Shown in pieces: positions 1 through 64,000 of a DNA stretch of 64,000 nucleotides. The DNA is from a virus, in the IMG/VR virus record IMGVR_UViG_3300025466_001309, positions 1-64,000 of that record; one strand, given 5' to 3'. The position numbers were made by a program, and so were the translations under genes. The stretch's first letter is position 1. Each line of letters begins with the position of its first letter. The notes below the pieces were generated by a model. It made no database searches. It saw nothing but the letters and a program-made list of their open reading frames with translations, and had not been told where the DNA came from.

Positions 1-96
1 AAATCCTCTCCCCACTCTCTGTGACCTTCACGAAATGCCATGTTTGATTGTTTAGTTAGTATTTTGTTCATATAAAAATCTAAATTCAGATAAATA

Positions 97-124
97 ATTA
101 TAACACAAAAAAGTCTTGTGTCAA
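97..124 (-). promoter_or_regulatory. sigma70-type promoter reading left
   Basis: On the minus strand a perfect -35 box TTGACA (119-124) and a perfect -10 box TATAAT (97-102) are separated by 16 bases. It points out of the window to the left, so its target genes are not visible here. It lies in the 188-base stretch before the first gene, which otherwise holds nothing I can identify. Confidence 0.75.
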
Positions 125-188
125 TAAAAGTGTTCCTCGCGGTTCTCCCAAACCCAGGAACTCTAACAGTTGTAAAGGAACTATCAGC

Positions 189-890
189 ATGAATATTTAT
201 TCTAATTCTCCGTATACCTATTTTCTAATGTGGTCAAATACAAAAATGAAATATTACGGGTGCCAACATGGCAAGAATGCCAATCCTCAGAATATTTTAA
301 CACACAAATATAAAACATCATCTAAGTATACTAAACAACATTGGAAAGAGTTTGGTCCGCCAGATATTATTGTAATTCACAGAACTTTTGTAAGTAAAGA
401 AGAATGTCTTATATTTGAGCACGAATACCTAAAGAGAGTAGGCGCAGTTAAAAAAGATGACTGGCTAAACAAAACTGATAATAGGGCAATATCAACTGAT
501 ACATACTCTCAAGATTCATGGAAATGTAGTCATGAAAGTAGACGACTACATATGGATTCAGATCTAACTTTTAAGAAGTCAATGGCAGAAAGATTTGTAA
601 AGAATATGCAATCCAAATCGGCATCTGCTAAACGATCAAAAACTTTTAATGACATAGGGCATAGTAAAGGTGAAAAGAACCCTCGGTACGGAGTTAAAAT
701 AAAAGGAACGGAGCTCGCAACCAAAATATCTAGTGCCAGAAAATTACAAATTGAATTAAACAAACAAAATGCCGAAAAACTAAACGCTAAAAAATATGTT
801 TGCGAGCACTGCAATACAGGAAATTTAAGTGCAGGCAACTATAAAAGATGGCACCACTTAAATTGCCGACATAAAGTAATCCTTAAATAA
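189..890 (+). CDS. GIY-YIG-like homing endonuclease
   Basis: A 233-residue protein on the opposite strand to its neighbours. The N-terminus (PYTYFLMW about residues 8-15, then YYGCQH about 22-27, followed by a long-HTHKY-type basic segment) resembles the GIY-YIG nuclease core of free-standing phage homing endonucleases, though the signature is loose. The middle is lysine-rich and could bind DNA. The C-terminus carries a probable zinc finger (C205, C208, H222/H223, C226). It starts after an AAGGAAC ribosome site and overlaps the converging queD gene by 8 bases. Isolated plus-strand placement fits a mobile endonuclease gene. Target and activity are unknown. Confidence 0.6.
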   Translation: MNIYSNSPYTYFLMWSNTKMKYYGCQHGKNANPQNILTHKYKTSSKYTKQHWKEFGPPDIIVIHRTFVSKEECLIFEHEYLKRVGAVKKDDWLNKTDNRAISTDTYSQDSWKCSHESRRLHMDSDLTFKKSMAERFVKNMQSKSASAKRSKTFNDIGHSKGEKNPRYGVKIKGTELATKISSARKLQIELNKQNAEKLNAKKYVCEHCNTGNLSAGNYKRWHHLNCRHKVILK

Positions 891-1362
891 ACTCGCCGTC
901 TTCGCGGTGACCCTGGCGATAGGCCATATTTGATGGAGTTTCTCTGACTTCAACTTTTGAACACCAAACTCGGTCTGCTTCATACTTACCGCAACTTGGC
1001 AAGAAGATAGTATTCACATACTCATATAGAAAATCTGCAATGCCTTCGCATCCAGTCTTTTCTACTTCTGTAATTTTTGCCAAACCTAATTTACCTAACT
1101 GCTTGATGGTATCATAGTGCGGATCATCTTGAGCCAATAGTAGAACATGATCAAAGTGTTCTTCTAAAAAGTCCTTGAGTGGGCGTAAACCACCGTAATC
1201 AAAACACCAATTGCGGGCGTCAAGGTCATCACACTCAAATTCAAATTTGAATGATAGTGCGTAACCATGGACAAGATTACAATGACTGTCGGCCCTCCAT
1301 TGACGATATGCCACTGGGGCTAAATGTGAATATTCTTTTGTTGATATAAATTTTTTAGACAT
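883..1362 (-). CDS. queD: QueD-like 6-carboxytetrahydropterin synthase
   Basis: 159 residues matching the tetrahydropterin synthase fold that makes 6-carboxy-tetrahydropterin from 7,8-dihydroneopterin triphosphate in the preQ0/queuosine pathway. The catalytic cysteine region reads HCNLVHGY (C28, H32, Y34), with FDYGGL at about 54-59, an FDH motif (D71, H72) and VRE (E141) near the end. In the E. coli enzyme the HGH motif supplies two zinc ligands; here the second is tyrosine, which I recall as usual in a phage-type subgroup. It has its own promoter just upstream. With FolE at 15.0-15.9 kb it would supply preQ0 precursors for tRNA or DNA modification; the other pathway enzymes are not in this window. 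Confidence 0.85.
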   Translation of the reverse strand: MSKKFISTKEYSHLAPVAYRQWRADSHCNLVHGYALSFKFEFECDDLDARNWCFDYGGLRPLKDFLEEHFDHVLLLAQDDPHYDTIKQLGKLGLAKITEVEKTGCEGIADFLYEYVNTIFLPSCGKYEADRVWCSKVEVRETPSNMAYRQGHREDGEFI

Positions 1363-1381
1363 GCTGTTTTCTCCTATGTTA

Positions 1382-1410
1382 ATTATAGCATAGGCGGCAG
1401 AGTTTGTAAA
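1382..1410 (-). promoter_or_regulatory. sigma70-type promoter for queD
   Basis: Minus-strand TTTACA (1405-1410) and TATAAT (1382-1387) with a 17-base spacer, 20 bases before the queD start codon and downstream of the small gene at 1438-1608. Confidence 0.7.
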
Positions 1411-1437
1411 GCGGGAATGACGCCAAGACCGCTTGAA

Positions 1438-1608
1438 CTATTTAAGTTTCTGTAGCTCTTCCTTAACAATTTTAATGTCTGACTTGATATCGTTGATCAT
1501 TTTTACTTCTTCGCAACGACCTTTGAATGTGAATATAATGTTTCCAATGAATAACAACCAACCAATAAAGCCTATGATAACAAATAAGTTTATATGAATA
1601 TGTGCCAT
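1438..1608 (-). CDS. small membrane protein, 56 aa
   Basis: A 56-residue reading frame. Residues about 7-28 form one hydrophobic membrane segment and the C-terminal half (about 31-56) is charged and heptad-like, suggesting a short coiled coil. A ribosome site (GGGAGA, 7 bases before ATG) supports translation. It lies between clpP and queD on the same strand. Function unknown; a membrane-anchored accessory peptide is the only inference possible. Confidence 0.7.
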   Translation of the reverse strand: MAHIHINLFVIIGFIGWLLFIGNIIFTFKGRCEEVKMINDIKSDIKIVKEELQKLK

Positions 1609-1671
1609 AATATAATCTCCCTTAAGTGAAATATTTACTCGTACTAGAAGGAGATTATTGTGATGGTTTAA

Positions 1672-2268
1672 TTATCTTTTGGCCACAATCTGGTCACATA
1701 ATCCATAGGCTAGTGCATCTGGTGCAGACATAAATGTGTCACGATCCATGTCACGCTCAAAGTCTTCAAATGTTTTACCTGCCGTATTATGTTCAACGTA
1801 AAGTTCTGTTAACCTACGTTTCCAAAACATAATCTCTTTGTAACTGATTTCGATATCTGACGCCATACCTCTAGCACCGCCTGATGGTTGGTGTATCATA
1901 TGACGACTGTTGGGCAACAGATAACGCTTACCTTTGGCTCCTGCCTGTGCTAGGAAACTACCCATGGAGCAGGCTTGACCCATAACATAGGTAGCAACAT
2001 CTGGTTTGACAAACTGCATAACATCATAGATACCCATGCCAGCAGTAATAACACCCCCAGGACTATTGATGTAAAAGTTAATATCCTTGTCGGAATCGGC
2101 ACTCTCTAAATGTAGCATCTGTGCGATGACTAAGTTAGCAGAGTAGTCATCTACTGGGCCATTTAAGAAAACAATGCGTTCATTTAATAATCTACTGTAG
2201 ATATCAAAGGCACGCTCACCTTGGCCGGTCTTTTCTACGACCATTGGTACTAAATTATCTGTAATCAT
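1672..2268 (-). CDS. clpP: ClpP serine protease subunit
   Basis: 198 residues, normal length for ClpP, the proteolytic subunit of the Clp ATP-dependent protease. All family landmarks are present: the oxyanion and substrate region NSPGG (69-72), nucleophile S101 in GQACSMGSF, catalytic H126 in HMIHQPSGG and catalytic D173, followed by the conserved [15 protein letters not shown] segment. It should assemble as a double heptamer in the cytoplasm and needs a Clp ATPase; a phage ClpX with an intact ClpP-docking loop lies at the other end of the window. It directly follows the 95-residue gene at 2269-2556, end to end, so the two are probably co-translated. Confidence 0.96.
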
Positions 2269-2556
2269 TTATTCTACACTTTCGTATGTTGCTTCAAAAA
2301 TATCTGGCTTGCAGGCATAGAACTCGCCCTGCACACCCTTAATAATCCAATCACCTTCTGTGGCAATATGTTTAACTGTTAAATGGACCCCATCTTCTAG
2401 TGTGCCAATTTCTGCTTCACCTAGGGCAGTAGGATGACGAGCTTTGCTAATGTTGCCAATTGTGCCGCCACAAAATGCCTTTAGATTAGCAATACCTTCT
2501 TCAGTATAAATGAATTGTACTGCATCAATTACCACTGGTTTTTTCCTAAACTTCAT
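2269..2556 (-). CDS. conserved phage protein (KPVVIDAVQF type)
   Basis: 95 residues starting MKFRKKPVVIDAVQF and containing EGDWIIKGVQGEFYACKPDIF near the C-terminus, a pattern I recognise from a widespread family of small phage and prophage proteins of unknown function. It abuts clpP with no gap and overlaps the upstream 52-residue gene by four bases (ATGA), so it belongs to one operon. No catalytic motif is evident. Confidence 0.8.
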   Translation of the reverse strand: MKFRKKPVVIDAVQFIYTEEGIANLKAFCGGTIGNISKARHPTALGEAEIGTLEDGVHLTVKHIATEGDWIIKGVQGEFYACKPDIFEATYESVE

Positions 2557-2711
2557 ATGCTTTCACCTCTTTCTTCTATTCTATTGCACTTGCTACATTG
2601 AAATACATAGTATTGACCAGCAGGCTTTTCGTTATAAGTCATTGGGGCATGGCCGAATAATTTCCAATCATGCCAGCAACCGTGCCACAAGAACTGCCAA
2701 ATTTTAATCAT
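2553..2711 (-). CDS. small zinc-finger-like protein, 52 aa
   Basis: A 52-residue frame with a CxxC pair (CSKCNR) near the C-terminus and several His, Cys and Trp residues in the first half (WHGCWHDW), so a small zinc-binding fold is plausible. Its stop overlaps the start of the next gene by ATGA, and its own ATG shares one base with the stop of the 138-residue gene upstream. This tight coupling is the main support for it being real. Function unknown. Confidence 0.7.
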   Translation of the reverse strand: MIKIWQFLWHGCWHDWKLFGHAPMTYNEKPAGQYYVFQCSKCNRIEERGESI

Positions 2712-3127
2712 TATGCATCCTTGTTCATTTTAATATTTGCTAGACCTGCAACTACCTGGAAGTTATCCCAAGCAGTTTTAACAGCGGGGAATTTCTCTAA
2801 CTCATCACTGGGCAGAGTTGCCTCTAACCAATAATAAGGCATGCGTCTGACATGATACCCAAACTTACGAGGTTGATGTAGCCTGCCTGTTTCCCAGAGT
2901 TCAATACTAACACTACGAAACCGATCTTCGTCTTCGTTTGAATAACTGGCCCACTCTGGAGCACTAAGTCCCAAATGGTCATGATATCCTTGCCAAATAC
3001 CTTCCCACTGGTCATCATCGTGTGGATCAAAATCTGTACGAGCAATGACCACCAGTACATCATTAATGTCTACTGTGCCGTCGACAATATCTCTTACACA
3101 ACGACTATATGATAGTCCAATTTTCAT
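2711..3127 (-). CDS. phage hypothetical protein, 138 aa
   Basis: Soluble acidic protein rich in Trp, Tyr and Asp (for example DDDQWEGIWQGYHDHLG), with no recognised domain. It ends in a charged tail and is coupled to the following 52-residue gene through an overlapping TAATG. The pattern of a small Trp-rich protein ending in a short Lys-rich stretch is common in phage accessory operons. Function not assignable. Confidence 0.75.
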   Translation of the reverse strand: MKIGLSYSRCVRDIVDGTVDINDVLVVIARTDFDPHDDDQWEGIWQGYHDHLGLSAPEWASYSNEDEDRFRSVSIELWETGRLHQPRKFGYHVRRMPYYWLEATLPSDELEKFPAVKTAWDNFQVVAGLANIKMNKDA

Positions 3128-3328
3128 TTATTTTCCAATCATTTGTTTACGACATTGCATCTTAGCCGCTATAGGAAAGTCTGGATTTATTTCCGCCGTA
3201 CTACAATTATACACTCTGCCATCTTGCTTGGGCAAGTACTTACAACAGATAAGTAGACCTAAAATAATAAATCCAATACCTATCCATAGGTCTGACATTG
3301 TGTTATTTGCTGGAGGAGTCTGAGTCAT
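3128..3328 (-). CDS. small membrane protein, 66 aa
   Basis: I place the start at the ATG at 3328 because AGGA sits about five bases upstream, giving 66 residues; a longer in-frame extension has no better start. One membrane helix spans about residues 12-30 (IGIGFIILGLLICC), followed by a soluble tail with three cysteines. The start overlaps the end of the BPSL0761-like gene by 26 bases. Function unknown. Confidence 0.65.
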   Translation of the reverse strand: MTQTPPANNTMSDLWIGIGFIILGLLICCKYLPKQDGRVYNCSTAEINPDFPIAAKMQCRKQMIGK

Positions 3329-3563
3329 TTTTATCCTGTTCGTATTGTTTGAGCATTCTGTATAAATCTTCCATTCTCTTGGCAAAGACACGAGGAGCAC
3401 CTGCTGCCGCTTCTTCCATATCCCACTCATTGGGATAATGTCGTAGAATATTTCTAGCTTCAGTTTTCATCTCGTCACTGAGACCACTTCGTTTATCAGC
3501 AATAGACTGAAGAAACTTGCCAGCCCATATTACCGCACGATATCTTTCATCAGGGAGCGTCAT
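3303..3563 (-). CDS. BPSL0761-like small protein
   Basis: 86 residues from the ATG at 3563. The opening MTLPDERYRAVIWAGKFL and the later ARNILRHYP segment closely follow the pattern of the BPSL0761 family, short bacterial and phage proteins of unknown role that share a DERxRAV start and an LLRHYP motif. The start overlaps the stop of the upstream gene by 14 bases, as throughout this operon. The polar Asp/Ser tail is probably disordered. Confidence 0.7.
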   Translation of the reverse strand: MTLPDERYRAVIWAGKFLQSIADKRSGLSDEMKTEARNILRHYPNEWDMEEAAAGAPRVFAKRMEDLYRMLKQYEQDKNDSDSSSK

Positions 3564-3999
3564 TGGATAATTCCTCTTCTGGAGTATCATAATCAATACC
3601 ACCGTGTTCTTTACACATAGTTCTAACCCATCCTCCTTGGGGAAGTGTAGGCCAATTGGTAGTAGCAGGTTTACCACATTCCTCGCAGATAACTCCACTC
3701 ATACTTTCTGCCATTGCTACAAGCCCACGAATATAGTCATCACCACCTGTATAGTAAAATCTCAATGTGCCAAACTTTTCTTTAACTTGATCTAATGTCA
3801 CTTGCCGTACAACTTCTTTTTCTCTATTTTGCCAATCAATATAGCTTTGGATATTACCCATTAATTGATTCAAAATTTGAAACCATCCATCACCACATGA
3901 AAACCCCCAACACATTGCAGTCTCAGTCATAGGCTTGTCACGGTTTACCATCATCTTTGGGTATACTTTACATAGGTATTCGTCGTTTTCTTTTTTCAT
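3550..3999 (-). CDS. zinc-ribbon phage protein, 149 aa
   Basis: 149 residues. An N-terminal Cys-rich part (CWGFSCGDGWFQIL) is followed by a helical region, the segment KEKFGTLRFYYTGGDD, and a C-terminal CEECGKPA ... CKEHG cluster that probably binds zinc. I recognise the FGTLRFYY plus zinc-ribbon layout from phage and gammaproteobacterial hypothetical proteins, but no function is established. It overlaps its neighbours by 4 and 14 bases. Confidence 0.7.
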   Translation of the reverse strand: MKKENDEYLCKVYPKMMVNRDKPMTETAMCWGFSCGDGWFQILNQLMGNIQSYIDWQNREKEVVRQVTLDQVKEKFGTLRFYYTGGDDYIRGLVAMAESMSGVICEECGKPATTNWPTLPQGGWVRTMCKEHGGIDYDTPEEELSNDAP

Positions 4000-4292
4000 A
4001 TATAGGTATCTACATTAGTGCCAACATAAAACAAGTATCTATAATCATTGTAATCATGATGATTTTTCCTAAGATTATAGAGATGTATATTCTCGGCCGT
4101 GTGTTTATGTTCTCTGTTCTTTTCTATTCTTCTTTGTTCTTGTAACTTTAATAGATTCTTCTCATGAAAATGTTTAGTAGCAACTTGAGCGTCATGATGT
4201 CTTTGTTGATCCAATACCAATTGATGATTATATTTTTTAGTATAATCAGCATGTGGCGTAGGATGATTGACTGGTACTGTTACATTAGACAT
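3996..4292 (-). CDS. His-rich hypothetical protein, 98 aa
   Basis: A small basic protein unusually rich in His, Asn and Tyr, mostly predicted helical (HDAQVATKHFHEKNLLKLQEQRR). No family recognised. It starts eight bases inside the end of the 172-residue gene and ends four bases inside the zinc-ribbon gene, so it sits in the same translational chain. Confidence 0.6.
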   Translation of the reverse strand: MSNVTVPVNHPTPHADYTKKYNHQLVLDQQRHHDAQVATKHFHEKNLLKLQEQRRIEKNREHKHTAENIHLYNLRKNHHDYNDYRYLFYVGTNVDTYI

Positions 4293-4803
4293 TTTCTGAA
4301 CGGTTGATCATCTCTTGTAATATTTTTTCTATCATTTGATTCAAGGTGATATCATGCTCATGTGCCAATTTCATAAGCTGTAACTGTAGGTCTTCTTCTA
4401 GGTCAAACTCGATCTCGACACGAGTATCATAAGGCTCGCCTGCCTTGATAGCTAGACATTTAGAAATAAAATCATCATCTACTTCTAAATCTATAAAGTC
4501 GACATCATCCCAGGCTTGGTTAGGACTGCTGGTCCTATTTTTTGCTTCCTTTTGAAACTTTTCAATCTTATCAGAGTGAATCATCCGATATGCACGATTG
4601 TTGGTATAGTCGCAGACTGAAACTTCAAATACCTTTTGGCTCTTGGTACTGAATACAATGTTGAAACTCCAACCACCTTTGTCGTGAAGTCCATTCCAAC
4701 TACTCAATTGATATGCATGGTTGCCGTAGCAACTCCACATATAATCACTGCCTTCAGTAATCTTGTAGTCGACCAACTCCATGAATTCTTTCATTGTGAT
4801 CAT
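4285..4803 (-). CDS. hypothetical protein, 172 aa
   Basis: 172 residues. The C-terminal third (EEDLQLQLMKLAHEHDITLNQMIEKILQ, about 133-165) resembles a ribbon-helix-helix or Arc-like DNA-binding segment, in which a short strand precedes two helices. The N-terminal two thirds are Trp-rich and not recognised. Role as a small regulator is possible but inferred only from that C-terminal pattern. Confidence 0.65.
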   Translation of the reverse strand: MITMKEFMELVDYKITEGSDYMWSCYGNHAYQLSSWNGLHDKGGWSFNIVFSTKSQKVFEVSVCDYTNNRAYRMIHSDKIEKFQKEAKNRTSSPNQAWDDVDFIDLEVDDDFISKCLAIKAGEPYDTRVEIEFDLEEDLQLQLMKLAHEHDITLNQMIEKILQEMINRSENV

Positions 4804-4991
4804 CTTGTTTTTACCCCCAACCTTTCAGTGGTAATTAGTGCTACAAGAATAATGGCATTAATTGCTACTATGTTCCATTCCTCGCGTTCAATTGAAATAG
4901 CAGTAATTGATGTAGTGAAACCAATCAAGAACCAAGATATTTGGATGTCATAGTCTACAAACCAATTAATGATTTTTCTGAATATGTTCAT
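4800..4991 (-). CDS. small membrane protein, 63 aa
   Basis: Two hydrophobic stretches (about 18-32 and 41-54) indicate a small inner-membrane protein with both ends short and basic. It is coupled by ATGA to the next gene. Similar two-helix proteins occur in phage accessory regions; no function known. Confidence 0.65.
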   Translation of the reverse strand: MNIFRKIINWFVDYDIQISWFLIGFTTSITAISIEREEWNIVAINAIILVALITTERLGVKTR

Positions 4992-5035
4992 AATCTACTC
5001 CTAAAATATAATTATAAAGGAATATTCAAAGAATG

Positions 5036-5152
5036 TCAAGTCCAATTTTTAGAACATGTATGTTCAATAGTGTATTCTGGTATTTCAATACTACTTAATA
5101 TTGTTAGCCAAAATGCAGTTCCGACAATTATACCTAGTAGGAATTTTTTCAT
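5036..5152 (-). CDS. small membrane peptide, 38 aa
   Basis: A 38-residue frame starting MKKFLLGIIVGTAFW, i.e. a lysine pair followed by one hydrophobic helix, then a short polar tail with one Cys. Its ATG overlaps the TGA of the upstream gene (ATGA at 5149-5152), which supports translation. It could be a membrane anchor or a secreted peptide. Confidence 0.55.
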   Translation of the reverse strand: MKKFLLGIIVGTAFWLTILSSIEIPEYTIEHTCSKNWT

Positions 5153-5517
5153 TTTATTGCCAATACAATGTAATCAACATAGACCATCCACATTGCGGTG
5201 AATATTACTGCGGCCCATAAAGTTAAGTCTGGAATTTCTCTATCAAATCTTGTGTCTATGCTGGTATCTATTTCTTTTTTGGGTGTTTGTTCTGACAATG
5301 TTAATTCCCTATCAATGTATTTGACCTGCCAGGTTTCTGTATAAGGATTCGCAGTTTCTACAGAATCATCACTTACTACAACCTGACTGTGTTCAATATA
5401 ATTTAGTGCAACTGCATCATCTGGTTTAAAATTGCTTTCTCCAAAGGGAAACAAAAAACTACCATCAGTTTCGATGTATAGTCCATGTTCATTTTTTTGA
5501 ATGTTGTGTAGGCTCAT
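5149..5517 (-). CDS. tail-anchored membrane protein, 122 aa
   Basis: I use the ATG at 5517 (MSLHNIQK) because a start further upstream would overlap the preceding gene extensively. The soluble acidic N-terminal domain of about 95 residues is followed by one C-terminal membrane helix (about 98-118), so it is probably tail-anchored. No family recognised. Confidence 0.6.
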   Translation of the reverse strand: MSLHNIQKNEHGLYIETDGSFLFPFGESNFKPDDAVALNYIEHSQVVVSDDSVETANPYTETWQVKYIDRELTLSEQTPKKEIDTSIDTRFDREIPDLTLWAAVIFTAMWMVYVDYIVLAIK

Positions 5518-5764
5518 AAGGGTAATGTCTTTTGTCGTATACAGTGAAATGAATAGCATAACCAAATATGCCTGCTATGATATTTAACCCTGCATGATCT
5601 TCCTGAGCACTATAACTAAAATAAAAGTTTATCAACTCACCTCCATAATAGCTGTGCTCTAACTCCCAACTTAGATGTTGATTAACTTGCCCGCGGACAG
5701 ATCCTAGATGTTTGAAATATTCAAACGGTAATCTAATATTGAAATTAACATGTATTAATTTCAT
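5489..5764 (-). CDS. hypothetical protein, 91 aa
   Basis: A small soluble protein with alternating strands and aromatic residues (YYGGELINFYFSYS). No domain recognised. Overlaps its upstream neighbour by four bases and its downstream neighbour by 29. Confidence 0.6.
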   Translation of the reverse strand: MKLIHVNFNIRLPFEYFKHLGSVRGQVNQHLSWELEHSYYGGELINFYFSYSAQEDHAGLNIIAGIFGYAIHFTVYDKRHYPYEPTQHSKK

Positions 5765-5997
5765 TCTTCGCCAAACCGATTTTTAATTTCTTTAGCAATC
5801 ATACCAGCAGTCCAACTTGGATGCTCTCGGCACAATTTTAGGCACTCCATCCAAGTTTGTCTAACAATCTCTTTTGTATAGTAATCCATAGTAACAGGAA
5901 ACAATGGTTCTGGATAGTTTTCAAGATCCTTAGTTTCCCGCCATGCTCTCAAATGGGCCATCCGATGTGCTTTTCTTTGTTTGGGTGTCATGCCCAT
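5761..5997 (-). CDS. hypothetical protein, 78 aa
   Basis: Basic N-terminus (MGMTPKQRKAHRMAHLRAWRE) resembling the start of small DNA-associated phage proteins, followed by a helical domain. No catalytic motif. It overlaps the end of the Gly-rich 48-residue frame at 5930-6076, so at least one of the two starts may be wrong. Confidence 0.6.
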   Translation of the reverse strand: MGMTPKQRKAHRMAHLRAWRETKDLENYPEPLFPVTMDYYTKEIVRQTWMECLKLCREHPSWTAGMIAKEIKNRFGEE

Positions 5998-6076
5998 ATT
6001 TAGTACACATCAATGAGCCTCCTATGCCACTATCACCTGCATGGATATTACTACCTGCTTTAATTTGTTCGTTCAT
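5930..6076 (-). CDS. possible small protein, 48 aa
   Basis: Frame from the ATG at 6076 (MNEQIKAGSNIHAGD). It overlaps the next gene by 68 bases, unusually much for this region, and has only a weak ribosome site. The composition (Gly, Ser, Thr, one Cys) is compatible with a structural peptide. I rate it as doubtful. Confidence 0.35.
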   Translation of the reverse strand: MNEQIKAGSNIHAGDSGIGGSLMCTKYGHDTQTKKSTSDGPFESMAGN

Positions 6077-6077
6077 T

Positions 6078-6419
6078 TTATGAATGTATAGGATTAAGAA
6101 GTGGGGCGTTATACCCAAGGATCGCTCCTAATGGATTGGTGCCAACTAACATAGCATAATTAGCATCGTACACTGGTTGCACTGGTGGTTTAAGGATGCT
6201 TTCAAATGTTGGTGTAGCGGCTGTTGGTGCGGTGTAATATGGAGTATTAATTAAAATAGCCGAACCAGGTTGTGATCCTTGTGCTATTTGATAGGCTAAG
6301 AAGATATTGTTGGCAGGCGGGGTATTAGGTGCAAAGTCTGTGATTTGTACTATCCTTAAATTAGATGCAATATTTACCGGGGTGATTGCTGTGTTGTGAG
6401 TTGATGCCAAATAAATCAT
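6078..6419 (-). CDS. hypothetical protein, 113 aa
   Basis: A Pro-, Ala- and Asn-rich protein of low charge (for example NTPPANNIFLAYQ), composition typical of phage virion-associated or unstructured proteins. Starts with ATG overlapping the stop of the upstream zinc-finger gene. No family recognised. Confidence 0.55.
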   Translation of the reverse strand: MIYLASTHNTAITPVNIASNLRIVQITDFAPNTPPANNIFLAYQIAQGSQPGSAILINTPYYTAPTAATPTFESILKPPVQPVYDANYAMLVGTNPLGAILGYNAPLLNPIHS

Positions 6420-6601
6420 TCTATTTCTCCTAGTTCTAAATCTTGTGAGACCATGTCTACCATGCTACTATAACAAGTGGGGCAAAAAGCCACAGGTAGT
6501 ATACCAAAGTAACCTAGTACCCCACCTTCATCTTCGGTAAATTCACAACTGCATACATTACACTTGTGATCTTCACCTATGTGTTTGAACCCTTGAATCA
6601 T
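6416..6601 (-). CDS. small zinc-ribbon protein, 61 aa
   Basis: 61 residues with two CxxC-type knuckles (CNVCSC near residue 15 and CPTC near residue 40), the usual spacing of a zinc ribbon. Such small ribbons in phages can bind nucleic acid or host proteins, but nothing more specific is visible. ATGA overlap couples it to the first MNERI-family gene upstream. Confidence 0.65.
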   Translation of the reverse strand: MIQGFKHIGEDHKCNVCSCEFTEDEGGVLGYFGILPVAFCPTCYSSMVDMVSQDLELGEIE

Positions 6602-6849
6602 TCTTCAACTCCGAAATGTTTCCTAATCGCTTTTGAGCAATCATGTGTGCCTCTTGCCCATTCTGAACTTATTTTATGATCCAACAATAAATCACATTGA
6701 TTGGCACATTCCCGCACAATCAACTCGGCGAACTTTTCTTTGTCAAAATATTCTACTTGTTCTATGTAACCTTTACCTCTGTAACCTTCATGATTCATGG
6801 AGAGAGTTGAAGTAGCCTCATCAGCAAGTTGTCTAATTCGTTCGTTCAT
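6598..6849 (-). CDS. MNERI-family small protein (copy 1)
   Basis: 83 residues: MNERIRQLADEA start, KFAELIVRECANQC centre (about 48-61) and HFGVEE end. The family is recurrent in marine myoviruses, as far as I recall, and has no known function. The invariant Glu-Cys in the central motif might matter for metal or partner binding. Coupled to both neighbours by ATGA. Confidence 0.8.
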   Translation of the reverse strand: MNERIRQLADEATSTLSMNHEGYRGKGYIEQVEYFDKEKFAELIVRECANQCDLLLDHKISSEWARGTHDCSKAIRKHFGVEE

Positions 6850-7031
6850 TCTTCAACTCCAAGTCTTTCAAAAAAACCTTGCCATCCTTTGGATATGTGC
6901 CATCCTTTGAATAACAAATTTCCATTTATTGTTTTCCTATAAGAAACTGCACTATGATATAACAGGAATCTTTTGCCATTAACGTCAAAGAACAAGTATC
7001 CTCGAACAAATGCTTCAATAGTTTTGTTCAT
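6846..7031 (-). CDS. unrelated small protein inside the array, 61 aa
   Basis: 61 residues beginning MNKTIEAFVRGYLFF and ending FFERLGVEE. The middle lacks the KFAELIVREC motif, but the last residues and the gene junctions match the MNERI family. It looks like a foreign insert captured between recombining family ends, or a very divergent member. Function unknown. Confidence 0.65.
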   Translation of the reverse strand: MNKTIEAFVRGYLFFDVNGKRFLLYHSAVSYRKTINGNLLFKGWHISKGWQGFFERLGVEE

Positions 7032-7312
7032 TCTTCAACTCCGAAAAATTGTTTGATACCCTTGCTGGCATCGTCCACTGCCAACGCATATCCATAGTCT
7101 CGGTCATGCCAATATTGCTGTTCTTCGTGTAAGCATTCTTTCTGCTCGTCCACAATAGTGATACATTCCCTAACAATCAACTCGGCGAACTTTTTGTAAT
7201 CTTCTAATCTTGGATACTTAAAATCACCATCGTTTATATTAGATTCATTTGTCATCCAGTTGTGATAATTTAATCCAGCCTCATCAGCAAGTTGTCGAAT
7301 TCGTTCGTTCAT
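7028..7312 (-). CDS. MNERI-family small protein (copy 2)
   Basis: The longest member at 94 residues, with MNERIRQLADEA, KKFAELIVRECITIVDEQK in the middle and QFFGVEE at the end. The insertion between the N-terminal and central motifs accounts for the extra length. Confidence 0.8.
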   Translation of the reverse strand: MNERIRQLADEAGLNYHNWMTNESNINDGDFKYPRLEDYKKFAELIVRECITIVDEQKECLHEEQQYWHDRDYGYALAVDDASKGIKQFFGVEE

Positions 7313-7515
7313 TCTTCAACTCCGAAATGTTTCAGCAAAAATTCTAAATCAGGATGACCTCTATGAAAGGCAGTATCAACACATTCCCGCACAACCAACT
7401 TGGCGAACTTTTCTTCATTCAATACATAAATGTAATGACTTTCACCTTCTCTGGCACGGTAATCAAATTTCTTTTCTCTAGCCTGTTCAGCAAGTTGTTG
7501 AATTCGTTCGTTCAT
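7309..7515 (-). CDS. MNERI-family small protein (copy 3)
   Basis: 68 residues: MNERIQQLAEQAREKK, KFAKLVVRECVDTA and KHFGVEE. Slightly diverged central motif (FAKLV rather than FAELI). Overlaps the small membrane-protein gene upstream by four bases. Confidence 0.8.
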   Translation of the reverse strand: MNERIQQLAEQAREKKFDYRAREGESHYIYVLNEEKFAKLVVRECVDTAFHRGHPDLEFLLKHFGVEE

Positions 7516-7628
7516 CTGCCCTCCTTAGCATCATTATAACCAATCAGATAACCCATCACCAATGCAAACAACATACCCGCAATAGCAATGGCTGTGCCAA
7601 TGATTGATTCCCAATTAAATTCATTCAT
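7512..7628 (-). CDS. single-helix membrane peptide, 38 aa
   Basis: From the ATG at 7628 (MNEFNWESI): one membrane helix (about 8-30, IIGTAIAIAGMLFALVMGYLIG) ending in a short polar tail. A longer upstream extension of the frame would collide with the neighbouring gene, whose stop lies just upstream. Single-helix peptides like this recur through the operon. Confidence 0.6.
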   Translation of the reverse strand: MNEFNWESIIGTAIAIAGMLFALVMGYLIGYNDAKEGR

Positions 7629-7797
7629 GCCGGTCCTTTTCCCAAGGGGTAAATTCGTATCTGTAAATTGGTAACAGGCCAAACAACCATGTACCAACCT
7701 TTACTTGTTTTAATCCTCTATGCTCAACTTCAGGCCGGTATTGGTCTGGGGTATTTCTAATTCTCGTGAAGTCATCTTGAAAATTTGTTAGATTCAT
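7621..7797 (-). CDS. hypothetical protein, 58 aa
   Basis: A 58-residue frame (MNLTNFQDDFTRIRNTPDQY...) ending PWEKDRHE. Start and stop overlap both neighbours by a few bases, giving an unbroken coupled series; an ATG one codon earlier (7800) is also possible. Basic and Pro/Tyr-rich in the second half. No family recognised. Confidence 0.6.
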   Translation of the reverse strand: MNLTNFQDDFTRIRNTPDQYRPEVEHRGLKQVKVGTWLFGLLPIYRYEFTPWEKDRHE

Positions 7798-8003
7798 CAT
7801 TCAACTCCGAAATGTTTCTTAATCAAATCAAATGCTTGTCCACGACTAACCATATCACGCAACATAGGTGCCAATGCTACTCCACATTCCCTAACAATCA
7901 ACTCGGCGAACTTTTCTTTATTGAAATTATCATAACTTACTCCCCACTTATGTTCTTCGATAGTAGTGGCTTGCTTAACAAGTTCTCGAATTCGTTCGTT
8001 CAT
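7797..8003 (-). CDS. MNERI-family small protein (copy 4)
   Basis: 68 residues with MNERIRELVKQA, KFAELIVRECGVA and KKHFGVE; it lacks the final Glu of the consensus because the stop comes one codon earlier, and the ATGATGA junction follows. Confidence 0.8.
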   Translation of the reverse strand: MNERIRELVKQATTIEEHKWGVSYDNFNKEKFAELIVRECGVALAPMLRDMVSRGQAFDLIKKHFGVE

Positions 8004-8218
8004 TCTTCAACTCCAAAATGTGCTCGAATATATTTGCTCACATAAGAATCCATGTCTGCTCGTTCTACTTGATCAGCAATATCACAACATTCTTTAACAA
8101 TCAACTCGGCGAACTTGTCCTTTAGTATTGATAACTGAGAATGGGTCAGTGTAGTCCAAGTTTCTGGTATAGATTGATCCATAGCCTGTCCAAATAGTTT
8201 ATTGATTCGTTCGTTCAT
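8000..8218 (-). CDS. MNERI-family small protein (copy 5)
   Basis: 72 residues with MNERINKLFGQAMD, KFAELIVKECCDIAD and AHFGVEE. Two adjacent Cys in the central motif. Joined directly to copy 4. Confidence 0.8.
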   Translation of the reverse strand: MNERINKLFGQAMDQSIPETWTTLTHSQLSILKDKFAELIVKECCDIADQVERADMDSYVSKYIRAHFGVEE

Positions 8219-8442
8219 ATAATTCTACCTAAACCTTCATAAATGAGTTGATCTAATTCATATTGATAGTCTAAACCATTTCTACGCTTATGATAAATAG
8301 TAACAAGTAATTCTGTAGTAATTGATCTATCAACAAGGCCAAGACCACGAATTTCCATTTCGTCTAAAATTTCCTCATCATCAAAGTCTGCTAAATCAAC
8401 ATCGATTTCGACTTCTTTATAAACAGTTTGATATCTAGTCAT
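8215..8442 (-). CDS. acidic hypothetical protein, 75 aa
   Basis: Begins MTRYQTVYKEVEIDVDLADFDDEEILDEME; strongly acidic, unrelated to the MNERI family although it sits inside the array. I recognise the VYKEVEVDVDLDDFDDEELIEE style from marine phage proteins of unknown role. ATGA overlaps at both ends. Confidence 0.65.
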   Translation of the reverse strand: MTRYQTVYKEVEIDVDLADFDDEEILDEMEIRGLGLVDRSITTELLVTIYHKRRNGLDYQYELDQLIYEGLGRII

Positions 8443-8672
8443 TCTTCAACTCCGAAATGTTGTTTAATCTTTGACACTGAATCTGCTTTTGCCTCGAACC
8501 ATTCATCTCTATATGAATCTTCTGGTCCACCAACTTGGATACATTCTTTTACAATCAACTCGGCGAACTTTTCAAACTGTTCAGGAGAAAAATCAATTGA
8601 ATTGCCATTCAATTCATCATTCCATCTTGTTGCACCAGTTTGTTCAGCAAGTGTATAGATTCGTTCGTTCAT
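8439..8672 (-). CDS. MNERI-family small protein (copy 6)
   Basis: 77 residues: MNERIYTLAEQTGA, KFAELIVKECIQVGG and KQHFGVEE. First member of the array in transcription order. Confidence 0.8.
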   Translation of the reverse strand: MNERIYTLAEQTGATRWNDELNGNSIDFSPEQFEKFAELIVKECIQVGGPEDSYRDEWFEAKADSVSKIKQHFGVEE

Positions 8673-8797
8673 TTTGCCATCTCTGAGGTCTGTGTTTTGA
8701 CACTCTCGACACCCTTGTCTAAGATGTGTGCAATACCACTGAAACCTGCTGTACTAACAACGATACCAAATATCATACCTATAATAAAATTAAACAT
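8669..8797 (-). CDS. single-helix membrane peptide, 42 aa
   Basis: MFNFIIGMIFGIVVSTAGFS followed by a soluble helix ending SEMAK. One N-terminal membrane segment with a Gly-x3-Gly pattern. I recall near-identical small proteins in T4-like marine phages. Overlaps the first MNERI gene by ATGA. Confidence 0.7.
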   Translation of the reverse strand: MFNFIIGMIFGIVVSTAGFSGIAHILDKGVESVKTQTSEMAK

Positions 8798-8812
8798 ACT
8801 ATGTGTCCTTTC

Positions 8813-10000
8813 TTACTTAAACACTTTTAATATTACAATATCTTCATTGAATCTACCATTGAGTTCTGTCTCAGTGGTTTTGACACTCTTGGTAAACCAA
8901 GTTTCAAATCGTTTTTGCGTATTTTGCTCTTTGAACTCTTTTAATTGTTCTGCAGGTTTACGCAGGGTCTTTTGCAGGCTTTTGGCAGTAAAGTTAGTTA
9001 GGCTTGTGCCTTTAACTCCAAAGCCTTCACTGGTTGTACTGACATAGTATCCAATCTTGCGATTCTTAGTATTGTAGACTACAACACCCTGTGCACGGAT
9101 CATCTGTGCAGGTGGCACACTGGTGATAGCCAACTTGTCATCGCTGACACGGAATTTAAGTTTCTTAACCAAATCCTCTGCAGGTTTGATTTTCTTGGCT
9201 CGTACTTTCTTAAGTACTTTGGCTTCTGCGGCAATCTGCTCACAGGCTGTGGCAATACTTTCATAAAATGCAATCAATTTGTTGACATTCTTACGAGTGT
9301 TATGCTTGTAACCTTCACGCAACTGTTCATCTGCTTGACCACTGGCCAGTTCCAACAACTCATCATAACCTTTCTGGAAAAAGGATTTGATATAGCGAGC
9401 CTGTGCGGCCTTGGCACCCTTGCCACGCAGGAGATTAACAACTTTGAATTCTTTGGGATCAAATGCTTCTGGATTCATGATCCAGCTGTCAATTGCCGCA
9501 TCTAACTCATCACTCATAGTCACAGCCTGTTCACGGATACGATCTTGAATAGTAACAATTTGTTCTGGTTGTTTGATCTTTACGGCTTCTGTGACTTCTT
9601 CTAGATCGTTAGCACCTGCAGCCAACACATTGGCAATTTCTGTGCGTAGCCACTCTACGGCACTACGGTCTTTGTTAAAACCTGGACGCACATCTGGCAT
9701 ACCCTTTAACAAACAACTAGCAATAGCACCCATGGTCAATCCAGCACGAGAATCTTTGGTTTTCTTAAATGCCGCAATGTCTTCTTTGGAATAGTCGTTA
9801 AGAGCCATCCAATCAATAACTTTGGGTTTGAGTTCTTTGCCACTGCTTTCCAAATTGTAATACTTCATAGCCTCACGGAATTTGGCCGCATACTGCTCAT
9901 CATTCAGTAAATCTAAGTTATCCCACTTTGGACTGTGATCTCGTTTGGCATAGGCTCTTGCGGCCTGTGCTTTAGAAACTTTGGTTGCTACTGCTGTCAT
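8813..10000 (-). CDS. conserved phage protein, 395 aa
   Basis: I choose the ATG at 10000 because AGGAGC stands five bases upstream. The protein is soluble, helical and rich in Lys and Ala, with a lysine cluster near the middle (AKVLKKVRAKKIK) and a C-terminal strand-rich domain. Its own promoter lies directly upstream, so it heads the long leftward operon. Layout is faintly rIIB-like (large cytosolic protein of a membrane-associated phage system), but I cannot defend that assignment. Product unknown. Confidence 0.6.
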   Translation of the reverse strand: MTAVATKVSKAQAARAYAKRDHSPKWDNLDLLNDEQYAAKFREAMKYYNLESSGKELKPKVIDWMALNDYSKEDIAAFKKTKDSRAGLTMGAIASCLLKGMPDVRPGFNKDRSAVEWLRTEIANVLAAGANDLEEVTEAVKIKQPEQIVTIQDRIREQAVTMSDELDAAIDSWIMNPEAFDPKEFKVVNLLRGKGAKAAQARYIKSFFQKGYDELLELASGQADEQLREGYKHNTRKNVNKLIAFYESIATACEQIAAEAKVLKKVRAKKIKPAEDLVKKLKFRVSDDKLAITSVPPAQMIRAQGVVVYNTKNRKIGYYVSTTSEGFGVKGTSLTNFTAKSLQKTLRKPAEQLKEFKEQNTQKRFETWFTKSVKTTETELNGRFNEDIVILKVFK

Positions 10001-10031
10001 TTTTGCTCCTATTGTGTTGTACAATAGTTAT

Positions 10032-10060
10032 ATTATACAGAGATTTGACCACCCTGTCAA
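10032..10060 (-). promoter_or_regulatory. perfect sigma70 promoter
   Basis: TTGACA (10055-10060), 17-base spacer, TATAAT (10032-10037), both boxes exact consensus on the minus strand. The -35 box overlaps the stop codon of the glutamine amidotransferase gene, so it re-initiates transcription inside the cluster for the 395-residue gene. Confidence 0.85.
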
Positions 10061-10614
10061 CAGTCGGTTTTACCAAAAAATCTCATTAATTCTGTGGGAA
10101 CCCATCCAGATTCTAACCGTTCTGGATGCCAGACTACTCCGGCTATGTTGTGATCTAGCCACGCTTCGCAATGCCCGTCTTCGTCAGTGGCTAGTATTTG
10201 GGCACTTTTGGGCAGTGTTTCAATATGAAAACGATGATAACTGTTGACTGGATAGTCGTGCCCGTGATATTGGACTTTGTGTTCGTTGTCTCTGTGCCCT
10301 TCTTTACGGCCCAAAGTTCCGCCTAAGAATTTGGTTAGCAGAAAACAGCCATGGCAAACACCTACAATTGGTTTATTCCGTTTCATCATAGCAATGGTCA
10401 TTCGGCGTTCAGTCTTACGCCTTATAAGCCTGTTGTCGCCACCTGTAATGATATATCCATCGACAGAATCAGCAAGTGCATCAAAGTCTTGGTCCAATCT
10501 ATTTGGAACAAACACAAGTTCATGTCCTTTGAGATACTCGTACCAAGCGGTTTCAATAGCATCATAGATGCCACCGTTTTTAGAAATAGTACGCTTGCTG
10601 AGTGCAATCTTCAT
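10057..10614 (-). CDS. class I glutamine amidotransferase / gamma-glutamyl hydrolase-like
   Basis: 185 residues with the GATase1 fold landmarks: ITGGDN (about 56-61), the nucleophile elbow GVCHGC (C87) and the catalytic pair in VWHPER (H163, E165). The family (peptidase C26) hydrolyses gamma-glutamyl amide bonds or passes ammonia to a partner. It is short for PuuD-type hydrolases (about 250) and has no obvious synthase partner next to it. Such stand-alone amidotransferases occur in sugar or nucleotide modification clusters. Substrate unknown. Confidence 0.8.
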   Translation of the reverse strand: MKIALSKRTISKNGGIYDAIETAWYEYLKGHELVFVPNRLDQDFDALADSVDGYIITGGDNRLIRRKTERRMTIAMMKRNKPIVGVCHGCFLLTKFLGGTLGRKEGHRDNEHKVQYHGHDYPVNSYHRFHIETLPKSAQILATDEDGHCEAWLDHNIAGVVWHPERLESGWVPTELMRFFGKTDC

Positions 10615-11177
10615 CTATCATCTTTCCATTCTATGGGAACCCAACCTAGTGCTTTAAGGTCTTCACGGATCTCTTCTGTGACTGCACCTTCTGGTACATA
10701 AGTACGCCCGTCTTCTTCCTTTTTTGGGACAGTTCCGTCTAAACCATATCCGGTATCTTGACCACCAATACCCGAACAGTACCAATCAATGTAATCACCC
10801 TTTTCACGCATATTGGCAACAATACCACCAGCACTACGCCAAGAGCACGACCAACGCTGGTCCTTTAGTATAGGCACGACATCCAATTTTTGAAACTGCA
10901 TATTACACATGGCCGCATACAAGTTTTGAGCATAGTTCTCATTGGCCTTGACTTTGTCGCAGATCCATTTAGTGCTACGGAGATCGTATTCCATATTGTC
11001 TTTTTGCCATTCTGGATCTACAATTTCTTCTGCTTCTTGTTCACGCCAAGTCTCATACATCTTGATGTACGCTGGATTGGGCAACTTGCCGTCTTTCTCA
11101 CAGCGTTTTACGTACCCTTCTTTTTGAAAGGTATAACGATCGGGGCTTGAAGAAACTTTTTTAGAATCATCTGTCAT
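10611..11177 (-). CDS. conserved phage hypothetical, 188 aa
   Basis: Soluble, charged and Trp/Cys-containing protein (CSWRSAGGIVANMREKGDYIDWYCSG in the middle), no recognised catalytic motif. The AGGIVANMR segment is reminiscent of other phage hypothetical proteins. ATGA overlap with the amidotransferase gene suggests joint expression. Confidence 0.6.
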   Translation of the reverse strand: MTDDSKKVSSSPDRYTFQKEGYVKRCEKDGKLPNPAYIKMYETWREQEAEEIVDPEWQKDNMEYDLRSTKWICDKVKANENYAQNLYAAMCNMQFQKLDVVPILKDQRWSCSWRSAGGIVANMREKGDYIDWYCSGIGGQDTGYGLDGTVPKKEEDGRTYVPEGAVTEEIREDLKALGWVPIEWKDDR

Positions 11178-11365
11178 TGCAAATAACCTCTATCCTTTTT
11201 TTCTAAGACGACATCTGTGGACATAGATAGAACTTTTTCAGGGTCACTGAACATCTCTTTGATGCTTTCTACAAGCTCGTCAAGTTCTTCTTGAGTGCCT
11301 TCAAAATCTTCAAAGCATCCAGGAGCAAATGTAACTTTAATTTTAGGAGTATTGGTCATGTCCAC
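11174..11365 (-). CDS. hypothetical protein, 63 aa
   Basis: Acidic protein with pattern ITFxPGxFEDFEGTQEELDELVESI, recognisable from marine phage genomes but of unknown function. Overlaps the previous gene by four bases and the 275-residue gene by ten. Confidence 0.65.
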   Translation of the reverse strand: MDMTNTPKIKVTFAPGCFEDFEGTQEELDELVESIKEMFSDPEKVLSMSTDVVLEKKDRGYLQ

Positions 11366-12183
11366 AGTGACTCACGAATTTTAATTAAACGAATCATCAT
11401 TTGTTCTTCTTCTTTAGCATGTGCCGCTTCAATTTTACGAAGTTCTTTATGGGCTAGGTCGCTGGCTTTACGAAGAGCTTTACTATCCTTAGTACCATCC
11501 CAACTTAACTTGCCACCATTTTGTAGTCGATTAAGTTCGCAATAAGCAGTCCAACCGCTGGCATCATATGGATCTGGACGATTAGGATAAATCTCTGTCC
11601 ACCAGTAATACAATGCTATGATCTCTTTGGCAGCCTTGGCTTGATGAGTAGGCTCTTCTATCTCACCTTCTTCAATAAAATCTTTGTTTGTAAGTGTACT
11701 AGCCCAGTCTAGATGTGCAAGACCAGCTTCACGACACCGCCAAGTTCTTAATCGTAACCATCCACTACGCCACCATGGCACTGCATATTTTTTACGAGCT
11801 TCACTATCCCACATTACATGATGCCATGCTGTTTCTACTTCTACAAAATCCACCAACTCATTAAAAAGGCAAGGAAGGAAACGATTGCCAACATCAGCCC
11901 AAGATCCTGGTTTAATGTCCTTAGGGTGAGCAGTGAGACTGTGAGAGCGAGATATCCAACGATTATTAATATAATATCTAATGTCATTTAGACAATCCAC
12001 AGGGTAATATAAAAAACCTTGAATAGCATCCAATGCTTCTTCAGCTAACCAATAACGGAAACTGTGACGCATCTTAGCTGAGGTATGCCATTCATTCCAT
12101 TCTTCACTAGTAGCCGCACTGAGTTTTTCTGTGCCTCTCAGCCAGTCTGCAAATTTTGTACAACTCCAGTATGTTGATCTCAT
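11356..12183 (-). CDS. conserved phage protein (MRSTYWSCTKFADWLRG type), 275 aa
   Basis: Start taken at the ATG at 12183; the four residues before it would need a TTG start. The opening MRSTYWSCTKFADWLRGT and the internal FRYWLAEEALDAIQ, YYINNRW and HALT-like motifs match a large family of marine phage proteins I know by pattern. Trp- and Tyr-rich, probably compact, function unknown. The C-terminal 60 residues are a charged helix. Confidence 0.75.
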   Translation of the reverse strand: MRSTYWSCTKFADWLRGTEKLSAATSEEWNEWHTSAKMRHSFRYWLAEEALDAIQGFLYYPVDCLNDIRYYINNRWISRSHSLTAHPKDIKPGSWADVGNRFLPCLFNELVDFVEVETAWHHVMWDSEARKKYAVPWWRSGWLRLRTWRCREAGLAHLDWASTLTNKDFIEEGEIEEPTHQAKAAKEIIALYYWWTEIYPNRPDPYDASGWTAYCELNRLQNGGKLSWDGTKDSKALRKASDLAHKELRKIEAAHAKEEEQMMIRLIKIRESLWT

Positions 12184-12184
12184 T

Positions 12185-12547
12185 TTATTTTCCAATAAAC
12201 GGTGTTAGATTGGGTGGTACCCACCCCAACGGTTTTAAAACTTTCCCATCTTCACGCTTGCGAACCTTGCCAGTTTCCTTATCAATCTTAGCAAAGTTAG
12301 TCTGCATAACTTCTTTCCAAGCACCTTCTGCATCGTAACCTGCTGAATGGATAGCACCAATAGTAACAACTAGTATATCAATTAGGGCATCTAACTGTTC
12401 AACAGAATCCTCAGCCAATGTAGCTTCGAGCAACTCTTGATGCTCTTCGTTGATGAGTTTGATATACATAGCATATTGTTTTTCATCGCCGTCGACGCTT
12501 TGGTCACAAGCCCGCATAAATTTTTCCATATCTCTAAACACATTCAT
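12185..12547 (-). CDS. MazG-like nucleotide pyrophosphohydrolase
   Basis: 120 residues with the all-alpha NTP-pyrophosphatase pattern: EEHQELLEA (about 34-42) and DALIDILVVTIGA (about 53-65) provide the EExxE and DxxxD metal-binding residues. The family hydrolyses non-canonical or alarmone nucleotides, and phage copies are thought to alter host nucleotide signalling. The C-terminal LKPLGWVPPNL tail is typical of the phage subgroup. It overlaps nothing but is one base away from the next gene. Confidence 0.82.
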   Translation of the reverse strand: MNVFRDMEKFMRACDQSVDGDEKQYAMYIKLINEEHQELLEATLAEDSVEQLDALIDILVVTIGAIHSAGYDAEGAWKEVMQTNFAKIDKETGKVRKREDGKVLKPLGWVPPNLTPFIGK

Positions 12548-12548
12548 A

Positions 12549-12728
12549 TTAGTCTACCAATGTTAATTGTTTCTCGTTGTAGATATGTAGTGCACCTGCA
12601 ATTTCTGGTACTGTACATTCTACAACAAGTCTACGCTCACCTGATAAGGTGTCAAATACTGCTACAACAATACCCGGCCATTTGTAGCCACTAGTCTTTT
12701 CTACTTTGTCACCAATTTTAAATTCCAT
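12549..12728 (-). CDS. small beta-barrel-like protein, 59 aa
   Basis: 59 residues starting MEFKIGDKVEKTSGYKWPGI and ending ALHIYNEKQL. The pattern of a GD(K/R)V..GY.WPG.VV.VF strand, VVEC, and LHIY.E.QL fits a family of small SH3-like or plasmid R67-DHFR-like barrel proteins that I recall as common in phages and alphaproteobacteria. No enzyme activity can be claimed. Confidence 0.75.
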   Translation of the reverse strand: MEFKIGDKVEKTSGYKWPGIVVAVFDTLSGERRLVVECTVPEIAGALHIYNEKQLTLVD

Positions 12729-12729
12729 A

Positions 12730-12963
12730 TTATCCTCTTCCTGTTTTTGTTTTACTTATGGTAGGTCCGTCGCTGATAAAATCAATACCGGCCATTTTGC
12801 CTTCGTACATTTTGCCATTCCATATCATGGGAAGTTTAACACTTTTATTTAATACCACTGTAAGGCTACGACCTTCATTAAAATCAAATACTTCGGCTTC
12901 TACGGTCTTAGAAGTCTTTTCTTGTTTTACTATACACTTATCGCTATGTCGTGTCACTTCCAT
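12730..12963 (-). CDS. small phage protein, 77 aa
   Basis: Beta-rich protein with LTVVLNKSVKLPMIWNGKMYEGKMAGIDFIS; the VxLNxSVKLxLxWNGKxYEGxxAGxDFxS pattern is familiar from phage hypothetical proteins. One base separates it from the 59-residue gene. Function unknown. Confidence 0.7.
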   Translation of the reverse strand: MEVTRHSDKCIVKQEKTSKTVEAEVFDFNEGRSLTVVLNKSVKLPMIWNGKMYEGKMAGIDFISDGPTISKTKTGRG

Positions 12964-13252
12964 TTGGATTACCCCATCTTAAATAAAATTCTGCAAGTTT
13001 TTTACTGTCTAATTCTGCCATTATCACGTAGGTCAAACCAAAGTCAAACATGGAATTATAGCGATGCCATTCGGGTTGGCTAACCGCATTTTCCATAACA
13101 AACTTACCTTGATCACTATTTTGCCACTGCCATATTGGTTCCGCTACATACAGATCTGGATCTTCTACATCACCCATTCTAATCCTATGCACAACAACTT
13201 TGTGAATTGTTTTCACGGAATCATCTTCAACTGTATATCTTACTGCGGCCAT
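12944..13252 (-). CDS. FYLRWG-type small phage protein, 102 aa
   Basis: 102 residues with a beta-rich body and the C-terminal motif LAEFYLRWGNPNG. It belongs to the loose family of small phage proteins that end in F(L/Y)L(R/K)W(G/A), several of which occur again at 54.7-57.7 kb. Overlaps its neighbours by 20 and 13 bases. Confidence 0.65.
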   Translation of the reverse strand: MAAVRYTVEDDSVKTIHKVVVHRIRMGDVEDPDLYVAEPIWQWQNSDQGKFVMENAVSQPEWHRYNSMFDFGLTYVIMAELDSKKLAEFYLRWGNPNGSDTT

Positions 13253-13584
13253 ACTATATTATACAACGTAATAAACTTTTCAGCATCTCGTTTGGAGGAA
13301 AATTGCCACATGTCCCAAGCCATTCTTTTAACTTTAGGCCAGGATTCTAATTGCTCAGTGGCCCAAATTACATGTGTATCTAATTGGGAGCTCCTAAAGA
13401 TCATAGGAGGATTATTATCTACGTTCCAAACTTCTACCAATTGTATTTGCCAACCTCGTCCCTTGCGAGTTAATTCTGGCATGACTTTTGAACCAGCTGC
13501 CATAATTCCAGTTAGTTGATCAATGTCGGGATGTATTGTTTCTATTGCTGAACGCCAAATATTAAATTCAGGATTGTGGCTCAC
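13240..13584 (-). CDS. hypothetical protein, 114 aa
   Basis: 114 residues; strand-rich centre (GWQIQLVEVWNVDNNPPMIFRSS) and an Asp/Ala helix near the end (KRDAEKFITLYNI). May be a divergent relative of the preceding FYLRWG-type proteins because of the same fold order and position. Function unknown. Confidence 0.6.
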   Translation of the reverse strand: MSHNPEFNIWRSAIETIHPDIDQLTGIMAAGSKVMPELTRKGRGWQIQLVEVWNVDNNPPMIFRSSQLDTHVIWATEQLESWPKVKRMAWDMWQFSSKRDAEKFITLYNIVWPQ

Positions 13585-14041
13585 GTTTTTTCTTTCTGGA
13601 AAAGTTTCTACGCCTGGTAGGTTTATTTTCCTTGATGATCAACGGACCATGTACGCCTGCTTTTTTACTATTTTCCAGTGCGGCATGAATTTGTTCTGGA
13701 GTAGGATCTGGTTCATCGTCATAGTGATTATCGTCATCAAGATTCAGGCCTAGTTGACTTAATTTTTTATCTACGGCATCCATGTTCTCTTTTGAGATCT
13801 CATTTCTAAATGAACCAACTGGCCCTCTACTATCTTGACTGATATTGTGCCATGTGCGTATCTCTAATAGAGGTTCAATTTCGTTTGGAATAGCAATAAC
13901 ATAGTGAGGTTCATCGTTATATCCAGCATGTTCTAGAGTAAAACTATGTATAACTTCACCGCGAATTAATTTATTATTTAATCTTGCAATTCCGTATACC
14001 CAAACGGCATCCCCAATGTTGTATTCTTTTTTAACTTTCAT
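13568..14041 (-). CDS. hypothetical protein, 157 aa
   Basis: The N-terminal 95 residues form a beta-rich domain beginning YNIGDAVWVYGIARLNNKLIRGEVIHSF, suggestive of a small barrel; the rest is acidic then ends in a strongly basic RRRNFSRKKKR tail that could bind nucleic acid. No named family. Confidence 0.6.
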   Translation of the reverse strand: MKVKKEYNIGDAVWVYGIARLNNKLIRGEVIHSFTLEHAGYNDEPHYVIAIPNEIEPLLEIRTWHNISQDSRGPVGSFRNEISKENMDAVDKKLSQLGLNLDDDNHYDDEPDPTPEQIHAALENSKKAGVHGPLIIKENKPTRRRNFSRKKKREPQS

Positions 14042-14049
14042 AATTTATA

Positions 14050-14277
14050 TCAAGCCTGAGCTTGCTCTTTAGTTTGGGTTTCCAATAAGTCTTTGACAAA
14101 CTTAATTGCTTTACGATCAGAGTCATAAACATACTCTTGGTCTTCATCTTCGTCGGTACGCAGGGTTACTATAACACCATTACGTACTTTACGAATTTCT
14201 ATGCTTTCAAACAACATGGGGAACCTTTCAGGGTTATTTTGGCACTGATAGATTGTAGTTAAAGTGGAAAATTCCAA
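14050..14277 (-). CDS. hypothetical protein, 75 aa
   Basis: Small beta-rich protein (MEFSTLTTIYQCQNN...). It overlaps the glycosyltransferase gene upstream by 44 bases, so translation is probably coupled. No recognised domain. Confidence 0.55.
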   Translation of the reverse strand: MEFSTLTTIYQCQNNPERFPMLFESIEIRKVRNGVIVTLRTDEDEDQEYVYDSDRKAIKFVKDLLETQTKEQAQA

Positions 14278-14959
14278 TATGCGCTACTTCTCTGCTCAGT
14301 TCTTGATCACACCAAATCTCATATCCAGCTTTTTGAGCTTGCTGACAGAAGAAAATATCTTCACCAATTTCGAGATTGAGTTCCGGAACATACTCTTGAA
14401 GATAGTGAGGGTGTGGAATTTTTTCATATACTTCACGTTTGCACAAGACCAGGCCATGTGGTAGGACATCAATCAATTCCATTGCTGGTGAATTATCTGT
14501 GGTATGGAATTCTACAAATGTTCCTGGCTTACCACTCATACCAGTAAAGTTAGGATTTGGAAAACGGCGTCTACGATAATTAGCACCGACAATATCTTTA
14601 TTGCGAGCCAACAATCTTACTGGAGCATCAATAGGAAATTTCATATCACTGTCGACCCAGAAGATGTAATCAAAGTCACTCTTAAGGAAAATGTCAACTA
14701 AATTACGTCTTGCAATAGTGATCACTGATCCGATATTGAATGCACAATTGATCTTGATACCATTGGCTACCATGTTAGCGGCAGCCATGGCCAAATGCTG
14801 TGCAAATTCTGCATTGACCATTTCCATTGCTGGGACAGCAATCATAATGCTAGGGCGTTTGCCTCCTGCTTGTGGTTGGGAAGGAGTAGTGGCTGCTCGT
14901 TGAGTAGCGGCTGCTACAGCCTGGCGATTTGGAATATTAAGTTTACCTTTGTTTTTCAT
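14234..14959 (-). CDS. GT-A fold glycosyltransferase-like protein
   Basis: 241 residues. After a low-complexity Ala/Gln/Thr linker (about 12-33) a nucleotide-sugar-binding fold begins with SIMIAVPAMEMVNAEFA; the metal-binding DxD-like element is FWVDSDMKF (about 107-115), followed by RRRRFPNPNFTG and a C-terminal EDIFFCQQAQKAGYEIWCD, a layout I know from phage glycosyltransferases (some in DNA or virion modification). It has a dedicated promoter. Donor and acceptor unknown. Confidence 0.75.
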   Translation of the reverse strand: MKNKGKLNIPNRQAVAAATQRAATTPSQPQAGGKRPSIMIAVPAMEMVNAEFAQHLAMAAANMVANGIKINCAFNIGSVITIARRNLVDIFLKSDFDYIFWVDSDMKFPIDAPVRLLARNKDIVGANYRRRRFPNPNFTGMSGKPGTFVEFHTTDNSPAMELIDVLPHGLVLCKREVYEKIPHPHYLQEYVPELNLEIGEDIFFCQQAQKAGYEIWCDQELSREVAHIGIFHFNYNLSVPK

Positions 14960-14978
14960 TTTTATCCTTAGATGTTTT

Positions 14979-15007
14979 ATTATAGCAGAACACTTGATTC
15001 AAGTCAA
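14979..15007 (-). promoter_or_regulatory. sigma70-type promoter for the GT-A gene
   Basis: TTGACT (15002-15007), 17-base spacer, TATAAT (14979-14984) on the minus strand, 20 bases before the start codon of the gene at 14234-14959. Confidence 0.8.
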
Positions 15008-15030
15008 TGGTCAATATGCTCAATTCTTCT

Positions 15031-15852
15031 TTACCTTGGTGCAAACTCTTGTTGCAATTTAATATTATCAAAAAACTCTTTCTTCGTATTGCCATCTGTA
15101 TTGAAGGCTCCTTTAAGTACGGTAGTTTGCGTTAGACTAGAGTGTGCCATAATTCCCCTATTCTCACAACATCCGTGAGTCATTTGAATATAAACTCCTA
15201 GATCTGTTGCCCCTGTGGCCTTGCCTATTTCTTTAGCAATGTCATTACAAAGTTCCTCCTGGAGAGTACCTCGTCTGGCACACCATTGGGCAATTCTGGA
15301 ATACTTTGAGAGTCCGATGAGTTTCTGTGCGGCAATAATACCAATATAAGCAACACCAGATACGGGTTGGTGATGATGGCTACACATACTGCGAAGCTCA
15401 CTGCGAACAACCAACATACCTTCGTAGCGGTCCTCCGAGTCATTTGGAAACGCTGTTGCGTCTGGGGCTGGGTCATATCTTCCACTCATTACCTCATTAA
15501 TGTACATTTTTGCTAATCTACGAGCAGTACCTTTACTACTAGGATCAGTTTCTCTATCAATCAATAGTGCATCTAATACTTTTTCAAATGCTTCTGTTGC
15601 ATTATTAATCAATTCTTCTTTATTATTTTCGCTTAGATATTCGCTAACATTATCGTTAGCCCAGAATCTTTTACCATCACGCTTCATTTTAAAACGAATT
15701 ACGTTTGCTAGACTTGATTCTTCATAGCCTTTGTCTGACATATCAGCACCAGCTTTTAGGTAAACAGTTTTTGTAATAGGAACATATTCGTCCTTGACAA
15801 ATTCCGCAGGTTCAGCTTTTTCATCTTCAATAAATTTTTCAGTTGTTTTCAA
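15031..15852 (-). CDS. folE: GTP cyclohydrolase I
   Basis: The enzyme converts GTP to 7,8-dihydroneopterin triphosphate, first step of folate and of preQ0/queuosine synthesis. The C-terminal 200 residues contain the zinc-ligand motif MCSHHHQPVSG, the YSRIAQWCARRGTLQEEL segment and THGCCENRG (second zinc Cys), all diagnostic. At 273 residues it is about 70 longer than the usual enzyme; the extension is N-terminal, charged, and of unknown role. With QueD at 0.9 kb it suggests 7-deazaguanine production for phage DNA or tRNA. Own promoter upstream. Confidence 0.96.
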   Translation of the reverse strand: MKTTEKFIEDEKAEPAEFVKDEYVPITKTVYLKAGADMSDKGYEESSLANVIRFKMKRDGKRFWANDNVSEYLSENNKEELINNATEAFEKVLDALLIDRETDPSSKGTARRLAKMYINEVMSGRYDPAPDATAFPNDSEDRYEGMLVVRSELRSMCSHHHQPVSGVAYIGIIAAQKLIGLSKYSRIAQWCARRGTLQEELCNDIAKEIGKATGATDLGVYIQMTHGCCENRGIMAHSSLTQTTVLKGAFNTDGNTKKEFFDNIKLQQEFAPR

Positions 15853-15893
15853 TTTTTTATTCTCCGAGTTTATGACGTGGATGTCATTTGTTT

Positions 15894-15922
15894 ATAATAC
15901 ACATTTATTTAGGTTAGGTCAA
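15894..15922 (-). promoter_or_regulatory. sigma70-type promoter for folE
   Basis: TTGACC (15917-15922), 17-base spacer and TATTAT (15894-15899) on the minus strand. The -35 box falls within the last codons of the upstream sugar dehydrogenase gene. Confidence 0.7.
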
Positions 15923-16774
15923 CCTTAATAGTGTGTTTTTTCTTACCGCGGCATTTAATACCGACATATCAATACTTTGTTGTTCTGCAATCTTTAGTAA
16001 TGCTGAAGTGTCTTTAGGAAAACACGCTCCACCAAAACCAAATGATCCATCTGGTCCTGGAACTAGCATGTGACTTGTGCCAAATCTTTTATCCATTTTT
16101 ACCATATCGGCAATGGTATCGTAGTCAAATCCCATCTTTATTGCAAGATTATATATTTCGTTCATAAAAATAACCTTGGTACTCATAAAACAATTGATGG
16201 TATATTTGGACAATGCGGCTTCACCTATACTACAATATTTTACATTGTTCCCTAAATTCTGTTGGCCTAGCCGAATGATGCGTTCTGCTTCATAAACATA
16301 GGCACGAACCTTGCCACCTATAATGGCAAAGGTACCATTAGCGTAATCTGAATTTGCTTTTGCGGCAGTTAAGAATTCTGGTGCATGAATAAGATTAGGA
16401 TATTGATCATTTAACTGCTCATAGACATCGGGAGGTGCAGTACACTTACTGATAATAACTCCAGTATAACCTATAGACTGTAAATTCTGTAATACACTTT
16501 CGAGGATACTTGTATCACAACTTCCATCATCTCCTTGTGGACTTGGAACACAGACAAATACTCCATCGCAGTCGGCTAGGTCTTGGTAGGTGTTTGTGTA
16601 GCCTTTGGCAGGATCTACAATTACAAGTTCATGATCAGAAAATGTCATAGATTCTTTTATAGCACCGCCGACGAATCCTAGACCGACGATTCCAATTTTA
16701 GGAAGATTTAATTTCATAGATTGACTAAAGATTATTTTGGCACCACCTAAGGTACCGGGCATAGGTAATTTCAT
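15914..16774 (-). CDS. short UDP-sugar 6-dehydrogenase family protein
   Basis: 286 residues from the ATG at 16774 (MKLPMPG; a GTG six bases earlier or an internal ATG at 16717 are alternatives). The NAD-binding IGIVGLGFVGGA, FVCVPSPQ, and the central dimerisation helix region are those of UDP-glucose/UDP-GlcNAc/GDP-mannose dehydrogenases, and the thioester cysteine lies in GFGGACFPKD (about C251). The usual C-terminal UDP-binding domain of about 100 residues is absent, so it may be a truncated or special-function enzyme. Preceded by a promoter containing a perfect palindrome. Confidence 0.85.
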   Translation of the reverse strand: MKLPMPGTLGGAKIIFSQSMKLNLPKIGIVGLGFVGGAIKESMTFSDHELVIVDPAKGYTNTYQDLADCDGVFVCVPSPQGDDGSCDTSILESVLQNLQSIGYTGVIISKCTAPPDVYEQLNDQYPNLIHAPEFLTAAKANSDYANGTFAIIGGKVRAYVYEAERIIRLGQQNLGNNVKYCSIGEAALSKYTINCFMSTKVIFMNEIYNLAIKMGFDYDTIADMVKMDKRFGTSHMLVPGPDGSFGFGGACFPKDTSALLKIAEQQSIDMSVLNAAVRKNTLLRLT

Positions 16775-16776
16775 AT

Positions 16777-16796
16777 ACACTATGATAACATAGTGT
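16777..16796. promoter_or_regulatory. palindrome over the -10 box, possible operator
   Basis: ACACTATG-ATAA-CATAGTGT, an exact 8-base inverted repeat with a 4-base spacer, covering the -10 box and start point of the sugar dehydrogenase promoter. A dimeric repressor or an mRNA leader hairpin are both possible. Confidence 0.5.
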
Positions 16797-16810
16797 TATT
16801 TAAAGGTCAA
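16782..16810 (-). promoter_or_regulatory. sigma70-type promoter for the sugar dehydrogenase
   Basis: TTGACC (16805-16810), 17-base spacer and TATCAT (16782-16787) on the minus strand; the -35 box overlaps the stop codon region of the metallopeptidase gene. Confidence 0.65.
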
Positions 16811-17523
16811 TGACAGATCCAGTCACGACTTTTGAAAGGTTTGCCATCTTCTGCTCTTGGCAAATATCTAATAACTTTCTTTTTTAATTTTCTTATTATT
16901 TCATGGTTGTGATCATGTTTAAACGCTTTGAGATACATTTTCCAACAACCGCCGCGAATTTGACTGCCCTTAAGATCTCGTCCCATGAATTTAATCGATT
17001 GATTCCAATCACCTCTAAATTTTTCCAATAGCTCACAGGCTATATTAAATCCATAGGCATCAATTTCATCGGTACACCCTAGATAACTTTGTTCTTCTCT
17101 GAGCTTGCTACTCGATGCCGAACTTGCATACTCTGGCAACTGTTTAAAATCTCTACGGCGATATTGACGCATATGTATGATCTCATGCAATAAAGTATCA
17201 GCAATAACCCCACAAATAGTGCGGAATTTTCTCAAACCCACTTTGATTTTTTTTACGTTTGGATTATAGACAAATGTTAATTCGATACATTTTTTATTGT
17301 CTTCGTCTTTGTCGCTGTAATACACTCCACCAACAAATACTATATGAGTTTTGACTTTTGGATCCCATTCTTGTACGGTAATCACCGGCCACAGTTTTCT
17401 AATATAACGAGTTAAAGTATCATGGAAAGTAGTTGGGGAGATAGGTTTATTGCAGATTGATGAAGACATTTCCATCAACATATTGATTATACTGTTTCGC
17501 TCTAAATTAGACCAATCAAACAT
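16807..17523 (-). CDS. SprT-like zinc metallopeptidase
   Basis: 238 residues. The segment ADTLLHEIIHMRQYR gives HExxH (H113, E114, H117), and a downstream EIDAYGFN supplies a plausible third ligand (E153 or D155), as in SprT/gluzincin-like proteases. The body between is beta-rich. No signal peptide, so it acts in the cytoplasm or virion. Upstream, near-palindromic TGTACAAATATTTATAATATTGTACA (about 17537-17562) may be a control site. Substrate unknown. Confidence 0.75.
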   Translation of the reverse strand: MFDWSNLERNSIINMLMEMSSSICNKPISPTTFHDTLTRYIRKLWPVITVQEWDPKVKTHIVFVGGVYYSDKDEDNKKCIELTFVYNPNVKKIKVGLRKFRTICGVIADTLLHEIIHMRQYRRRDFKQLPEYASSASSSKLREEQSYLGCTDEIDAYGFNIACELLEKFRGDWNQSIKFMGRDLKGSQIRGGCWKMYLKAFKHDHNHEIIRKLKKKVIRYLPRAEDGKPFKSRDWICH

Positions 17524-17620
17524 ATAAACCCTTTATGTACAAATATTTATAATATTGTACATTACAGTTTGATTAACTCAACTTTTACGGTGTATTTGTC
17601 CAATTAACTACGCACTTAAC

Positions 17621-18643
17621 TCATTTTCTATAAAAATCATGTGCTTCTAACTTTCGAAACCATCGATCGAATTGTGGATGAACTATGGTATCGTCACAAT
17701 TGGAAAATGCCCAACTTCTGCAACTCAGCGGATCGATGTTATCAATATTTTCTATGGCACGGACTACATCTTGGAATTCTCTACAACGAAATCCTGTTAT
17801 ACCTTCTTGTACAGTTTCAGTAAACCCGCCCCAATCTGTTGTAATTGCCGGAGTGCCACTCATTAGGCCTTCCACAACCATATTGCCAAATGGTTCAACA
17901 TAATAGGTTAATCCCATAATAGCTCGGGCTCGACTCATTAGTTGACGCCTCTGTTCCGCATTTTGTATACCTAACACTTCTACGTGTTTGGGAGTAGTGG
18001 TATATCCTAGGTCCTTTAAGGATCCTGATCCTGCAATAATCAATCGAGATCCTGTAGCTTCTGTGGCCTGTATGGCTAGATCTATTCCTTTGGTTGAAAT
18101 AATTCTACCGAAACAAAGAAAGTAATCATCTTTGTTTTGATTAAAATCAAATTCTGTACTGTCGATGGCATTATAAATTACTGTATCAAACCAACTAGGC
18201 GTCATTAACATACCTCGAGTTCCGTAGTACATATGCATCTGTGCATAACTAACAAACGCTCGATATGGAGCAAATACAGCAGTAGAATCATACCCTATGC
18301 TTGGCTCGACTGCTCTTAGATCAGGATTAAGATCACATGCACCTCGATTTTCTATGCCATGAAAACATACTATCATATCGCCGGAAGATTTTCTTCTATG
18401 AATTGCTTGTCCAGCTGTTAGATTATAGCTTGATACATTTAAGTCTTTATCATCGGTTATTACATCTAAACATTGGATAGTTTCGCAAGGTACATCTGCA
18501 CCTACTACACTGTAATGCACACAGTCCCAACCGTATGAGGTCATGTATTTTATAAATTTAACTGCGGCAACACTAAAAGGATCTGATCTGTTATTAAGGT
18601 TAACCGGACCATAAGGGTTAGATAAAATATGTAATGTAGTCAT
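17621..18643 (-). CDS. GT4-type glycosyltransferase
   Basis: 340 residues with the GT-B fold of retaining GT4 enzymes: a Gly/Asn-rich N-terminal loop, FLCFGRIISTKGIDLAIQA (about 178-196) and the C-terminal EPFGNMVVEGLMSGTPAITTDWGGFTE with the nucleotide-binding E-x7-E. It should transfer a sugar from a nucleotide donor in the cytoplasm. It stands alone between a terminator and the metallopeptidase gene and converges on nothing. Confidence 0.85.
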   Translation of the reverse strand: MTTLHILSNPYGPVNLNNRSDPFSVAAVKFIKYMTSYGWDCVHYSVVGADVPCETIQCLDVITDDKDLNVSSYNLTAGQAIHRRKSSGDMIVCFHGIENRGACDLNPDLRAVEPSIGYDSTAVFAPYRAFVSYAQMHMYYGTRGMLMTPSWFDTVIYNAIDSTEFDFNQNKDDYFLCFGRIISTKGIDLAIQATEATGSRLIIAGSGSLKDLGYTTTPKHVEVLGIQNAEQRRQLMSRARAIMGLTYYVEPFGNMVVEGLMSGTPAITTDWGGFTETVQEGITGFRCREFQDVVRAIENIDNIDPLSCRSWAFSNCDDTIVHPQFDRWFRKLEAHDFYRK

Positions 18644-18660
18644 AATAATAATTAGTCAAA

Positions 18661-18686
18661 AAAATAGGACCCGTAGGTCCTATTTT
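18661..18686 (-). terminator. hairpin terminator
   Basis: Perfect 11-base stem (AAAATAGGACC / GGTCCTATTTT) with CGTA loop; on the minus strand it is followed by a run of seven T, so it ends the transcript of the metallophosphoesterase gene. The symmetric flanks could also serve the plus strand. Confidence 0.85.
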
Positions 18687-19287
18687 ACATTGTAGGTCCG
18701 TTACCGTTCCTAAATCCTACCTGTCCTCCTTGCTCTTTGATTTTTTTCAAAACATCCTCAAAAAGGATAGGTGCAAAGTCAGTTTGTTCAACTGATACAT
18801 TATAATAACGAGGATCAATCTCATCGCTGTATAAGATTTCACCAGTTCGAGCATCAACACCTCTCGCCTTCATAACACGATTGGCATGCAAATGCCCATG
18901 TATTGAGCAGCCAAACCTACCAAGGCTTGCTTCATGAACAGGAATATGACTTAAAATAAGTCCATTCATCACATGGTAGGCCCGTAATTCTCTAAAGTAT
19001 TGACGATAGTCCTCGTCCTTAAAGATATCGTGATTACCACGAATCAAAACTTTGTCGCCGTTTAATCTCGACATAATACTTAACGCTCGACGATTGATGA
19101 CAACATCTCCCAAGTGGTAGATTTTGTCAGTGGGCTTTACCCGTTCGTTCCACGCCTTAACCATTGCTTCGTCCATTTCCTCGGCTGAGTCCCATGGACG
19201 TAATTTTGTAACACCATCGTTACGTGTGAAACGACATACACCTGTGTGACCGAAGTGTGTGTCTGATACTAAAAATACACTAGGCAT
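18685..19287 (-). CDS. calcineurin-like metallophosphoesterase
   Basis: 200 residues from the ATG at 19287, chosen because GGAGA precedes it. The five metal-binding blocks are visible: SDTHFGH, LGDV, RGNHD, SHIPVH and HGHLH. The size and motif set match small phage phosphoesterases. It overlaps the kinase gene by eight bases; a kinase and phosphatase pair of this type would suit RNA or nucleotide end processing, as T4 Pnkp does with fused domains, but this is inference. Confidence 0.88.
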   Translation of the reverse strand: MPSVFLVSDTHFGHTGVCRFTRNDGVTKLRPWDSAEEMDEAMVKAWNERVKPTDKIYHLGDVVINRRALSIMSRLNGDKVLIRGNHDIFKDEDYRQYFRELRAYHVMNGLILSHIPVHEASLGRFGCSIHGHLHANRVMKARGVDARTGEILYSDEIDPRYYNVSVEQTDFAPILFEDVLKKIKEQGGQVGFRNGNGPTM

Positions 19288-19741
19288 ACCATATCTCCTT
19301 AAAGCCTTCTTCCTCAGTGGGCACTTCAAAATTCTTAATCATGTCATGCAGAACATCTACAGGAATCAGTTTTCCCGGACGACTTAATAATCTACGAGGC
19401 AAATCATCTACATCCGGGCATCGAAATACCACAGCAATATGTTCATAATTAGGAAGCATATTAAACTTTTTTGCACGACTAGCAATTGTAGTACTAGTTT
19501 GATCCCAAATAATGTCCTTGTCCTGAGTTCGAGCATCAACAACCTGGGCTGACATTATGTTTACAGCTTTAGGCATATAATCCTCAAACACTTCTGAATA
19601 AGTTTTACCCTGGCGTTCAGCTTCTAACTCTACCCAAATGTCTGTAGATATATAGGCACATTCTTTGGCCCAGTCTTGATTATTGACCCAAGTAGTTTTA
19701 CCTGCTCCAGGTATTCCAATTAACTGATAACAACGTGCCAT
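19280..19741 (-). CDS. P-loop polynucleotide kinase-like protein
   Basis: 153 residues beginning with a Walker A (GIPGAGKTTW, about 9-18), followed by STDIW and a lid region RRLLSRPGK. The pattern (YQLIGIPGAGKTTWVNN...ISTD) resembles the 5-kinase domain of T4 polynucleotide kinase and related small-molecule kinases. Substrate could be RNA ends, nucleotides or sugars. Confidence 0.75.
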   Translation of the reverse strand: MARCYQLIGIPGAGKTTWVNNQDWAKECAYISTDIWVELEAERQGKTYSEVFEDYMPKAVNIMSAQVVDARTQDKDIIWDQTSTTIASRAKKFNMLPNYEHIAVVFRCPDVDDLPRRLLSRPGKLIPVDVLHDMIKNFEVPTEEEGFKEIWYA

Positions 19742-19744
19742 TTT

Positions 19745-20512
19745 TTAATACCTTACAAAACGGCCATCGGCGCCGTGAAAACCATAAACAAGCCAATCTG
19801 TTTCTACAATATTATCTTTTAATGATCTAGTGTAGAAGTAAATTAACGTCTCCATATCATAGTGTAACATCTTTGGATCCAAAAGTAAATCAACAATTTT
19901 ACCAATTATATCCAATATGTTGTTTAATTGCTGACTTCCAAATCCAAATAATACAGTACTGTATTGATAAAGTTTATTATTACCTTGTTGTATTCTTAGA
20001 TCGACCATTTGATAGTTCCACTGATCACTCCAGTCATAACACATCGGTTTTTTAAAAAATATATTGTCAGTATTTTGGTTATTAATATAATCTATACTAA
20101 AACTACTGTCTAAAAAGTATCGACCACTAAACTTAAAAATAAAGTCGTGTAACATTAATTCTGGTTGATACTTTCTGATAAAGTTTTTAAGAACGGTACA
20201 CTCACAGAATGTTTTATTTGGATGTTTTCTTACTATATCAAATATTTCAGGAAACTCTTTTTTGATGCTTATAAATTTTAAATTTGATTGATATGTAAGT
20301 AATGATGCATATTCATTATAGTTTTCGCTAGCATCAACTAGATAAATTGTAACATCATCTTTGCCTAAGGCAAGATCAATTGATGCAATAGAACCCAGCG
20401 TTTGTCTCCATCGTTCATTACTACTAAAAGCTGTTCTTTTTATACTATATGTTAATGGATAATTATTATCAACTTCTATGCAACTAGTTATAATAACTGC
20501 TTTTTTAACCAT
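19745..20512 (-). CDS. glycosyltransferase-like protein, 255 aa
   Basis: Starts VKKAVIITSCIEVDN with an alternating alpha/beta N-terminus, YLVDASEN, and a FKFSGRYFLDSS segment in mid-protein. This order (a Rossmann-like start and a short acidic site) resembles putative capsular or WavE-like transferases. No strong DxD. Overlaps the GT25-like gene by eight bases. Confidence 0.55.
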   Translation of the reverse strand: MVKKAVIITSCIEVDNNYPLTYSIKRTAFSSNERWRQTLGSIASIDLALGKDDVTIYLVDASENYNEYASLLTYQSNLKFISIKKEFPEIFDIVRKHPNKTFCECTVLKNFIRKYQPELMLHDFIFKFSGRYFLDSSFSIDYINNQNTDNIFFKKPMCYDWSDQWNYQMVDLRIQQGNNKLYQYSTVLFGFGSQQLNNILDIIGKIVDLLLDPKMLHYDMETLIYFYTRSLKDNIVETDWLVYGFHGADGRFVRY

Positions 20513-21245
20513 GTTTGATATTTTGTATGCTTAGAGTTGATCCTTGCGTTCTCCAAAGATCTAAAACATATCTATGAGACATTCGATGTTCAAGGTCGTT
20601 TCCTTTCTCATAGTAAGTTGTAGCAAATTTTTCGTGCTCGACCAACATAGGAAAATTATAGACTATACCATTATAATTTGAAAATAATATATTTTCAACA
20701 AGTGGTTGTAGATCACCTATTTCTAATTTATACCCATTAGCACCTATTACTACGTTATCTAATATTTTTTTCACATAAGATCTACGCATTAACCCATGTG
20801 CTCCCCACCACCACCAGGCCCGTGGCTCTACTTTTAATTGTATAGTCTCTCCCTTGAATGGACTTTCTATACGCATCAATTGAACACACTCCCAATCAGC
20901 AGGCAAATTATCCATAAACTCTGACCACGTAAAGTTCCAATAGGGTATACTTTCAAGGCTAATATCGTCCTCGCAGAATATTGCATAGGGTTCATTGCAG
21001 GAGTTGTACCAATTTCTCAACATGTTTATATGAGATACAATGGTTCCAGTTTGGGCTTCAACACTATATGCATATATTCCAGAGATCTCAAAGTTATCTT
21101 TAATATCAACAAAGCGATCTGTAATATAAAAATTAGCTCTATTGATTCCATAGACCAAACACTGTGCTTCTATAAATGCTCTACGATCGTAGCTTTCTCG
21201 TAGACTTGTGCAGTTAATTGATGGGAAGTTATGTGTTTTATTCAT
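20505..21245 (-). CDS. GT25-like glycosyltransferase (copy A)
   Basis: 246 residues matching the LPS/collagen galactosyltransferase pattern: INCTSLRESYDRRAF at the start, THIVSHINMLRNWY, and the metal site FCEDDISLE (about 91-99). It is paralogous to the plus-strand gene at 26665-27444 (same DRR, FCxDDIS and WNFTWxEFxDNLPxDW blocks). Likely adds a hexose in glycan assembly, in the cytoplasm. Confidence 0.8.
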   Translation of the reverse strand: MNKTHNFPSINCTSLRESYDRRAFIEAQCLVYGINRANFYITDRFVDIKDNFEISGIYAYSVEAQTGTIVSHINMLRNWYNSCNEPYAIFCEDDISLESIPYWNFTWSEFMDNLPADWECVQLMRIESPFKGETIQLKVEPRAWWWWGAHGLMRRSYVKKILDNVVIGANGYKLEIGDLQPLVENILFSNYNGIVYNFPMLVEHEKFATTYYEKGNDLEHRMSHRYVLDLWRTQGSTLSIQNIKHG

Positions 21246-21257
21246 GAATAATAATTA

Positions 21258-21331
21258 TGGAGCGGGTAGCGAGAATCGAACTCGCAACCGAACCTTGGCA
21301 AGGTCCTGAGATACCATTTCACCATACCCGC
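21258..21331 (-). tRNA. tRNA-Gly(GCC)
   Basis: Acceptor GCGGGTA/TACCCGC, T-arm GCGAG-TTCGATT-CTCGC, anticodon loop TTGCCAA. Discriminator T followed by encoded CCA. One U-U mismatch in the D-stem. Confidence 0.9.
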
Positions 21332-21345
21332 GATATTTTATTTAA

Positions 21346-22185
21346 CTATAAAAGATTGGTGATCTTATTTTTTAGGTTGTTTGAATATCTTATCCACCAA
21401 GTATAAGCAAGTACTCGCTGTATATCGAGTGATCGCATATTAGACATCAGGTGCTTAATTGTTCCAGGTGCATCATTCCAAGTTTCTACCTCTATTAAGG
21501 GATGGTCCTCACCATAAAGGTTAGCCCAATAATCACTTTTTTCTACAATAGGTAATGCCCCCATCTGTAGAGCTTCTGTAACCCGAAAACTATCTATATT
21601 ATAATTTCCTGTAGGACATGGAACAAATAAACTGTTATTGTAAAATTCAGCCATCTGTGCAGGAGTTAGCGCATGTTTATTAGGTCCTCCCCAATCTTCC
21701 CAGGGATGTCGAAACCAGTGCATTCCATTAGGAACATTAATCATAGAGTTTACCATGTCTACTCTTTTAGGACTAGCAATTGTCCCACTAAAACTCCACG
21801 TGTATTCTCGATCCCATGTAGATTTGATAGGAAGTGTGCTTGGAAAAGTCATTGACCATCCTAATGGAAAAAATACAACATTATTAGCATTGATATTTCT
21901 GTAGTAATTTTTTAAAACTACCTTGGCAAATTTATAATGATCTGTTGGATCTTTCTCCCATTCGTCACTAAGGTGTATGAGTCCAAAGTTTATATTTTGT
22001 TGAACCATCTTTTCTATATAGGGTACAATATTTACATGATGGTTATAAATTATATAACTGTTATCGATACATTGTTCTTGATTAGGATCGATAAGAGTAT
22101 TATGCGGAGTTTTTGAAAATATATATTCTATCCACTCAGGCTCCCAACATGAAGGATAATCCGTCTGCCAAATAAGTGTTATCAT
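21346..22185 (-). CDS. exostosin-like glycosyltransferase
   Basis: 279 residues. The C-terminal half holds the block FVPCPTGNYNIDSFRVTEALQMGALPIV (about 188-216), which is the exostosin/GT47-type donor-binding region, and an N-terminal WSFSGTIASPKRVDMV, as in bacterial exostosin-family polysaccharide enzymes. It lies between tRNA genes on the same strand. Substrate sugars unknown. Confidence 0.7.
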   Translation of the reverse strand: MITLIWQTDYPSCWEPEWIEYIFSKTPHNTLIDPNQEQCIDNSYIIYNHHVNIVPYIEKMVQQNINFGLIHLSDEWEKDPTDHYKFAKVVLKNYYRNINANNVVFFPLGWSMTFPSTLPIKSTWDREYTWSFSGTIASPKRVDMVNSMINVPNGMHWFRHPWEDWGGPNKHALTPAQMAEFYNNSLFVPCPTGNYNIDSFRVTEALQMGALPIVEKSDYWANLYGEDHPLIEVETWNDAPGTIKHLMSNMRSLDIQRVLAYTWWIRYSNNLKNKITNLL

Positions 22186-22222
22186 ATCTATTCCTTGTAT
22201 ATTATTATCAGACTATTTAATG

Positions 22223-22298
22223 TGGAGTAGGTGACAGGAATCGAACCTGCATAACACTGGTTTGCAATCAGTCCCCTAGCCTTTCGGGACACACCTAC
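22223..22298 (-). tRNA. tRNA-Cys(GCA)
   Basis: Acceptor GTAGGTG/CACCTAC, T-arm GCAGG-TTCGATT-CCTGT, anticodon GCA within loop TTGCAAA, encoded CCA. Confidence 0.85.
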
Positions 22299-22304
22299 AT
22301 TGTT

Positions 22305-22378
22305 TGGCGGGCCATGAAGGAATCGAACCTCCGCTAATGGTGTTGGAGACCATCGCACTACCATTATACTAATGGCCC
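22305..22378 (-). tRNA. tRNA-Trp(CCA)
   Basis: Acceptor GGGCCAT/ATGGCCC, anticodon arm ATGGT-CTCCAAC-ACCAT, discriminator G and encoded CCA. Confidence 0.9.
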
Positions 22379-22384
22379 TAAAAC

Positions 22385-22458
22385 TGGTACCTCGTGACAG
22401 AATCGAACTGCCGTAACCGCCGTGTAAAGACGGAGTTCTACCATTAAACTAACGAGGC
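22385..22458 (-). tRNA. tRNA-Val(TAC)
   Basis: Acceptor GCCTCGT/ACGAGGT, anticodon loop TTTACAC giving UAC, T-arm GGCAG-TTCGATT-CTGTC, CCA encoded. Its 5' 15 bases overlap the 3' end of the glf gene (22444-22458). Confidence 0.88.
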
Positions 22459-23448
22459 TTTTATAAAATATTCAACAGTGGCCATTGCTGACGAAATTGC
22501 TTGATGCATGTCTAGATAAACATAGTTTCCGCACCTACCAATAAACGTAACTCGGTCATTGACTATTGATTGATATTTTTTATGTAACTCTTTGTTGGCC
22601 TGTGTTAGCACAGGATAATATTTTTCATTATTTACTTCATAGGGATCACAGGGTTCTTCTACAGTGATCGATGTCCAATAAGGGTTGATCCCATGTTCTG
22701 CTATATTCTTCCATTCAGTAGATCTAGTGTAAGGACTGTTATTAGTAAAATTAACAGTAGGTGATGGCTGTACTTTGGGTATTGGCAAACTATAGTGATG
22801 AAACTTTATCGAACGATATGGAAGAGGACCATAACACTGATCATAATAGTCATCTATGGCCATACTGTTGAATACATGGTCAAACTCTGCCTCCATGATT
22901 TTATCAAATGGTGTTTCTAATTGTACCTGTATTCTAGGCGAATCAAATATATTAGCAAACATTGCTTCGTAACCGTGTGTGGGAATAACTTGATAGTCAT
23001 CTCTAAAACATCGGTCCTCACGATCTCTATTGATTTTTACTCTGTTTAGAACTTCTGGATCTAACTGATCAAAGTATTCTCCCCACATCTTTGTAGAATA
23101 AGGTTTGATAAATGTTTCAATGTACTTGGATTCTGGTACACGATCTAGTGTGTTCAAATTAGCAGGCCAGGGCACATAAGACCCATCAGACAACAGTGCT
23201 AAAATATGATGTTCAAAAGGAGTCCACCGTGTGAATTTACTCAACCAATCATAGACTTTTTTATTGCTGGTATGAAACAGATGAGGACCATATTTGTGTA
23301 TCCTTATACCGTGTTCATTGAGATAGTCATAGGCATTACCACCTATGTGATTTCTTTGGTCTATAACAATAATGTCATGTCCCCGGTCGGCCAACATTCG
23401 TGCTACAGTTGCACCGGCAAATCCTGCACCTACTACCAAATACTTCAT
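22444..23448 (-). CDS. glf: UDP-galactopyranose mutase
   Basis: 334 residues. FAD-binding VVGAGFAGATVARML (about 5-19), IDQRNHIGGNAYD (about 29-41), IHKYGPHLFHT and the late GRCGNYVYLDMHQAI block are the Glf hallmarks. It interconverts UDP-galactopyranose and UDP-galactofuranose, the donor of galactofuranose for surface glycans. The start overlaps the following transferase gene by ATGA. The coding end runs into the tRNA-Val gene so the final five codons are tRNA sequence. Confidence 0.93.
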   Translation of the reverse strand: MKYLVVGAGFAGATVARMLADRGHDIIVIDQRNHIGGNAYDYLNEHGIRIHKYGPHLFHTSNKKVYDWLSKFTRWTPFEHHILALLSDGSYVPWPANLNTLDRVPESKYIETFIKPYSTKMWGEYFDQLDPEVLNRVKINRDREDRCFRDDYQVIPTHGYEAMFANIFDSPRIQVQLETPFDKIMEAEFDHVFNSMAIDDYYDQCYGPLPYRSIKFHHYSLPIPKVQPSPTVNFTNNSPYTRSTEWKNIAEHGINPYWTSITVEEPCDPYEVNNEKYYPVLTQANKELHKKYQSIVNDRVTFIGRCGNYVYLDMHQAISSAMATVEYFIKASLV

Positions 23449-24239
23449 ACTCGGTTATCTTCCCATAGTTGTTCCCAGTCTGTGACAAAGAAACTGATAT
23501 CTTTTTTGCTGCCTAGATGTATCGCATGAGTACCAATCGGCATCATCATAGCAACATCAGGACTTGTCCAAACACTGGATAGACTACTACCTTCCCATGC
23601 ACCCTCGACAGTACCTATATTCATCAATCGATTAAAATCTTTTTTGTACTGATTTAAAAGGTTTGTGGTTATCATAAATGACTCATGCGTAAACCAAGTA
23701 GTACGATAATAACGATCTGGTCCCGGAATAACAATACACGGCTTAACATATGTAGAATTAAACGGATTATCTTTGTGCGGATACAACTGATTAAAGTCCT
23801 GCGGAAATATTCCTATACTGATACTAGGATCGAGTTCACTGAAAGATTTCCAGGCTTTGATCATTTTTGATATAGCATCAGGATAATGCAGGTAATCATC
23901 CTCAACGGTATAAACTAATTCATCCTGTGGTAGCGCATACATATATTTGTAAGCAACACCCACTGAATACCTAGACCGTTGTTTAGGATTAAGATGCTCT
24001 TGATCTCTTGCAGGTAAAAAATCAAATGTAGTCCCCGCAGGTGCAATAGTCTGTATTTTATCTACAGTTTCTTGACTAGAATTATCATCTACAATATGTA
24101 ACTGAAACTCTTGTCCACTAAGTTCTAATGAGTTAGACAATGACTTTAAACACCGCCATACACACTGATTTTTAGGTACTATACGATCACTTTGCAGACT
24201 TGCACGATCGCAGGTACGTAGGACAACATTGAGTTTCAT
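23445..24239 (-). CDS. GT2-like glycosyltransferase (copy A)
   Basis: 264 residues: LNVVLRTCDRASLQ at the start, LHIVDDNSSQET (about 47-58, first Asp pair) and YTVEDDYLHYPDA (about 110-122, metal-binding acidic site). Ends TSPDVAMMMPIGTHAIHLG. The same blocks recur in the plus-strand gene at 31917-32702, so the two are paralogs. Positioned with Glf, it may use UDP-galactofuranose, but this is inference. Confidence 0.8.
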   Translation of the reverse strand: MKLNVVLRTCDRASLQSDRIVPKNQCVWRCLKSLSNSLELSGQEFQLHIVDDNSSQETVDKIQTIAPAGTTFDFLPARDQEHLNPKQRSRYSVGVAYKYMYALPQDELVYTVEDDYLHYPDAISKMIKAWKSFSELDPSISIGIFPQDFNQLYPHKDNPFNSTYVKPCIVIPGPDRYYRTTWFTHESFMITTNLLNQYKKDFNRLMNIGTVEGAWEGSSLSSVWTSPDVAMMMPIGTHAIHLGSKKDISFFVTDWEQLWEDNRV

Positions 24240-24253
24240 TTTTTTTATTATAT

Positions 24254-24328
24254 TGGATGCAGAGGGTGGAATCGCACCACCGATCTTCAGGTTATGAGCC
24301 TAACGAGATACTACTTCTCCACTCTGCG
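24254..24328 (-). tRNA. initiator-type tRNA-fMet(CAT)
   Basis: Loop CTCATAA gives anticodon CAU. The 5' end CGCAGAG pairs with CTCTGCA so position 1-72 is C-A, the mismatch that marks bacterial initiator tRNA, and the TGGAGAAG...CTCGT region follows E. coli tRNA-fMet. T-loop is TGCGATT (G at 55). The anticodon stem has two, not three, G-C pairs next to the loop. Encoded CCA. Confidence 0.85.
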
Positions 24329-24334
24329 ATAAAT

Positions 24335-24604
24335 TTACGCTGTACGCTTGACTAAGTGATAGCCAAATTGTGTTTGTACTGGGCCAACCACTGTACCAAC
24401 ATCGGAACCAAATGCCGCATCTTCAAAAGGCTTGACCATCATGCCACGACCAAATGGTCCAAGGTCTCCACCATTCTGGCCACTAGGGCACTTGCTGTGT
24501 GTTTTTGCCAGGGCACCAAAATCAGCACCCGCTGTGATCTGTTCTTGCAGATTTACTGCTTCTGCCAATGTTGGCACTAAAATATGACTTGCTCTTACTT
24601 GCAT
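24335..24604 (-). CDS. parvulin-type peptidyl-prolyl isomerase
   Basis: 89 residues, i.e. one complete PpiC/parvulin domain with no membrane or signal segment: VRASHILVPTLAEA, AKTHSKCPSGQNGGDLG, FGRGMMVKPFEDAAF and QTQFGYHLVKR. It catalyses proline cis-trans isomerisation and may help virion or host protein folding in the cytoplasm. It is close to the single-domain E. coli PpiC in length. Confidence 0.92.
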   Translation of the reverse strand: MQVRASHILVPTLAEAVNLQEQITAGADFGALAKTHSKCPSGQNGGDLGPFGRGMMVKPFEDAAFGSDVGTVVGPVQTQFGYHLVKRTA

Positions 24605-24623
24605 TTACATTTTCCTTTAATAT

Positions 24624-24702
24624 TGGTCTCCAGTGTGGGATTTGAACTCACATTATTCTTGGTCCCAAACCAAGTGCCATAACCAGATTAGGCGAACCGG
24701 AG
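24624..24702 (-). tRNA. tRNA-Pro(TGG)
   Basis: Acceptor CTCCGGT/ACTGGAG, anticodon arm CTTGG-TTTGGGA-CCAAG giving UGG, CCA encoded. One A-C mismatch in the T-stem and the variable loop is slightly long. Confidence 0.85.
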
Positions 24703-24703
24703 A

Positions 24704-25135
24704 TTAAACTTGTTCAACGATTATACCTGACTTCTTTAAGAATGTCAAGCCTGAATCGTCTCTGTACTGTTCACCAAACCAAACTCGTTTGATGCCAGCA
24801 CCTAAAATACTTTTTGCACATTCCAGGCAAGGTGAATGAGTGATAAACATATCAGCACCATCACCACCTTCTGAGCCACGGGCCAGTTTATCCAATGCAT
24901 TTCTTTCTGCATGAAGTACCTCTGGTTTGGTTGTTAAGGTAATGTGAAATCCGTCATCTGCATAAATCTGGTCTTCACAGTCGTTATCCCAACCTGCGGG
25001 CATACCGTTATATCCGATACTGATGATCCTATCATTCTTAACAACAATGGCACCAACATGGAGCCTGCGAGCATGACTTAGTTCAGCAAATCTCTTTGCT
25101 GTATCCATATATGCTTTGATGAATTTTTCTTTCAT
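24704..25135 (-). CDS. dCMP deaminase
   Basis: 143 residues with the zinc site of deoxycytidylate deaminases: HAERNALDKLARG (His and catalytic Glu) and SPCLECAKSIL (two Cys). The N-terminus LSHARRLHVGAIVVKNDRIISIGYNGMPAG is the standard substrate pocket. It makes dUMP for thymidylate synthesis and is common in phages. A two-base gap separates its stop from tRNA-Pro. Confidence 0.93.
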   Translation of the reverse strand: MKEKFIKAYMDTAKRFAELSHARRLHVGAIVVKNDRIISIGYNGMPAGWDNDCEDQIYADDGFHITLTTKPEVLHAERNALDKLARGSEGGDGADMFITHSPCLECAKSILGAGIKRVWFGEQYRDDSGLTFLKKSGIIVEQV

Positions 25136-25146
25136 AATGATTTTCT

Positions 25147-25217
25147 AGCGGGATGGGAGAATCGAACTCCCGCCAGGAGATTGGAAATCTGCTGTTCTAC
25201 CATTAAACTAATCCCGC
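25147..25217 (-). tRNA. tRNA-Gly(TCC)
   Basis: Acceptor GCGGGAT/ATCCCGC, anticodon loop TTTCCAA giving UCC, T-arm GGGAG-TTCGATT-CTCCC. CCA is not encoded after the discriminator T, in contrast to most others here. Confidence 0.88.
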
Positions 25218-25222
25218 AAACT

Positions 25223-25477
25223 TTATACTGCTTTACCAGTTTTATCTTGTTGATTGGTTAGGTATTTTTCCAATGCTTGTTCGTAGGCTTCTTCTGACAA
25301 ACCGTGCCAGCCACAGCATTTACCATCTGGGCTACGGCCACAACCGCATGATCCGATTTTACTTGTATCTTCTTGTACTCTTACCTGCATTTTATTCTTT
25401 CCAAATATTGAATCGTAGTTTTGACTAAATTGATCTAGACTAACACTATATGGTCTTGGACGACTTCCTTTACTCAT
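25223..25477 (-). CDS. conserved phage protein with CGCGRS...CGWHGL, 84 aa
   Basis: Begins MSKGSRPRPYSVSLDQFSQN and contains CGCGRSPDGKCCGWHGLSEEAY, five cysteines and one histidine that look like a small metal-binding knuckle (perhaps iron-sulfur or zinc). I recall this start and the KCxGWHGL motif from marine phage genes of unknown function. Overlaps the omega-like gene by four bases. Confidence 0.75.
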   Translation of the reverse strand: MSKGSRPRPYSVSLDQFSQNYDSIFGKNKMQVRVQEDTSKIGSCGCGRSPDGKCCGWHGLSEEAYEQALEKYLTNQQDKTGKAV

Positions 25478-25692
25478 ATTTTCCTCAAATAATCTCTGCC
25501 TACTAGGCCTGCTTCAATTTCTGCCAGCGCAGTAATAGTAGTGCCGTTCTTTGTAGCAGTATTTAATAGTGAACGATGTCCACGCTTTAATTCTCGAACA
25601 CGCAATGCGGCCACTAGCACTAGATCAAATCTACTGCCAATATTTTCTACGCATTTATCTGTATTCACATTGTGTCGGGTAATTGATTTCAT
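25474..25692 (-). CDS. rpoZ: RNA polymerase omega subunit-like protein
   Basis: 72 residues. [23 protein letters not shown] (about 16-38) and [14 protein letters not shown] (about 51-64) align with bacterial RpoZ (E. coli [20 protein letters not shown] and TTVIALREIEEGLI). This is the conserved omega core that clamps the beta-prime C-terminus. It is shorter than host omega because the C-terminal helix is missing. Possible role is to bind or replace host omega during infection. Coupled to the neighbouring gene by an ATGA overlap. Confidence 0.85.
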   Translation of the reverse strand: [72 protein letters not shown]

Positions 25693-25727
25693 TGTTTTCC
25701 TTGGGTTATTAAAATGCTCTGCGGTAT

Positions 25728-25853
25728 CTATAAAGTTGCTATTATTTTGTTGACCTGCTGTAAGTCTAAACGCAATCGATGAGCAATTTCACTAGAATCT
25801 AAATTTCTCTCTAACAGTTCTTTAATTTGAGCGATAACATCTTGATATGACAT
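25728..25853 (-). CDS. small helical protein, 41 aa
   Basis: Start at 25853, preceded by AGGAGAAT; the longer frame upstream runs into tRNA-Leu and is rejected. The 41 residues (QIKELLERNLDSSEIAHRLRLDLQQVNKI) resemble a helix-turn-helix, with SSEIAHRLRLDLQQV as the candidate recognition region. A small transcription regulator or RNA polymerase-binding peptide is conceivable next to the omega-like gene. Confidence 0.55.
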   Translation of the reverse strand: MSYQDVIAQIKELLERNLDSSEIAHRLRLDLQQVNKIIATL

Positions 25854-25917
25854 GCGATTCTCCTGAAGTATGCATATACATATATAACGCCTTGACCTCT
25901 CATTTCGTTTACAAATT

Positions 25918-26002
25918 TGGTGCGGGCGGTGAGACTCGAACTCACACACCTTACGGCAATGGCTTCTAAAACCATCTCGGCTACCAGTTACGACACACCC
26001 GC
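25918..26002 (-). tRNA. tRNA-Leu(TAG)
   Basis: Type II tRNA with acceptor GCGGGTG/CGCCCGC (one G-U), anticodon arm ATGGT-TTTAGAA-GCCAT giving UAG, long variable arm and T-arm GTGAG-TTCGAGT-CTCAC; CCA encoded. Confidence 0.88.
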
Positions 26003-26012
26003 ATTTTCCATT

Positions 26013-26172
26013 AGTTGATAGTACTCAAAACTTTACAAGTTTAGCAAATTTCTGAGTGGAGTTCGATTCTCCTCATAAGCCATTGCCCGAGTTATTTCAG
26101 GACTGGAAGATGGCCCTACCAGCCCGCCTAGAGTATGCGTCCATACACGATACCTCTCGAATACTATCAACT
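26013..26172 (-). ncRNA. unidentified structured RNA, about 160 nt
   Basis: No gene crosses this interval. Its ends pair: GTTGATAGTATTC at the 5' end with GAGTACTATCAAC at the 3' end (minus strand), and a consensus promoter starts just upstream. Internal helices: GTATGGACGCATAC; GGGCTGG/CCAGTCC (7 bp around a 12-base loop); GGAG-AATCGAA-CTCC; and AAACT-TGTAA-AGTTT. On the plus strand the third looks like a tRNA T-arm. It lies directly upstream of tRNA-Leu in the same transcript. I cannot match it to tmRNA, 6S, RNase P or SRP RNA. Confidence 0.5.
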
Positions 26173-26186
26173 AATAATATTATATT

Positions 26187-26214
26187 AGTATAACAAATTT
26201 TTATAATCTGTCAA
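26187..26214 (-). promoter_or_regulatory. sigma70-type promoter for the structured RNA and tRNA-Leu
   Basis: TTGACA (26209-26214), 16-base spacer and TATACT (26187-26192) on the minus strand; the predicted start is about 26176-26182, at the outer edge of the terminal helix of the RNA at 26013-26172. Confidence 0.7.
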
Positions 26215-26224
26215 TGCCTTTTTA

Positions 26225-26299
26225 TGGTAACGCTACGGGGAATCGAACCCCGATTGCCAGGATGAAAACCTGGTGACCTAACCGTTAGTCGATAGCGTC
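26225..26299 (-). tRNA. tRNA-Glu(TTC)
   Basis: Acceptor GACGCTA/TAGCGTT, anticodon arm CCAGG-TTTTCAT-CCTGG giving UUC, T-arm CGGGG-TTCGATT-CCCCG and CCA encoded. Confidence 0.9.
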
Positions 26300-26318
26300 A
26301 TTATTATATTTCTGTAAT

Positions 26319-26576
26319 TTATCTCAAAGTTGTAGTCTTATTGTTCAATGGTTGAATTTTCCAATTGGCTTCTCTATTAATATCTCGGACTTCTTTTATA
26401 CAAGTTGTTTTTAGATCTAGATTTTGAATCTTATCACAGTCATTGGCATTGGATGTGGCAACTGCTATACACAATTTTTTCTTTTCAGTATTATGCTCTT
26501 TGACACATTCATCTAAACCATAGGAGGCCCAGCATTGCGAGGCCCTGATAATCAATAATATGACTAGGAATCTCAT
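26319..26576 (-). CDS. small secreted Cys-rich protein, 85 aa
   Basis: N-terminal signal peptide (MRFLVILLIIRASQC, probable cleavage after WAS or a lipobox-like site) followed by about 65 polar residues with four cysteines, so probably disulfide-bonded in the periplasm. No family recognised. A role in superinfection exclusion or lysis timing is possible but speculative. Confidence 0.6.
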   Translation of the reverse strand: MRFLVILLIIRASQCWASYGLDECVKEHNTEKKKLCIAVATSNANDCDKIQNLDLKTTCIKEVRDINREANWKIQPLNNKTTTLR

Positions 26577-26664
26577 AACACTATATTTATTACAATACTG
26601 TAATATTTATAAATTATTTTGTAGGAACTGTCAATCTATAAATATCTTATAAACTACATACATT

Positions 26665-27444
26665 ATGAATAAATTAGAAAATTTTCCTACAGTAACATAC
26701 ATTAATTTACACGAGTCATTAGATCGTAGGACGTTCATGGAAGATCAATGTAAAAAATATGGTTTACAAAGTACTCCATATTTTACCGATAGGTATGATG
26801 TTTTTAAAGATCAAATCGAAATTCGATGTCAGGTATACTGCGATTATCATCAAGGCAACAATATCAGTTATATAAATGCCATGCGGAGATGGTATGATAC
26901 CACTGATGAAGAATATGGTTTTTTCTGTGATGATGACATTAGTTTTGAAACAGTTGATCTATGGAACTTCACCTGGCAGGAATTTATAGATAATCTTCCA
27001 AAAGATTGGCAATGTGTTCAAATGGTTAGAATCAACATCTGGGAAGACGGAATGAAAAATTATGGAATTCTTGAGATACCATCAATACAGATTCGTGAAC
27101 GTGCTTGGAATGACTACGGATGTGCCGCAGTATTTAAAAGAGAATATGTAAAAAAATTATTAGATCGCCATTGGATTTCTAATAATGTCTATAGTTTTAA
27201 TATACCTTCAAGATCTAATTCAGAATATTTTTATTATCCCATAGTTGAAAGTCTACTCTATAGAGAAATCAGCGATGGAGTTTATAACTGTCCATTACTG
27301 TTAGAAAATCAATCATTTGATTCAACAGTGCATTTTGGAGAAGAAGGCCGAATTCCTCATAGGCGTTCATTCAAGATTTATTCAACATTGTGGAACTTAT
27401 ATGGTAATGAACTTCCACTGTCTTATATATTAAACAAATCTTAA
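26665..27444 (+). CDS. GT25-like glycosyltransferase (copy B)
   Basis: 259 residues paralogous to the minus-strand gene at 20505-21245: LHESLDRRTFMEDQCKKYG start, FCDDDISFE site, WNFTWQEFIDNLPKDW and RSYVKK-like REYVKKLLDRH. Opposite orientation to all neighbours and bounded by tRNA genes suggests an independently moved copy. Its acidic site reads DDDIS instead of EDDIS. Confidence 0.8.
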   Translation: MNKLENFPTVTYINLHESLDRRTFMEDQCKKYGLQSTPYFTDRYDVFKDQIEIRCQVYCDYHQGNNISYINAMRRWYDTTDEEYGFFCDDDISFETVDLWNFTWQEFIDNLPKDWQCVQMVRINIWEDGMKNYGILEIPSIQIRERAWNDYGCAAVFKREYVKKLLDRHWISNNVYSFNIPSRSNSEYFYYPIVESLLYREISDGVYNCPLLLENQSFDSTVHFGEEGRIPHRRSFKIYSTLWNLYGNELPLSYILNKS

Positions 27445-27449
27445 TGTCT

Positions 27450-27539
27450 TGGCGGAGAGTGTGGGAGTCGAACCCACTCGACGGCTCATCACCATCGTCG
27501 GATTAGCAATCCGATGCCTTACCATCCGGCCCACTCTCC
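27450..27539 (-). tRNA. tRNA-Ser(GCT)
   Basis: Type II with acceptor GGAGAGT/ACTCTCC, anticodon arm TCGGA-TTGCTAA-TCCGA giving GCU, long variable arm, T-arm GTGGG-TTCGACT-CCCAC and encoded CCA. Confidence 0.88.
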
Positions 27540-27541
27540 TT

Positions 27542-27638
27542 TGGTACGACCGGTAGGTTTCGAACCTACAAAGGCGTTGTCTAAGACTTTGCCCCATCCT
27601 GCCGAAACAGAGGTCTGCCATATTCCACTCACGGTCGT
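27542..27638 (-). tRNA. tRNA-like gene, isotype unassignable
   Basis: Acceptor ACGACCG/CGGTCGT, discriminator A with encoded CCA, and a perfect T-arm GTAGG-TTCGAAA-CCTAC. The 60 bases between cannot be folded into a normal D-arm, anticodon arm and variable arm; the only Leu-like loop (CTTAGAC) has no stem. It may be a decayed Leu tRNA, a tRNA with an insertion, or a different structured RNA. Confidence 0.45.
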
Positions 27639-27644
27639 ATATAC

Positions 27645-27673
27645 AGTATATACTTATTGTGAATGGTTGTCAA
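27645..27673 (-). promoter_or_regulatory. internal sigma70-type promoter of the tRNA cluster
   Basis: TTGACA (27668-27673), 17-base spacer and TATACT (27645-27650) on the minus strand, between tRNA-Ser(TGA) and the tRNA-like gene. It would boost the left part of the cluster. Confidence 0.7.
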
Positions 27674-27678
27674 CTCTA

Positions 27679-27767
27679 TGGAGGAGGGATGGTAGAATCG
27701 AACTCCAACCGCTTCCGCAGTCCATCCGCTTTCAAGGCGGTGCCAGACCCAGTCTGGATAACCCTCC
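27679..27767 (-). tRNA. tRNA-Ser(TGA)
   Basis: Type II with acceptor GGAGGGT/ATCCCTCC-type, anticodon arm ACCGC-CTTGAAA-GCGGA giving UGA, variable arm CTGCGGAAGCGGTT and encoded CCA. Confidence 0.86.
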
Positions 27768-27778
27768 GATGTTGTTGT

Positions 27779-27854
27779 TGGTGGTAATAGTAGGACTCGA
27801 ACCTACGATAGGTTGCGTATGAAGCAACTGCATTTGCCGCTATGCTATATTACC
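27779..27854 (-). tRNA. tRNA-Met or tRNA-Ile2 (CAT)
   Basis: Acceptor GGTAATA/TATTACC, anticodon arm GTTGC-TTCATAC-GCAAC giving CAU, T-arm CGTAG-TTCGAGT-type, CCA encoded. CAU could be elongator Met or, if C34 is lysidylated, AUA-reading Ile; the sequence does not decide. Confidence 0.82.
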
Positions 27855-27912
27855 ATATAGAAACACACTATGCCACGCTCTGAACCTGGACTCTTAGTAA
27901 TGTGTTTTTATA

Positions 27913-27988
27913 TGGTGCGGGCAGGGGGACTCGAACCCTCCAACTTATCGGTTAAAAGCCGATTACTCTACCATTGAGTTATACCCGC
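27913..27988 (-). tRNA. tRNA-Lys(TTT)
   Basis: Acceptor GCGGGTA/TGCCCGC, anticodon arm ATCGG-CTTTTAA-CCGAT giving UUU, T-loop TTCGAGT, CCA encoded. Confidence 0.88.
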
Positions 27989-28034
27989 ATTATCTTCTTG
28001 TCACAGTCCATAGGACTCTCCTTTATTAAAAAAA

Positions 28035-28114
28035 TGGTACCCCGGGCGGGAGTTGAACCCACAGAAAACTTCTCCTTTTGAGAGAGACGACTTTGCCAAT
28101 TTGTCCACCGGGGC
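28035..28114 (-). tRNA. tRNA-Leu(CAA)
   Basis: Acceptor GCCCCGG/CCGGGGT, anticodon arm TCTCT-CTCAAAA-GGAGA giving CAA, T-arm GTGGG-TTCAACT-CCCGC; encoded CCA. Variable arm is short for a Leu tRNA. Confidence 0.85.
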
Positions 28115-28168
28115 ATTAAAAGAACTTCATCGTAGAACTATATTACCAGAGGATGAAGCCGTGTTATC

Positions 28169-28244
28169 TGGTGCCGCCCCCAGGGATCGAACCTAGTTCC
28201 TCGGTGCTTCAAACCGGTGCTATGACCACATCAGCTAAAGCGGC
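28169..28244 (-). tRNA. tRNA-Phe(GAA)
   Basis: Acceptor GCCGCTT/GGGCGGC, four strong anticodon-stem pairs around the loop TTGAAGC giving GAA, T-arm CTAGG-TTCGATC-CCTGG, CCA encoded. Confidence 0.82.
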
Positions 28245-28252
28245 ATTGTTTG

Positions 28253-28325
28253 GGCAGGAGAACGGGATTCGAACCCTGGATAACTGATCCACAATCAGTT
28301 GTGTTACCACTACACTATTCCCTGC
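28253..28325 (-). tRNA. tRNA-His(GTG)
   Basis: Anticodon arm ACTGA-TTGTGGA-TCAGT giving GUG, acceptor GCAGGGA/CTCCTGC with discriminator C as in bacterial tRNA-His. The base before G1 in the genome is C, so the extra G-1 that normally pairs with C73 is not encoded; CCA is not encoded either. Confidence 0.84.
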
Positions 28326-28334
28326 GCATATGTT

Positions 28335-28408
28335 TGGTATCCAGTAGAGGTAACGCTCCTCTGTCTTTCGATTATCAGTCGAATGCTCTACTATTGAGCT
28401 AACCGGAT
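28335..28408 (-). tRNA. tRNA-Ile(GAT)
   Basis: Anticodon arm TTCGA-CTGATAA-TCGAA giving GAU; acceptor ATCCGGT/ACTGGAT; encoded CCA. T-loop reads AGCGTTA, so position 54 is A and 58 is U instead of the usual T54 and A58. Confidence 0.85.
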
Positions 28409-28418
28409 ATGTTATTTC

Positions 28419-28493
28419 TGGTCCGGCTAGGAAGAATCGAACTTCCATTACAAGATTAGAAGTCTCGTGTATTATCCATTATACGATAGCCAG
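28419..28493 (-). tRNA. tRNA-Arg(TCT)
   Basis: Acceptor CTGGCTA/TAGCCGG, anticodon arm CGAGA-CTTCTAA-TCTTG giving UCU, T-arm GGAAG-TTCGATT-CTTCC, CCA encoded. The host AGA codon is often rare, a common reason for phages to carry this tRNA. Confidence 0.88.
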
Positions 28494-28498
28494 TGCAT

Positions 28499-28585
28499 TG
28501 GTGCAAGTACCCGGAGTCGAACCGGGACACCTATAAAGATATCAGATTTTAAGTCTGAGGCGTCTACCTATTCCGCCATACTTGC
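28499..28585 (-). tRNA. tRNA-Leu(TAA)
   Basis: Type II, acceptor GCAAGTA/TACTTGC, anticodon arm TCAGA-CTTAAAA-TCTGA giving UAA, variable arm, T-arm CCCGG-TTCGACT-CCGGG, CCA encoded. Confidence 0.9.
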
Positions 28586-28590
28586 ATGTT

Positions 28591-28666
28591 TGGTGCCCCC
28601 ACTACGATTCGAACGCAGGACCTACTGATTACAAATCAGTTGCTCTACCAACTGAGCTATAAGGGC
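28591..28666 (-). tRNA. tRNA-Thr(TGT)
   Basis: Acceptor GCCCTTA/TGGGGGC, anticodon arm ACTGA-TTTGTAA-TCAGT giving UGU, CCA encoded. Confidence 0.85.
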
Positions 28667-28667
28667 A

Positions 28668-28741
28668 TGGCAGGGGATATAAGAATCGAACTTATGACGA
28701 TGGAATCAAAATCCATTGTTATACCATTTAACTAATCCCCA
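28668..28741 (-). tRNA. tRNA-Gln(TTG)
   Basis: Acceptor TGGGGAT/ATCCCCT (weak first pair, as in Gln tRNAs), anticodon arm ATGGA-TTTTGAT-TCCAT giving UUG, T-loop TTCGATT, discriminator G and CCA. Confidence 0.86.
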
Positions 28742-28751
28742 ACAAAAAACT

Positions 28752-28827
28752 TGGCTCCCCAGGGTGGGCACGATCCACCGACATTTTGATTAACAGTCAA
28801 ACGCTCTACCAACTGAGCTACTGGAGA
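28752..28827 (-). tRNA. tRNA-Asn(GTT)
   Basis: Acceptor TCTCCAG/CTGGGGA, anticodon arm TTTGA-CTGTTAA-TCAAA giving GUU, T-arm GGTGG-ATCGTGC-CCACC with A54 and U58; discriminator G, CCA encoded. Confidence 0.86.
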
Positions 28828-28834
28828 ATAAACT

Positions 28835-28909
28835 TGGCGGTCCCAAGGGGTAACGATCCCCTTCTTCGAGCGTGACAGGCTCGTGTGCGTCCATGAACAC
28901 TTTGAGACC
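28835..28909 (-). tRNA. tRNA-Asp(GTC)
   Basis: Acceptor GGTCTCA/TGGGACC, anticodon arm CGAGC-CTGTCAC-GCTCG giving GUC, T-arm AGGGG-ATCGTTA-CCCCT with the same A54/U58 swap as Asn and Ile; CCA encoded. Confidence 0.86.
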
Positions 28910-28915
28910 TAATCT

Positions 28916-29001
28916 TGGTGGAGGAAGTAAGATTCGAACCTACTCATCCTTAGGAAACAGATTTACAGTCTGCCGCGCCTCTCCAACTGCGCCGTTCCTC
29001 C
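28916..29001 (-). tRNA. tRNA-Tyr(GTA)
   Basis: Type II, acceptor GGAGGAA/TTCCTCC, anticodon arm GCAGA-CTGTAAA-TCTGT giving GUA, variable arm, T-arm GTAGG-TTCGAAT-CTTAC, CCA encoded. First tRNA of the cluster in transcription order, seven bases after the endonuclease gene. Confidence 0.87.
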
Positions 29002-29007
29002 AAAATT

Positions 29008-29595
29008 TTAGATTAAATGTAATTCTTTTAACACCTGTTTATCCCATAATTCGATTTTAATGTCACTATACATTTTTCTAAACATATCGTATTTTTCTTT
29101 GTTTTCTTTACGGAAATACCCTTTAACTTCAATAAGTTTTACTAACTCGTCATTTTGATATATAAAGAAATCCGGCCTATATGACTTGTTTCCCTCTAAC
29201 ATATAAAAATTTTCTTCATATTTCCATTCAATTCTATGTTTGTCAAGATATTTTGCCACTTTTGCTTCCCAACTTGACCGAAATACTATTCCATTGTATT
29301 CAGTGCGAATGCCTCTGCCTAATCCATTTCGATTCCCTACCATACCACTAGAAATTTTCATTTTAGTGTTTACTGTATGTGTTTTACCAGCAAAGCCCGA
29401 CGGCGGACACAATTGCCCTAGTTGATGTTTTTCTTTAGTTAATTGACTAAGATAATTTCTAACTTTGAGCGTATGAGTTTTGCCTGTAAACCCACTTTTG
29501 CAAACAATTTTGCTAGGGTTATCGTTACACCGAATGCTATGTTGAGCCAGACTCACATTAGTTTTACATTCTTTCCCACAATAAACACAGTTCAT
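29008..29595 (-). CDS. PD-(D/E)XK homing endonuclease with zinc finger
   Basis: 195 residues. A Cys/His finger opens the protein (C3, C6, H19, C23). The middle holds the SGFTGKTH and SGFAGKTH repeats typical of NUMOD-like DNA-binding elements. The nuclease core is FRSSWEAK (E110), YRPDFF (D142) and LIEVKGY (E156, K158), the arrangement of freestanding phage very-short-patch-like or Hef-like endonucleases. It lies between the promoter and the tRNA cluster, a classic homing location. Confidence 0.85.
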   Translation of the reverse strand: MNCVYCGKECKTNVSLAQHSIRCNDNPSKIVCKSGFTGKTHTLKVRNYLSQLTKEKHQLGQLCPPSGFAGKTHTVNTKMKISSGMVGNRNGLGRGIRTEYNGIVFRSSWEAKVAKYLDKHRIEWKYEENFYMLEGNKSYRPDFFIYQNDELVKLIEVKGYFRKENKEKYDMFRKMYSDIKIELWDKQVLKELHLI

Positions 29596-29687
29596 AATAT
29601 GACCTTTTCATCTTATATACTGTATTTATACTTTTTGTTGTTAATAGTCTTCTGGGGTTACCAATTTTCCTACACATCCAATCGTAA

Positions 29688-29717
29688 ATTATAACACTCT
29701 CCAGCTATGCAAGTCAA
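29688..29717 (-). promoter_or_regulatory. sigma70-type promoter for the endonuclease and tRNA cluster
   Basis: TTGACT (29712-29717), 18-base spacer and TATAAT (29688-29693) on the minus strand. It sits inside an inverted repeat (ACACTCTCC 29694-29702 with GGAGAGTGT 29736-29744), so the DNA around it could be bound by a dimeric regulator. Confidence 0.75.
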
Positions 29718-29910
29718 CCCCTGTCAATGGGGTAAGGAGAGTGTGTATTAAAGCATACAGTCTGCGGCATCTCAGCCCATGTCAGCTCTATACGCTTTAA
29801 TACGACGAATTTTTTTATCTACAAGAAGATAAGCCATCCTCGCCGCCGCCCGTTTGGAACTTTGTTTATAGATGCGTTCTCAGGACCTCGTTTCCTAACC
29901 TACATCTTGC
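29694..29910. ncRNA. structured non-coding region upstream of the tRNA operon
   Basis: About 320 bases (29596-29914) without a convincing gene. A 9-base inverted repeat (29694-29702 with 29736-29744) encloses a nested CCCC-TGTCAAT-GGGG hairpin. Next to it is a long hairpin: GTATTAAAGC (29745-29754) pairs with GCTTTAATAC (29794-29803), and the helix continues inward (ATACAG with CTATAC with G-U pairs) to a loop of about 27 bases. A short minus-strand frame MAYLLVDKK... runs through it but lacks a clear start. Structured RNA or regulatory region; strand unknown. Confidence 0.4.
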
Positions 29911-29914
29911 TGTA

Positions 29915-30076
29915 CTAGGCCGTTTTTTCAAGCGACTTTTCTTGCTTTTCTAAAGCCTTACAGTATTGTAAAGCACGTTCAAACTTTTCCTTAAACAGTT
30001 TTTCACGCTGTTCTGGGGTTAAAACATGTTTCCTATACCACTCGGCCTGTTGTAATTTGTTACTGTCTATTTTCAT
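29915..30076 (-). CDS. small helical protein, 53 aa
   Basis: Start at 30076, preceded by AGGAAAGGAAAA. MKIDSNKLQQAEWYRKHVLTPEQ then a lysine-rich coiled helix ending EKQEKSLEKTA. No family known. It lies between a hairpin terminator and the structured region, so it must be expressed from read-through or an unseen promoter. Confidence 0.55.
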   Translation of the reverse strand: MKIDSNKLQQAEWYRKHVLTPEQREKLFKEKFERALQYCKALEKQEKSLEKTA

Positions 30077-30091
30077 TTTTCCTTTCCTACA

Positions 30092-30124
30092 AAACAAAAA
30101 ACCCTAGTTATTTCTAACTAGGGT
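30092..30124 (-). terminator. hairpin terminator
   Basis: Perfect 10-base stem ACCCTAGTTA/TAACTAGGGT (30101-30124) followed on the minus strand by TTTTTTG TTTTG, ending the transcript of the 51-residue gene. It is also a good bidirectional hairpin. Confidence 0.9.
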
Positions 30125-30153
30125 CCTTGGAGTGTTTGTTTGTAAACTTACAT

Positions 30154-30309
30154 TTACATCAAGTCCTCCCGGACCCCGGTTTCTGGTGTACGATCGTTCA
30201 GTGATAACAAACTGTTAATCGTAGCCCAATAGGAGGGCATAAAGCCTGCCTGTTTGGCTGTACAATTATGTTGTTGATATCTTGCGAACGATTGCATTTT
30301 TATTTCCAT
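30154..30309 (-). CDS. small protein, 51 aa
   Basis: MEIKMQSFARYQQHNC..., ending VREDLM, with AAGGAA before the ATG, its own promoter at 30354-30382 and a hairpin terminator immediately after: a complete monocistronic gene. Basic and Gln-rich in the first half. Function unknown. Confidence 0.65.
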   Translation of the reverse strand: MEIKMQSFARYQQHNCTAKQAGFMPSYWATINSLLSLNDRTPETGVREDLM

Positions 30310-30353
30310 TTTTCCTTGAAATTTATAAGTTACTTTTTATAACCTATGTATCT

Positions 30354-30382
30354 ATTGTATAGATTATTTAGTCTTTTGTCAA
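30354..30382 (-). promoter_or_regulatory. sigma70-type promoter for the 51-residue gene
   Basis: TTGACA (30377-30382), 17-base spacer and TACAAT (30354-30359) on the minus strand, 45 bases upstream of the start. Confidence 0.78.
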
Positions 30383-30408
30383 CCCGTGTTGTAAAAATAC
30401 AACAAAAA

Positions 30409-31164
30409 TTAAATCCAATTTCCAAAGTCTGGAACCCAAGTATCTCCATCTTCTGAACGGTCACTACCCGTGCCCTGTGTACGTAGGAAAATCTCAACAT
30501 TGGTATCCGGCCAGGCCAATCCCTGTGCATTTAATATTGTACCAATCATAAGCTCTGTGTGGAATTTAACATTGAGGTTCAGATTAAAGTGATCAACATG
30601 GTTAACTAGTTCACAGTAGGTTTTAATTGTATCTGGTAGTCCAATAGCAAAGATGGTGTTTATTCCACAAGATCTACGATTTTTAGGAGTCACTATAACA
30701 TTGGGTTGGCGTAATAGATACTGACGAATTTGACTCAAATCCAACATTGGATCGATACCAACATCGGGTCTGGAACGTACAACTAGGTCATAGTCTATGC
30801 CGGATTCTTGTCTACGCTGATCACAGAGTTTTAAAATTCCGTATTCAGCAAAAAAGTTTTCCGGAGTACAATCAATGTTTTTATACTGGGTAGTGATCTT
30901 TGGCATATGGCTAGGATCTACTAATTCCACATGCACTAGTCTATGTCCTGCAGGCAATCTGGGTTCGATAAAAGTTCGTGCTTCTTCTTCAGTAGTAGCA
31001 GTCCAACTAGGGGACAGGTAATTACTACGTTGAAAGTTGTCAGACCTTTTTAAATTCCACAGCACTACATACCAGTCTATTTCACTGTTGACTAGATTTT
31101 TTAGTTGCATATCAAACTCTGCACAGAAACGTGCATGTCCGGACAGCAGTAGGGCGGTTCTCAT
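30409..31164 (-). CDS. SGHARF-type transferase-like protein (family member 1)
   Basis: 251 residues. The start ALLLSGHARF, a middle DYDLVVRSRPDV (acidic site in the DxxxRxRxD region) and the late KFHTELMIG match a five-member family in this window (also 35776, 36503, 37297, 41803). The (I/L)SG(Q/H)xRF, DxxxRxRxD order is common in putative capsular sugar transferases of unknown donor. Likely cytoplasmic. Confidence 0.65.
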   Translation of the reverse strand: MRTALLLSGHARFCAEFDMQLKNLVNSEIDWYVVLWNLKRSDNFQRSNYLSPSWTATTEEEARTFIEPRLPAGHRLVHVELVDPSHMPKITTQYKNIDCTPENFFAEYGILKLCDQRRQESGIDYDLVVRSRPDVGIDPMLDLSQIRQYLLRQPNVIVTPKNRRSCGINTIFAIGLPDTIKTYCELVNHVDHFNLNLNVKFHTELMIGTILNAQGLAWPDTNVEIFLRTQGTGSDRSEDGDTWVPDFGNWI

Positions 31165-31165
31165 G

Positions 31166-31828
31166 CTATTTCCTTATACAAAGTATATCACTCTCACCAT
31201 ATGGATGTTCTTGTTGAGCGTTCAAATCTAAAAATTCTGTAGTAAATCCTTGCTGATTTAACCAAGGTTCTAATTCATCTTTTACTACATGCCCTTTATA
31301 ATAAGGACGTAATGCCGCTTCAGTATGTATTACTTTAACATCATCAATATATTTGCCTAGACCATTTAGTGCTCGAAATTCATTTCCCTGCACGTCCATC
31401 CAAATAAGATCAACACGATCTATACCTAATTCTTCTAGTATAACATCTAACCTACGGGCCTGAATACCCGGAACTTCTTTCCATGTTCGATCTTGATAAT
31501 TATTATCCCAACCACCGGCCATGTGAATGGGTTCTAGGATCGATGATGCACCTACGTTACCTTCTACAAGATAAAATGTCACAGTTTCTTCAAGGTCACT
31601 ACAGGCATATTCATAGACTGAAATATTAGGATAATTTTTACTGGCCGCTAAACAGATTTGGAATTGATCTGGGTTTGGTTCAAACGCCAGTATTTTTGCA
31701 TCAGGCCAGGCCTGACTCATTTGAATACTTTCTTCAAGGTCTCTTGACCCAACATCTAAAATTACTCGGGGAGACCAATCTCCAAATTCTTTTTTTACTC
31801 TTTCTATAAAGTTTCCTGCTACTGGCAT
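31166..31828 (-). CDS. FkbM-type methyltransferase
   Basis: 220 residues with the class I methyltransferase signature: ILDVGSRDLEES (SAM-binding loop, about 20-31), FEPNPDQ (about 50-56) and the FkbM hallmark IWMDVQGNEFRAL near residue 138. It adds methyl groups to hydroxyls, usually of sugars. Ends close to the transferase gene that follows. Confidence 0.82.
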   Translation of the reverse strand: MPVAGNFIERVKKEFGDWSPRVILDVGSRDLEESIQMSQAWPDAKILAFEPNPDQFQICLAASKNYPNISVYEYACSDLEETVTFYLVEGNVGASSILEPIHMAGGWDNNYQDRTWKEVPGIQARRLDVILEELGIDRVDLIWMDVQGNEFRALNGLGKYIDDVKVIHTEAALRPYYKGHVVKDELEPWLNQQGFTTEFLDLNAQQEHPYGESDILCIRK

Positions 31829-31865
31829 AAAATCCCTTTCTATGAATTACTTATATTCAGATCTC

Positions 31866-31894
31866 TTGACAAGACAAATTACTGATGCTTAAAT
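31866..31894 (+). promoter_or_regulatory. possible plus-strand promoter of the glycan operon
   Basis: TTGACA (31866-31871), 17-base spacer and TTAAAT (31889-31894); the -10 box is weak. It precedes the plus-strand glycosyltransferase run starting at 31917. Confidence 0.5.
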
Positions 31895-31916
31895 AAGTGC
31901 TACTATAACTAACCCT

Positions 31917-32702
31917 ATGAAAAGACACCTACTAATTATACTACGTACTTGTACTATTATCAACTCTGCCAGTGGCACCAATAGATACATACCTGTATCA
32001 AAACACGAACTAGTTCGAACCTGCATCAGCAGTCTTGTGGACAGTATCAATCAAGTCAAAGATTATGATATAAATTTCGTTGTACTCGATGATCACAGCA
32101 GTACAGAAGCTGTTGATGACATTCGACAAATCATCAGCCATTGCAAGTTCCCCACAGAGTTTATTGCCGTTGAGGATGGATCCGGTAATGGGCATACAAT
32201 GAAACGAGTCTATGAGCAGGTTGAGGCCAAATGTCGAGATCTTTGGTATCATATCGAAGATGATTATTTACATGTGCCTGAAGCTATCAATGATATGATT
32301 GCCAGTGTTGATCAGTTTGAAGCCAACACAGGTAAATTGGTTGCCATCAATCCACACGATGATGTTTGGAGGTATACAAGAGAGATATATCATAGTATAC
32401 TGTTATTAGGACCTTACAGACATTATAGAACAGTACAACATACTACCTATACTTGTTTAGCCAGCCTTAAATTGTATCAACGATATCGAAGTGTGTTTCA
32501 AGATTTGGTTAAGTTTACTATCAACAAAGAAGATTGGGTAGAAAATCGTTCTATCAATCAAATATGGCAACAACCTGATGTGATGCTGTTTAGTCCTATT
32601 CCGGGACTAGGGTTTCACATTATGGATGAAAGCGGCAAGGATCCTTACTTTGATATTGACGCACTATGGAACAGTGTTCCTAAACTATGGATAAAAGAAT
32701 GA
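31917..32702 (+). CDS. GT2-like glycosyltransferase (copy B)
   Basis: 261 residues, paralog of the minus-strand gene at 23445-24239: LIILRTCTII start, DINFVVLDDHSSTEA (about 50-64) and WYHIEDDYLHVPEA (about 106-119) followed by the PDVMLFSPIPG end block. Terminates in an ATGA overlap with the GT17 gene, so it opens a five-gene plus-strand operon. Confidence 0.8.
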   Translation: MKRHLLIILRTCTIINSASGTNRYIPVSKHELVRTCISSLVDSINQVKDYDINFVVLDDHSSTEAVDDIRQIISHCKFPTEFIAVEDGSGNGHTMKRVYEQVEAKCRDLWYHIEDDYLHVPEAINDMIASVDQFEANTGKLVAINPHDDVWRYTREIYHSILLLGPYRHYRTVQHTTYTCLASLKLYQRYRSVFQDLVKFTINKEDWVENRSINQIWQQPDVMLFSPIPGLGFHIMDESGKDPYFDIDALWNSVPKLWIKE

Positions 32703-33547
32703 AAGTATACGACTGTTTTACATTTTTCAATGAATTAGATCTACTAGAAGTACGACTCGAAGAGTTATATGATGTTGTAGATTATTTTGTTATTGCTGAG
32801 GCTAATATGAGTCACAGCGGCAAGCCCAAAGACTGGATATTAGGGCCTAACATGGATCGGTTTGCTAAGTTTGCCGACAAGATTCGTTATTTACAAATTG
32901 AAGATTTTCCTGTGACTGAAAATAGTTGGGTACGTGAGAAATTCCAACGTGATGCATTACGTAGAGGATTGACAGATATGACCAATGATGATCTAGTTAT
33001 CATCAGTGACCTGGATGAGATACCACGTGCCGACATCATTGAACTTATCAAAGAAGACGAAAACATGTATGAACGTTATGTTCTACGTGTTCCATTATTC
33101 CGTTATAAATTTAATTTCCTTAAATGGTATCAACCTGTGATCAATCAACAAATGATTGTAACTCGAGGACATGTATTCACTAATCCAGAACGTGAGCGTG
33201 ACTATACACATGCTTGGTTGCCCCCAGCACCGGACGTTGTTTATCTTGACCACGCAGGTTGGCATTTTAGTTATCTAGGTGATGATCGTAATGCTGTACA
33301 CAAACTACAGAACTTTGCACACACTGAACAAAACATCCCTGAGATTGTTGATGTATTCAGTATTGATCGCATGATTGCAGAAAAATGCGGACCCAATTCC
33401 AAAGACATTGAAAAGTTTGAGCACATTTTATTAGATGACTACTTTCCAAAGTGTGTTGTAGAAAATCAAGAAAAATACAAAGATCTGATTATTCCTAATG
33501 CTACTGTTTCAATCTATGAATTCTATCCAGAAGAGGTTTCACAATAA
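32699..33547 (+). CDS. GT17-type glycosyltransferase (copy 1)
   Basis: 282 residues from the ATG at 32699. VYDCFTFFNELDLLEVRLEEL at the start, WVREKFQRDAL and the acidic LVIISDLDEIPRADII block are the GT17 (beta-1,4-N-acetylglucosaminyltransferase-like) pattern. A HAGWHFSYLGD segment follows. It should add GlcNAc-type sugars to a glycan. Directly followed by a paralog with one overlapping base. Confidence 0.86.
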   Translation: MKVYDCFTFFNELDLLEVRLEELYDVVDYFVIAEANMSHSGKPKDWILGPNMDRFAKFADKIRYLQIEDFPVTENSWVREKFQRDALRRGLTDMTNDDLVIISDLDEIPRADIIELIKEDENMYERYVLRVPLFRYKFNFLKWYQPVINQQMIVTRGHVFTNPERERDYTHAWLPPAPDVVYLDHAGWHFSYLGDDRNAVHKLQNFAHTEQNIPEIVDVFSIDRMIAEKCGPNSKDIEKFEHILLDDYFPKCVVENQEKYKDLIIPNATVSIYEFYPEEVSQ

Positions 33548-34431
33548 TGAAAGTCTACGATTGTTTTAGTTTTTATAATGAATTTGAAATTTTAGAAATT
33601 AGACTGCAAGAACTTTGGGATGTCGTTGATTACTTTGTATTAGTCGAAGCCAACACAACATTTGTAGGAAGTTCTAAAGAATATTTCTTTGAAAACAACA
33701 AAGAACGCTTTGCACCTTATATGTCGAAGATACGTCATATTAAACTAGATGACAGCATTGAAACCCAACGTGAAGTATTCCCTAATCAGATAGATGATAC
33801 CTGGGTACGTGAAAAGTATCAGCGTTATGCCGCATACAAACAATTAGATGATATTCAACCAGAGGACCTAGTGATCATCAGTGACTGTGATGAAATTCCT
33901 CGTGCTGATATGATTGAAATGATTAGAGATGATGAGAATGACTATGATAGATACATTATCTACATTGCACAGTTTAATTATAAAATCAATTACATGAAGA
34001 TACAGCACCCTAGTAGTCATCCTGCTATTATTGCTACTAGAGGTCGTGTGTGGACTAATCCTCAGCAGGAGCGTGAATACTCTTTCTATTGGAATCCTAA
34101 ACCAGCAAATACAGTATCTGTACATCACGGCGGTTGGCACTTCACTTACTTTGGTAATGAAGATCATTGTGTTAACAAGATCAAGAGTTTTGCTCACACA
34201 GAACAAAATGTTCCAAAGATTGTTGACGAGTACAATATTGCGTGGATGATTAGAAACAAGTATGGGCATGAGGGCATTGACAGCAAACACAACGAACGGT
34301 TTGAATATGTTGTAGTCGATGAATATTTTCCTAAATGCATCTATGAAAATCTAGACAAATGGAGTCATATGATCATTCCAGACGCGGTATTCCATGTAGA
34401 AAATCTCTATAGAGAAAATGAACAATATTAA
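33547..34431 (+). CDS. GT17-type glycosyltransferase (copy 2)
   Basis: 294 residues, tandem paralog of copy 1 (VYDCFSFYNEFEILEIRLQEL, WVREKYQRYA, LVIISDCDEIPRADMI, HGGWHFTYFGN). It differs in a longer N-terminal insert around residue 75, so the duplicates probably use different acceptors. Stop and start share one base with copy 1. Confidence 0.86.
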   Translation: MKVYDCFSFYNEFEILEIRLQELWDVVDYFVLVEANTTFVGSSKEYFFENNKERFAPYMSKIRHIKLDDSIETQREVFPNQIDDTWVREKYQRYAAYKQLDDIQPEDLVIISDCDEIPRADMIEMIRDDENDYDRYIIYIAQFNYKINYMKIQHPSSHPAIIATRGRVWTNPQQEREYSFYWNPKPANTVSVHHGGWHFTYFGNEDHCVNKIKSFAHTEQNVPKIVDEYNIAWMIRNKYGHEGIDSKHNERFEYVVVDEYFPKCIYENLDKWSHMIIPDAVFHVENLYRENEQY

Positions 34432-34441
34432 AGGCAAATAA

Positions 34442-35221
34442 ATGACAACATTTTCACATTCGGGAACAACTGGAGATACATTTTGTTCTCTGGTAATTCC
34501 TAAGATAGTAGGCCAAGGTGAATTTTATCTTAAGTTAAACAATCTAGAGCATGTAATAAACAGTAAACTAGGATGGAGTAATAAAGGTAATCGTCATGAA
34601 GGTCGTATGACCGAGGAAGATTATGAGGTGATGCGTGAGCTAATTCTACATCAAAAATACATCACCGATTTCAAAATATGGAACGGTGAAGACATTGACA
34701 TTGAATTAGAAGATGCTTATGATCATTTAGAAACAGGATTTTTTCCAAGGAACTTTAGCAATCAATATGCACTAGCCGCTGGAATAGATCCACAAAAACA
34801 TTCTAAAGAATTACAGATGTTACCCTGGATGGAATGTCGAGAAGAACGCAGATTTCCCGGGCGTCCTATTGTAATTCATCGTAGTCCTAATTATCAGGAA
34901 GGTAATCCTGTAAAAAGCCCAACCTGGCAAAATTTTATAGATCGAGGACTAGTTGAACAGGCCGTGTTTGTCGGTAGTGAAAGTGATCATGACTATTTTG
35001 AAAATACATTTAAGGTCCGAGTACCTTACTATCATACACCAGACTGGATGGAATTAGCCCGCGTAATTCAAGGAAGCGAGCTAATGATTACCAGTATGGG
35101 TGGTCCTAGTGCTCTGTGTCTATGTTTAGGTAAAACAATGATGCTAGAGCCACGCAAAAACGAATCACATGAGCGTTTAGAAATAAACTATCCCATGAGA
35201 ATTAACATACAATATTTTTAA
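34442..35221 (+). CDS. GT9-like / glycosyltransferase-like protein
   Basis: 259 residues. TFSHSGTTGDTFCSL at the start and FVGSESDHDYFENTF, then SELMITSMGGPSALCLCLGKTMMLEP at the end, a fold order resembling GT-B enzymes such as heptosyltransferases (a Gly-rich strand next to SxGGPSxLCxxLGK). Donor and acceptor unknown. Confidence 0.6.
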   Translation: MTTFSHSGTTGDTFCSLVIPKIVGQGEFYLKLNNLEHVINSKLGWSNKGNRHEGRMTEEDYEVMRELILHQKYITDFKIWNGEDIDIELEDAYDHLETGFFPRNFSNQYALAAGIDPQKHSKELQMLPWMECREERRFPGRPIVIHRSPNYQEGNPVKSPTWQNFIDRGLVEQAVFVGSESDHDYFENTFKVRVPYYHTPDWMELARVIQGSELMITSMGGPSALCLCLGKTMMLEPRKNESHERLEINYPMRINIQYF

Positions 35222-35230
35222 GGAATTACA

Positions 35231-35779
35231 ATGGAACACTTTTATCGAGATATACCCGGCTGGTTTAGCTATGAGTACGTATACAGAGACATGGTCAAAC
35301 AAGCCGATGACGATAGTTTATTTGTTGAGATAGGATCTTATAAAGGGATGTCTACAGCATTTATGGCAGTAGAAATTATCAACAGCGGTAAAAACATTCG
35401 TTTCGAATGTATAGATCCGATGGAGATGGGTGTGGGAAGTTGGACCTGTAATGAAGATGAACAGCAAGGATATACTGAAGCAGATTTTAACGAGCGACTT
35501 GCGTCAGTCAAAGGTTATTATAAGCTACACAAAATGTCCAGCAATGATGCTGTAAATTCTTTTGAAGATGGTAGTATAGACTTCCTAATGATCGATGGCG
35601 ATCATAGTTATGAAGCCGTTAAACAAGATATTGAAAATTATCTACCTAAAATGAGGTCAGGCGGATTAATGGTGGGCGATGATGCCTATGAACCCGATAT
35701 TCAGCGAGCATTGGAAGACGCTGCCGGACATCTAAACCCTACAAATAATGGGGTACAGTTTTTTATCAGCATTCCTTAA
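35231..35779 (+). CDS. class I SAM methyltransferase, 182 aa
   Basis: SAM loop FVEIGSYKGMSTAFM (about 32-46), ECIDP and the FLMIDGDHSYEAVKQDI block place it among methyltransferases that act on sugars or small molecules. It ends close to the minus-strand gene that begins here (four-base overlap, convergent). Confidence 0.78.
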   Translation: MEHFYRDIPGWFSYEYVYRDMVKQADDDSLFVEIGSYKGMSTAFMAVEIINSGKNIRFECIDPMEMGVGSWTCNEDEQQGYTEADFNERLASVKGYYKLHKMSSNDAVNSFEDGSIDFLMIDGDHSYEAVKQDIENYLPKMRSGGLMVGDDAYEPDIQRALEDAAGHLNPTNNGVQFFISIP

Positions 35780-36498
35780 CCTGCATCACCGCGTATAGAT
35801 ATTCTAAAGTTGCCCGGTGTTATAAAGACATTGTTTTGTCTTAAATGTAACGCTAGGGCACTTTCTGTATGCCAAGATTGAACTGTCTGAGTAAAAAAGT
35901 TTGTAGTAGCATGGTTGAACATATCACAATAAATGCTCATATGTTCTGAACATGCTATTGCAAACATATCGCACATTTGCGGACTATCTGGGCTTAGATG
36001 TAGGTGCCCTGCAATCTTATTTCTAGGAGTAATTATTGCTATTTTTAAATCCTCTAAATTAATAGTGGAAAGATCTAACTCATCCACCAATCCAATATCT
36101 GGGCGTATCCTTACAATCATATCATACTTGACAGTATTTTCTATTTCAAAATTAAGTCTTAACTGATTAACTTTATAAAGGTTATACCATAATTTGTATG
36201 CAGGAGTAGGAATACCTTGTGGCTCTTTAGGTAACTCTACATAATCACTATCCGATAGTTCAAATGATCTAACAAAATTATTTAGGGGCAACATGGCTTG
36301 TAGATTAGCAGATGCTTGATTAACATCAGTAATCTTCCTCCAGGCATCTGACGGTAATTTATTATGAGGTATATGTTGATTATCTCCGGTGAAATAGCAG
36401 AACCAGTCTGCTTGATCATATCCTTTGATGTTGTTTAATAATAAATTAAAATCATCAGTAAATCTCGGTTGTCCACAAATTAGTATAGCAATTTTCAT
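35776..36498 (-). CDS. SGQPRF-type transferase-like protein (family member 2)
   Basis: 240 residues from the ATG at 36498. AILICGQPRFTDDFNLLLNNIKGYDQADWFCYF, MIVRIRPDIG and SWHTESALALHLRQNN match family members 3 and 5. The CGQPRF replaces SGQPRF. Convergent with the methyltransferase. Confidence 0.68.
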   Translation of the reverse strand: MKIAILICGQPRFTDDFNLLLNNIKGYDQADWFCYFTGDNQHIPHNKLPSDAWRKITDVNQASANLQAMLPLNNFVRSFELSDSDYVELPKEPQGIPTPAYKLWYNLYKVNQLRLNFEIENTVKYDMIVRIRPDIGLVDELDLSTINLEDLKIAIITPRNKIAGHLHLSPDSPQMCDMFAIACSEHMSIYCDMFNHATTNFFTQTVQSWHTESALALHLRQNNVFITPGNFRISIRGDAG

Positions 36499-36502
36499 AA
36501 AA

Positions 36503-37252
36503 TTAATTCCATCTTCTATCAATAGGAAATTGTCTAATATTCGAATTAAAATCTCCTTTGATTGTTTTAATTTTATTTTTAGACAAATGATAAGCCAACA
36601 AAGTTTCTGGATGAAACCAAACACCTGCATCATTGTATTTTTTCATAGAATGAATTGTAGTGGAATAGACATTCATAGCTGGTTCTTTGCCAATAGCTAA
36701 TAAATCATTAGACCAATAATCTCCCACTATACTACTCCACCCATTTGGCACACCATTCCAATCATTTTTAGGCATTATAATTTCATCATCATGTATATTA
36801 AGAGTAGATACATCCAAATATGAATTGATACTAACATCAGATCTTACACGTATGATAAGGTCATATACCACTCCATTAGTTTCCTGATAATGTTTTCTTA
36901 ATTCATTGACCTGAAATATATTATAATGCATCATAAAGACTCTTTCAGGAACGTCAACCCAAAAAAGGTCTTTAACCTGTGGCCATTGCTGAAGATGACT
37001 GTTAGATATTTCAAACCTTTTAATAAAATTATTTTTTGGAAGTTTTGATGATATTTTACCTATTGCCCAGTCTGCATCAAAATTTTCCCAAGAGTCTGAA
37101 AATTGTACTCCTTCTTTAGAAAGAGTTGTATGATTGGTATTAGACAAATAAATGAACCAATCTGCAGATTCATATCCTATTAAATTTTCTAAAAATAAAT
37201 TAAAATCTTGAGTAAATCTTGGTTGTCCCGAAAGTTGTATAGCAATGTTCAT
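36503..37252 (-). CDS. SGQPRF-type transferase-like protein (family member 3)
   Basis: 249 residues, very close to member 5 at 41803-42528 (IAIQLSGQPRFTQDFNLFLENLIGYESADWFIYLSN, LIIRVRSDVSINS, FHPETLLAYHLSKNKIKTIKG). Upstream bases (ATATCAATATTTA...AGAGAATT) are also conserved between the two, so flank and gene were duplicated. Confidence 0.7.
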   Translation of the reverse strand: MNIAIQLSGQPRFTQDFNLFLENLIGYESADWFIYLSNTNHTTLSKEGVQFSDSWENFDADWAIGKISSKLPKNNFIKRFEISNSHLQQWPQVKDLFWVDVPERVFMMHYNIFQVNELRKHYQETNGVVYDLIIRVRSDVSINSYLDVSTLNIHDDEIIMPKNDWNGVPNGWSSIVGDYWSNDLLAIGKEPAMNVYSTTIHSMKKYNDAGVWFHPETLLAYHLSKNKIKTIKGDFNSNIRQFPIDRRWN

Positions 37253-37296
37253 ATCAATATTTAAACAAGAGAATTAAATGCGTAGTAAATACTGAT

Positions 37297-38061
37297 ATGA
37301 AAATAGCATTGATAACCAGTGGCCTGCCTAGATTTACACAAGACTTCATTGACTTGATGCATAAGGTAACAGGTTTCTCTGATACAGCAGATTTCTATAT
37401 CTGCATGTGGAAAACCGAATGGGCTACTATTGATGACCAAGCAAGACAAAAAATAGAAAGAATATTGCTACCTAACTATAGATTAGCTAAAATCAAAATA
37501 GTCGATGAACCGCCCTATGAATTGCCACCTCATACATTTAATCTAGCACCCCCTCATCCTGAAAATACAACATGGTGGTATAAACGTATATTTGCACAAT
37601 TTACAGGTCTTGCAATGGCCTACGATTTAATTGATCAAGATTATGATGCCGTGATTAAATTTAGAGTTGATGGATCTATAATGAATCCATTAGATGTTCG
37701 AAGTTTGAATATTGATCAACATCCGTTGATATTTCCATCTAACAATGGTGCCGGATTTGATTTTTGTCCGTTAAGTGATTTATTTTTTGTAGGAACCCCA
37801 GACGCTATGAAATTCTATTGTGATCTCAGCAAAGAGTTTAAAGAATTAGTTCCTGCGGCGGATCCTACTTGGGGAGATTCTGATATTGTCGACGGAACCT
37901 GGACATGGGGTACTGAACACTTAATAGGTTATTATATGAGGAAATATAATTTTCCAATAGCATATGGAGATTTCCAGGTAACTTTAAACACTCAAGGAAG
38001 GTCGAAATATACAGATAGACATCCTCATCATAGAATAGTTGTTGATCCAACCGAAATATAA
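37297..38061 (+). CDS. SGLPRF-type transferase-like protein (family member 4)
   Basis: 254 residues, opposite orientation to members 2 and 3. IALITSGLPRFTQDFIDLM, YDAVIKFRVDGSI and TEHLIGYYMRKYNFPIAYGDF blocks; it retains the acidic FRVDG site. Opens the operon that ends with the RuBisCO-like protein and may be transcribed from the 44-base intergenic space. Confidence 0.68.
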   Translation: MKIALITSGLPRFTQDFIDLMHKVTGFSDTADFYICMWKTEWATIDDQARQKIERILLPNYRLAKIKIVDEPPYELPPHTFNLAPPHPENTTWWYKRIFAQFTGLAMAYDLIDQDYDAVIKFRVDGSIMNPLDVRSLNIDQHPLIFPSNNGAGFDFCPLSDLFFVGTPDAMKFYCDLSKEFKELVPAADPTWGDSDIVDGTWTWGTEHLIGYYMRKYNFPIAYGDFQVTLNTQGRSKYTDRHPHHRIVVDPTEI

Positions 38062-38064
38062 ATT

Positions 38065-38916
38065 ATGACTATTTTATTATTAGGCGACTCACATTCTGAT
38101 ATATTCTTGAGTATACCCAATACTTCAAGATTTGACCTAGGTGCTTGCGAATTAAAAGTATTTACAGCACATAGATTTGTAAATCCCAATGACACAGACC
38201 TTTGGTCAAAATTAACACCTTGGTTTGAACAACAAACAGAAAATAATAAAACATTGATCATAACTTCAGGCGAAATAGATATTCGTGCTCACTATTGGAA
38301 ACACATGTTGCCTTACGGTAATCTACTACAATATATTACAGATAATGCTACAAAATTTTATCACGCATTACAGCAGTTAGTTGAAAAATATAAATTAGAA
38401 CATATAGTAGTTTGGGGTCCTCCTGTAGCCGAAGAACGTGCTCGATATGTTAGTGAATATCCGTTTGGTGGCTCATCTTATACACGAAATCTAATTGTTC
38501 ACTGTTGGAATAGAGAATTTAATAGATTAAGTTTTAATAACTCTACCATTACACTAGCCACAGCATATTATAATTTTATTGATTTTGATACTTATCGAAG
38601 TATAGAACCTTCTGGATCACACGATGGAGTGCACTGGCATCCTAGTAGCGGTCCTACGTTTTGGGAACATTTTATAACACCTGCTATGTCGGGTAATAAA
38701 ATTGTTATTGACAATGAAGATCAAATAGCACTTGTAGAAAAAACATCTACGGGCGAACATCAATATGATACATGGGCACGTACTGACCAAATTATTAGTC
38801 TTGACAATATCAGTAAAAGTGTTATAATTAAAGATAATTCCTATTCCTGGGTTAGGGCAGAACAACGAAATCAATTACCCCAACAATATAGAGAATTAGG
38901 ACTACAAAAAATATGA
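38065..38916 (+). CDS. SGNH-family hydrolase-like protein
   Basis: 283 residues. Block I GDSHSD (about 7-12) and block V HDGVHWHPS near residue 190 are the Ser and Asp/His sites of SGNH/GDSL esterases or O-acetyltransferases; block II/III Gly and Asn residues are less clear. In glycan clusters these proteins de- or O-acetylate sugars. A C-terminal part of about 70 residues is not recognised. Confidence 0.7.
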   Translation: MTILLLGDSHSDIFLSIPNTSRFDLGACELKVFTAHRFVNPNDTDLWSKLTPWFEQQTENNKTLIITSGEIDIRAHYWKHMLPYGNLLQYITDNATKFYHALQQLVEKYKLEHIVVWGPPVAEERARYVSEYPFGGSSYTRNLIVHCWNREFNRLSFNNSTITLATAYYNFIDFDTYRSIEPSGSHDGVHWHPSSGPTFWEHFITPAMSGNKIVIDNEDQIALVEKTSTGEHQYDTWARTDQIISLDNISKSVIIKDNSYSWVRAEQRNQLPQQYRELGLQKI

Positions 38917-39626
38917 ATATCGTAATACCGATGGCTGGCCTAGGCAGCCGCTTTCCCCGAGATAAGTTTTATCTTCCAAAGCCCTTAATTGATGTTAATG
39001 GCAAACCAATGATACAACGTGCAATTGAAAGTCTAGATATAGATGGACAATATTATTTTACTCTAAGAAATGATGAGTTCCTTGGCATACAGAAAGATGT
39101 CATCCGTAAAATTGTCAAAGATCCTGTGTTTATCACAGTTGATAAAACCACAGAAGGGCCTGCTTGTTCGGTCCTGCTATTTAAAGACTATATCAATACA
39201 GATGACGAGTTGGTCACTGCTAATTGCGATCAGGTCATGGATTGGTCAAGTAAGTTATTTTTCCATAATGTTAGACTTTATGACGGTGCGGTAGTAACAT
39301 ATTATAGTGATACTGATAAAAACAGTTACGTTAAGTTAGATCGTACAGGTCGTGCTATACAATTTGCCGAAAAAGAAGTTATCAGCAATATTAGCCTAAA
39401 TGGTATTCATTATTGGAAACAAGGCAAATATTTTGTTGATAGTGCAGAGGCAATGATCGCTGCCAATGACCGTGCACCTAATGGCGAATTTTATATTTCA
39501 ATGACCTATAATTACATGATCGCCGCAGGACTAGAGTGCGGTATATTTCACATACCTAATGAGTGTCATCATGCAGTTGGAGTTCCTGTAGATTTAGAAA
39601 GATTCCTAAAACATGATAAAACATAG
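38913..39626 (+). CDS. sugar-nucleotide transferase (NTP_transferase fold)
   Basis: 237 residues with the nucleotidyltransferase start IVIPMAGLGSRFPRDKFYLPKPLIDVNGKPMIQRAIES: G-x-G-x-R, K and the PKPLI lysine. ANCDQVMDW supplies the metal-binding Asp. It would activate a sugar phosphate or polyol phosphate with CTP, UTP or GTP. Stop overlaps the cupin start by 14 bases, and the cupin overlaps the RuBisCO-like gene by 14, so the three are made together. Confidence 0.88.
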   Translation: MNIVIPMAGLGSRFPRDKFYLPKPLIDVNGKPMIQRAIESLDIDGQYYFTLRNDEFLGIQKDVIRKIVKDPVFITVDKTTEGPACSVLLFKDYINTDDELVTANCDQVMDWSSKLFFHNVRLYDGAVVTYYSDTDKNSYVKLDRTGRAIQFAEKEVISNISLNGIHYWKQGKYFVDSAEAMIAANDRAPNGEFYISMTYNYMIAAGLECGIFHIPNECHHAVGVPVDLERFLKHDKT

Positions 39627-39936
39627 AATAGAAGATTTTACAAGAGGATGGCTCATTGGTAACTTTGAACCGTCTTTATTAAAAACCCCAGATTTTGAAG
39701 TAGGCTTACTAACACATAAAAAAGGTGAAGTATGGCCTAAACATTATCACAAGATAGGCACAGAATACAATGTATTAATCAGTGGCAGTATGACAGTAGA
39801 CGGCACGTTGATGGAACCGGGAGATGTATTTGTATTCCATCCAGACGATATAGCCGATCCTGTTTTTCACGAAGACTGCAAAATATTATGTGTAAAAACC
39901 CCAAGTATACCAGGAGATAAGTATGAAGTTTTATAG
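39613..39936 (+). CDS. cupin-domain protein, 107 aa
   Basis: A small cupin: KHYHKIGTEYNVLISGSMTVDG (metal His/Glu motif) and EPGDVFVFHPDDIAD (second motif with His). These folds act as isomerases, epimerases or lyases on small sugars and polyols. Its tight coupling to the nucleotidyltransferase and the RuBisCO-like protein suggests all three work on the same small sugar or sugar acid. Confidence 0.8.
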   Translation: MIKHRIEDFTRGWLIGNFEPSLLKTPDFEVGLLTHKKGEVWPKHYHKIGTEYNVLISGSMTVDGTLMEPGDVFVFHPDDIADPVFHEDCKILCVKTPSIPGDKYEVL

Positions 39937-41113
39937 AGAAAGACTAGAGATTGATTTAGAAAAATATTATATTGCTACCTATGAAATGGCAAGTTCAACC
40001 TCATTAAAAGATGCGGCTTGGAATTTAGCTATTGGACAGAGTGTAGGTAATCCCAATGTGCGGAACGAATGGGAAACAGATGATCTGTTTGAAAATAACA
40101 GTTGCATCATTGTCGGCAATGAAAAGAAACTAGAAAAATCTACAGAAGGTATTGTAGAGATCGCTTTCCCTGTTATCAACACAGATTGGAAAACTGATGG
40201 TATTAGTCATATGCTTTGTCAATTAATGGGCGGACATGTTGATATTGATATTATTACAAAGTGCCGTTTAGTTAAATTAGAGTTACCAGAGACGGTAACA
40301 AAACATTTTAAAGGTCCAAAGTTTGGCATTACTGGTATTCGTAAGTTTACCAAACAATACGACAAGCCTATTTTTGGTAGCATCGTAAAACCTAAAATTG
40401 GTATTACTCCTAAAGTATTATTAGAAATGGTCAAGCAAATGGTTGACGGTGGAGTTGACTTCATCAAAGAAGATGAGATTATGAGTAATCCTGCTTTCTG
40501 CAAATTAGAAAAACGTGTTGATTTAATTGCCAACTATCTAGCCAAACAAAGTCGTAAAGTTATTTTCTGCCATACTATTAACTGTGATCCACACGTATTG
40601 GTTGACAGAGTTAATATGGTACACCAATTAGGCGGCAACGGTGTCCACATTAATGTGTTCAGCGGCTATGGTGCTTATAACAGTATCCGTAAACAAAATT
40701 TGCCATTGTTCCTGCACTATCAAAGTTCTGGTGCTAAAGTTACTACTGATGTAAATCACAGATTCAGTATCAGCTGGCCTGTTATGTGTCAGTTGGCTAC
40801 ATTGATGGGTGCTGATACAATCCAAACAGGTATGGTTGGAGGATACAGCAATGATGATCCAGAAGAGATTAAACAGTGTTTAGATATCCTACGTGCTGGT
40901 AATACACTACCAACACTGAGCTGTGGTTTCCATCCTGGACTGTTAAATAAAGTATCTAGTATTGCTGGTAATGATTATTTGGCAAATGTAGGTGGTGCTG
41001 TACATGGACATCCAGGCGGTACTCGTGCAGGTGCAACAGCTATGCGTCAAGCCATTGATAAAACCTATGGTCCCGAATATGATGAGGCTATTGCCAAGTG
41101 GGGTCTAGCATAA
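39923..41113 (+). CDS. RuBisCO-like protein (form IV type)
   Basis: 396 residues, the length of RuBisCO large-chain relatives. GSIVKPKIGIT keeps the lysines equivalent to K175 and K177 (K156, K158). GGVDFIKEDE keeps carbamylation-site K182 and metal ligands D184, E185. But substrate-site residues differ: LHYQSS puts Q267/S268 at H294/R295, TIQTG puts Q301 at H327, and the loop-6 lysine K334 is Y308. Thus it should be metal-dependent but not carboxylating, like enolase- or isomerase-type RuBisCO-like proteins. Substrate unknown; position implies a nucleotide-sugar precursor. Confidence 0.92.
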   Translation: MKFYRERLEIDLEKYYIATYEMASSTSLKDAAWNLAIGQSVGNPNVRNEWETDDLFENNSCIIVGNEKKLEKSTEGIVEIAFPVINTDWKTDGISHMLCQLMGGHVDIDIITKCRLVKLELPETVTKHFKGPKFGITGIRKFTKQYDKPIFGSIVKPKIGITPKVLLEMVKQMVDGGVDFIKEDEIMSNPAFCKLEKRVDLIANYLAKQSRKVIFCHTINCDPHVLVDRVNMVHQLGGNGVHINVFSGYGAYNSIRKQNLPLFLHYQSSGAKVTTDVNHRFSISWPVMCQLATLMGADTIQTGMVGGYSNDDPEEIKQCLDILRAGNTLPTLSCGFHPGLLNKVSSIAGNDYLANVGGAVHGHPGGTRAGATAMRQAIDKTYGPEYDEAIAKWGLA

Positions 41114-41140
41114 ACAATTTTTAATAAAGGAATTTAAATT

Positions 41141-41755
41141 ATGAAATGGCAACAAGATCTAATAAAAGATATAAGAACAAACAGCGGATATGATGATGCA
41201 GACGGAAATGCCGGTGGTCGTATCATTAGAGATATTAAGGGAGATTACACATGGAGAGAATTTTCAGAAGGTAACCGAGAAGCTCTAACTGAATATTTCC
41301 TTAAAACTAAAGATACATGTAGAGCTATCTTAGAAATAGGTGTAGCTAGAAATGCCAGCGAAAGCTCTTGCCATGTGTTTTTAGGTAACAAAAAAGATGA
41401 AACTATCTATGTAGGTATTGATATAGATGATAAAAGTTTTCTCAACGATGCCAATAAGAATATTTTTACTATTCAAAATACCAGCAGTGATGTTGAAAAC
41501 AATATAGAAAAAATTAAATCATTCGGAGTAACGGAATTAGATTTTATTTTCATCGATGGATGGCATAGTATCAATCAAGTCTTAACAGATTGGGAATACA
41601 CTCAGATATTGTCTTCTAACGGAATTGTAGCATTTCACGATATATCCGAGCATCCCGGTCCTTATCACTTTATAAGAAATCTAGATACAAATGTATGGAA
41701 TGTTGATCTACGATGCCTCAATGATTGGGGTATAGGATTTGCCTGGAAAAAATAA
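41141..41755 (+). CDS. class I methyltransferase-like protein (copy 1)
   Basis: 204 residues. KWQQDLIKDIRTN start, CRAILEIGVARNASESS (SAM loop), YVGIDIDDKSF, DFIFIDGWHS and WEYTQILSSNGIVAFHDI: the cephalosporin hydroxylase/rhamnosyl-methyltransferase-like pattern used for sugar methylation. Paralog of the gene at 43136-43762. Confidence 0.78.
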   Translation: MKWQQDLIKDIRTNSGYDDADGNAGGRIIRDIKGDYTWREFSEGNREALTEYFLKTKDTCRAILEIGVARNASESSCHVFLGNKKDETIYVGIDIDDKSFLNDANKNIFTIQNTSSDVENNIEKIKSFGVTELDFIFIDGWHSINQVLTDWEYTQILSSNGIVAFHDISEHPGPYHFIRNLDTNVWNVDLRCLNDWGIGFAWKK

Positions 41756-41757
41756 AC

Positions 41758-41802
41758 TATATAGCACACAAAGGACTCGCAGAAAGTCCTAACTCAGCAT
41801 AA
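41758..41802 (+). pseudogene. 14-codon remnant of the phosphodiesterase-like gene
   Basis: Bases 41761-41799 encode IAHKGLAESPNSA followed by TAA and match the start of the gene at 42661 (IAHRGLTEGPDSE) at most positions: both share AGGACT, CAGAA, GTCCT and ACTCAG. No start codon, no ribosome site and the rest of the gene is missing, so it is debris of a duplicated copy lying just after methyltransferase copy 1. Confidence 0.75.
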
Positions 41803-42528
41803 TTAATTCCATTTCGAATCAAGAGGAAATTGTCGAATAGTTGATTCAAAGTTTCCTTTGATTGTTTTAATATTGTTGGCTAGTAGATGATGTCCTAATA
41901 GTGTTTCCGGATGGAAAGCAATACCCGAATCGTTATATTTTTTTATTGAATTCACAATATCACAGTAGGTAGTAACTGATTGATCTTTGCCAATGGCAAA
42001 TTGATCATTGGCCATTAATCCAGGAAATCCAAACCAGCCGTTGCTAGGCATATATATTTCATTGTCATTAATAGTTAGTTGAGACATGTCTATAGGACTG
42101 TTAAGGTTAGAGTCAGATCTTACACGAAGTATAAAATCATATTCAACATTTTGTTGTCTTTGAAAATCTATCCTCAGTTGATTTGATTTTAACAGATTAT
42201 AGTACATCATCCATACTCCCTCTACACTAAATGTACAGTGTACGTTGGATACTGGGGGCCATTGTTGGAGATGACTATCAGAGATTTTAAATCTCTGTAT
42301 AAAATTATTTCTTGGAAGATTTGATGAAATTTTATTTATTGCCCAATCAGCATCAAAATCTTTCCAAGATTGAGAAATCTCTACTCCATCTTTAGTACGA
42401 TGAGTATGAAATTTATTCGACAAATAAATGAACCAATCGGCTTGATCGTATCCTATTAAGTTTTCTAAAAGTAAATTGAAATCTTGAGTAAACCTTGGTT
42501 GTCCGGAAAGTTGTATAGCTATTTTCAT
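41803..42528 (-). CDS. SGQPRF-type transferase-like protein (family member 5)
   Basis: 241 residues, closest relative of member 3 (IAIQLSGQPRFTQDFNLLLENLIGYDQADWFIYLSN, FILRVRSDSNLNS, FHPETLLGHHLLANNIKTIKGNF). Reversed relative to the operon around it. The gene seems to have landed between the debris at 41758-41802 and the HAD-like fragment, splitting the duplicate. Confidence 0.7.
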   Translation of the reverse strand: MKIAIQLSGQPRFTQDFNLLLENLIGYDQADWFIYLSNKFHTHRTKDGVEISQSWKDFDADWAINKISSNLPRNNFIQRFKISDSHLQQWPPVSNVHCTFSVEGVWMMYYNLLKSNQLRIDFQRQQNVEYDFILRVRSDSNLNSPIDMSQLTINDNEIYMPSNGWFGFPGLMANDQFAIGKDQSVTTYCDIVNSIKKYNDSGIAFHPETLLGHHLLANNIKTIKGNFESTIRQFPLDSKWN

Positions 42529-42571
42529 ATCAATATTTATTGTTAGAGAATTGGTTAACTATAAATATTTT

Positions 42572-42664
42572 GTGAATAAACTTATTATATTTGACCTCAA
42601 CGGGGGTTCTTATAGAAAACAACCCGGACAATTTTTTAAAAAATTATATGAAAGAATAAGATGA
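42572..42664 (+). pseudogene. HAD-like N-terminal fragment, 30 codons
   Basis: GTG-started frame VNKLIIFDLNGGSYRKQPGQ ending in an ATGA overlap with the next gene. IIFDLNG matches the first motif (DxDG-type) of HAD phosphatases but with Asn at the second Asp and no further motif. It looks like the truncated start of a HAD phosphatase, often found beside nucleotidyltransferases in capsule loci. It may still be translated and couple translation of the downstream gene. Confidence 0.45.
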
Positions 42665-43131
42665 TTTTGATAGCACATAGAGGACTTACAGAAGGTCCTG
42701 ACTCAGAATTAGAAAATCGTCCAGACCAGATACTTAACAGCCTAGCCAAAGGATATCACTGTGAGATTGATGTTAGATTTATCAATAAAAAATGGATGCT
42801 AGGCCACGATAATCCAGACTACGAAGTTTCATTTGAATTTTTAGAACAACCAAATTTATGGATCCATGCTAAAAATCTAGATGCATTGTATATACTAGGT
42901 GCTAGTAGAAAATTAAACTTCTTCTGGCATCAAGAAGATGATTTTACTTTAACTAGTCAAGGATATATTTGGACATATCCGGGACATGAATTAACTGAAG
43001 ACAGCGTTATGGTCATGCCGGAGTATGTTGACTCAACATTAGAAAATGCTTATACAGCAGAATGCTATGCGATCTGTTCTGACTACATTACCAAAATTGA
43101 ATTAGAACGCAACAAATTAAACAAGGAATAA
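42661..43131 (+). CDS. glycerophosphodiester phosphodiesterase-like protein
   Basis: 156 residues starting MILIAHRGLTEGPDSELENRPDQILNSL, the HR-G-x10-EN motif of the PI-PLC/GDPD fold, then CEIDVRF and a later WMLGHDNPDYEV (catalytic His). About half the normal GDPD length; the single His-Arg start and missing C-terminal strands make it a minimal version of the type seen in capsule loci with nucleotidyltransferases. It may cleave a phosphodiester of a sugar or polyol. Confidence 0.72.
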   Translation: MILIAHRGLTEGPDSELENRPDQILNSLAKGYHCEIDVRFINKKWMLGHDNPDYEVSFEFLEQPNLWIHAKNLDALYILGASRKLNFFWHQEDDFTLTSQGYIWTYPGHELTEDSVMVMPEYVDSTLENAYTAECYAICSDYITKIELERNKLNKE

Positions 43132-43135
43132 AAAA

Positions 43136-43762
43136 ATGAAATGGCAACAAGACTTAAATTATGATATTAGATTTCATAATGAAAAAGATGATTATGATGG
43201 AGGAAGTTGGCAAGGATTCCCCCATCCCCAAGGATATGAGAGTGGCCATTCGGGTGAATTCACTGTAGAAAATAAAAAATACATTGAAAAGTATTTTGAC
43301 TATGTAAAAAGAAATTGTCGTGCTATTTTAGAAATAGGTGTTTGTCGTAACTCATCTTATAGTTCTACACATTCATTTTTAAAATATAAAAATCCAGAAA
43401 CAATTTATGTTGGTATTGATTTAGACGATAAAAGTTTTCTAAATGATCCTGCCAATAATGTTTATACAATTAAAAATACCAGCAGTAACATTAATCAGAA
43501 CATGGAAATGATGCAATCATTTGGTGTTACAAAGTTCGATTTTATCTTCATCGATGGATTACACAGTGTTAATCAGGTATTAATTGATTGGGAATATACA
43601 AAATGGTTAGGTCAAGGTGGTATGGTAGGATTTCATGATGTTACTTGTCACCCCGGACCTCAAAGATTTGTAGAAGCACTAAACACTGATAAATGGAATG
43701 TAGAGAAAAATCTATGCCCTGAAGATTGGGGTATTGGTTTTGCATGGCCCAGACATTATTAA
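43136..43762 (+). CDS. class I methyltransferase-like protein (copy 2)
   Basis: 208 residues, close paralog of the gene at 41141 (KWQQDLNYDIR, CRAILEIGVCRNSSYSS, YVGIDLDDKSFLND, DFIFIDGLHSVNQVLIDWEYTKWL, GFHDVTCHPGP). Starts four bases after the phosphodiesterase-like gene. Confidence 0.78.
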   Translation: MKWQQDLNYDIRFHNEKDDYDGGSWQGFPHPQGYESGHSGEFTVENKKYIEKYFDYVKRNCRAILEIGVCRNSSYSSTHSFLKYKNPETIYVGIDLDDKSFLNDPANNVYTIKNTSSNINQNMEMMQSFGVTKFDFIFIDGLHSVNQVLIDWEYTKWLGQGGMVGFHDVTCHPGPQRFVEALNTDKWNVEKNLCPEDWGIGFAWPRHY

Positions 43763-43823
43763 TTCATGTTAATCTTAGTGTAATCATTGAAATATTAAAT
43801 AGTATTATACCATAAGGTTTCCC

Positions 43824-44882
43824 ATGACTTCCCCTAATAAAGTTTTATTCATTCTCAAACGCAGAGAAGACTATAATGATATCTTGCATTCAAATGTTGG
43901 ACTGAGTACAGGCCTATATAACTCTGCTAATTTCATGAATGAAATGTTGATTGATCAAGGCATCGAATCTAAATTATTTGTAGCCATTGACAACAACTGT
44001 ATCGATCGTCAAATTAATCTATATAAACCCACACATGTCATCATAGAAGCATTGTGGGTTGTTCCTAGTAAGTTTGAAGTACTGTGTAAATTACATCCCA
44101 CTGTAACCTGGATCATACGATTGCACAGTGAGATGCCATTTATGGCTGGTGAAGGCATGGCCATGGACTGGGTAGGTGAGTATAGTAAATTTCCAAATAT
44201 TATCGTATCCTGTAATGCTCCTAGAATGTTAAATGAAATTAGAATGTATATTAAAACCATGCACGGCTTAACTGACAATCAGGTAGCGGAAAGAGTTATA
44301 TATTTGCCTAACTATTATCCACAGGATTATAAATCAAAGAAATTGAATAAGGATAAAGATACTATAGACATATGTTGCTTTGGTGCTATACGTCCGTTAA
44401 AGAATCATTTATTACAGGCTCATGCTGCCGTGGGATTTGCAGAAAAGATAGGTAAGAAGTTAAATTTTCATGTTAATGCAGGCCGTATTGAAATGAATGG
44501 TAGCCCTGTAATTAATAATCTAACTGGGCTTTTTGATCATTTGGCAGATAGTGGACATCAATTGATTAACCATCAATGGCGTCCAAGAACTGAATTTCTC
44601 GAACTATGTGCTATTATGGATATAGGATTACAGGTAAGTTTTTCAGAAACTTTTAATATTGTTGGTGCTGATTTAATTAGTCAAGGTGTTCCACTTGTGG
44701 GCAGTGTAGAAATTCCCTGGATAATGCCAAACTGTTCCGCAGATCCTACAGATACCAATGATATAATTAAAAAATTAACATCTGCATACAATTGGTCTAA
44801 AATGAATGTCTGGACCAATCAAAAGTGCCTGACAAAATATACCAATAATACAGTAAAAGTTTGGACGAAATACTTTAATTAA
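43824..44882 (+). CDS. GT-B glycosyltransferase-like protein, 352 aa
   Basis: FILKRREDYND start, WIIRLHSEMPFMAGEG, ICCFGAIRPLKNHLLQAHAAVGF (donor-domain start) and ILMDIGLQVSFSETFNIVGADLISQGVPLVGS, the Glu-containing donor region of GT4-like enzymes. Ends convergently with the 98-residue gene. Confidence 0.78.
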   Translation: MTSPNKVLFILKRREDYNDILHSNVGLSTGLYNSANFMNEMLIDQGIESKLFVAIDNNCIDRQINLYKPTHVIIEALWVVPSKFEVLCKLHPTVTWIIRLHSEMPFMAGEGMAMDWVGEYSKFPNIIVSCNAPRMLNEIRMYIKTMHGLTDNQVAERVIYLPNYYPQDYKSKKLNKDKDTIDICCFGAIRPLKNHLLQAHAAVGFAEKIGKKLNFHVNAGRIEMNGSPVINNLTGLFDHLADSGHQLINHQWRPRTEFLELCAIMDIGLQVSFSETFNIVGADLISQGVPLVGSVEIPWIMPNCSADPTDTNDIIKKLTSAYNWSKMNVWTNQKCLTKYTNNTVKVWTKYFN

Positions 44883-45175
44883 GACTTTGAGGCGATATCG
44901 TTAGCGATATCTGCTTTAATACTGGCTAGTGTATCTGGACCTATTACATCTTGAGTCCACCCAATAATAGTATCTTGTGATAAATCTGCAAAAGGTATAT
45001 AGGAATCTGATATTTCTGCTACATCAAATCTAGCCAATCCTTGCTTACTGCTAGAATTAACTCCGTCTGTTCCAGTCATTTGCCACATTACACCGCCGAG
45101 ATAATCATCACTAGGAAAACTGCCTGCAGGATATAGTAGGGTTTGGATTATCGATAATGTGTAAGAAATAGCCAT
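44879..45175 (-). CDS. DUF7936-like phage structural protein, 98 aa
   Basis: 98 residues with AISYTLSIIQTLLYP, VMWQMTGTDGVNSS and FADLSQDTIIGWTQDVIG. The WxxTGTDG and IGWxQxVIG motifs match a small family I recall as DUF7936, usually found with tail or neck genes in T4-like phages. The charged end carries a Lys tail. Monocistronic or end-of-operon. Confidence 0.65.
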   Translation of the reverse strand: MAISYTLSIIQTLLYPAGSFPSDDYLGGVMWQMTGTDGVNSSSKQGLARFDVAEISDSYIPFADLSQDTIIGWTQDVIGPDTLASIKADIANDIASKS

Positions 45176-45201
45176 TTGTTGTAAACTCCTAATATGTGCA
45201 T

Positions 45202-46197
45202 TTATTTAGTTGGAATTAAGTTATTTTTAAATATTTCCCATGCCCTATCCCATGCCCAACGTTGGCTAGAACGTTCTACATCTTCTTTTTTTAACTTTAA
45301 ACAAGCATCTATAGCATCTTTGAGATTAGTTCGCATACATCCTGTCATTCCTTCATCTATAACATCCTCCGGACCTTGACATGGATAAGCAGCCACCGGA
45401 GTTCCGCAGGCCATTGCTTCTATCATAACAATGCCAAATGTTTCCCAGCGACTAGGGAATACAAATACTTCTGCATTAGCGTAATATCTAGCTAATGGTA
45501 ATCCTGTTTTGAATCCTGTGAAATGTACATCTGGATATTTCTTTTTGTAAGTTTCTAGCATGGGTCCACCACCCACCATAATTTTTTGATATCCTGGATA
45601 GTCCAATTCAAAAAAATCTTCTAAATTCTTTTCTTTACTTACACGGCTAACACATAGTAGGTATTTTCCAGGAATATCTTGTCTTAATTTAGGAGTGAAT
45701 ATACTACGATCAACACCTCGAGTCCACGGAATAACCTCACCATCAAATCCGTGTGCCTGTAATTCTTGGACCATACTATCAGTTGTGGTCAGCACTCGAC
45801 CACTATGCTTGTGAAACCATTTAACAAAACGCCAAGTAAACTTTTCTGGAATACCAAATAGTTTCTTTAAGCCTTCAGGAAACTTAGTATGATAAGCGGT
45901 ATTGTACCTATAATTATGTAGTGAAAGATACTTTCTAGCCCGCAGACCAAGAGGACCTTCTGTCGAGATGTGGATATAATCCGGATTGATCTCCTCAATC
46001 TTCTTGCCCACCTTCCGGGGATAGGTAATCTTGACTTCGTTGTAGCCAGGGCAATCAATATAGCGGAACCACCCGGGATGAAGCACCACAACGTTATAAC
46101 CGTCCAAAATCGCAAGTTTCTCAATGTTTTTGTAAGTTGTGACAACGCCATTGATCTGATCCGGTAAGTTATCGGTTATTATCAGTATTGTTTTCAT
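45202..46197 (-). CDS. GT4 mannosyltransferase-like enzyme
   Basis: 331 residues: TILIITDNLPDQINGVVTTYKNIEK start, STEGPLGLRARKY, LLCVSRVSKEKNLEDFF and the donor-binding EVFVFPSRWETFGIVMIEAMACGTPVAAYP. The INGV start and the E-x7-E motif are typical of GDP-mannose-dependent alpha-mannosyltransferases. It forms a pair with the LpxH-like gene upstream, a two-gene arrangement I recall from alphaproteobacterial genomes. Confidence 0.86.
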   Translation of the reverse strand: MKTILIITDNLPDQINGVVTTYKNIEKLAILDGYNVVVLHPGWFRYIDCPGYNEVKITYPRKVGKKIEEINPDYIHISTEGPLGLRARKYLSLHNYRYNTAYHTKFPEGLKKLFGIPEKFTWRFVKWFHKHSGRVLTTTDSMVQELQAHGFDGEVIPWTRGVDRSIFTPKLRQDIPGKYLLCVSRVSKEKNLEDFFELDYPGYQKIMVGGGPMLETYKKKYPDVHFTGFKTGLPLARYYANAEVFVFPSRWETFGIVMIEAMACGTPVAAYPCQGPEDVIDEGMTGCMRTNLKDAIDACLKLKKEDVERSSQRWAWDRAWEIFKNNLIPTK

Positions 46198-46273
46198 AAT
46201 ATGTTTCTTTAATGGCTAGAATTAAAGTAAGACTTACCCAAAGGATATACATTGTGATTATAAAGTATTTCAT
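46169..46273 (-). CDS. possible membrane peptide, 34 aa
   Basis: MKYFIITMYILWVSLTLILAIKE is one hydrophobic helix with a short polar end. It lies in the 82-base gap between the LpxH-like and GT4 genes and overlaps the latter by 29 bases. No good ribosome site, so it is a weak candidate. Confidence 0.3.
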   Translation of the reverse strand: MKYFIITMYILWVSLTLILAIKETYYENNTDNNR

Positions 46274-46279
46274 TATATT

Positions 46280-47062
46280 TTAATTTGTTAAAGTATCAGA
46301 CTGGTCATTTTCTCGTATCCAGGTAATTATTTCCCACTTGCCATCATGATGTTCTACTAGTGCTGTACACGATTCAACCCAATCACCGGCGTTCATGTAA
46401 ATGATACCATTTATTTCTTTTATTTCGGCCGAGTGAATATGGCCGCAAATTACTCCATCAAACCCACGCTTTTTACAGTAGTTAGTAATAGTATACTCAA
46501 ACTTGAACATAAAGTCAACTGCCTTCTTGACCCTATGCTTAAGAAACTTGCTAAGGCTCCAGTAACCAAATCCTAAACGATGGCGTATCCAATTGAATCT
46601 ACTATTTACACCGAGAATAAAATCATAGGCCTTGTCTCCGAGAAAACTTATCCATGGTGCTAGTCTAGTGATGCCGTCAAATAAATCACCGTGTGTGACT
46701 AGATAGTGTTTACCATCAGCACCTATATGTTCTATTTGATTACAGATTTCAACTTGTCCAAAGCTAACACCATAGGGTATCATGGGCCGCAAAAATTCAT
46801 CGTGGTTCCCTGCAACATATACAACACGAGTCCCACGTTTAGCATGACCAAGCACACGGCGTACAACATTTGTGTGACTTTGTTTCCATCGTAATTTGTT
46901 TTGTTGGATTTTCCAAGCATCTATGATATCTCCTACTAGGTAAAGAGTCTCACAAGAGTTGTGTTTGAGAAAGTTGTTGAGAGCCTCGGCTTTACAATCT
47001 TTCGTCCCAAGATGCACATCACTCACAAAAATAGAGCGGTAAGTTTTGGCTTTCATAACCAT
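46280..47062 (-). CDS. LpxH-like metallophosphoesterase
   Basis: 260 residues with SDVHLG, YLVGDIIDAW, VAGNHDEFLRPM, THGDLFD, GFWSLSKFL-like and CGHIHSAEIKE (calcineurin-type metal ligands). The layout follows UDP-2,3-diacylglucosamine pyrophosphohydrolase-like enzymes (LpxH2 group). In bacteria such proteins act on lipid A precursors or nucleoside diphosphate lipids. Coupled with the GT4 gene, it suggests work on a lipid-linked or UDP-sugar intermediate. Confidence 0.85.
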   Translation of the reverse strand: MVMKAKTYRSIFVSDVHLGTKDCKAEALNNFLKHNSCETLYLVGDIIDAWKIQQNKLRWKQSHTNVVRRVLGHAKRGTRVVYVAGNHDEFLRPMIPYGVSFGQVEICNQIEHIGADGKHYLVTHGDLFDGITRLAPWISFLGDKAYDFILGVNSRFNWIRHRLGFGYWSLSKFLKHRVKKAVDFMFKFEYTITNYCKKRGFDGVICGHIHSAEIKEINGIIYMNAGDWVESCTALVEHHDGKWEIITWIRENDQSDTLTN

Positions 47063-47109
47063 ATTTACCGCTCTATCCCTAGTACTTATATTACAATTGT
47101 ATTACAGAA

Positions 47110-47205
47110 CTATTCTGCTTTATCTTTGCGATTTGTTATAATGTCTTCTAATAATAGAAATGCTATTATAGAGAGTAATCCTAATCCAATAATTGATCCA
47201 ATCAT
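47110..47205 (-). CDS. membrane peptide, 31 aa
   Basis: MIGSIIGLGLLSIIAFLLLEDIITNRKDKAE: one membrane helix plus a charged tail, with AAGGAAC before the start. It lies next to the 43-residue gene, forming a small pair. Confidence 0.6.
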   Translation of the reverse strand: MIGSIIGLGLLSIIAFLLLEDIITNRKDKAE

Positions 47206-47216
47206 ACTATGTTCCT

Positions 47217-47348
47217 TTATCTCACTGCCGCTGTGTGTTTATGTTTGATGCTTTTCTTAAGAATTTTAAACCAAAGTTCTTTGGCTTTTTTAAGATTATG
47301 TTCAAACTCAGCCTTATTGAGCTTCATGATTAATTTTTTAACTTTCAT
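47217..47348 (-). CDS. Lys-rich small protein, 43 aa
   Basis: MKVKKLIMKLNKAEFEHNLKKAKELWF..., strongly basic helix ending HKHTAAVR. A strong ribosome site (GGAGGGC) precedes it. Resembles a phage small basic protein pattern KAEFExNLKKAKxxWFKILKK. Function unknown. Confidence 0.65.
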   Translation of the reverse strand: MKVKKLIMKLNKAEFEHNLKKAKELWFKILKKSIKHKHTAAVR

Positions 47349-47372
47349 GTTATAGCCCTCCTTGATAGATAT

Positions 47373-47636
47373 TTATCGATTATTTTTTAATGAACTCATA
47401 GTTTCATCACAGGTACTGTCTAAACTCTTAACTGATATAGTTTTAAGATGACAACGATATTCACAGGTCCTATTGCCCTTGTCATCTACAAGTGTTGAAA
47501 TAATTTTACATGACTCAACTTCTGCCATCATGGCCACTGGTTCATTAATTGTTATATTCACCGTCTTAGGCACTATAGGAGCGGCTATGGCTATAGCTGT
47601 AGATACTCCTAATAATAGCTTGTGTGGTGTTTTCAT
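47373..47636 (-). CDS. secreted or membrane-anchored protein, 87 aa
   Basis: From the ATG at 47636 (MKTPHKLLLGVSTAIAIAAPIVPKT) a signal-like hydrophobic helix is followed by about 60 polar residues with three Cys. It could be periplasmic. No family recognised. Confidence 0.55.
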   Translation of the reverse strand: MKTPHKLLLGVSTAIAIAAPIVPKTVNITINEPVAMMAEVESCKIISTLVDDKGNRTCEYRCHLKTISVKSLDSTCDETMSSLKNNR

Positions 47637-47677
47637 ACAAGTATTTACATACCAGTATCGCAAATTTAAGTAGCCAT

Positions 47678-47701
47678 AAAAAAAGAGCCTTTCGGCCCTT
47701 T
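47678..47701 (-). terminator. hairpin terminator of the RimK-like gene
   Basis: Stem AAAGGGCC/GGCTCTTT (minus strand) with GAAA loop, followed by seven T. Ends the transcript of the ATP-grasp gene at 47768-48649. Confidence 0.85.
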
Positions 47702-47767
47702 AGTGTTGGTTACGAGTTCCAACATCCACTCTATCGTTGTGGCCGGTTTTATTAATTTTATTTATCA

Positions 47768-48649
47768 CTATACTTTATATCTAATATATTCTGTAATAAG
47801 GTCAGCTACATCTATACCGCAGTATTTTTCAAATCCACTGAATCCTGGATTGCTGTTGGCTTCACAAACACGAAACCCTCGGCTATCAAATAATAGATCA
47901 ATACCACCTATGGTTAGTCCCAGTACACGAGCAGTTTCTCGGGCAATATAATCAATCTCCGGAGTAACTTCAAAACCAGATCCGGTACCACCATTGGTTA
48001 TGTTAGCACGGAAGTCGCCTTCTGGTGCGGTACGCTTCATTGCACCTGCTACCTTACCACCTATGACTAACACACGTAGATCTTCACCAGGTGCATCTCC
48101 AAGATATTCTTGAACTAAAAGAGTCTTTTTATTGCCTAAACTCTCCACAAATTCAACAAGTTTCTTATAATCTTTCTTCTTTTCGCATAGATAAACACCA
48201 GCACCATAACTACCTGTGACTACTTTAACAACGCATGGATAGCCAATATTTTCATTGATTAATTTTTCATTGAATGGAAAGCGTACCATCATAGTGTTGG
48301 GTATAGCAATACCAGACCTGCTGAGTATCTGACTTGTACGCATTTTGTCCTTGACAGTAGATATGCTTTCACTGCCATTGATAACCAACACCCCCGCTTG
48401 TTCAAAATGTCTTAATACTGCTAGCTGGAATGGAAGTATACCTGCACCTAGTCTAACCAATACAAGTTTAGGAAGTTCGATCTCTTCACCCTTATATTTG
48501 ATACCTTTTTTAATATCACGATCAACAATAATATCAAAATCGTCGGGATGGCAGACTCTAACAGAAATATCTTTTTGTGTAAAACTGTCAACAAGCCTGC
48601 TGGTCTCGTAGTCAGTAACAGCCTGTTTGGTTATAATAATTACGCTCAT
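47768..48649 (-). CDS. rimK: RimK-like ATP-grasp ligase
   Basis: 293 residues. ATP-grasp order: VLVRLGAGILPFQLAVL N-domain, KMRTSQILSRSGIAIPNTMMV, CVVKVVTGSYGAGVYLCE (ATP lid, glycine-rich), LVQEYLGDAPGEDLRVLVIGG, and VCEANSNPGFSGFEKYCGID with the Mg-binding Glu/Asn. RimK-type enzymes add Glu or other amino acids to a protein or peptide C-terminus. Possible phage use: modifying a host ribosomal or RNA polymerase protein. Ends in a clear hairpin terminator. Confidence 0.9.
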   Translation of the reverse strand: MSVIIITKQAVTDYETSRLVDSFTQKDISVRVCHPDDFDIIVDRDIKKGIKYKGEEIELPKLVLVRLGAGILPFQLAVLRHFEQAGVLVINGSESISTVKDKMRTSQILSRSGIAIPNTMMVRFPFNEKLINENIGYPCVVKVVTGSYGAGVYLCEKKKDYKKLVEFVESLGNKKTLLVQEYLGDAPGEDLRVLVIGGKVAGAMKRTAPEGDFRANITNGGTGSGFEVTPEIDYIARETARVLGLTIGGIDLLFDSRGFRVCEANSNPGFSGFEKYCGIDVADLITEYIRYKV

Positions 48650-48714
48650 GGTATTCTTTATAGTACGATATATTTATTATATTGTACTATAATAATATTA
48701 CACGATCATTAAAA

Positions 48715-48732
48715 AAGGCCCCGAAGAGCCTT
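48715..48732 (-). terminator. hairpin terminator of the DUF4214-like gene
   Basis: AAGGCTC-TTC-GGGGCCTT followed by six T on the minus strand, immediately after the gene at 48754-49671. Confidence 0.85.
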
Positions 48733-48753
48733 GATATTTGTGTAAAGTTTTTA

Positions 48754-49671
48754 TTAAGCTGGAATAAAGTCAATTCCACTTGTAGACAATACACCAGTTG
48801 TTGCCGGAGCAACGCCAACTAATCCAATTGTTTGTTGGAATGTTGTTAGATGTGCTGCCGCGTTCAACAATGCCGCTTCTGTTGTAGAACCAGTTGCCAA
48901 TGCGGCAACATAAGGTAACGCCTGTACAGGCGTAGGTGCTGTACCCATAACATAAGTATAAACATTATTAACAAATGTAGCGTAGTCTGGATTGGCTGTT
49001 ACAAACACTGGAGCAGTAACAATTGCCTGAGCAATCTGTGCACTGGTTGTTCCAGCATCTTCTAGTTTGATACCTAGACCTTCGTATGTGGTATTAACTG
49101 TTCCGCCAAACCCTGCTTTCAATAAAGCATAAACATCACCAGCATGACCAGTAATATCAAATGCTGTTGATTTGTCTGTATAGGTAATGCGTTGATAATT
49201 GTTTAAACTATAACTTACCACTGTATCTAATACACTGGTAACTTTGAGAATATTATTTGTATAGTCATTGACTACTGTAAAATTTGCAGACTTGTCGCCT
49301 ACACTATATGTATTAACTGCGGCGGCTGTATCTGGAGTAACACTGATTACTGTGCTAATAGTTCCATTGCCAATTGCACCTACACCTGCTGTAGCGAATG
49401 TAGAAATTTTACCACCTGTACCAATACCTGTAACGATAATAACATCGTTGTTGGCAGGGGCGGCTCCACCTAGGCTTGTACCTGGAACTGTAATAGTATC
49501 GCCCAATGCATAGCCTGTGCCAAGATTTGCAGATTCGATAACTGTGGTGTAAACACCGTTAGTTTTAGTTACATCAAATTTTGCACCTGTACCAGCACCA
49601 CCAGTGGAACCAGTTACTGCTGTATATGTTGTATTAATTGGTGTTTGTCCAATTGTTACGATTGTTGTCAT
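48754..49671 (-). CDS. DUF4214-like fibre or secreted protein
   Basis: 305 residues, low charge, rich in Gly, Thr, Ala and Val. The N-terminal 120 residues are repetitive beta-type (TGAGTGAKFDV, LGTGYALGDTITVPGT, GIGTGGKIS), and the C-terminal half has FVNNVYTYVMGTAPTPVQALPYVAALATGSTTEAALLNAA, the DUF4214 hallmark. Own promoter and terminator make it monocistronic, suggesting high expression. Could be a virion decoration or fibre, or secreted. Confidence 0.72.
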   Translation of the reverse strand: MTTIVTIGQTPINTTYTAVTGSTGGAGTGAKFDVTKTNGVYTTVIESANLGTGYALGDTITVPGTSLGGAAPANNDVIIVTGIGTGGKISTFATAGVGAIGNGTISTVISVTPDTAAAVNTYSVGDKSANFTVVNDYTNNILKVTSVLDTVVSYSLNNYQRITYTDKSTAFDITGHAGDVYALLKAGFGGTVNTTYEGLGIKLEDAGTTSAQIAQAIVTAPVFVTANPDYATFVNNVYTYVMGTAPTPVQALPYVAALATGSTTEAALLNAAAHLTTFQQTIGLVGVAPATTGVLSTSGIDFIPA

Positions 49672-49701
49672 GAAATCTCCTTAATTGATTTTGATATAAT
49701 G

Positions 49702-49730
49702 ATTGTATAGTATTTCTACTTACAAGTCAA
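49702..49730 (-). promoter_or_regulatory. sigma70-type promoter of the DUF4214-like gene
   Basis: TTGACT (49725-49730), 17-base spacer and TACAAT (49702-49707) on the minus strand, with AAGGAGATTTC just before the ATG. Confidence 0.78.
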
Positions 49731-49753
49731 CAGAATATTTACTCAAATTTATG

Positions 49754-49930
49754 CTATTCGCTGTAATTCCAAGTAAACCAAGCATATTTTTGTAGAGAAC
49801 GAATAACAGTGTCTTCTGTAGTGCCCAGTTCCTTAGATACTAATTCAACAAACTCAACCCACTCGTCGGCTATATCTTCTTTGCCCTGTTGCCACTGTTG
49901 ATACATTTCATAAAGCAATCTTTCATTCAT
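49754..49930 (-). CDS. small protein, 58 aa
   Basis: MNERLLYEMYQQWQQGKED... with a helix rich in Glu, Trp and Gln, ending NYSE. Shares MNER with the array family but lacks its other motifs. The start overlaps the stop of the upstream TTG-started gene by ATGA (49927-49930). Confidence 0.6.
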   Translation of the reverse strand: MNERLLYEMYQQWQQGKEDIADEWVEFVELVSKELGTTEDTVIRSLQKYAWFTWNYSE

Positions 49931-50067
49931 GATTTTTTATCTGGTTGTTTAGGGGGTCTTACTGCTTCTTTGGTTTCTTTAAGCAGTCTTTCAGTAGTGG
50001 GGCTTGAGCGATGCACCGGAATGGGCGGAGGATTTTTAACTGTGGGTTTATGTTTGAACCAACTCAA
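49927..50067 (-). CDS. small basic protein, 46 aa, TTG start
   Basis: Start TTG at 50067 with AGGAG upstream (no ATG available). LSWFKHKPTVKNPPPIPVHR... is a short WFK-type start then Pro/Lys-rich tail, the composition of small T4-like phage proteins. Overlaps the next gene by ATGA. Confidence 0.55.
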   Translation of the reverse strand: MSWFKHKPTVKNPPPIPVHRSSPTTERLLKETKEAVRPPKQPDKKS

Positions 50068-50119
50068 ATATTTTCTCCTTGCTGTATTTAACAAGGAAAT
50101 AAAATTTCTAGTTGATTTC

Positions 50120-51457
50120 CTAACGAATAAAGAAAGTTAAACTGCCAGCAGTACTTTGCCTAAAATCAAGAGCAGAAGTTGGAAGTATTTTTTTATCTTG
50201 AACTAACTTTCCGAACGCTTTTGATGATTTACTCGGTTGGTATTCATAAGAAAGAGTTGCAATGTTTAACATTAGCAATCCGTCATGATTTTCGAGAGAC
50301 TGATAATAATCAAAATTTAATTTAGATGTTGCCAGAGATAACTTAAAGTAATCTACAGTACCATCTGGATTAATTGATGACATAATTTCTGGTTCGTATT
50401 TCTTTGTTATTTTGGGATTTGCATAATATATTTTATTAATAATTTCTACAAACAATTTTTGAACATAGGATTGACCCATTTTAGCAAAATAGTCGTTAAT
50501 TCCACCTTCTGTTTTAGTTCCATTAAGACGTCTCCATCCTAGCTGAGCTATCCCACCATTTTTAACTTCATTGGAATTATTAAAGATAGGAAAATTATAT
50601 TTTTTTGCAACTTTATTCAGTGCAGTAATTAAAATTTCTACTGCTTCTTTTTGTGCTCCAAACCCCTTGGTTCCTTTTAGCATAAAGTCGATCTTGGCCC
50701 CGCCAGCTTTAACTTCTATATGTGTATCGCCAACTGAAATATCTGATTTTTCTTTGTGTGCATTGATACCACAAAAAGCTAATCCCACTTCTCCCTTACC
50801 CCATTTAGCATTACCTACTTTAACTTCGTCGATCATTAAAAATTGTTTGACAAGATTTTCATATGCGGAGTTTGTCAACGGAATAGTACCCGATGATCCT
50901 TTCTCAGAAATCATTGATGAAGTTTGAATCACTCCGCCATTGAGACAATCTTTTAAGAATGCTATTACATTATCAAAAGAATCTTCTTTGTTTCTAATAA
51001 TACTTTCAATCTTTGAAACAATAACAGGTAAGGATTCTTTTTGTGCTGTTAAGAATTTCTTTTCGACTATTTGATTTGTTAGTGTATAAACAAGTCTTTC
51101 GCCTTCTTCTCTTTCCTGGCCGGCTTTTTCGTAACTAGATTTTTCTGCATTAATAACATCATTTTTTAATTTTGAAATCTGTGCCTGTATTTCTTTAATT
51201 ACTGCAGGTTGCCCTTTTAATTGCCCTATTAAATTTTCTAATTCTCTAATAGTTGTTTCAGTAGCAAGATCTTCTTGTACAGATCGGTCATTTTGAGAAA
51301 GTCCTAATGCTTTTTTTGCAAATGCTAAAATTAAAGCAAGTCCAGTTTTAACCTGCAATGCAATAGTGGGGTCGTTGTCGGCCGCTTGGGAAATAACATC
51401 TAGATCGGATTCAATCTGACGATCTGTAGATTCAGGTAGAAATTCTTTTGCTCTCAT
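50120..51457 (-). CDS. putative PD-(D/E)XK nuclease-like protein, 445 aa
   Basis: Long helical N-terminus (about 10-210, with a coiled coil near 75-125) followed by a candidate nuclease core: GEVGLAF (E223), SDIS (D239), THIEVKAGG (E248, K250). E..D..ExK spacing fits the PD-(D/E)XK fold, but the protein is not recognised. The start (MRAKEFL) resembles marine phage proteins. It directly follows the bilin reductase gene and could be a DNA packaging, repair or defence nuclease. Confidence 0.6.
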   Translation of the reverse strand: MRAKEFLPESTDRQIESDLDVISQAADNDPTIALQVKTGLALILAFAKKALGLSQNDRSVQEDLATETTIRELENLIGQLKGQPAVIKEIQAQISKLKNDVINAEKSSYEKAGQEREEGERLVYTLTNQIVEKKFLTAQKESLPVIVSKIESIIRNKEDSFDNVIAFLKDCLNGGVIQTSSMISEKGSSGTIPLTNSAYENLVKQFLMIDEVKVGNAKWGKGEVGLAFCGINAHKEKSDISVGDTHIEVKAGGAKIDFMLKGTKGFGAQKEAVEILITALNKVAKKYNFPIFNNSNEVKNGGIAQLGWRRLNGTKTEGGINDYFAKMGQSYVQKLFVEIINKIYYANPKITKKYEPEIMSSINPDGTVDYFKLSLATSKLNFDYYQSLENHDGLLMLNIATLSYEYQPSKSSKAFGKLVQDKKILPTSALDFRQSTAGSLTFFIR

Positions 51458-51466
51458 AATGAGTAT

Positions 51467-52135
51467 TTAGCGAGATTCTGGATATTGAATTTCATCAATA
51501 AATCTGCGAATAACAGGTTCTTCTACACCCATACTAACCATACTACGCACTACGTGAGGATTTTGCTTTTGATAGTGGCAATAGCGATTTTGTGCCATGT
51601 GATAATCAGCCCCGCTTTCCTGTGTATTTCCTACGTTTGATAGGTAATACTTTAGACTTTTAATTGTAAGAGCATATAAATCATCTAGCTCATCACCTTC
51701 TTGTACATTACCTGCGGCAACCATATTTTTGCTGAATATATGTCGAGCCCACTCCGGTAGCTCCCTAGGCTTACTCCAACCGTATTTTACTGCTTCGTCA
51801 GCAAACCAATCCATCATAGGATGGTCAGGATCTCCGGCATTACTAAAATCATGGAAAGCACCTGTGATTTTATTGGGACCGCATACTGCATCAAATCCCC
51901 AAATAGGGCTAGGATCGTTGTAGTGCGGGAATATAGTAGCGTGTAGAATGTAGAGTTTATGTGATTCTCTGCGATCTATCGTGTGAATATGTGCCCTACG
52001 AACCCTAGGACCTGAATAAACCACTGAATGCCAATCGTATACAATATCAGGAGTAGTAAGCAAAGAGCCAGATAATTTAACCAGTCCCTCAATTTCTCCA
52101 GCCAGCGTTTGAACTTTATTCCAGACATTAGACAT
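51467..52135 (-). CDS. pcyX: ferredoxin-dependent bilin reductase (PcyX/PebS type)
   Basis: 222 residues, the size of phage bilin reductases. IWGFDAVCGPNKITGAFHDFS (about 79-98; D82 within the catalytic region), and the C-terminal YHMAQNRYCHYQKQNPHVVRSMVSMG that matches the QN..Y..YQ..N end of the family. These enzymes reduce biliverdin to phycoerythrobilin or relatives with electrons from ferredoxin. The heme oxygenase gene overlaps it by eight bases. The PcyX assignment rests on memory of viral metagenome members and on the pairing. Confidence 0.85.
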   Translation of the reverse strand: MSNVWNKVQTLAGEIEGLVKLSGSLLTTPDIVYDWHSVVYSGPRVRRAHIHTIDRRESHKLYILHATIFPHYNDPSPIWGFDAVCGPNKITGAFHDFSNAGDPDHPMMDWFADEAVKYGWSKPRELPEWARHIFSKNMVAAGNVQEGDELDDLYALTIKSLKYYLSNVGNTQESGADYHMAQNRYCHYQKQNPHVVRSMVSMGVEEPVIRRFIDEIQYPESR

Positions 52136-52649
52136 CGTAACTACTCATGATTTTTATTGCCCAGTCAAATGCTATATTAGCTTCTGGTCCTAAATCATCG
52201 GTTAGTTTACTGCGTAAATTGGTCATTAATAATTTAGGATCTTCAAACTCTAAACTAGCATGTGGTGCATCGACGATTTGTTTAATTGACTGTCCACCAA
52301 ACATATCTCCCATATGCCAAGTATACAAATGTGCTAGAACATCTTTACTTTCTAGTCCTAGGATGTATTTGTAGTATCCTATAGTAGGAGATTTAAACGA
52401 ATTATGAACTTCGCCTCCGGTCATTTCACGATAATCTTTCATCAATAGATGTGTACGTTCGATTCCAGGTAAATCGTCAAGATAGCCAGCAACTTTACAC
52501 TGTGCTTCGATAACATTATAGAACAGGGCTTTTTGATAAGTCCAATCTATCCATATTTCTTTTGGTAATCTACGATCAAACACAGCCTTCATGAAAGGTG
52601 TTGATTCTGCTAACTTGTGTTTTTCTGCTGTGAGTTCTTTAAGGCTCAT
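52128..52649 (-). CDS. ho1: heme oxygenase
   Basis: 173 residues. LTAEKHKLAES supplies the proximal His (H11), and HLYTWHMGDMFGGQSIKQIV (about 107-126) is the distal helix with the GD..GGQ motif. It opens heme to biliverdin IX-alpha using reductant and oxygen, releasing Fe and CO. At 173 residues it is shorter than the cyanobacterial enzyme (about 230). Coupled to clpS (ATGA) and to the bilin reductase, so heme becomes a bilin. Confidence 0.92.
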   Translation of the reverse strand: MSLKELTAEKHKLAESTPFMKAVFDRRLPKEIWIDWTYQKALFYNVIEAQCKVAGYLDDLPGIERTHLLMKDYREMTGGEVHNSFKSPTIGYYKYILGLESKDVLAHLYTWHMGDMFGGQSIKQIVDAPHASLEFEDPKLLMTNLRSKLTDDLGPEANIAFDWAIKIMSSYDV

Positions 52650-52954
52650 TCAGCCTCCGCTTTGAGTATTAATGGGTATCCATGACTGCGAGCCATATCT
52701 GATGCTTCTATAACTTTCTGCTCAGCAATTTCATGACTATAAACACCTACTACAGCACTACCTGCATTATGAATTTCTAATGTTAATTTTAATGCGTTAT
52801 CTTGTGAATAGTTAAACACAGTGATCAGCATAGCAATAACAAATTCCACGCTGGTATGATCGTCATTGAACACGATAACTTTATACTTACTAGGCTCTTT
52901 GGGTATAGAGTTTGTAGTTTTTTTCTTTTCAATTACATCAGTTTGGATAGTCAT
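52646..52954 (-). CDS. clpS: ClpS N-degron adaptor
   Basis: 102 residues. Core YKVIVFNDDHTSVEFVIAMLITVF (N30, D31 of the N-degron pocket), LTLEIHNAGSAVVGVYSHEIAEQKV (H62, pocket residue) and the final EHPL-like GYPLIL. ClpS hands substrates with destabilising N-termini to ClpAP/ClpC. The phage also encodes ClpP and ClpX, but no ClpA in this window, so it probably redirects the host ClpA or ClpC. The N-terminal 22 residues are flexible. Confidence 0.93.
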   Translation of the reverse strand: MTIQTDVIEKKKTTNSIPKEPSKYKVIVFNDDHTSVEFVIAMLITVFNYSQDNALKLTLEIHNAGSAVVGVYSHEIAEQKVIEASDMARSHGYPLILKAEAE

Positions 52955-52972
52955 AATATGTATATTTAATGC

Positions 52973-52988
52973 GGGGGCCGAAGCCCCC
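52973..52988 (-). terminator. GC-rich hairpin between hsp20 and clpS
   Basis: GGGGGC-CGAA-GCCCCC, a six-base pure G-C stem, nine bases after the Hsp20 stop. No T-run follows it on the minus strand, so it may attenuate, protect the mRNA end or mark a processing site rather than terminate fully. Confidence 0.5.
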
Positions 52989-52996
52989 TAAAGTTT

Positions 52997-53431
52997 TTAC
53001 TCGCCTTTGAGTTTTAGAACACGTGGTTTCAATGCTTCTGGAACCACACGTTTTAGTTCAATGGTTAGTACACCATTTTTGACTCGTCCTTCACCTACTT
53101 CCATGTGTTCGGCCAGTGTCCAACTGCGTGTAAAATCACGAGTTGCTAGGCTACGATGTAAGTAAGTGGGTTCTTCAAGTTCAACTTCTTTACGTTGACC
53201 CCTGACGATCAATTGATTTTGATCAATCTCAACAGTGATCTCGCTCTTTTCAAATCCTGTAACAGCGACTTCGATCTCGTAAGAGTCTTCATCATGTTTT
53301 AGGATATTGTAAGGGGGATAAGTGTTGTTGATTTGATTTGCAAAACGATTTTCAAAATCGTTAAACAATGTGTCAAATCCAAGAAGGGCTCTGTTAAGAG
53401 AGTTGGTGTCAAAACGAACTAATTGATTCAT
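52997..53431 (-). CDS. Hsp20/IbpA-like small heat-shock protein
   Basis: 144 residues from the ATG at 53431, which has AAGGAGAAACC upstream (the longer frame is rejected). The alpha-crystallin domain runs from YNILKHDEDSYEIEVAVTGFEKSEI to TIELKRVVPEAL, with the GVLTIEL strand and the C-terminal IxI-like KPRVLKL. It should hold unfolded proteins and is frequent in T4-like phages. Adjacent to clpS. Confidence 0.93.
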   Translation of the reverse strand: MNQLVRFDTNSLNRALLGFDTLFNDFENRFANQINNTYPPYNILKHDEDSYEIEVAVTGFEKSEITVEIDQNQLIVRGQRKEVELEEPTYLHRSLATRDFTRSWTLAEHMEVGEGRVKNGVLTIELKRVVPEALKPRVLKLKGE

Positions 53432-53511
53432 AGGTTTCTCCTTTATTAAGTAAGAATCATTGTTGGGCACTATACCCAGTATACGTAGAAGCCATTAGGT
53501 CAACTACGCAT

Positions 53512-53802
53512 TTATTTATTATATTTGGATTCAAAATCATTGTCAACATGATCTGCTGTAGAAGTTTTGCCATTTAATGCTTGTTGATAACGTTCTCTAT
53601 GCTCTTTGATATCAAATTCTACCGGTGCTTGTAATAGTTTGAATACAGGATGTAGAAGTTTTTGTGTAATTCTACGACTCATATCTTCCATGACTTTGAC
53701 TTCATCTTCACCCTCGGCAATTCTCTGCAGGGCAATACCGCGTTCATACATATCAACACGGTGGCTCCATGATTCAAAATTCTCACCCTCTCTAAGTTTC
53801 AT
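53512..53802 (-). CDS. conserved phage protein (MKLREGENFESW type), 96 aa
   Basis: The start MKLREGENFESW, the IALQRIAEGEDEVKVMEDMSRRITQKLLHPVF segment and the C-terminal ADHVDN are familiar from T4-like marine phages. RRITQKLLHP faintly resembles the end of the glutamyl-tRNA reductase dimerisation domain (R..T.KLLH.P), which may be chance. Function unknown. Confidence 0.65.
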   Translation of the reverse strand: MKLREGENFESWSHRVDMYERGIALQRIAEGEDEVKVMEDMSRRITQKLLHPVFKLLQAPVEFDIKEHRERYQQALNGKTSTADHVDNDFESKYNK

Positions 53803-54614
53803 AATGGGCCGGTTATATAATCTACGGTACTGTTAATATGTGGTTTCGGATAAGTTGGTTCTACCTCTACTCGTAGCAATGTGTTTACTAGTCGGCTACG
53901 GTCTCGAACATTTCGTTGTCCTAGTACAACAACTCCAAACAATTCAGATTTCTTTTCTACCAGCATTAGCACACATCGTCCTGCAGGGTTAGTAAACCCA
54001 GTTTTACTAATTAGAATATTGTCATAGACAAATATTTCTGGATTAGTATTGCGTACATTGATGGTCAATGTTTTCTTGCCGTTTGGCACTTGCAAAATAG
54101 CATTACGCTCATTGGCAATACTACGGATTACAGGGTTGTCTTTGATTTGATGTAAGAATTCTAATAAGTCTCGTGCTGTACTGACATCACCTTGTAATAA
54201 TCCTGTGCTGTCTACAAGGTGAGTATCAAACAATGCGTGATTGGCAAGATATGAATTGGCATCGGCCACAAACCTATCAAATCCACCAGGATGATGGTTA
54301 GCCAATGTTTCAGCGGCACGATTATCTGAACTGATGATCATTATCCTTAGTAAATCAAATCGTGACATATATACACCACGGGGTACATGTCCGTGGCTGC
54401 GACCGTCGACTTTGATTTTCTCATCAAGGCTAGCACCACTGTTTAGTACTGTGATAGCGGTAAACAATTTTGTAATGCTGGCAATAGGGCGTTGTTCCAT
54501 CCTATTATTGTCAACAATATATCCAGCCTGTGAATAGTCGTAGAGAGCATAAGCATCTGCAGATGCGTAGATAGGCGAGATTAGTAATAGTAGTGATAAA
54601 ATTATTTTGTTCAT
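53799..54614 (-). CDS. pbpG: PBP7-like D-Ala-D-Ala endopeptidase
   Basis: 271 residues with a signal peptide (about 1-19, cleavage after ASA). Serine beta-lactam-sensitive motifs: S46-x-x-K49 (SITK), S96-D-N98 and K204-T-G206. The MSRFDLLRIMIISSDNRAAETLA block resembles E. coli PBP7 (PbpG), which cuts DD-crosslinks of peptidoglycan. It would be exported to the periplasm and could weaken the wall for lysis or for virion release. Normal length for the family minus C-terminal domain. Confidence 0.9.
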   Translation of the reverse strand: MNKIILSLLLLISPIYASADAYALYDYSQAGYIVDNNRMEQRPIASITKLFTAITVLNSGASLDEKIKVDGRSHGHVPRGVYMSRFDLLRIMIISSDNRAAETLANHHPGGFDRFVADANSYLANHALFDTHLVDSTGLLQGDVSTARDLLEFLHQIKDNPVIRSIANERNAILQVPNGKKTLTINVRNTNPEIFVYDNILISKTGFTNPAGRCVLMLVEKKSELFGVVVLGQRNVRDRSRLVNTLLRVEVEPTYPKPHINSTVDYITGPL

Positions 54615-54623
54615 ATACTTTAT

Positions 54624-54734
54624 TTACAGGTTTACCAATCTGTATTTAGAGTAGGGATAATGCTCCTGTAGCCACTCTAGCAAGCCCGGTTCATAAGGTA
54701 ATTGAATGCTATTGGTTGATTCCGTTATGTACAT
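54624..54734 (-). CDS. small protein, 36 aa
   Basis: MYITESTNSIQLPYEPGLLEWL... ending YRLVNL. It starts one base after the preceding stop. Composition is Pro/Tyr-rich. Only gene spacing supports it. Confidence 0.4.
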   Translation of the reverse strand: MYITESTNSIQLPYEPGLLEWLQEHYPYSKYRLVNL

Positions 54735-54735
54735 A

Positions 54736-54960
54736 TTATGAGGCCCACCGTAGTAAAAACATTATATAATCTTGTTCTTCTTTGAACTCAAACACACCTT
54801 CTCCCATAAAACGCCAACCATCTATGGCACGATCACCTAGATTTTTTCTGCACCAATCTATACAAGGTCGCCATCCTTGGTAACGATGTCCGTTGACAGG
54901 GTCAGAGTCAACTATAGGGGCCATTACACTGGCCACATGCCACCCTGATAGATTATTCAT
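54736..54960 (-). CDS. FLLRW-type small phage protein (1), 74 aa
   Basis: From the ATG at 54960. Trp/Arg-rich, ending DYIMFLLRWAS, the C-terminal motif that recurs in at least four small proteins in 54.7-57.7 kb and in 12944-13252. Unknown function. Confidence 0.6.
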   Translation of the reverse strand: MNNLSGWHVASVMAPIVDSDPVNGHRYQGWRPCIDWCRKNLGDRAIDGWRFMGEGVFEFKEEQDYIMFLLRWAS

Positions 54961-55139
54961 CATGATCCCCACCTTAACAAAAAGTAAGTATGATCTTTGG
55001 ACTCACGGAAATATAGTTTTTTACCAATAGAAAACCATCTACCACCAGCAGGACCATAATATTCTACCATCTCAACTAACATTGAAGTTGAAATACGGTT
55101 TAGTTCTACACCATGATATACATAATCAATTTCTGTCAC
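54960..55139 (-). CDS. FLLRWG-type small phage protein (2), 59 aa
   Basis: GTG start at 55139 (GGAG 10 bases upstream). VTEIDYVYHGVELNRI ... TYFLLRWGS. It overlaps the upstream gene by 14 bases and the next by one. Same motif end as the neighbours; a family of coupled small proteins. Confidence 0.6.
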   Translation of the reverse strand: MTEIDYVYHGVELNRISTSMLVEMVEYYGPAGGRWFSIGKKLYFRESKDHTYFLLRWGS

Positions 55140-55461
55140 TTTGCAGGTACTCCGAATATTTCAACAAAAACATTGTGCGTTTGGGTTCGTCATAAAAGTC
55201 AAGGCAAATAACATACTCGTTAATATTCTCTCTATAGAACTTGCGATCCTTTTCTGTTTCATACCAAATGTTATCGCTATGATCATAATCATCTAACTCT
55301 TGGGCTGTTCTAGGTCTATAACCCAAATGCTCGCGTACAGTGAATCCTAAAACTTCTTTCATCTTCCATCGAACCATTGTAACACTTTTCGGATGATCTT
55401 GATCCAGCTTTTTTCTGAGTTTATCCCAGTTTTTCGAAAATAACTTAACAGGCTTGCTCAT
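55126..55461 (-). CDS. FLLKY-type small phage protein (3), 111 aa
   Basis: Longer family member: basic N-terminal segment (LFSKNWDKLRKKLDQDHPKS), middle NENINEYVICLDFYD and C-terminal MFLLKYSEYLQ. It overlaps its neighbours by 14 and 17 bases. Function unknown. Confidence 0.6.
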   Translation of the reverse strand: MSKPVKLFSKNWDKLRKKLDQDHPKSVTMVRWKMKEVLGFTVREHLGYRPRTAQELDDYDHSDNIWYETEKDRKFYRENINEYVICLDFYDEPKRTMFLLKYSEYLQSDRN

Positions 55462-55669
55462 CTTGTACTATCCGTCCATTGTGCTCTAAACTAAACAATA
55501 TTGCATCCTTTTCACTGTTAAAGATAAACTCCATGTAATTTACATTGACATGTGTGTTAAATCTATCTCCAGGCAAACCAAACATTTCAATAGCACGAGC
55601 ACATACTTCATTCCAATATGGTTCGTTGGCAGTTTCACGCACCCAATTTATTCTAACTGTGGTTGTCAT
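55445..55669 (-). CDS. LFSLE-type small phage protein (4), 74 aa
   Basis: From the ATG at 55669 (MTTTVRINWVRETAN), ending EKDAILFSLEHNGR; a more divergent member of the same family. Overlaps by 17 bases the gene that follows upstream. Confidence 0.55.
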   Translation of the reverse strand: MTTTVRINWVRETANEPYWNEVCARAIEMFGLPGDRFNTHVNVNYMEFIFNSEKDAILFSLEHNGRIVQDEQAC

Positions 55670-55817
55670 TTGTTTTCTCATCAACTGTTGCCATAACAAT
55701 TTCAGCTCTTTCAAATGCTTGCTTTTTGTTTCCTACGTTTAATGGATATTCTTTACCCTTATAGGTCAGCACATATGTCATTAATTTCATATCAAATTCT
55801 AATCTATAATTGTTCAT
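55653..55817 (-). CDS. small protein, 54 aa
   Basis: From the ATG at 55817, preceded by AAGGATAC. MNNYRLEFDMKLMTYVLTYKGKEYPL then KKQAFERAEIVM, i.e. a beta-hairpin plus helix. Function unknown. Confidence 0.55.
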   Translation of the reverse strand: MNNYRLEFDMKLMTYVLTYKGKEYPLNVGNKKQAFERAEIVMATVDEKTNDNHS

Positions 55818-55818
55818 T

Positions 55819-56667
55819 TTAGTATCCTTCTTCATGCCAACATTCATTATAATCTCTATGTTGAATCTCATATGGGTAAGTATCCCATCCTTTCTTAGGC
55901 CATTTAAAATCAATTCCGGTTCGAGGAAAAGATTTAAACAATTTTGGTGTTATTTCTTGACTGATATTATATGCATCATTCCAAAGTGGTGCATAATCAT
56001 ACAAATATTTTTCAGGTTGTACTAACATAAACTTAATTCTTTCATCAAATTCTGAACAATAGTGTGCACCTAGGTATGTTTCAACTCTAGTAAAGTATGG
56101 ATAAAATTTAGCAAGGCTCCATTTATCAATTTTAACTCTATCTGTAATACCGTTATATTCTAAGGGAATATCAAACAATTTAATAAGGTCTGCGGTTTCT
56201 CCCCAAAAGAGATGGTCTCTAGGGTGAAACAAAAAAGATGGAAACATACCTGGTACAAATAATAAATTTTCTCGTTTGTTATTACTATAAAACTCATGCA
56301 TCTTCATCATACTATCATATGAGTACAATTGATCAGCCCTCATTTTTGCCGAATGTTTAGTAGTAACTTTTTTAATACCGCCTAATGAAGATACAATTTG
56401 TAGGTTACGATTATCTGTACCAGGTTGAAATGGATATTTGTTAAAGACAGTTTTAACTCTAGGATTTTCAAATATATTTTTTGAAACGACATTGTCCCCC
56501 CAGCATGATAATATAATGTTATTAACAAAAGGCAGTTTTAAATATGACTCAATAATTGTATCAGTAACATCGTTGTAATTACCCTGAATAACTATATCCA
56601 TGATAACTTCATCTTTTTTAATCAACAATTCGCCTTTATTACCTATTCCGAAATTAAAATTATTCAT
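55819..56667 (-). CDS. WavE-like glycosyltransferase
   Basis: 282 residues. IVIQGNYNDVTDTIIESYLKLPFVNNIILSCWGDN and LQIVSSLGGIKKVTTKHSAKMRADQL match the WavE family of LPS sugar transferases (Rossmann-like start, acidic cleft near residue 55, KHSAKxRxD). Unlike the other glycosyltransferases it lies in a block of small phage genes. Confidence 0.75.
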   Translation of the reverse strand: MNNFNFGIGNKGELLIKKDEVIMDIVIQGNYNDVTDTIIESYLKLPFVNNIILSCWGDNVVSKNIFENPRVKTVFNKYPFQPGTDNRNLQIVSSLGGIKKVTTKHSAKMRADQLYSYDSMMKMHEFYSNNKRENLLFVPGMFPSFLFHPRDHLFWGETADLIKLFDIPLEYNGITDRVKIDKWSLAKFYPYFTRVETYLGAHYCSEFDERIKFMLVQPEKYLYDYAPLWNDAYNISQEITPKLFKSFPRTGIDFKWPKKGWDTYPYEIQHRDYNECWHEEGY

Positions 56668-56669
56668 TT

Positions 56670-57431
56670 TTATACCTCAAATGTAAAGTTAGGATCAAAT
56701 CCATTATCTTCTTCCCAAGGAAGATATCCTCTAGGGTTAGAAAGTATACGAGTATCTCCTATCATGTAATCCACAGGATCGTGCATATGTCCATGTACCC
56801 ATGCTTTGATAGTTGGATTATCTAATATGAGCTCGCTTAACTCACTGGCATAGCCACCGTTTGTAGTAGTTTCATTCTTGTATTTTTCGTTCACACTCAT
56901 AAAACTAGGTGCGTGGTGAGTTATGACTACAACTGGCTTGTCTTTATTAGCCTGCAATACAGTCTTAAAATATTCAAGACTTTGACGATGCAAATCTAAT
57001 ACAGCCTCTGGAGTGAGTTTATGATACAGATTCTTTTCAGGGTAGAAGTTTTGAATTACTCGAAAGTCATTCATGAAATTTTTAATCGTAAACATAGTCA
57101 CTGGATCGCCTCGGTTAAGGTCAGTCCAAAGAGTAGCACCTAAAAATAACACTCCATTGTACTCAACTACTTCATTTTCCAATAAGGTTGTATTACTAGG
57201 AAGCAATGCCCGGATGTCATTATGAGTCTTATGTAACCTATGATGATAATGTTCGTGATTGCCTGCTACATAAAACACACGGTCATATTTGGCAAGTTCA
57301 TTTAAGAATGTAGGATCATTCTTCAATGTTCTATACTCTGCAATATCGCCAGCAAGAATCAACACTTCACCACCAGGCAATGTCTGTGGTGCCATTTCTA
57401 AGTGTAAATCGCTGACTAAATTAATTCTCAT
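56670..57431 (-). CDS. calcineurin-like metallophosphoesterase
   Basis: 253 residues from the ATG at 57431 (MRINLVSDLHLE). Metal motifs SDLHLE, GDIAEY, YVAGNHEHYHHR, THHAPS and HGHMHDP. Similar in length to Ser/Thr-type phosphoesterases and the diadenosine tetraphosphatase-like phage enzymes; substrate open. ATGA overlap with the next gene upstream. Confidence 0.86.
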   Translation of the reverse strand: MRINLVSDLHLEMAPQTLPGGEVLILAGDIAEYRTLKNDPTFLNELAKYDRVFYVAGNHEHYHHRLHKTHNDIRALLPSNTTLLENEVVEYNGVLFLGATLWTDLNRGDPVTMFTIKNFMNDFRVIQNFYPEKNLYHKLTPEAVLDLHRQSLEYFKTVLQANKDKPVVVITHHAPSFMSVNEKYKNETTTNGGYASELSELILDNPTIKAWVHGHMHDPVDYMIGDTRILSNPRGYLPWEEDNGFDPNFTFEV

Positions 57432-57697
57432 TCTGTGCCCCATTTTAATAAAAACCATGAATACTCTGCATCTGTGGCAAAGTATATTCTTGTATACCAC
57501 TGTGTAGAAGCCCAACACCAAGCAGGATTTGGAATATCTAATTTTGTGTATTTTTCTAATTCACAACTTGGGCCCCAAGTTTCCCAGCACCAAATTCTAA
57601 TGTCTTGAAACTTTTGGATTTCGACTCTGGCAAATTCACTGCAATACTTAAAAGCATTGTAACCTGCAAATCTGCGATCTAATTTATGTGACTTCAT
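57428..57697 (-). CDS. FLLKWG-type small phage protein (5), 89 aa
   Basis: MKSHKLDRRFAGYNAFKYCSEFARVEIQ ... SWFLLKWGTE. Same C-terminal motif as proteins 1-3. It heads the operon from a perfect promoter immediately upstream. Confidence 0.65.
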   Translation of the reverse strand: MKSHKLDRRFAGYNAFKYCSEFARVEIQKFQDIRIWCWETWGPSCELEKYTKLDIPNPAWCWASTQWYTRIYFATDAEYSWFLLKWGTE

Positions 57698-57705
57698 ATA
57701 CTTAT

Positions 57706-57734
57706 ATTATACAGTCTGTTGGTAAATTTGTCAA
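57706..57734 (-). promoter_or_regulatory. perfect sigma70 promoter
   Basis: TTGACA (57729-57734), 17-base spacer and TATAAT (57706-57711) on the minus strand, directly before the 89-residue gene; it stands back to back with the plus-strand DUF454 gene at 57766. Confidence 0.88.
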
Positions 57735-57765
57735 GGGGAATTCTTTACCATTAAATAACATTACT

Positions 57766-58185
57766 ATGAATAAAATTAAAAAAGCACTTTGGTTTACAGC
57801 AGGTATTATATTTTTGGGCATTGCTTATTTGGGCACATTTGTCCCTGGATTACCTTGGTCAACTCCGGCACTTTTGGCTACATGGTGTTTCAGCAAGAGT
57901 TCGGAAAAATTCCATAACTATATGCTCAATCATAAGTTATTTGGTCCAGTTATCCGTAACTGGGGTGAAGGTCGAGTGTTTCCGAAATATGCCAAGATAG
58001 CCATGTTCCTAAGCATGGACGGCAGCCTTGTCATCATGTGGTTTACTACACACAATGTCAAGGCTATTATTGGAATGAGCATATTCTTTGCTCTGATTCT
58101 AATTTGGGCTAGTCGCTATCCTGGTAGTAAAGAAGAATCAGATCGCCGTAAAGAAGCTGGTGAAAAACTAGGTTGGTTCAAATAA
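57766..58185 (+). CDS. YbaN/DUF454-like inner-membrane protein
   Basis: 139 residues from the ATG at 57766 (MNKIKKALWF). Three or four hydrophobic segments, with ALWFTAGIIFLGIAYLGTFVPGLPWSTPALLATWCFSKSSEKF as the hallmark of DUF454: Gly/Leu-rich helix, PGLPxTP and ALLAxxCFxKSS. It is plus strand within a minus block. Function unknown in bacteria also. Confidence 0.82.
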   Translation: MNKIKKALWFTAGIIFLGIAYLGTFVPGLPWSTPALLATWCFSKSSEKFHNYMLNHKLFGPVIRNWGEGRVFPKYAKIAMFLSMDGSLVIMWFTTHNVKAIIGMSIFFALILIWASRYPGSKEESDRRKEAGEKLGWFK

Positions 58186-58716
58186 TTACTTAGGCCTAAT
58201 TTTCATTTTACTGTAAATGTTTTGAACACCAACTGCCTGTCGGATAGCATCCTGTAAGGCATCATGCTTCCCACCTTTGGGCATATCTGGATCAAATCCC
58301 AAATCAAACAATGTACGAGTGTCACGCAACTGCCAATAATTCCAAGGAACTGGTCGTCCAAGCTGGCGATAGAGATTTTCAATGATTACTAAATCAAATG
58401 TGGCTCCATGTGACCAGTAAGCATCACATCCCCAGGCAAACTTATGAAATGTATCAATAGCTTCGGTTAATGGAATACGATCATTGGGACTAAAAGCTTC
58501 TTCCATAATCTCTGGATCTTGTTTTGACCACCAATCGATAGTATTTGGATCTACTTCACGACCTAGAGCATCCTGATCGTCGATATTGATACGGAAATAA
58601 ATTTTATCTCCATAACCATTCCCCCAAGGATTAAAATGCACTGCGCCTAAACTCAGTACCACAGCATTAGGAGAGACGGCCATGGTCTCCATGTCTACCA
58701 TTAAATGTTTTGGCAT
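58186..58716 (-). CDS. DEDD-type 3'-5' exonuclease
   Basis: 176 residues from the ATG at 58716 (MPKHLMVDMETMA). D and E in MVDMETM, D in GATFDLVII, D in KHDALQDA: the DEDD quartet with H-x4-D, as in RNase T/DexA-like or DUF5051 exonucleases. It should degrade RNA or DNA from the 3' end. Tail of charged residues. Confidence 0.85.
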   Translation of the reverse strand: MPKHLMVDMETMAVSPNAVVLSLGAVHFNPWGNGYGDKIYFRINIDDQDALGREVDPNTIDWWSKQDPEIMEEAFSPNDRIPLTEAIDTFHKFAWGCDAYWSHGATFDLVIIENLYRQLGRPVPWNYWQLRDTRTLFDLGFDPDMPKGGKHDALQDAIRQAVGVQNIYSKMKIRPK

Positions 58717-58726
58717 TGGATTCTTT

Positions 58727-59242
58727 CTAGTAAAATAATTTATCTGCAATATCGCCAATCACAGTTGGCTTAAAGCGTACTGGATTCAATGCACCTTTGT
58801 CTAATCTTTTTTGTTCAATTTTGTTACCAACTGGTGCTCGATTATATTGATTGATATGTCTTAGAATTAACTCTTGTTCTACATCTCTAGTTTCCTTGTG
58901 TGGATCGTATATATTTTGACAAGGTGCATTTCTCATATCCCATACTCTTACTGCAATGTCGTCTTTAGTTAGACGTGGACGTTGCCGGGATATGTCTAAA
59001 AAATCCCTACCTGCTGAAGTACTACTAGGCAAAGTAGGCCAACCTGGCACTTGCCAAATTTGTCTATATATACGTTCACCGTCTGCTTCATCAGCAGATT
59101 CTCCGTATTTCAAAGTTTCATGTAAAGTAAAAATTTCATATGCAATTCTATCATAGCCTTTTAAGCGATGTTTAATGTCAATTGCTTCATACAAATCTTT
59201 ACCTAAGATTGTAACAACTGGGAAGTCTTCTGGTTTTACCAT
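58727..59242 (-). CDS. hypothetical protein, 171 aa
   Basis: From the ATG at 59242, preceded by AAAGAATAT. Soluble, mixed alpha/beta, Arg/Asp-rich in the centre (ISRQRPRLTKDDIAVRVWDMRN). No recognised domain. It may share the weak promoter-like TTGACA at 59289-59294. Confidence 0.55.
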   Translation of the reverse strand: MVKPEDFPVVTILGKDLYEAIDIKHRLKGYDRIAYEIFTLHETLKYGESADEADGERIYRQIWQVPGWPTLPSSTSAGRDFLDISRQRPRLTKDDIAVRVWDMRNAPCQNIYDPHKETRDVEQELILRHINQYNRAPVGNKIEQKRLDKGALNPVRFKPTVIGDIADKLFY

Positions 59243-59295
59243 AATATTCTTTCTGTTAAAATTATATTTTATATTCTTTCTCAAAGTCTGTCAAT

Positions 59296-59913
59296 TTATT
59301 TTAAGACAGACCAAATCTTTTGTTTATAAAATAACGACTCTGCTTTTCCTATGCGCTCTTTGTAAGAGTTTGAAGTTAATACTCTAATCATTTCAAAACG
59401 TTCTTCGGGCATCATATCTCTCAACAAGATATTGTAACGCAATGGAATAATCATTAAGTTATTAATGTTATCAATGGGTCCGCCCATTGCACTAGGCACA
59501 ATATGTTGCACACTAGGTTTATACCATTGTTTCTTTGCAACTTTCATTGCATCCTTTTCAAAGATATTAATAACAAAGTCGTTAAACCCTTGACGATAAT
59601 CTAATGGACGATTGAAGTAAGGACAAATCCAAGGACAGATACTGTACAACTCTTTCCAATCTAAGTTTCCGTAACTGCTAGATCTGTTATATGCCCAGGG
59701 CATACGTACATCTTTAAAGGTAGGCAATTTTGAATCAGCTAGACTTTCAAAGATTTCAATAGTACCATATGCACTCTGCTCTTCTCGACTCCAGCTTTTC
59801 TTTTTAGACTTCTTTAGATTTGTAGAATGAAGACGGTCAAATACCGCCTTCGATTCTTCGTCTAAGAGATTATAAAGAGACTGTGTCTCTTGATCAAATT
59901 TAGACAGATTCAT
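59296..59913 (-). CDS. HNH-like protein, 205 aa
   Basis: 205 residues with PSVQHIVPSAMGGPIDNINNLMIIPLRYNIL, close to the HNH nuclease core (QHIVP..GG..NNL...N) but with one His only in the first position. N-terminus is helical and basic. It may be a degenerate homing endonuclease or a regulatory protein. Overlaps the 501-residue gene by 14 bases. Confidence 0.65.
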   Translation of the reverse strand: MNLSKFDQETQSLYNLLDEESKAVFDRLHSTNLKKSKKKSWSREEQSAYGTIEIFESLADSKLPTFKDVRMPWAYNRSSSYGNLDWKELYSICPWICPYFNRPLDYRQGFNDFVINIFEKDAMKVAKKQWYKPSVQHIVPSAMGGPIDNINNLMIIPLRYNILLRDMMPEERFEMIRVLTSNSYKERIGKAESLFYKQKIWSVLK

Positions 59914-61405
59914 CTTCTTCTACATCCTCAAAGCCTTCGATGTCATCATCTTTAGGATCTGTTAAGAAAGTAGTATAGCTAAACAAATCGCCGTTACTAT
60001 CTCGAATTTCAGTACCTGCATTGGTCCAGTAGGCTAACGGCACTGCAAATATTGATTTGTCTGTTGATTTGATCAAATCACTTTCTTGGATCATGCTGTA
60101 CAAAGCAGTAGTTAAGAAGTACTCGACAAAGTTGTTACTAGAGATGTAACCTGCAAACGGCTCATTGTAGTCAACTTTGCTACGGACTTTGCCAAACTCT
60201 TTGTAGAAGGCTTCTGCCTGCTTGTGTCCGTCAGCATACTTGCTGATATGATAGCGTTCGTTCAATACTGTAGTAATAACCTTACGCATCTTGCTACGCT
60301 TGTTAGCAGTCAGTGTACCACTTGCTTCTGCTTTTGCGGTCTGTTTGAACAGTTCACAAATAGCCCAGGCTGGCTCATGCGGCATATATCCATCGTAGAA
60401 GGCATCACGCAAAATCGTATATGCATCTGATAAGTATGTGTTAATAACAAGTCCGTCCTCTTTTGTAGAGTATCGACCGTCTTCGAAAAACGCATAGAAC
60501 TTGTCAATACGGAAGGCATCACCTTTCTTAAGCAGAGTTTTCTTGCCGCCTTTCTTCTTTGCACTAGGCACAAACCGCACATCGTGATTATGATTGAGCT
60601 CACTCAAATCATAAGCATGTTGGTCTTCAATGCGTCCGCCAACTTCTTGTTTAATTTCATCTCCTGCTTCTTTGTACATTTTAGCACGGCCAGATTTGAT
60701 ACGAAACTCGTCGTAGATTTCAGTTGGCTTAGGAATAATATTCAGTAACTCAAAGATATCAAAGTTACGACCTCGATTGTTAGTAGCAATAGCACGACCC
60801 CAACAGTATGGAGCACCTGTTAGTGCAATAAGGATAGCACCGTGACGTCCTTCGTTAACATCAATGTGTTTCCCATCTACAGTAATCCTAGCAGTGATAC
60901 CCATAGCCATCTGGCCGTCATACTTCATTAGGATTTTTGCAATGTGTGGAATGTCTGTCCAACGCTGTGCGTCATAGTCAATACGCATCAAGTTCCAAGG
61001 CATGGCAAGTACACCTAGAACACCGAAGAAGCCTTGTGGAGGACGAACTCCATATTCATTACCCTGTGCATCTTTAAAGATCCAGCAACGAGATTTAATA
61101 AATTCTGCAAGCACTTTGGCAACTTCATCACCAAAGTCTTTCACGCCTTCGCCGGGCATGACAGCGTCTGGATAACGACTAAACTTTTTAAGTTTATCAA
61201 TTACCTGTGCGGATTCAGCTTTTGTAAGCTGCCACATCTCACGTGGAGGTTTAGTAAGATTCAATCCAAACGCAGTATCAATATCATCCTGACAGTCGGG
61301 GTAGATACTATTATAGTCTGATGTATATGCACCCTTTTTAGGGTCAACAAATGCTTCGGGTAGAACGAGACGGCCCTGTATAGGGTCATAGAAGTTTTGC
61401 AACAT
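59900..61405 (-). CDS. ParB/Srx-like phage protein, 501 aa
   Basis: 501 residues. A middle segment ITVDGKHIDVNEGRHGAILIALTGAP (about 175-200) resembles the (D/E)GxHR..A core of ParB-like nuclease domains, though with EGRH. Surroundings are alpha-helical; the C-terminus is very acidic (DDDIEGFEDVEEDE). Own promoter and AAAGG ribosome site. Function uncertain; could be DNA partition or nuclease. Confidence 0.55.
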   Translation of the reverse strand: MLQNFYDPIQGRLVLPEAFVDPKKGAYTSDYNSIYPDCQDDIDTAFGLNLTKPPREMWQLTKAESAQVIDKLKKFSRYPDAVMPGEGVKDFGDEVAKVLAEFIKSRCWIFKDAQGNEYGVRPPQGFFGVLGVLAMPWNLMRIDYDAQRWTDIPHIAKILMKYDGQMAMGITARITVDGKHIDVNEGRHGAILIALTGAPYCWGRAIATNNRGRNFDIFELLNIIPKPTEIYDEFRIKSGRAKMYKEAGDEIKQEVGGRIEDQHAYDLSELNHNHDVRFVPSAKKKGGKKTLLKKGDAFRIDKFYAFFEDGRYSTKEDGLVINTYLSDAYTILRDAFYDGYMPHEPAWAICELFKQTAKAEASGTLTANKRSKMRKVITTVLNERYHISKYADGHKQAEAFYKEFGKVRSKVDYNEPFAGYISSNNFVEYFLTTALYSMIQESDLIKSTDKSIFAVPLAYWTNAGTEIRDSNGDLFSYTTFLTDPKDDDIEGFEDVEEDESV

Positions 61406-61459
61406 AAAATACCTTTCTTTAGTTAAAAGTTGCGTGCCTAAACATTTAGCACAGTAATT

Positions 61460-61488
61460 ATTATAGCGAAACTTCTATATCAAGTCAA
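61460..61488 (-). promoter_or_regulatory. sigma70-type promoter for the ParB-like gene
   Basis: TTGACT (61483-61488), 17-base spacer and TATAAT (61460-61465) on the minus strand, 55 bases upstream of the ATG. Confidence 0.8.
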
Positions 61489-61496
61489 TGACTAAT

Positions 61497-62543
61497 TTAA
61501 CCAAAATCAAATAATCGTTCAAATTCGTTATCAGCTTGTTCCATGGCTCCGTAGTCTGTTGCCAAATGTACTTCACGTGGTACGAACAGTCTATCCATAT
61601 ATTTTGGAATTTGTTTATGCGTCATACCCAAGTCTTTTCCAAAGAACAAACCAAACTGTGCATTGTTTAATGGTTTCCTAACGGCACATACACATACATA
61701 ATCTCTTTGGGCAAAGAAATCATACAAGTCTTGCGGTTTGTACCCGTATTGTCCGCATTGTTTTGGAACAATCTCAACCTGTACACTTGGACGATATTTG
61801 TCAATAGTATTTAGAGCACCTTCAATAACAAATAACTCACTACCTTCGACATCAATTTTGATAGCATCAACATCTTCAAAATTGTAACTGTCAATGGTTC
61901 TGGCAGGAACATCTACTACATACTGTGATTTTTTTACCTGGGTAGCGTTATAGACAGCAAAGTTGTGACCACCATGTTCTGGATGATCCTGTATACCAAT
62001 AGTTCCTATATTTCGATTAGTCAACGCAACTTTATGCACATTAATATTAGCCACAATATTCATAGGTTGAGGAATTCCTTTCCAAGTAAACCAACCAACA
62101 TCTACAGAGGAATCTCTATGAAGTTTACCCCCATGAACATCACCTTCCCAGTATATACCTTTTAAAGTAGACTGTTGAGCAATAGCAATATTAGCTTCCA
62201 ACATGGTTAGTGTTGTAGGTGTAGGTTCAAATGATTCTACGTTTTGTGCCCATTCGGCATACGCTATGGTATTATTTCCTACATTTGATCCAACATCAAT
62301 AATTCGTCTTGCATTTGGATATATAGTTCTAATCAATCTACTATTGTTTCCTTGATAGTATACATTGACTCCACTAAATCTTGGGCCTTGTAGATTGTCA
62401 ATGGCCAGTAGCCAATAGCATCTACCAAACTTATTCATTACTAATCGGAATTTAGGATTGTTGTATAATCCACTAGGTTCAGGGAACCCAAATTGATTTT
62501 CAAATTCTTGAGGGGTGAGGGTAACTGTAATTAACTGCGGCAT
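61497..62543 (-). CDS. FkbM-family methyltransferase, 348 aa
   Basis: SAM-binding loop RRIIDVGSNVGNNTIAYA (about 81-98), ESFEPTPTTL, and IDSYNFEDVDAIKIDVEGSELFVIEGA, diagnostic of FkbM. The N-terminal 60 residues and C-terminal 60 are additional. It should O-methylate a sugar or phage component. It is separate from the glycan island, between bS21 and the ParB-like gene. Confidence 0.85.
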   Translation of the reverse strand: MPQLITVTLTPQEFENQFGFPEPSGLYNNPKFRLVMNKFGRCYWLLAIDNLQGPRFSGVNVYYQGNNSRLIRTIYPNARRIIDVGSNVGNNTIAYAEWAQNVESFEPTPTTLTMLEANIAIAQQSTLKGIYWEGDVHGGKLHRDSSVDVGWFTWKGIPQPMNIVANINVHKVALTNRNIGTIGIQDHPEHGGHNFAVYNATQVKKSQYVVDVPARTIDSYNFEDVDAIKIDVEGSELFVIEGALNTIDKYRPSVQVEIVPKQCGQYGYKPQDLYDFFAQRDYVCVCAVRKPLNNAQFGLFFGKDLGMTHKQIPKYMDRLFVPREVHLATDYGAMEQADNEFERLFDFG

Positions 62544-62626
62544 AATACTTCTCCTTATTATTAATATTTGCAGAGCGTCATGTTAGTTCAAACCTAACCA
62601 TTGTTCGCAAAAGTATTTATAGTATG

Positions 62627-62655
62627 ATTATACAGGAGGTATAGATCTAGAGCAA
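62627..62655 (-). promoter_or_regulatory. possible sigma70-type promoter for the FkbM gene
   Basis: TTGCTC (62650-62655), 17-base spacer and TATAAT (62627-62632) on the minus strand; -35 box is weaker than the others and lies just after the bS21 stop codon. Confidence 0.55.
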
Positions 62656-62656
62656 G

Positions 62657-62890
62657 TTAAAACAGTTTTTTAGGTAAACTTTGATCGCGCAATTTCTTCA
62701 ACCAACGAGCCCTTGCGGCTCCTTTTTTACGCTTACGTTCAGTAGTGGGTTTTTCAAAAAACATATTGTCTTTGACTGTCTCTAAAAGTCCAGCATCATC
62801 GACTCGCTGTTTAAACTTACGCATAGCCGTATTGAGCGGCATGTCTCCAACAATTATTTTTACTCCACGACCACGATTATTTCTGCTCAT
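62657..62890 (-). CDS. rpsU: ribosomal protein bS21
   Basis: 77 residues from the ATG at 62890. The [50 protein letters not shown] segment is the bS21 pattern (R, K-rich helix-turn-helix of the small ribosomal subunit). Phage copies have been reported in marine phages, from memory. It could replace host S21 to bias translation initiation to phage mRNAs. Overlaps clpX by 14 bases. Confidence 0.92.
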
Positions 62891-64000
62891 TCTTTGCTTT
62901 TTTATCAAAAATTAGTATAGCTGGTTTTCCATCTACTGTGTCTTTATTTACAACAATTTTAGATAAACCCCTATCTACAAGATTAATAGCATCAAATTGA
63001 TAGGGTAATAGAGTCTTTTCTATAATATTTTTAAGTCCACGAGCATTGGTTTTAAGTTCTTTAGCTTTTTCAGCAATATGTGTTAACGCATCGTCGTCAA
63101 ATTCTAATTCAATTCTATCTAATTCAAAAATATATTGATATTGTTTGATTATACTATTTTTTGGTTCTAATAGTACACGAACTAGGTTTTCCACACTTAG
63201 TTCATCAACGTTGGTAATTAATCCAAATCTTCCAATAAACTCTGGAATAAATCCAAATTGTATAATATCTTTAGGTATTACATGCTGATAAAACTCAGTA
63301 GTTTCTTTTTTATCTATTAATTTAGCACTGAATCCAATACTATTGCTGATTGTTCGTTTTTGGACAATCTTGTCTAATCCTACAAATGCACCACCACAGA
63401 TAAAAAGTATTCCACTGGTATCAATTTCCTGCATTTCACTTCCAGGATGTTTGCGTTTACCTGTATACGGAACTCTCATAACACTACCTTCAATCATTTT
63501 AAGTAGAGCCTGTTGTACACCTTCTCCGCTGACATCTCGACTAATACTGGCACTTTCACCTTTACGTGCTATTTTGTCTATTTCGTCAATATAAACGATT
63601 CCCTTAGATGCTTTTTCTATATCCCCTTCAGACTCATTGATCAATCGTAGTAGAATACTTTCTACATCATCTCCAACATATCCAGCTTCTGTGATACTGG
63701 TTGCATCACAAATAACAAATGGAAGATCTAAATATTCTGCTATTTTACGGGCTATCATGGTCTTGCCCGAACCTGTAGGTCCCAATAATAGTACATTGGT
63801 TTTTTCAAGTTTGATATCTTTGTTGGGATTATAGATACGTTTAAAGTGTTGACTAACTGCTACACTTAGTACTATTTTTGCATCTTCCTGACCAATTACA
63901 TATTCATCTAGATAATCTTTGATGACCGCAGGATTAAGAGTTTGTCTATCAGTGGGGAAATTTTTAACTTTCTCATCTACTAATATTCCCACACATAAAT
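62877..64000 (-). CDS. clpX: ClpX ATPase (5' end beyond the window)
   Basis: At least 371 residues of an AAA+ unfoldase: Walker A GPTGSGKT, pore loop GYVG, Walker [13 protein letters not shown] loop (SIGFSAK) for ClpP docking, sensor-1 and FIPEFIGR, then the C-terminal lid. The reading frame is still open at the right edge (LC before the GTG at 63992 resembles the tail of the ClpX zinc domain), so the true start lies outside. It should feed substrates to phage or host ClpP. Confidence 0.95.

Follow-up and report, generated by a model that had tools for sequence, protein, structure and literature searches.

A clade of RuBisCO-like proteins associated with a nucleotidyltransferase module in phages, bacteria and archaea

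Introduction

What might a RuBisCO-like protein (RLP) contribute to a set of viral glycan genes? To our knowledge, RLPs of known function take part in sulfur salvage or in sugar-acid breakdown. The RLP considered here is encoded in IMG/VR record IMGVR_UViG_3300025466_001309, of which we analyzed positions 1 to 64,000 (the window, 64,000 nt), and it is surrounded by genes with glycosyltransferase and methyltransferase matches. The viral origin of the window rests on the IMG/VR record and on matches to phage families; among the window proteins that were compared with PHROGs, none was a structural hallmark protein. The genes and signals that concern us are as follows.

38065..38916, plus strand: open reading frame 5' of the nucleotidyltransferase gene, from the ORF list; possibly SGNH-hydrolase-like, a name suggested by a GDSH motif only
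38913..39626, plus strand: nucleotidyltransferase (NTase), 237 aa, sugar-1-phosphate nucleotidylyltransferase type, stand-alone phrog_3980 form
39613..39936, plus strand: small, single-domain cupin, 107 aa, phrog_24762
39912..39916, plus strand: AGGAG, putative ribosome-binding-type sequence for the RLP, within the end of the cupin gene
39923..41113, plus strand: RLP, 396 aa, member of a distinct clade
41141..41755, plus strand: methyltransferase, Methyltransf_24 (Pfam 4.5e-6), directly 3' of the RLP
42661..43131, plus strand: predicted mini-GDPD (glycerophosphodiester phosphodiesterase fold, ~150 aa, from residues and model), a frequent fourth module member
43136..43762, plus strand: a further Methyltransf_24 gene in this stretch (Pfam 9e-7)

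The initial annotation had described three genes overlapping by 14 bases each, and the NTase, cupin and RLP genes are indeed joined by two 14-nt overlaps, all on the plus strand. The AGGAG lies 6 nt 5' of the RLP ATG and falls within the cupin codons for the C-terminal PGDKYEV. Gene overlaps recur among relatives: 24 of 28 adjacent cupin/RLP pairs share 4-20 nt (14 nt being the commonest value, in 12 pairs), and NTase and cupin genes overlap in 30 of 33. The open reading frame 5' of the NTase gene, which it overlaps by 4 nt, has no Pfam or PHROG match and is not conserved with the module.

The RLP has a RuBisCO fold and an altered active site

The RLP matches the Pfam RuBisCO_large family (1e-39; 136.9 bits against a cut-off of 30.1) and matches solved RuBisCOs and RLPs along its length. 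Its AlphaFold model (pLDDT 90) aligns at Z ~42 (VIA-align) with both the DK-MTP-1-P enolase 2oem and the Pyrococcus RuBisCO 2cwx; 2oem is the top structural match by a small margin (365 residues, rmsd 2.5), and a viral structure library held no RuBisCO-fold match for the model. The protein is thus a genuine RuBisCO-fold protein with a PF00016 TIM barrel. Where dN/dS could be measured it was 0.05-0.08, and synonymous sites were saturated or close to it; because nonsynonymous change is low against this background, the RLP is under strong constraint. The RuBisCO_large match and dN/dS together establish that the open reading frame is a real gene and no chance frame.

We aligned the active site with form I, II and III references and with 57 relatives (22 cellular, 35 phage). 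The metal-site residues K182, D184 and E185, which correspond to reference K201, D203 and E204, and the KPK motif (K156-P-K158) had been described as retained, and all of them are invariant in 57/57 relatives, as are the equivalents of reference K175, K177, S379, G381 and G403; K182 is predicted from sequence to be a carbamylatable lysine. By contrast, the residues that carboxylation requires are replaced. In the window RLP, N123 is G104, H294 is Q267, R295 is S268, H298 is A271, H327 is Q301 and the loop-6 lysine K334 is Y308; E60 and T65 are likewise changed. N123, H294 and K334 have become G, Q and Y in all 57 relatives, and T65 too is lost in every one. The reported replacement of H294, R295, H327 and the loop-6 lysine therefore holds for the window protein, but for R295 and H327 it does not extend to the family: position 327 is His in 22/22 cellular and 3/35 phage relatives, and position 295 is Lys in 21/22 cellular and 9/35 phage relatives. 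The appearance of Gln and Ser at these two positions is thus largely a feature of the phage branch of the window. Judged from the alignment, the metal-carbamate machinery appears intact and the residues for carboxylation are gone.

The RLP belongs to a separate clade found in viruses and cells

A tree of 81 sequences places the RLP and its relatives (35 rows) on one side of a branch with SH-aLRT support of 100, separate from forms I, II and III, MtnW, OiaX, the plasmid acid-sugar RLPs and the RLPs retrieved in a search of the phylum Bacteroidota. The RLP thus falls inside no sampled clade of known function. This was a quick, midpoint-rooted tree, and neither the method nor the root fixes the deeper order. 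The family profile separates the same group, with members scoring at least 290 bits and every other RuBisCO or RLP at most 206, and the clade carries its own signature (AIGQSxGNP, MGG(Q/H)xDI, FIKEDEI, Q(K/S)SG(D/A), GMxGGY and SCG).

Relatives occur in at least 55 IMG/VR contigs, and there was no match among 50,697 INPHARED phage records. The GTDB genomes scanned yielded 23 bacterial or archaeal RLP loci, in SAR11 single cells, Crocinitomicaceae, Legionella, Azospirillum, Verrucomicrobiia, Elusimicrobia, Patescibacteria, Sphingobacteriales and DPANN-type archaea (nanoarchaea). Cellular RLPs from SAR11, Legionella, nanoarchaea, Verrucomicrobiia and Elusimicrobia are relatives at 36-57% identity and mostly adjoin an NTase gene. 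The initial annotation had placed the module in phages; the same RLP and NTase stand side by side in bacteria and archaea, so the module is not phage-specific. Carriage is rare, at 3/297 SAR11 and 4/22 Legionella-genus genomes with seed genomes included. One SAR11 copy (L072) lies between genes for what we take, from their sequences, to be ThyX on one side and Mrp and HflK/C on the other, and these housekeeping flanks indicate that this copy is chromosomal.

Other neighbors of cellular RLPs include glycosyltransferases, NDP-sugar epimerases, WavE, LicD and methyltransferases. We considered whether a LicD-type phosphopolyol transferase might point generally to a CDP-polyol, and set the idea aside: LicD adjoins three close Legionella copies only, and nine long phage contigs yielded none.

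The RLP is linked to a nucleotidyltransferase of the sugar-1-phosphate type

The NTase matches Pfam NTP_transf_3 (7e-6) and NTP_transferase (9e-5), and also phrog_3980 (5e-56). Its family profile finds as nearest solved relative the nucleoside-diphosphate-sugar pyrophosphorylase 4evw (5e-34). The GxGxRF...KPL motif and catalytic Asp of sugar-phosphate nucleotidyltransferases are present; across 19 relatives, G9, G11, R13, F14 and D106 are invariant and K23 is nearly so. The cupin matches phrog_24762 (4e-32) and retains motif-1 residues H44, H46 and E51 in 100, 91 and 100% of 78 relatives, among which a second-motif His is not conserved. The mini-GDPD at 42661-43131 has no Pfam GDPD match, nor do its relatives, but by its residues and model it is predicted to have a GDPD fold: the catalytic-type residues HRG/EN/ExD/GHD are conserved, with H6, E18, N19, E35, D37, H49 and D50 invariant, and the model (pLDDT 95) aligns with P. 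furiosus GDPD 7e0v at Z 11.

Among 59 non-redundant RLP loci, an NTase gene lies within 6 kb of the RLP in 55, a mini-GDPD gene in 36 and a cupin gene in 31; Methyltransf_24 lies within the same distance in 22 non-redundant phage loci from this set. Because these loci had been selected by the RLP itself, scans seeded by other genes were also run. All 13 loci of a scan seeded only by the cupin contained RLP, NTase and mini-GDPD. Of 78 loci from the NTase-seeded scan, 28 carried the RLP, as did 20 of the 21 with the closest NTases. The GDPD-seeded scan recovered it in only 4 of 80 loci, which indicates that the mini-GDPD protein is part of a wider module.

The proposed tie between RLP and nucleotidyltransferase is therefore real and strong, and the trio with the cupin does recur in related phages. 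It is not a fixed unit: gene order varies, glycosyltransferase genes may intervene and the cupin may be absent. Nor is the trio complete as first drawn; the description leaves out the frequent mini-GDPD and the HAD alternation described below. Together, these observations make membership of the RLP in the NTase sugar-activation pathway well supported.

The RLP alternates with HAD domains

The NTase family takes several forms, among them HAD-NTase fusions of ~458 aa, with a HAD like beta-phosphoglucomutase, NTase-HAD fusions of ~366 aa and stand-alone proteins of ~237 aa. We compared these in 120 de-duplicated NTases drawn from scans that were not RLP-seeded. The RLP was found near 0/76 HAD-bearing NTases and near 19/44 NTases without HAD (Fisher 2e-10, a value that is indicative only, since related loci are not independent). 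HAD domains were detected by blastp at 1e-4, a threshold at which divergent HADs are missed, and NTases of 383-391 aa carry an extra domain, a caveat on the alternation. In a tree of 147 NTase domains the RLP and HAD partners switch at least 7 times, and the branches with strong support require the RLP label to change at least 4 times. Both are present in few loci (L033-L036 and L042).

Since a HAD stands in for the RLP in some versions of the module, the RLP very likely shares with it either a phosphorylated intermediate or a step immediately ahead of the NTase, and the simplest reading is that both feed the same NTase step. However, the phosphatase or mutase chemistry of HAD proteins differs from that of the RuBisCO fold, so the alternation could also reflect two different sugars joining a common route instead of one shared step.

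A proposed role for the RLP, and alternatives

We propose that the RLP is a metal-dependent, non-carboxylating enzyme of isomerase or epimerase type in a module that makes a nucleotide-activated glycan precursor, a reading that we judge to have an even chance of being correct. Within it, the RLP probably acts by enolization, making or altering the phosphorylated sugar or polyol on which the NTase would work. From the fold, residues, clade, linkage and HAD alternation observed, we infer catalysis, substrate, product and direction as follows. The module would comprise NTase, cupin and mini-GDPD, often with Methyltransf_24. Mg2+ bound by carbamylated K182 with D184 and E185 would polarize the carbonyl of a keto-sugar or keto-polyol phosphate, and the K182 carbamate and K156 would shuttle protons through an enediolate to yield an isomer or epimer. 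The NTase would add an NMP to the resulting phosphate, and glycosyl- or phosphoglycosyl-transferases would then build the product into a surface glycan. Where the module has a HAD (beta-phosphoglucomutase-like, or C-terminal) and no RLP, the HAD would fill this role ahead of the NTase. That the clade constitutes a functional class new to the RuBisCO superfamily, serving in phages, bacteria and archaea to make an unknown activated sugar or polyol for surface glycans and repeatedly swapped with HAD, is a broader statement that we hold a little more tentatively, at somewhat less than even confidence.

A second possibility, which we consider unlikely but not negligible, is that the RLP cleaves or forms a C-C bond as a decarboxylase or by retro-aldol chemistry, as OiaX does, and passes a shortened or branched sugar phosphate to the NTase. 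The substrate of OiaX is 3-oxo-isoapionate 4-phosphate. OiaX and the RLP family share Gly at N123, and the OiaX model scores 9e-44 on the RLP, though far under its cut-off (150 against 700), so that the protein does not qualify as an OiaX or acid-sugar RLP. Further, OiaX sits in another clade, lacks K177 and retains H294, R295 and K334. The tallied neighbor families include no catabolic kinase partner of the OiaX type; specifically, the four-carbon acid sugar kinase and aldo/keto reductases that accompany the plasmid RLPs of the OiaX branch were not seen there.

The RLP might instead act after the NTase, on a nucleotide-bound keto-sugar or keto-polyol. Its gene lies 3' of the NTase and cupin genes in the window and in many relatives, and NDP-sugar epimerases are common near it. 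However, gene order is inconstant, with the RLP 5' of the NTase in L026, L028, L038, L039, Legionella and Verrucomicrobiia; the HAD alternation suggests a phosphate-handling step; and the RuBisCO-fold enzymes of known function act, as far as we know, on free sugar phosphates. We regard this order of events as distinctly improbable.

Slightly less probable again is that the RLP removes phosphate as a HAD would, enolizing a bisphosphate and beta-eliminating one phosphate, so that a monophosphate or a deoxy-dicarbonyl phosphate reaches the NTase. RuBisCO itself beta-eliminates phosphate from its enediol in a side reaction, and such a role would fit the mutual exclusion of RLP and HAD, as well as the residues that cellular members have kept: Lys at R295, His at H327 and, in the second phosphate site, S379. 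In the window branch, however, R295 and H327 are gone (Ser and Gln), and K334 and T65 are lost in all members; these losses would weaken bisphosphate binding.

The remaining readings have very little probability. A non-catalytic structural or regulatory partner of the NTase, hinted at by overlapping genes that could encode a complex, is very hard to square with metal-site residues that are all invariant in the family. Equally improbable is a working carboxylase or a decayed, functionless RuBisCO: despite the RuBisCO fold and the carbamate lysine, the protein lacks the form I/II/III carboxylase set (N123, H294, R295, H298 and K334, all replaced), in line with the view of the initial annotation that it is probably no carboxylase, and lies outside those clades, while the strength of purifying selection and the invariance of the metal site speak against decay. 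Least probable of all is the methionine-salvage DK-MTP-1-P enolase MtnW, to which the narrow structural preference for 2oem and a match to NCBIfam PRK09549 (1.6e-47) point; the scores fall far below curated cut-offs (161.9 against 409 and 123.1 against 513.6), the clade is separate, H294 and K177 differ, and the neighbors examined are glycan genes with no other mtn genes. Residues, scores and tree thus led us to drop both the methionine-salvage and the carboxylase readings.

Discussion

Membership in the RuBisCO superfamily is the known part of this account; what is new is an RLP clade in a nucleotidyltransferase module, with a proposed function. If that function is correct, this would be the first RuBisCO-fold enzyme of activated-sugar biosynthesis, and it would supply a role for a set of environmental RuBisCO homologues liable to be annotated automatically as carbon-fixation proteins. 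Ties to genes for surface-glycan sugar activation, in dozens of related viruses and in some bacteria and archaea, point to an unrecognized use of the fold, and the HAD alternation offers a direct route to the substrate of the RLP.

Phages with an RLP of this clade could be mistaken for CO2-fixing viruses. Earlier reports of viral RbcL and RbcL-like genes treat them as putative auxiliary genes for carbon fixation (PMC12607003, and the Great Salt Lake study PMC8506154 cited there). Those are likewise RuBisCO homologues on viral contigs and are set apart from the present proteins by their description; the part of that report considered here does not describe a link to a nucleotidyltransferase module. 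In the literature searched we found no published link of an RLP to a nucleotidyltransferase or glycan module.

The closest parallels in gene content are glycan clusters of the cyanophages Bellamy, SynMITS9220M01 and DSL-LC03, which contain NTase-HAD, cupin and GDPD genes. Their NTases belong to the same family, phrog_3980, and in part they share the cupin phrog_24762 and a GDPD-annotated gene; a HAD or phosphatase is annotated and the RLP is absent. Among proteins of the same fold, the form IV RLPs (MtnW, the IV-Photo/R. rubrum type, OiaX with the acid-sugar RLPs, and IV-GOS) have in common with the present clade the carbamate lysine, the metal-binding acidic residues and the loss of residues for carboxylation. 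The present proteins differ in forming a separate clade with its own signature, and in having NTase, cupin and GDPD as partners instead of salvage or catabolic genes. Ocean data have yielded new RuBisCO groups without a function (PMC1821046), and one RLP group bears the name IV-GOS (PMC10173188). The marine SAR11 relatives make identity with IV-GOS possible, and the present clade could be, or could include, that group.

Mini-GDPD loci and variants of the module

The mini-GDPD, a protein of glycerophosphodiester phosphodiesterase fold, is very frequent in viral contigs, where our search returned at least 600 rows (e.g., loci L201-L280); none of the members scanned matched Pfam GDPD. Among the 80 best mini-GDPD loci in these contigs, 71 carry the NTase family and 51 a HAD. 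An extra domain is present in the 382-391 aa NTases of nine loci (L222, L223, L226, L230, L242, L253, L262, L265 and L268), and neither HAD query matches it; this domain is possibly a third alternative alongside RLP and HAD. In the SAR11 clusters L067-L073, a second, highly diverged NTase (~27% identity) lies upstream of the RLP. Because its frame (10001-11167) is split into two pieces, the RLP copy of contig locus L048 is either broken or contains an assembly error.

Genomic surroundings

Four diverged copies of a family of unknown function, phrog_13607, surround the module, using both strands:

35776-36633, phrog_13607 copy
36503-37252, phrog_13607 copy
37297-38061, phrog_13607 copy
41803-42528, phrog_13607 copy

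Other genes in the window include:

15031-15852, GTP cyclohydrolase
15914-16780, UDP-glucose dehydrogenase-like
47768-48649, ribosomal protein S6 glutaminyl transferase-like
53799-54614, D-Ala-D-Ala carboxypeptidase

A minus-strand run of 23 tRNA genes, in which most amino acids are represented, occupies 21258-29001.
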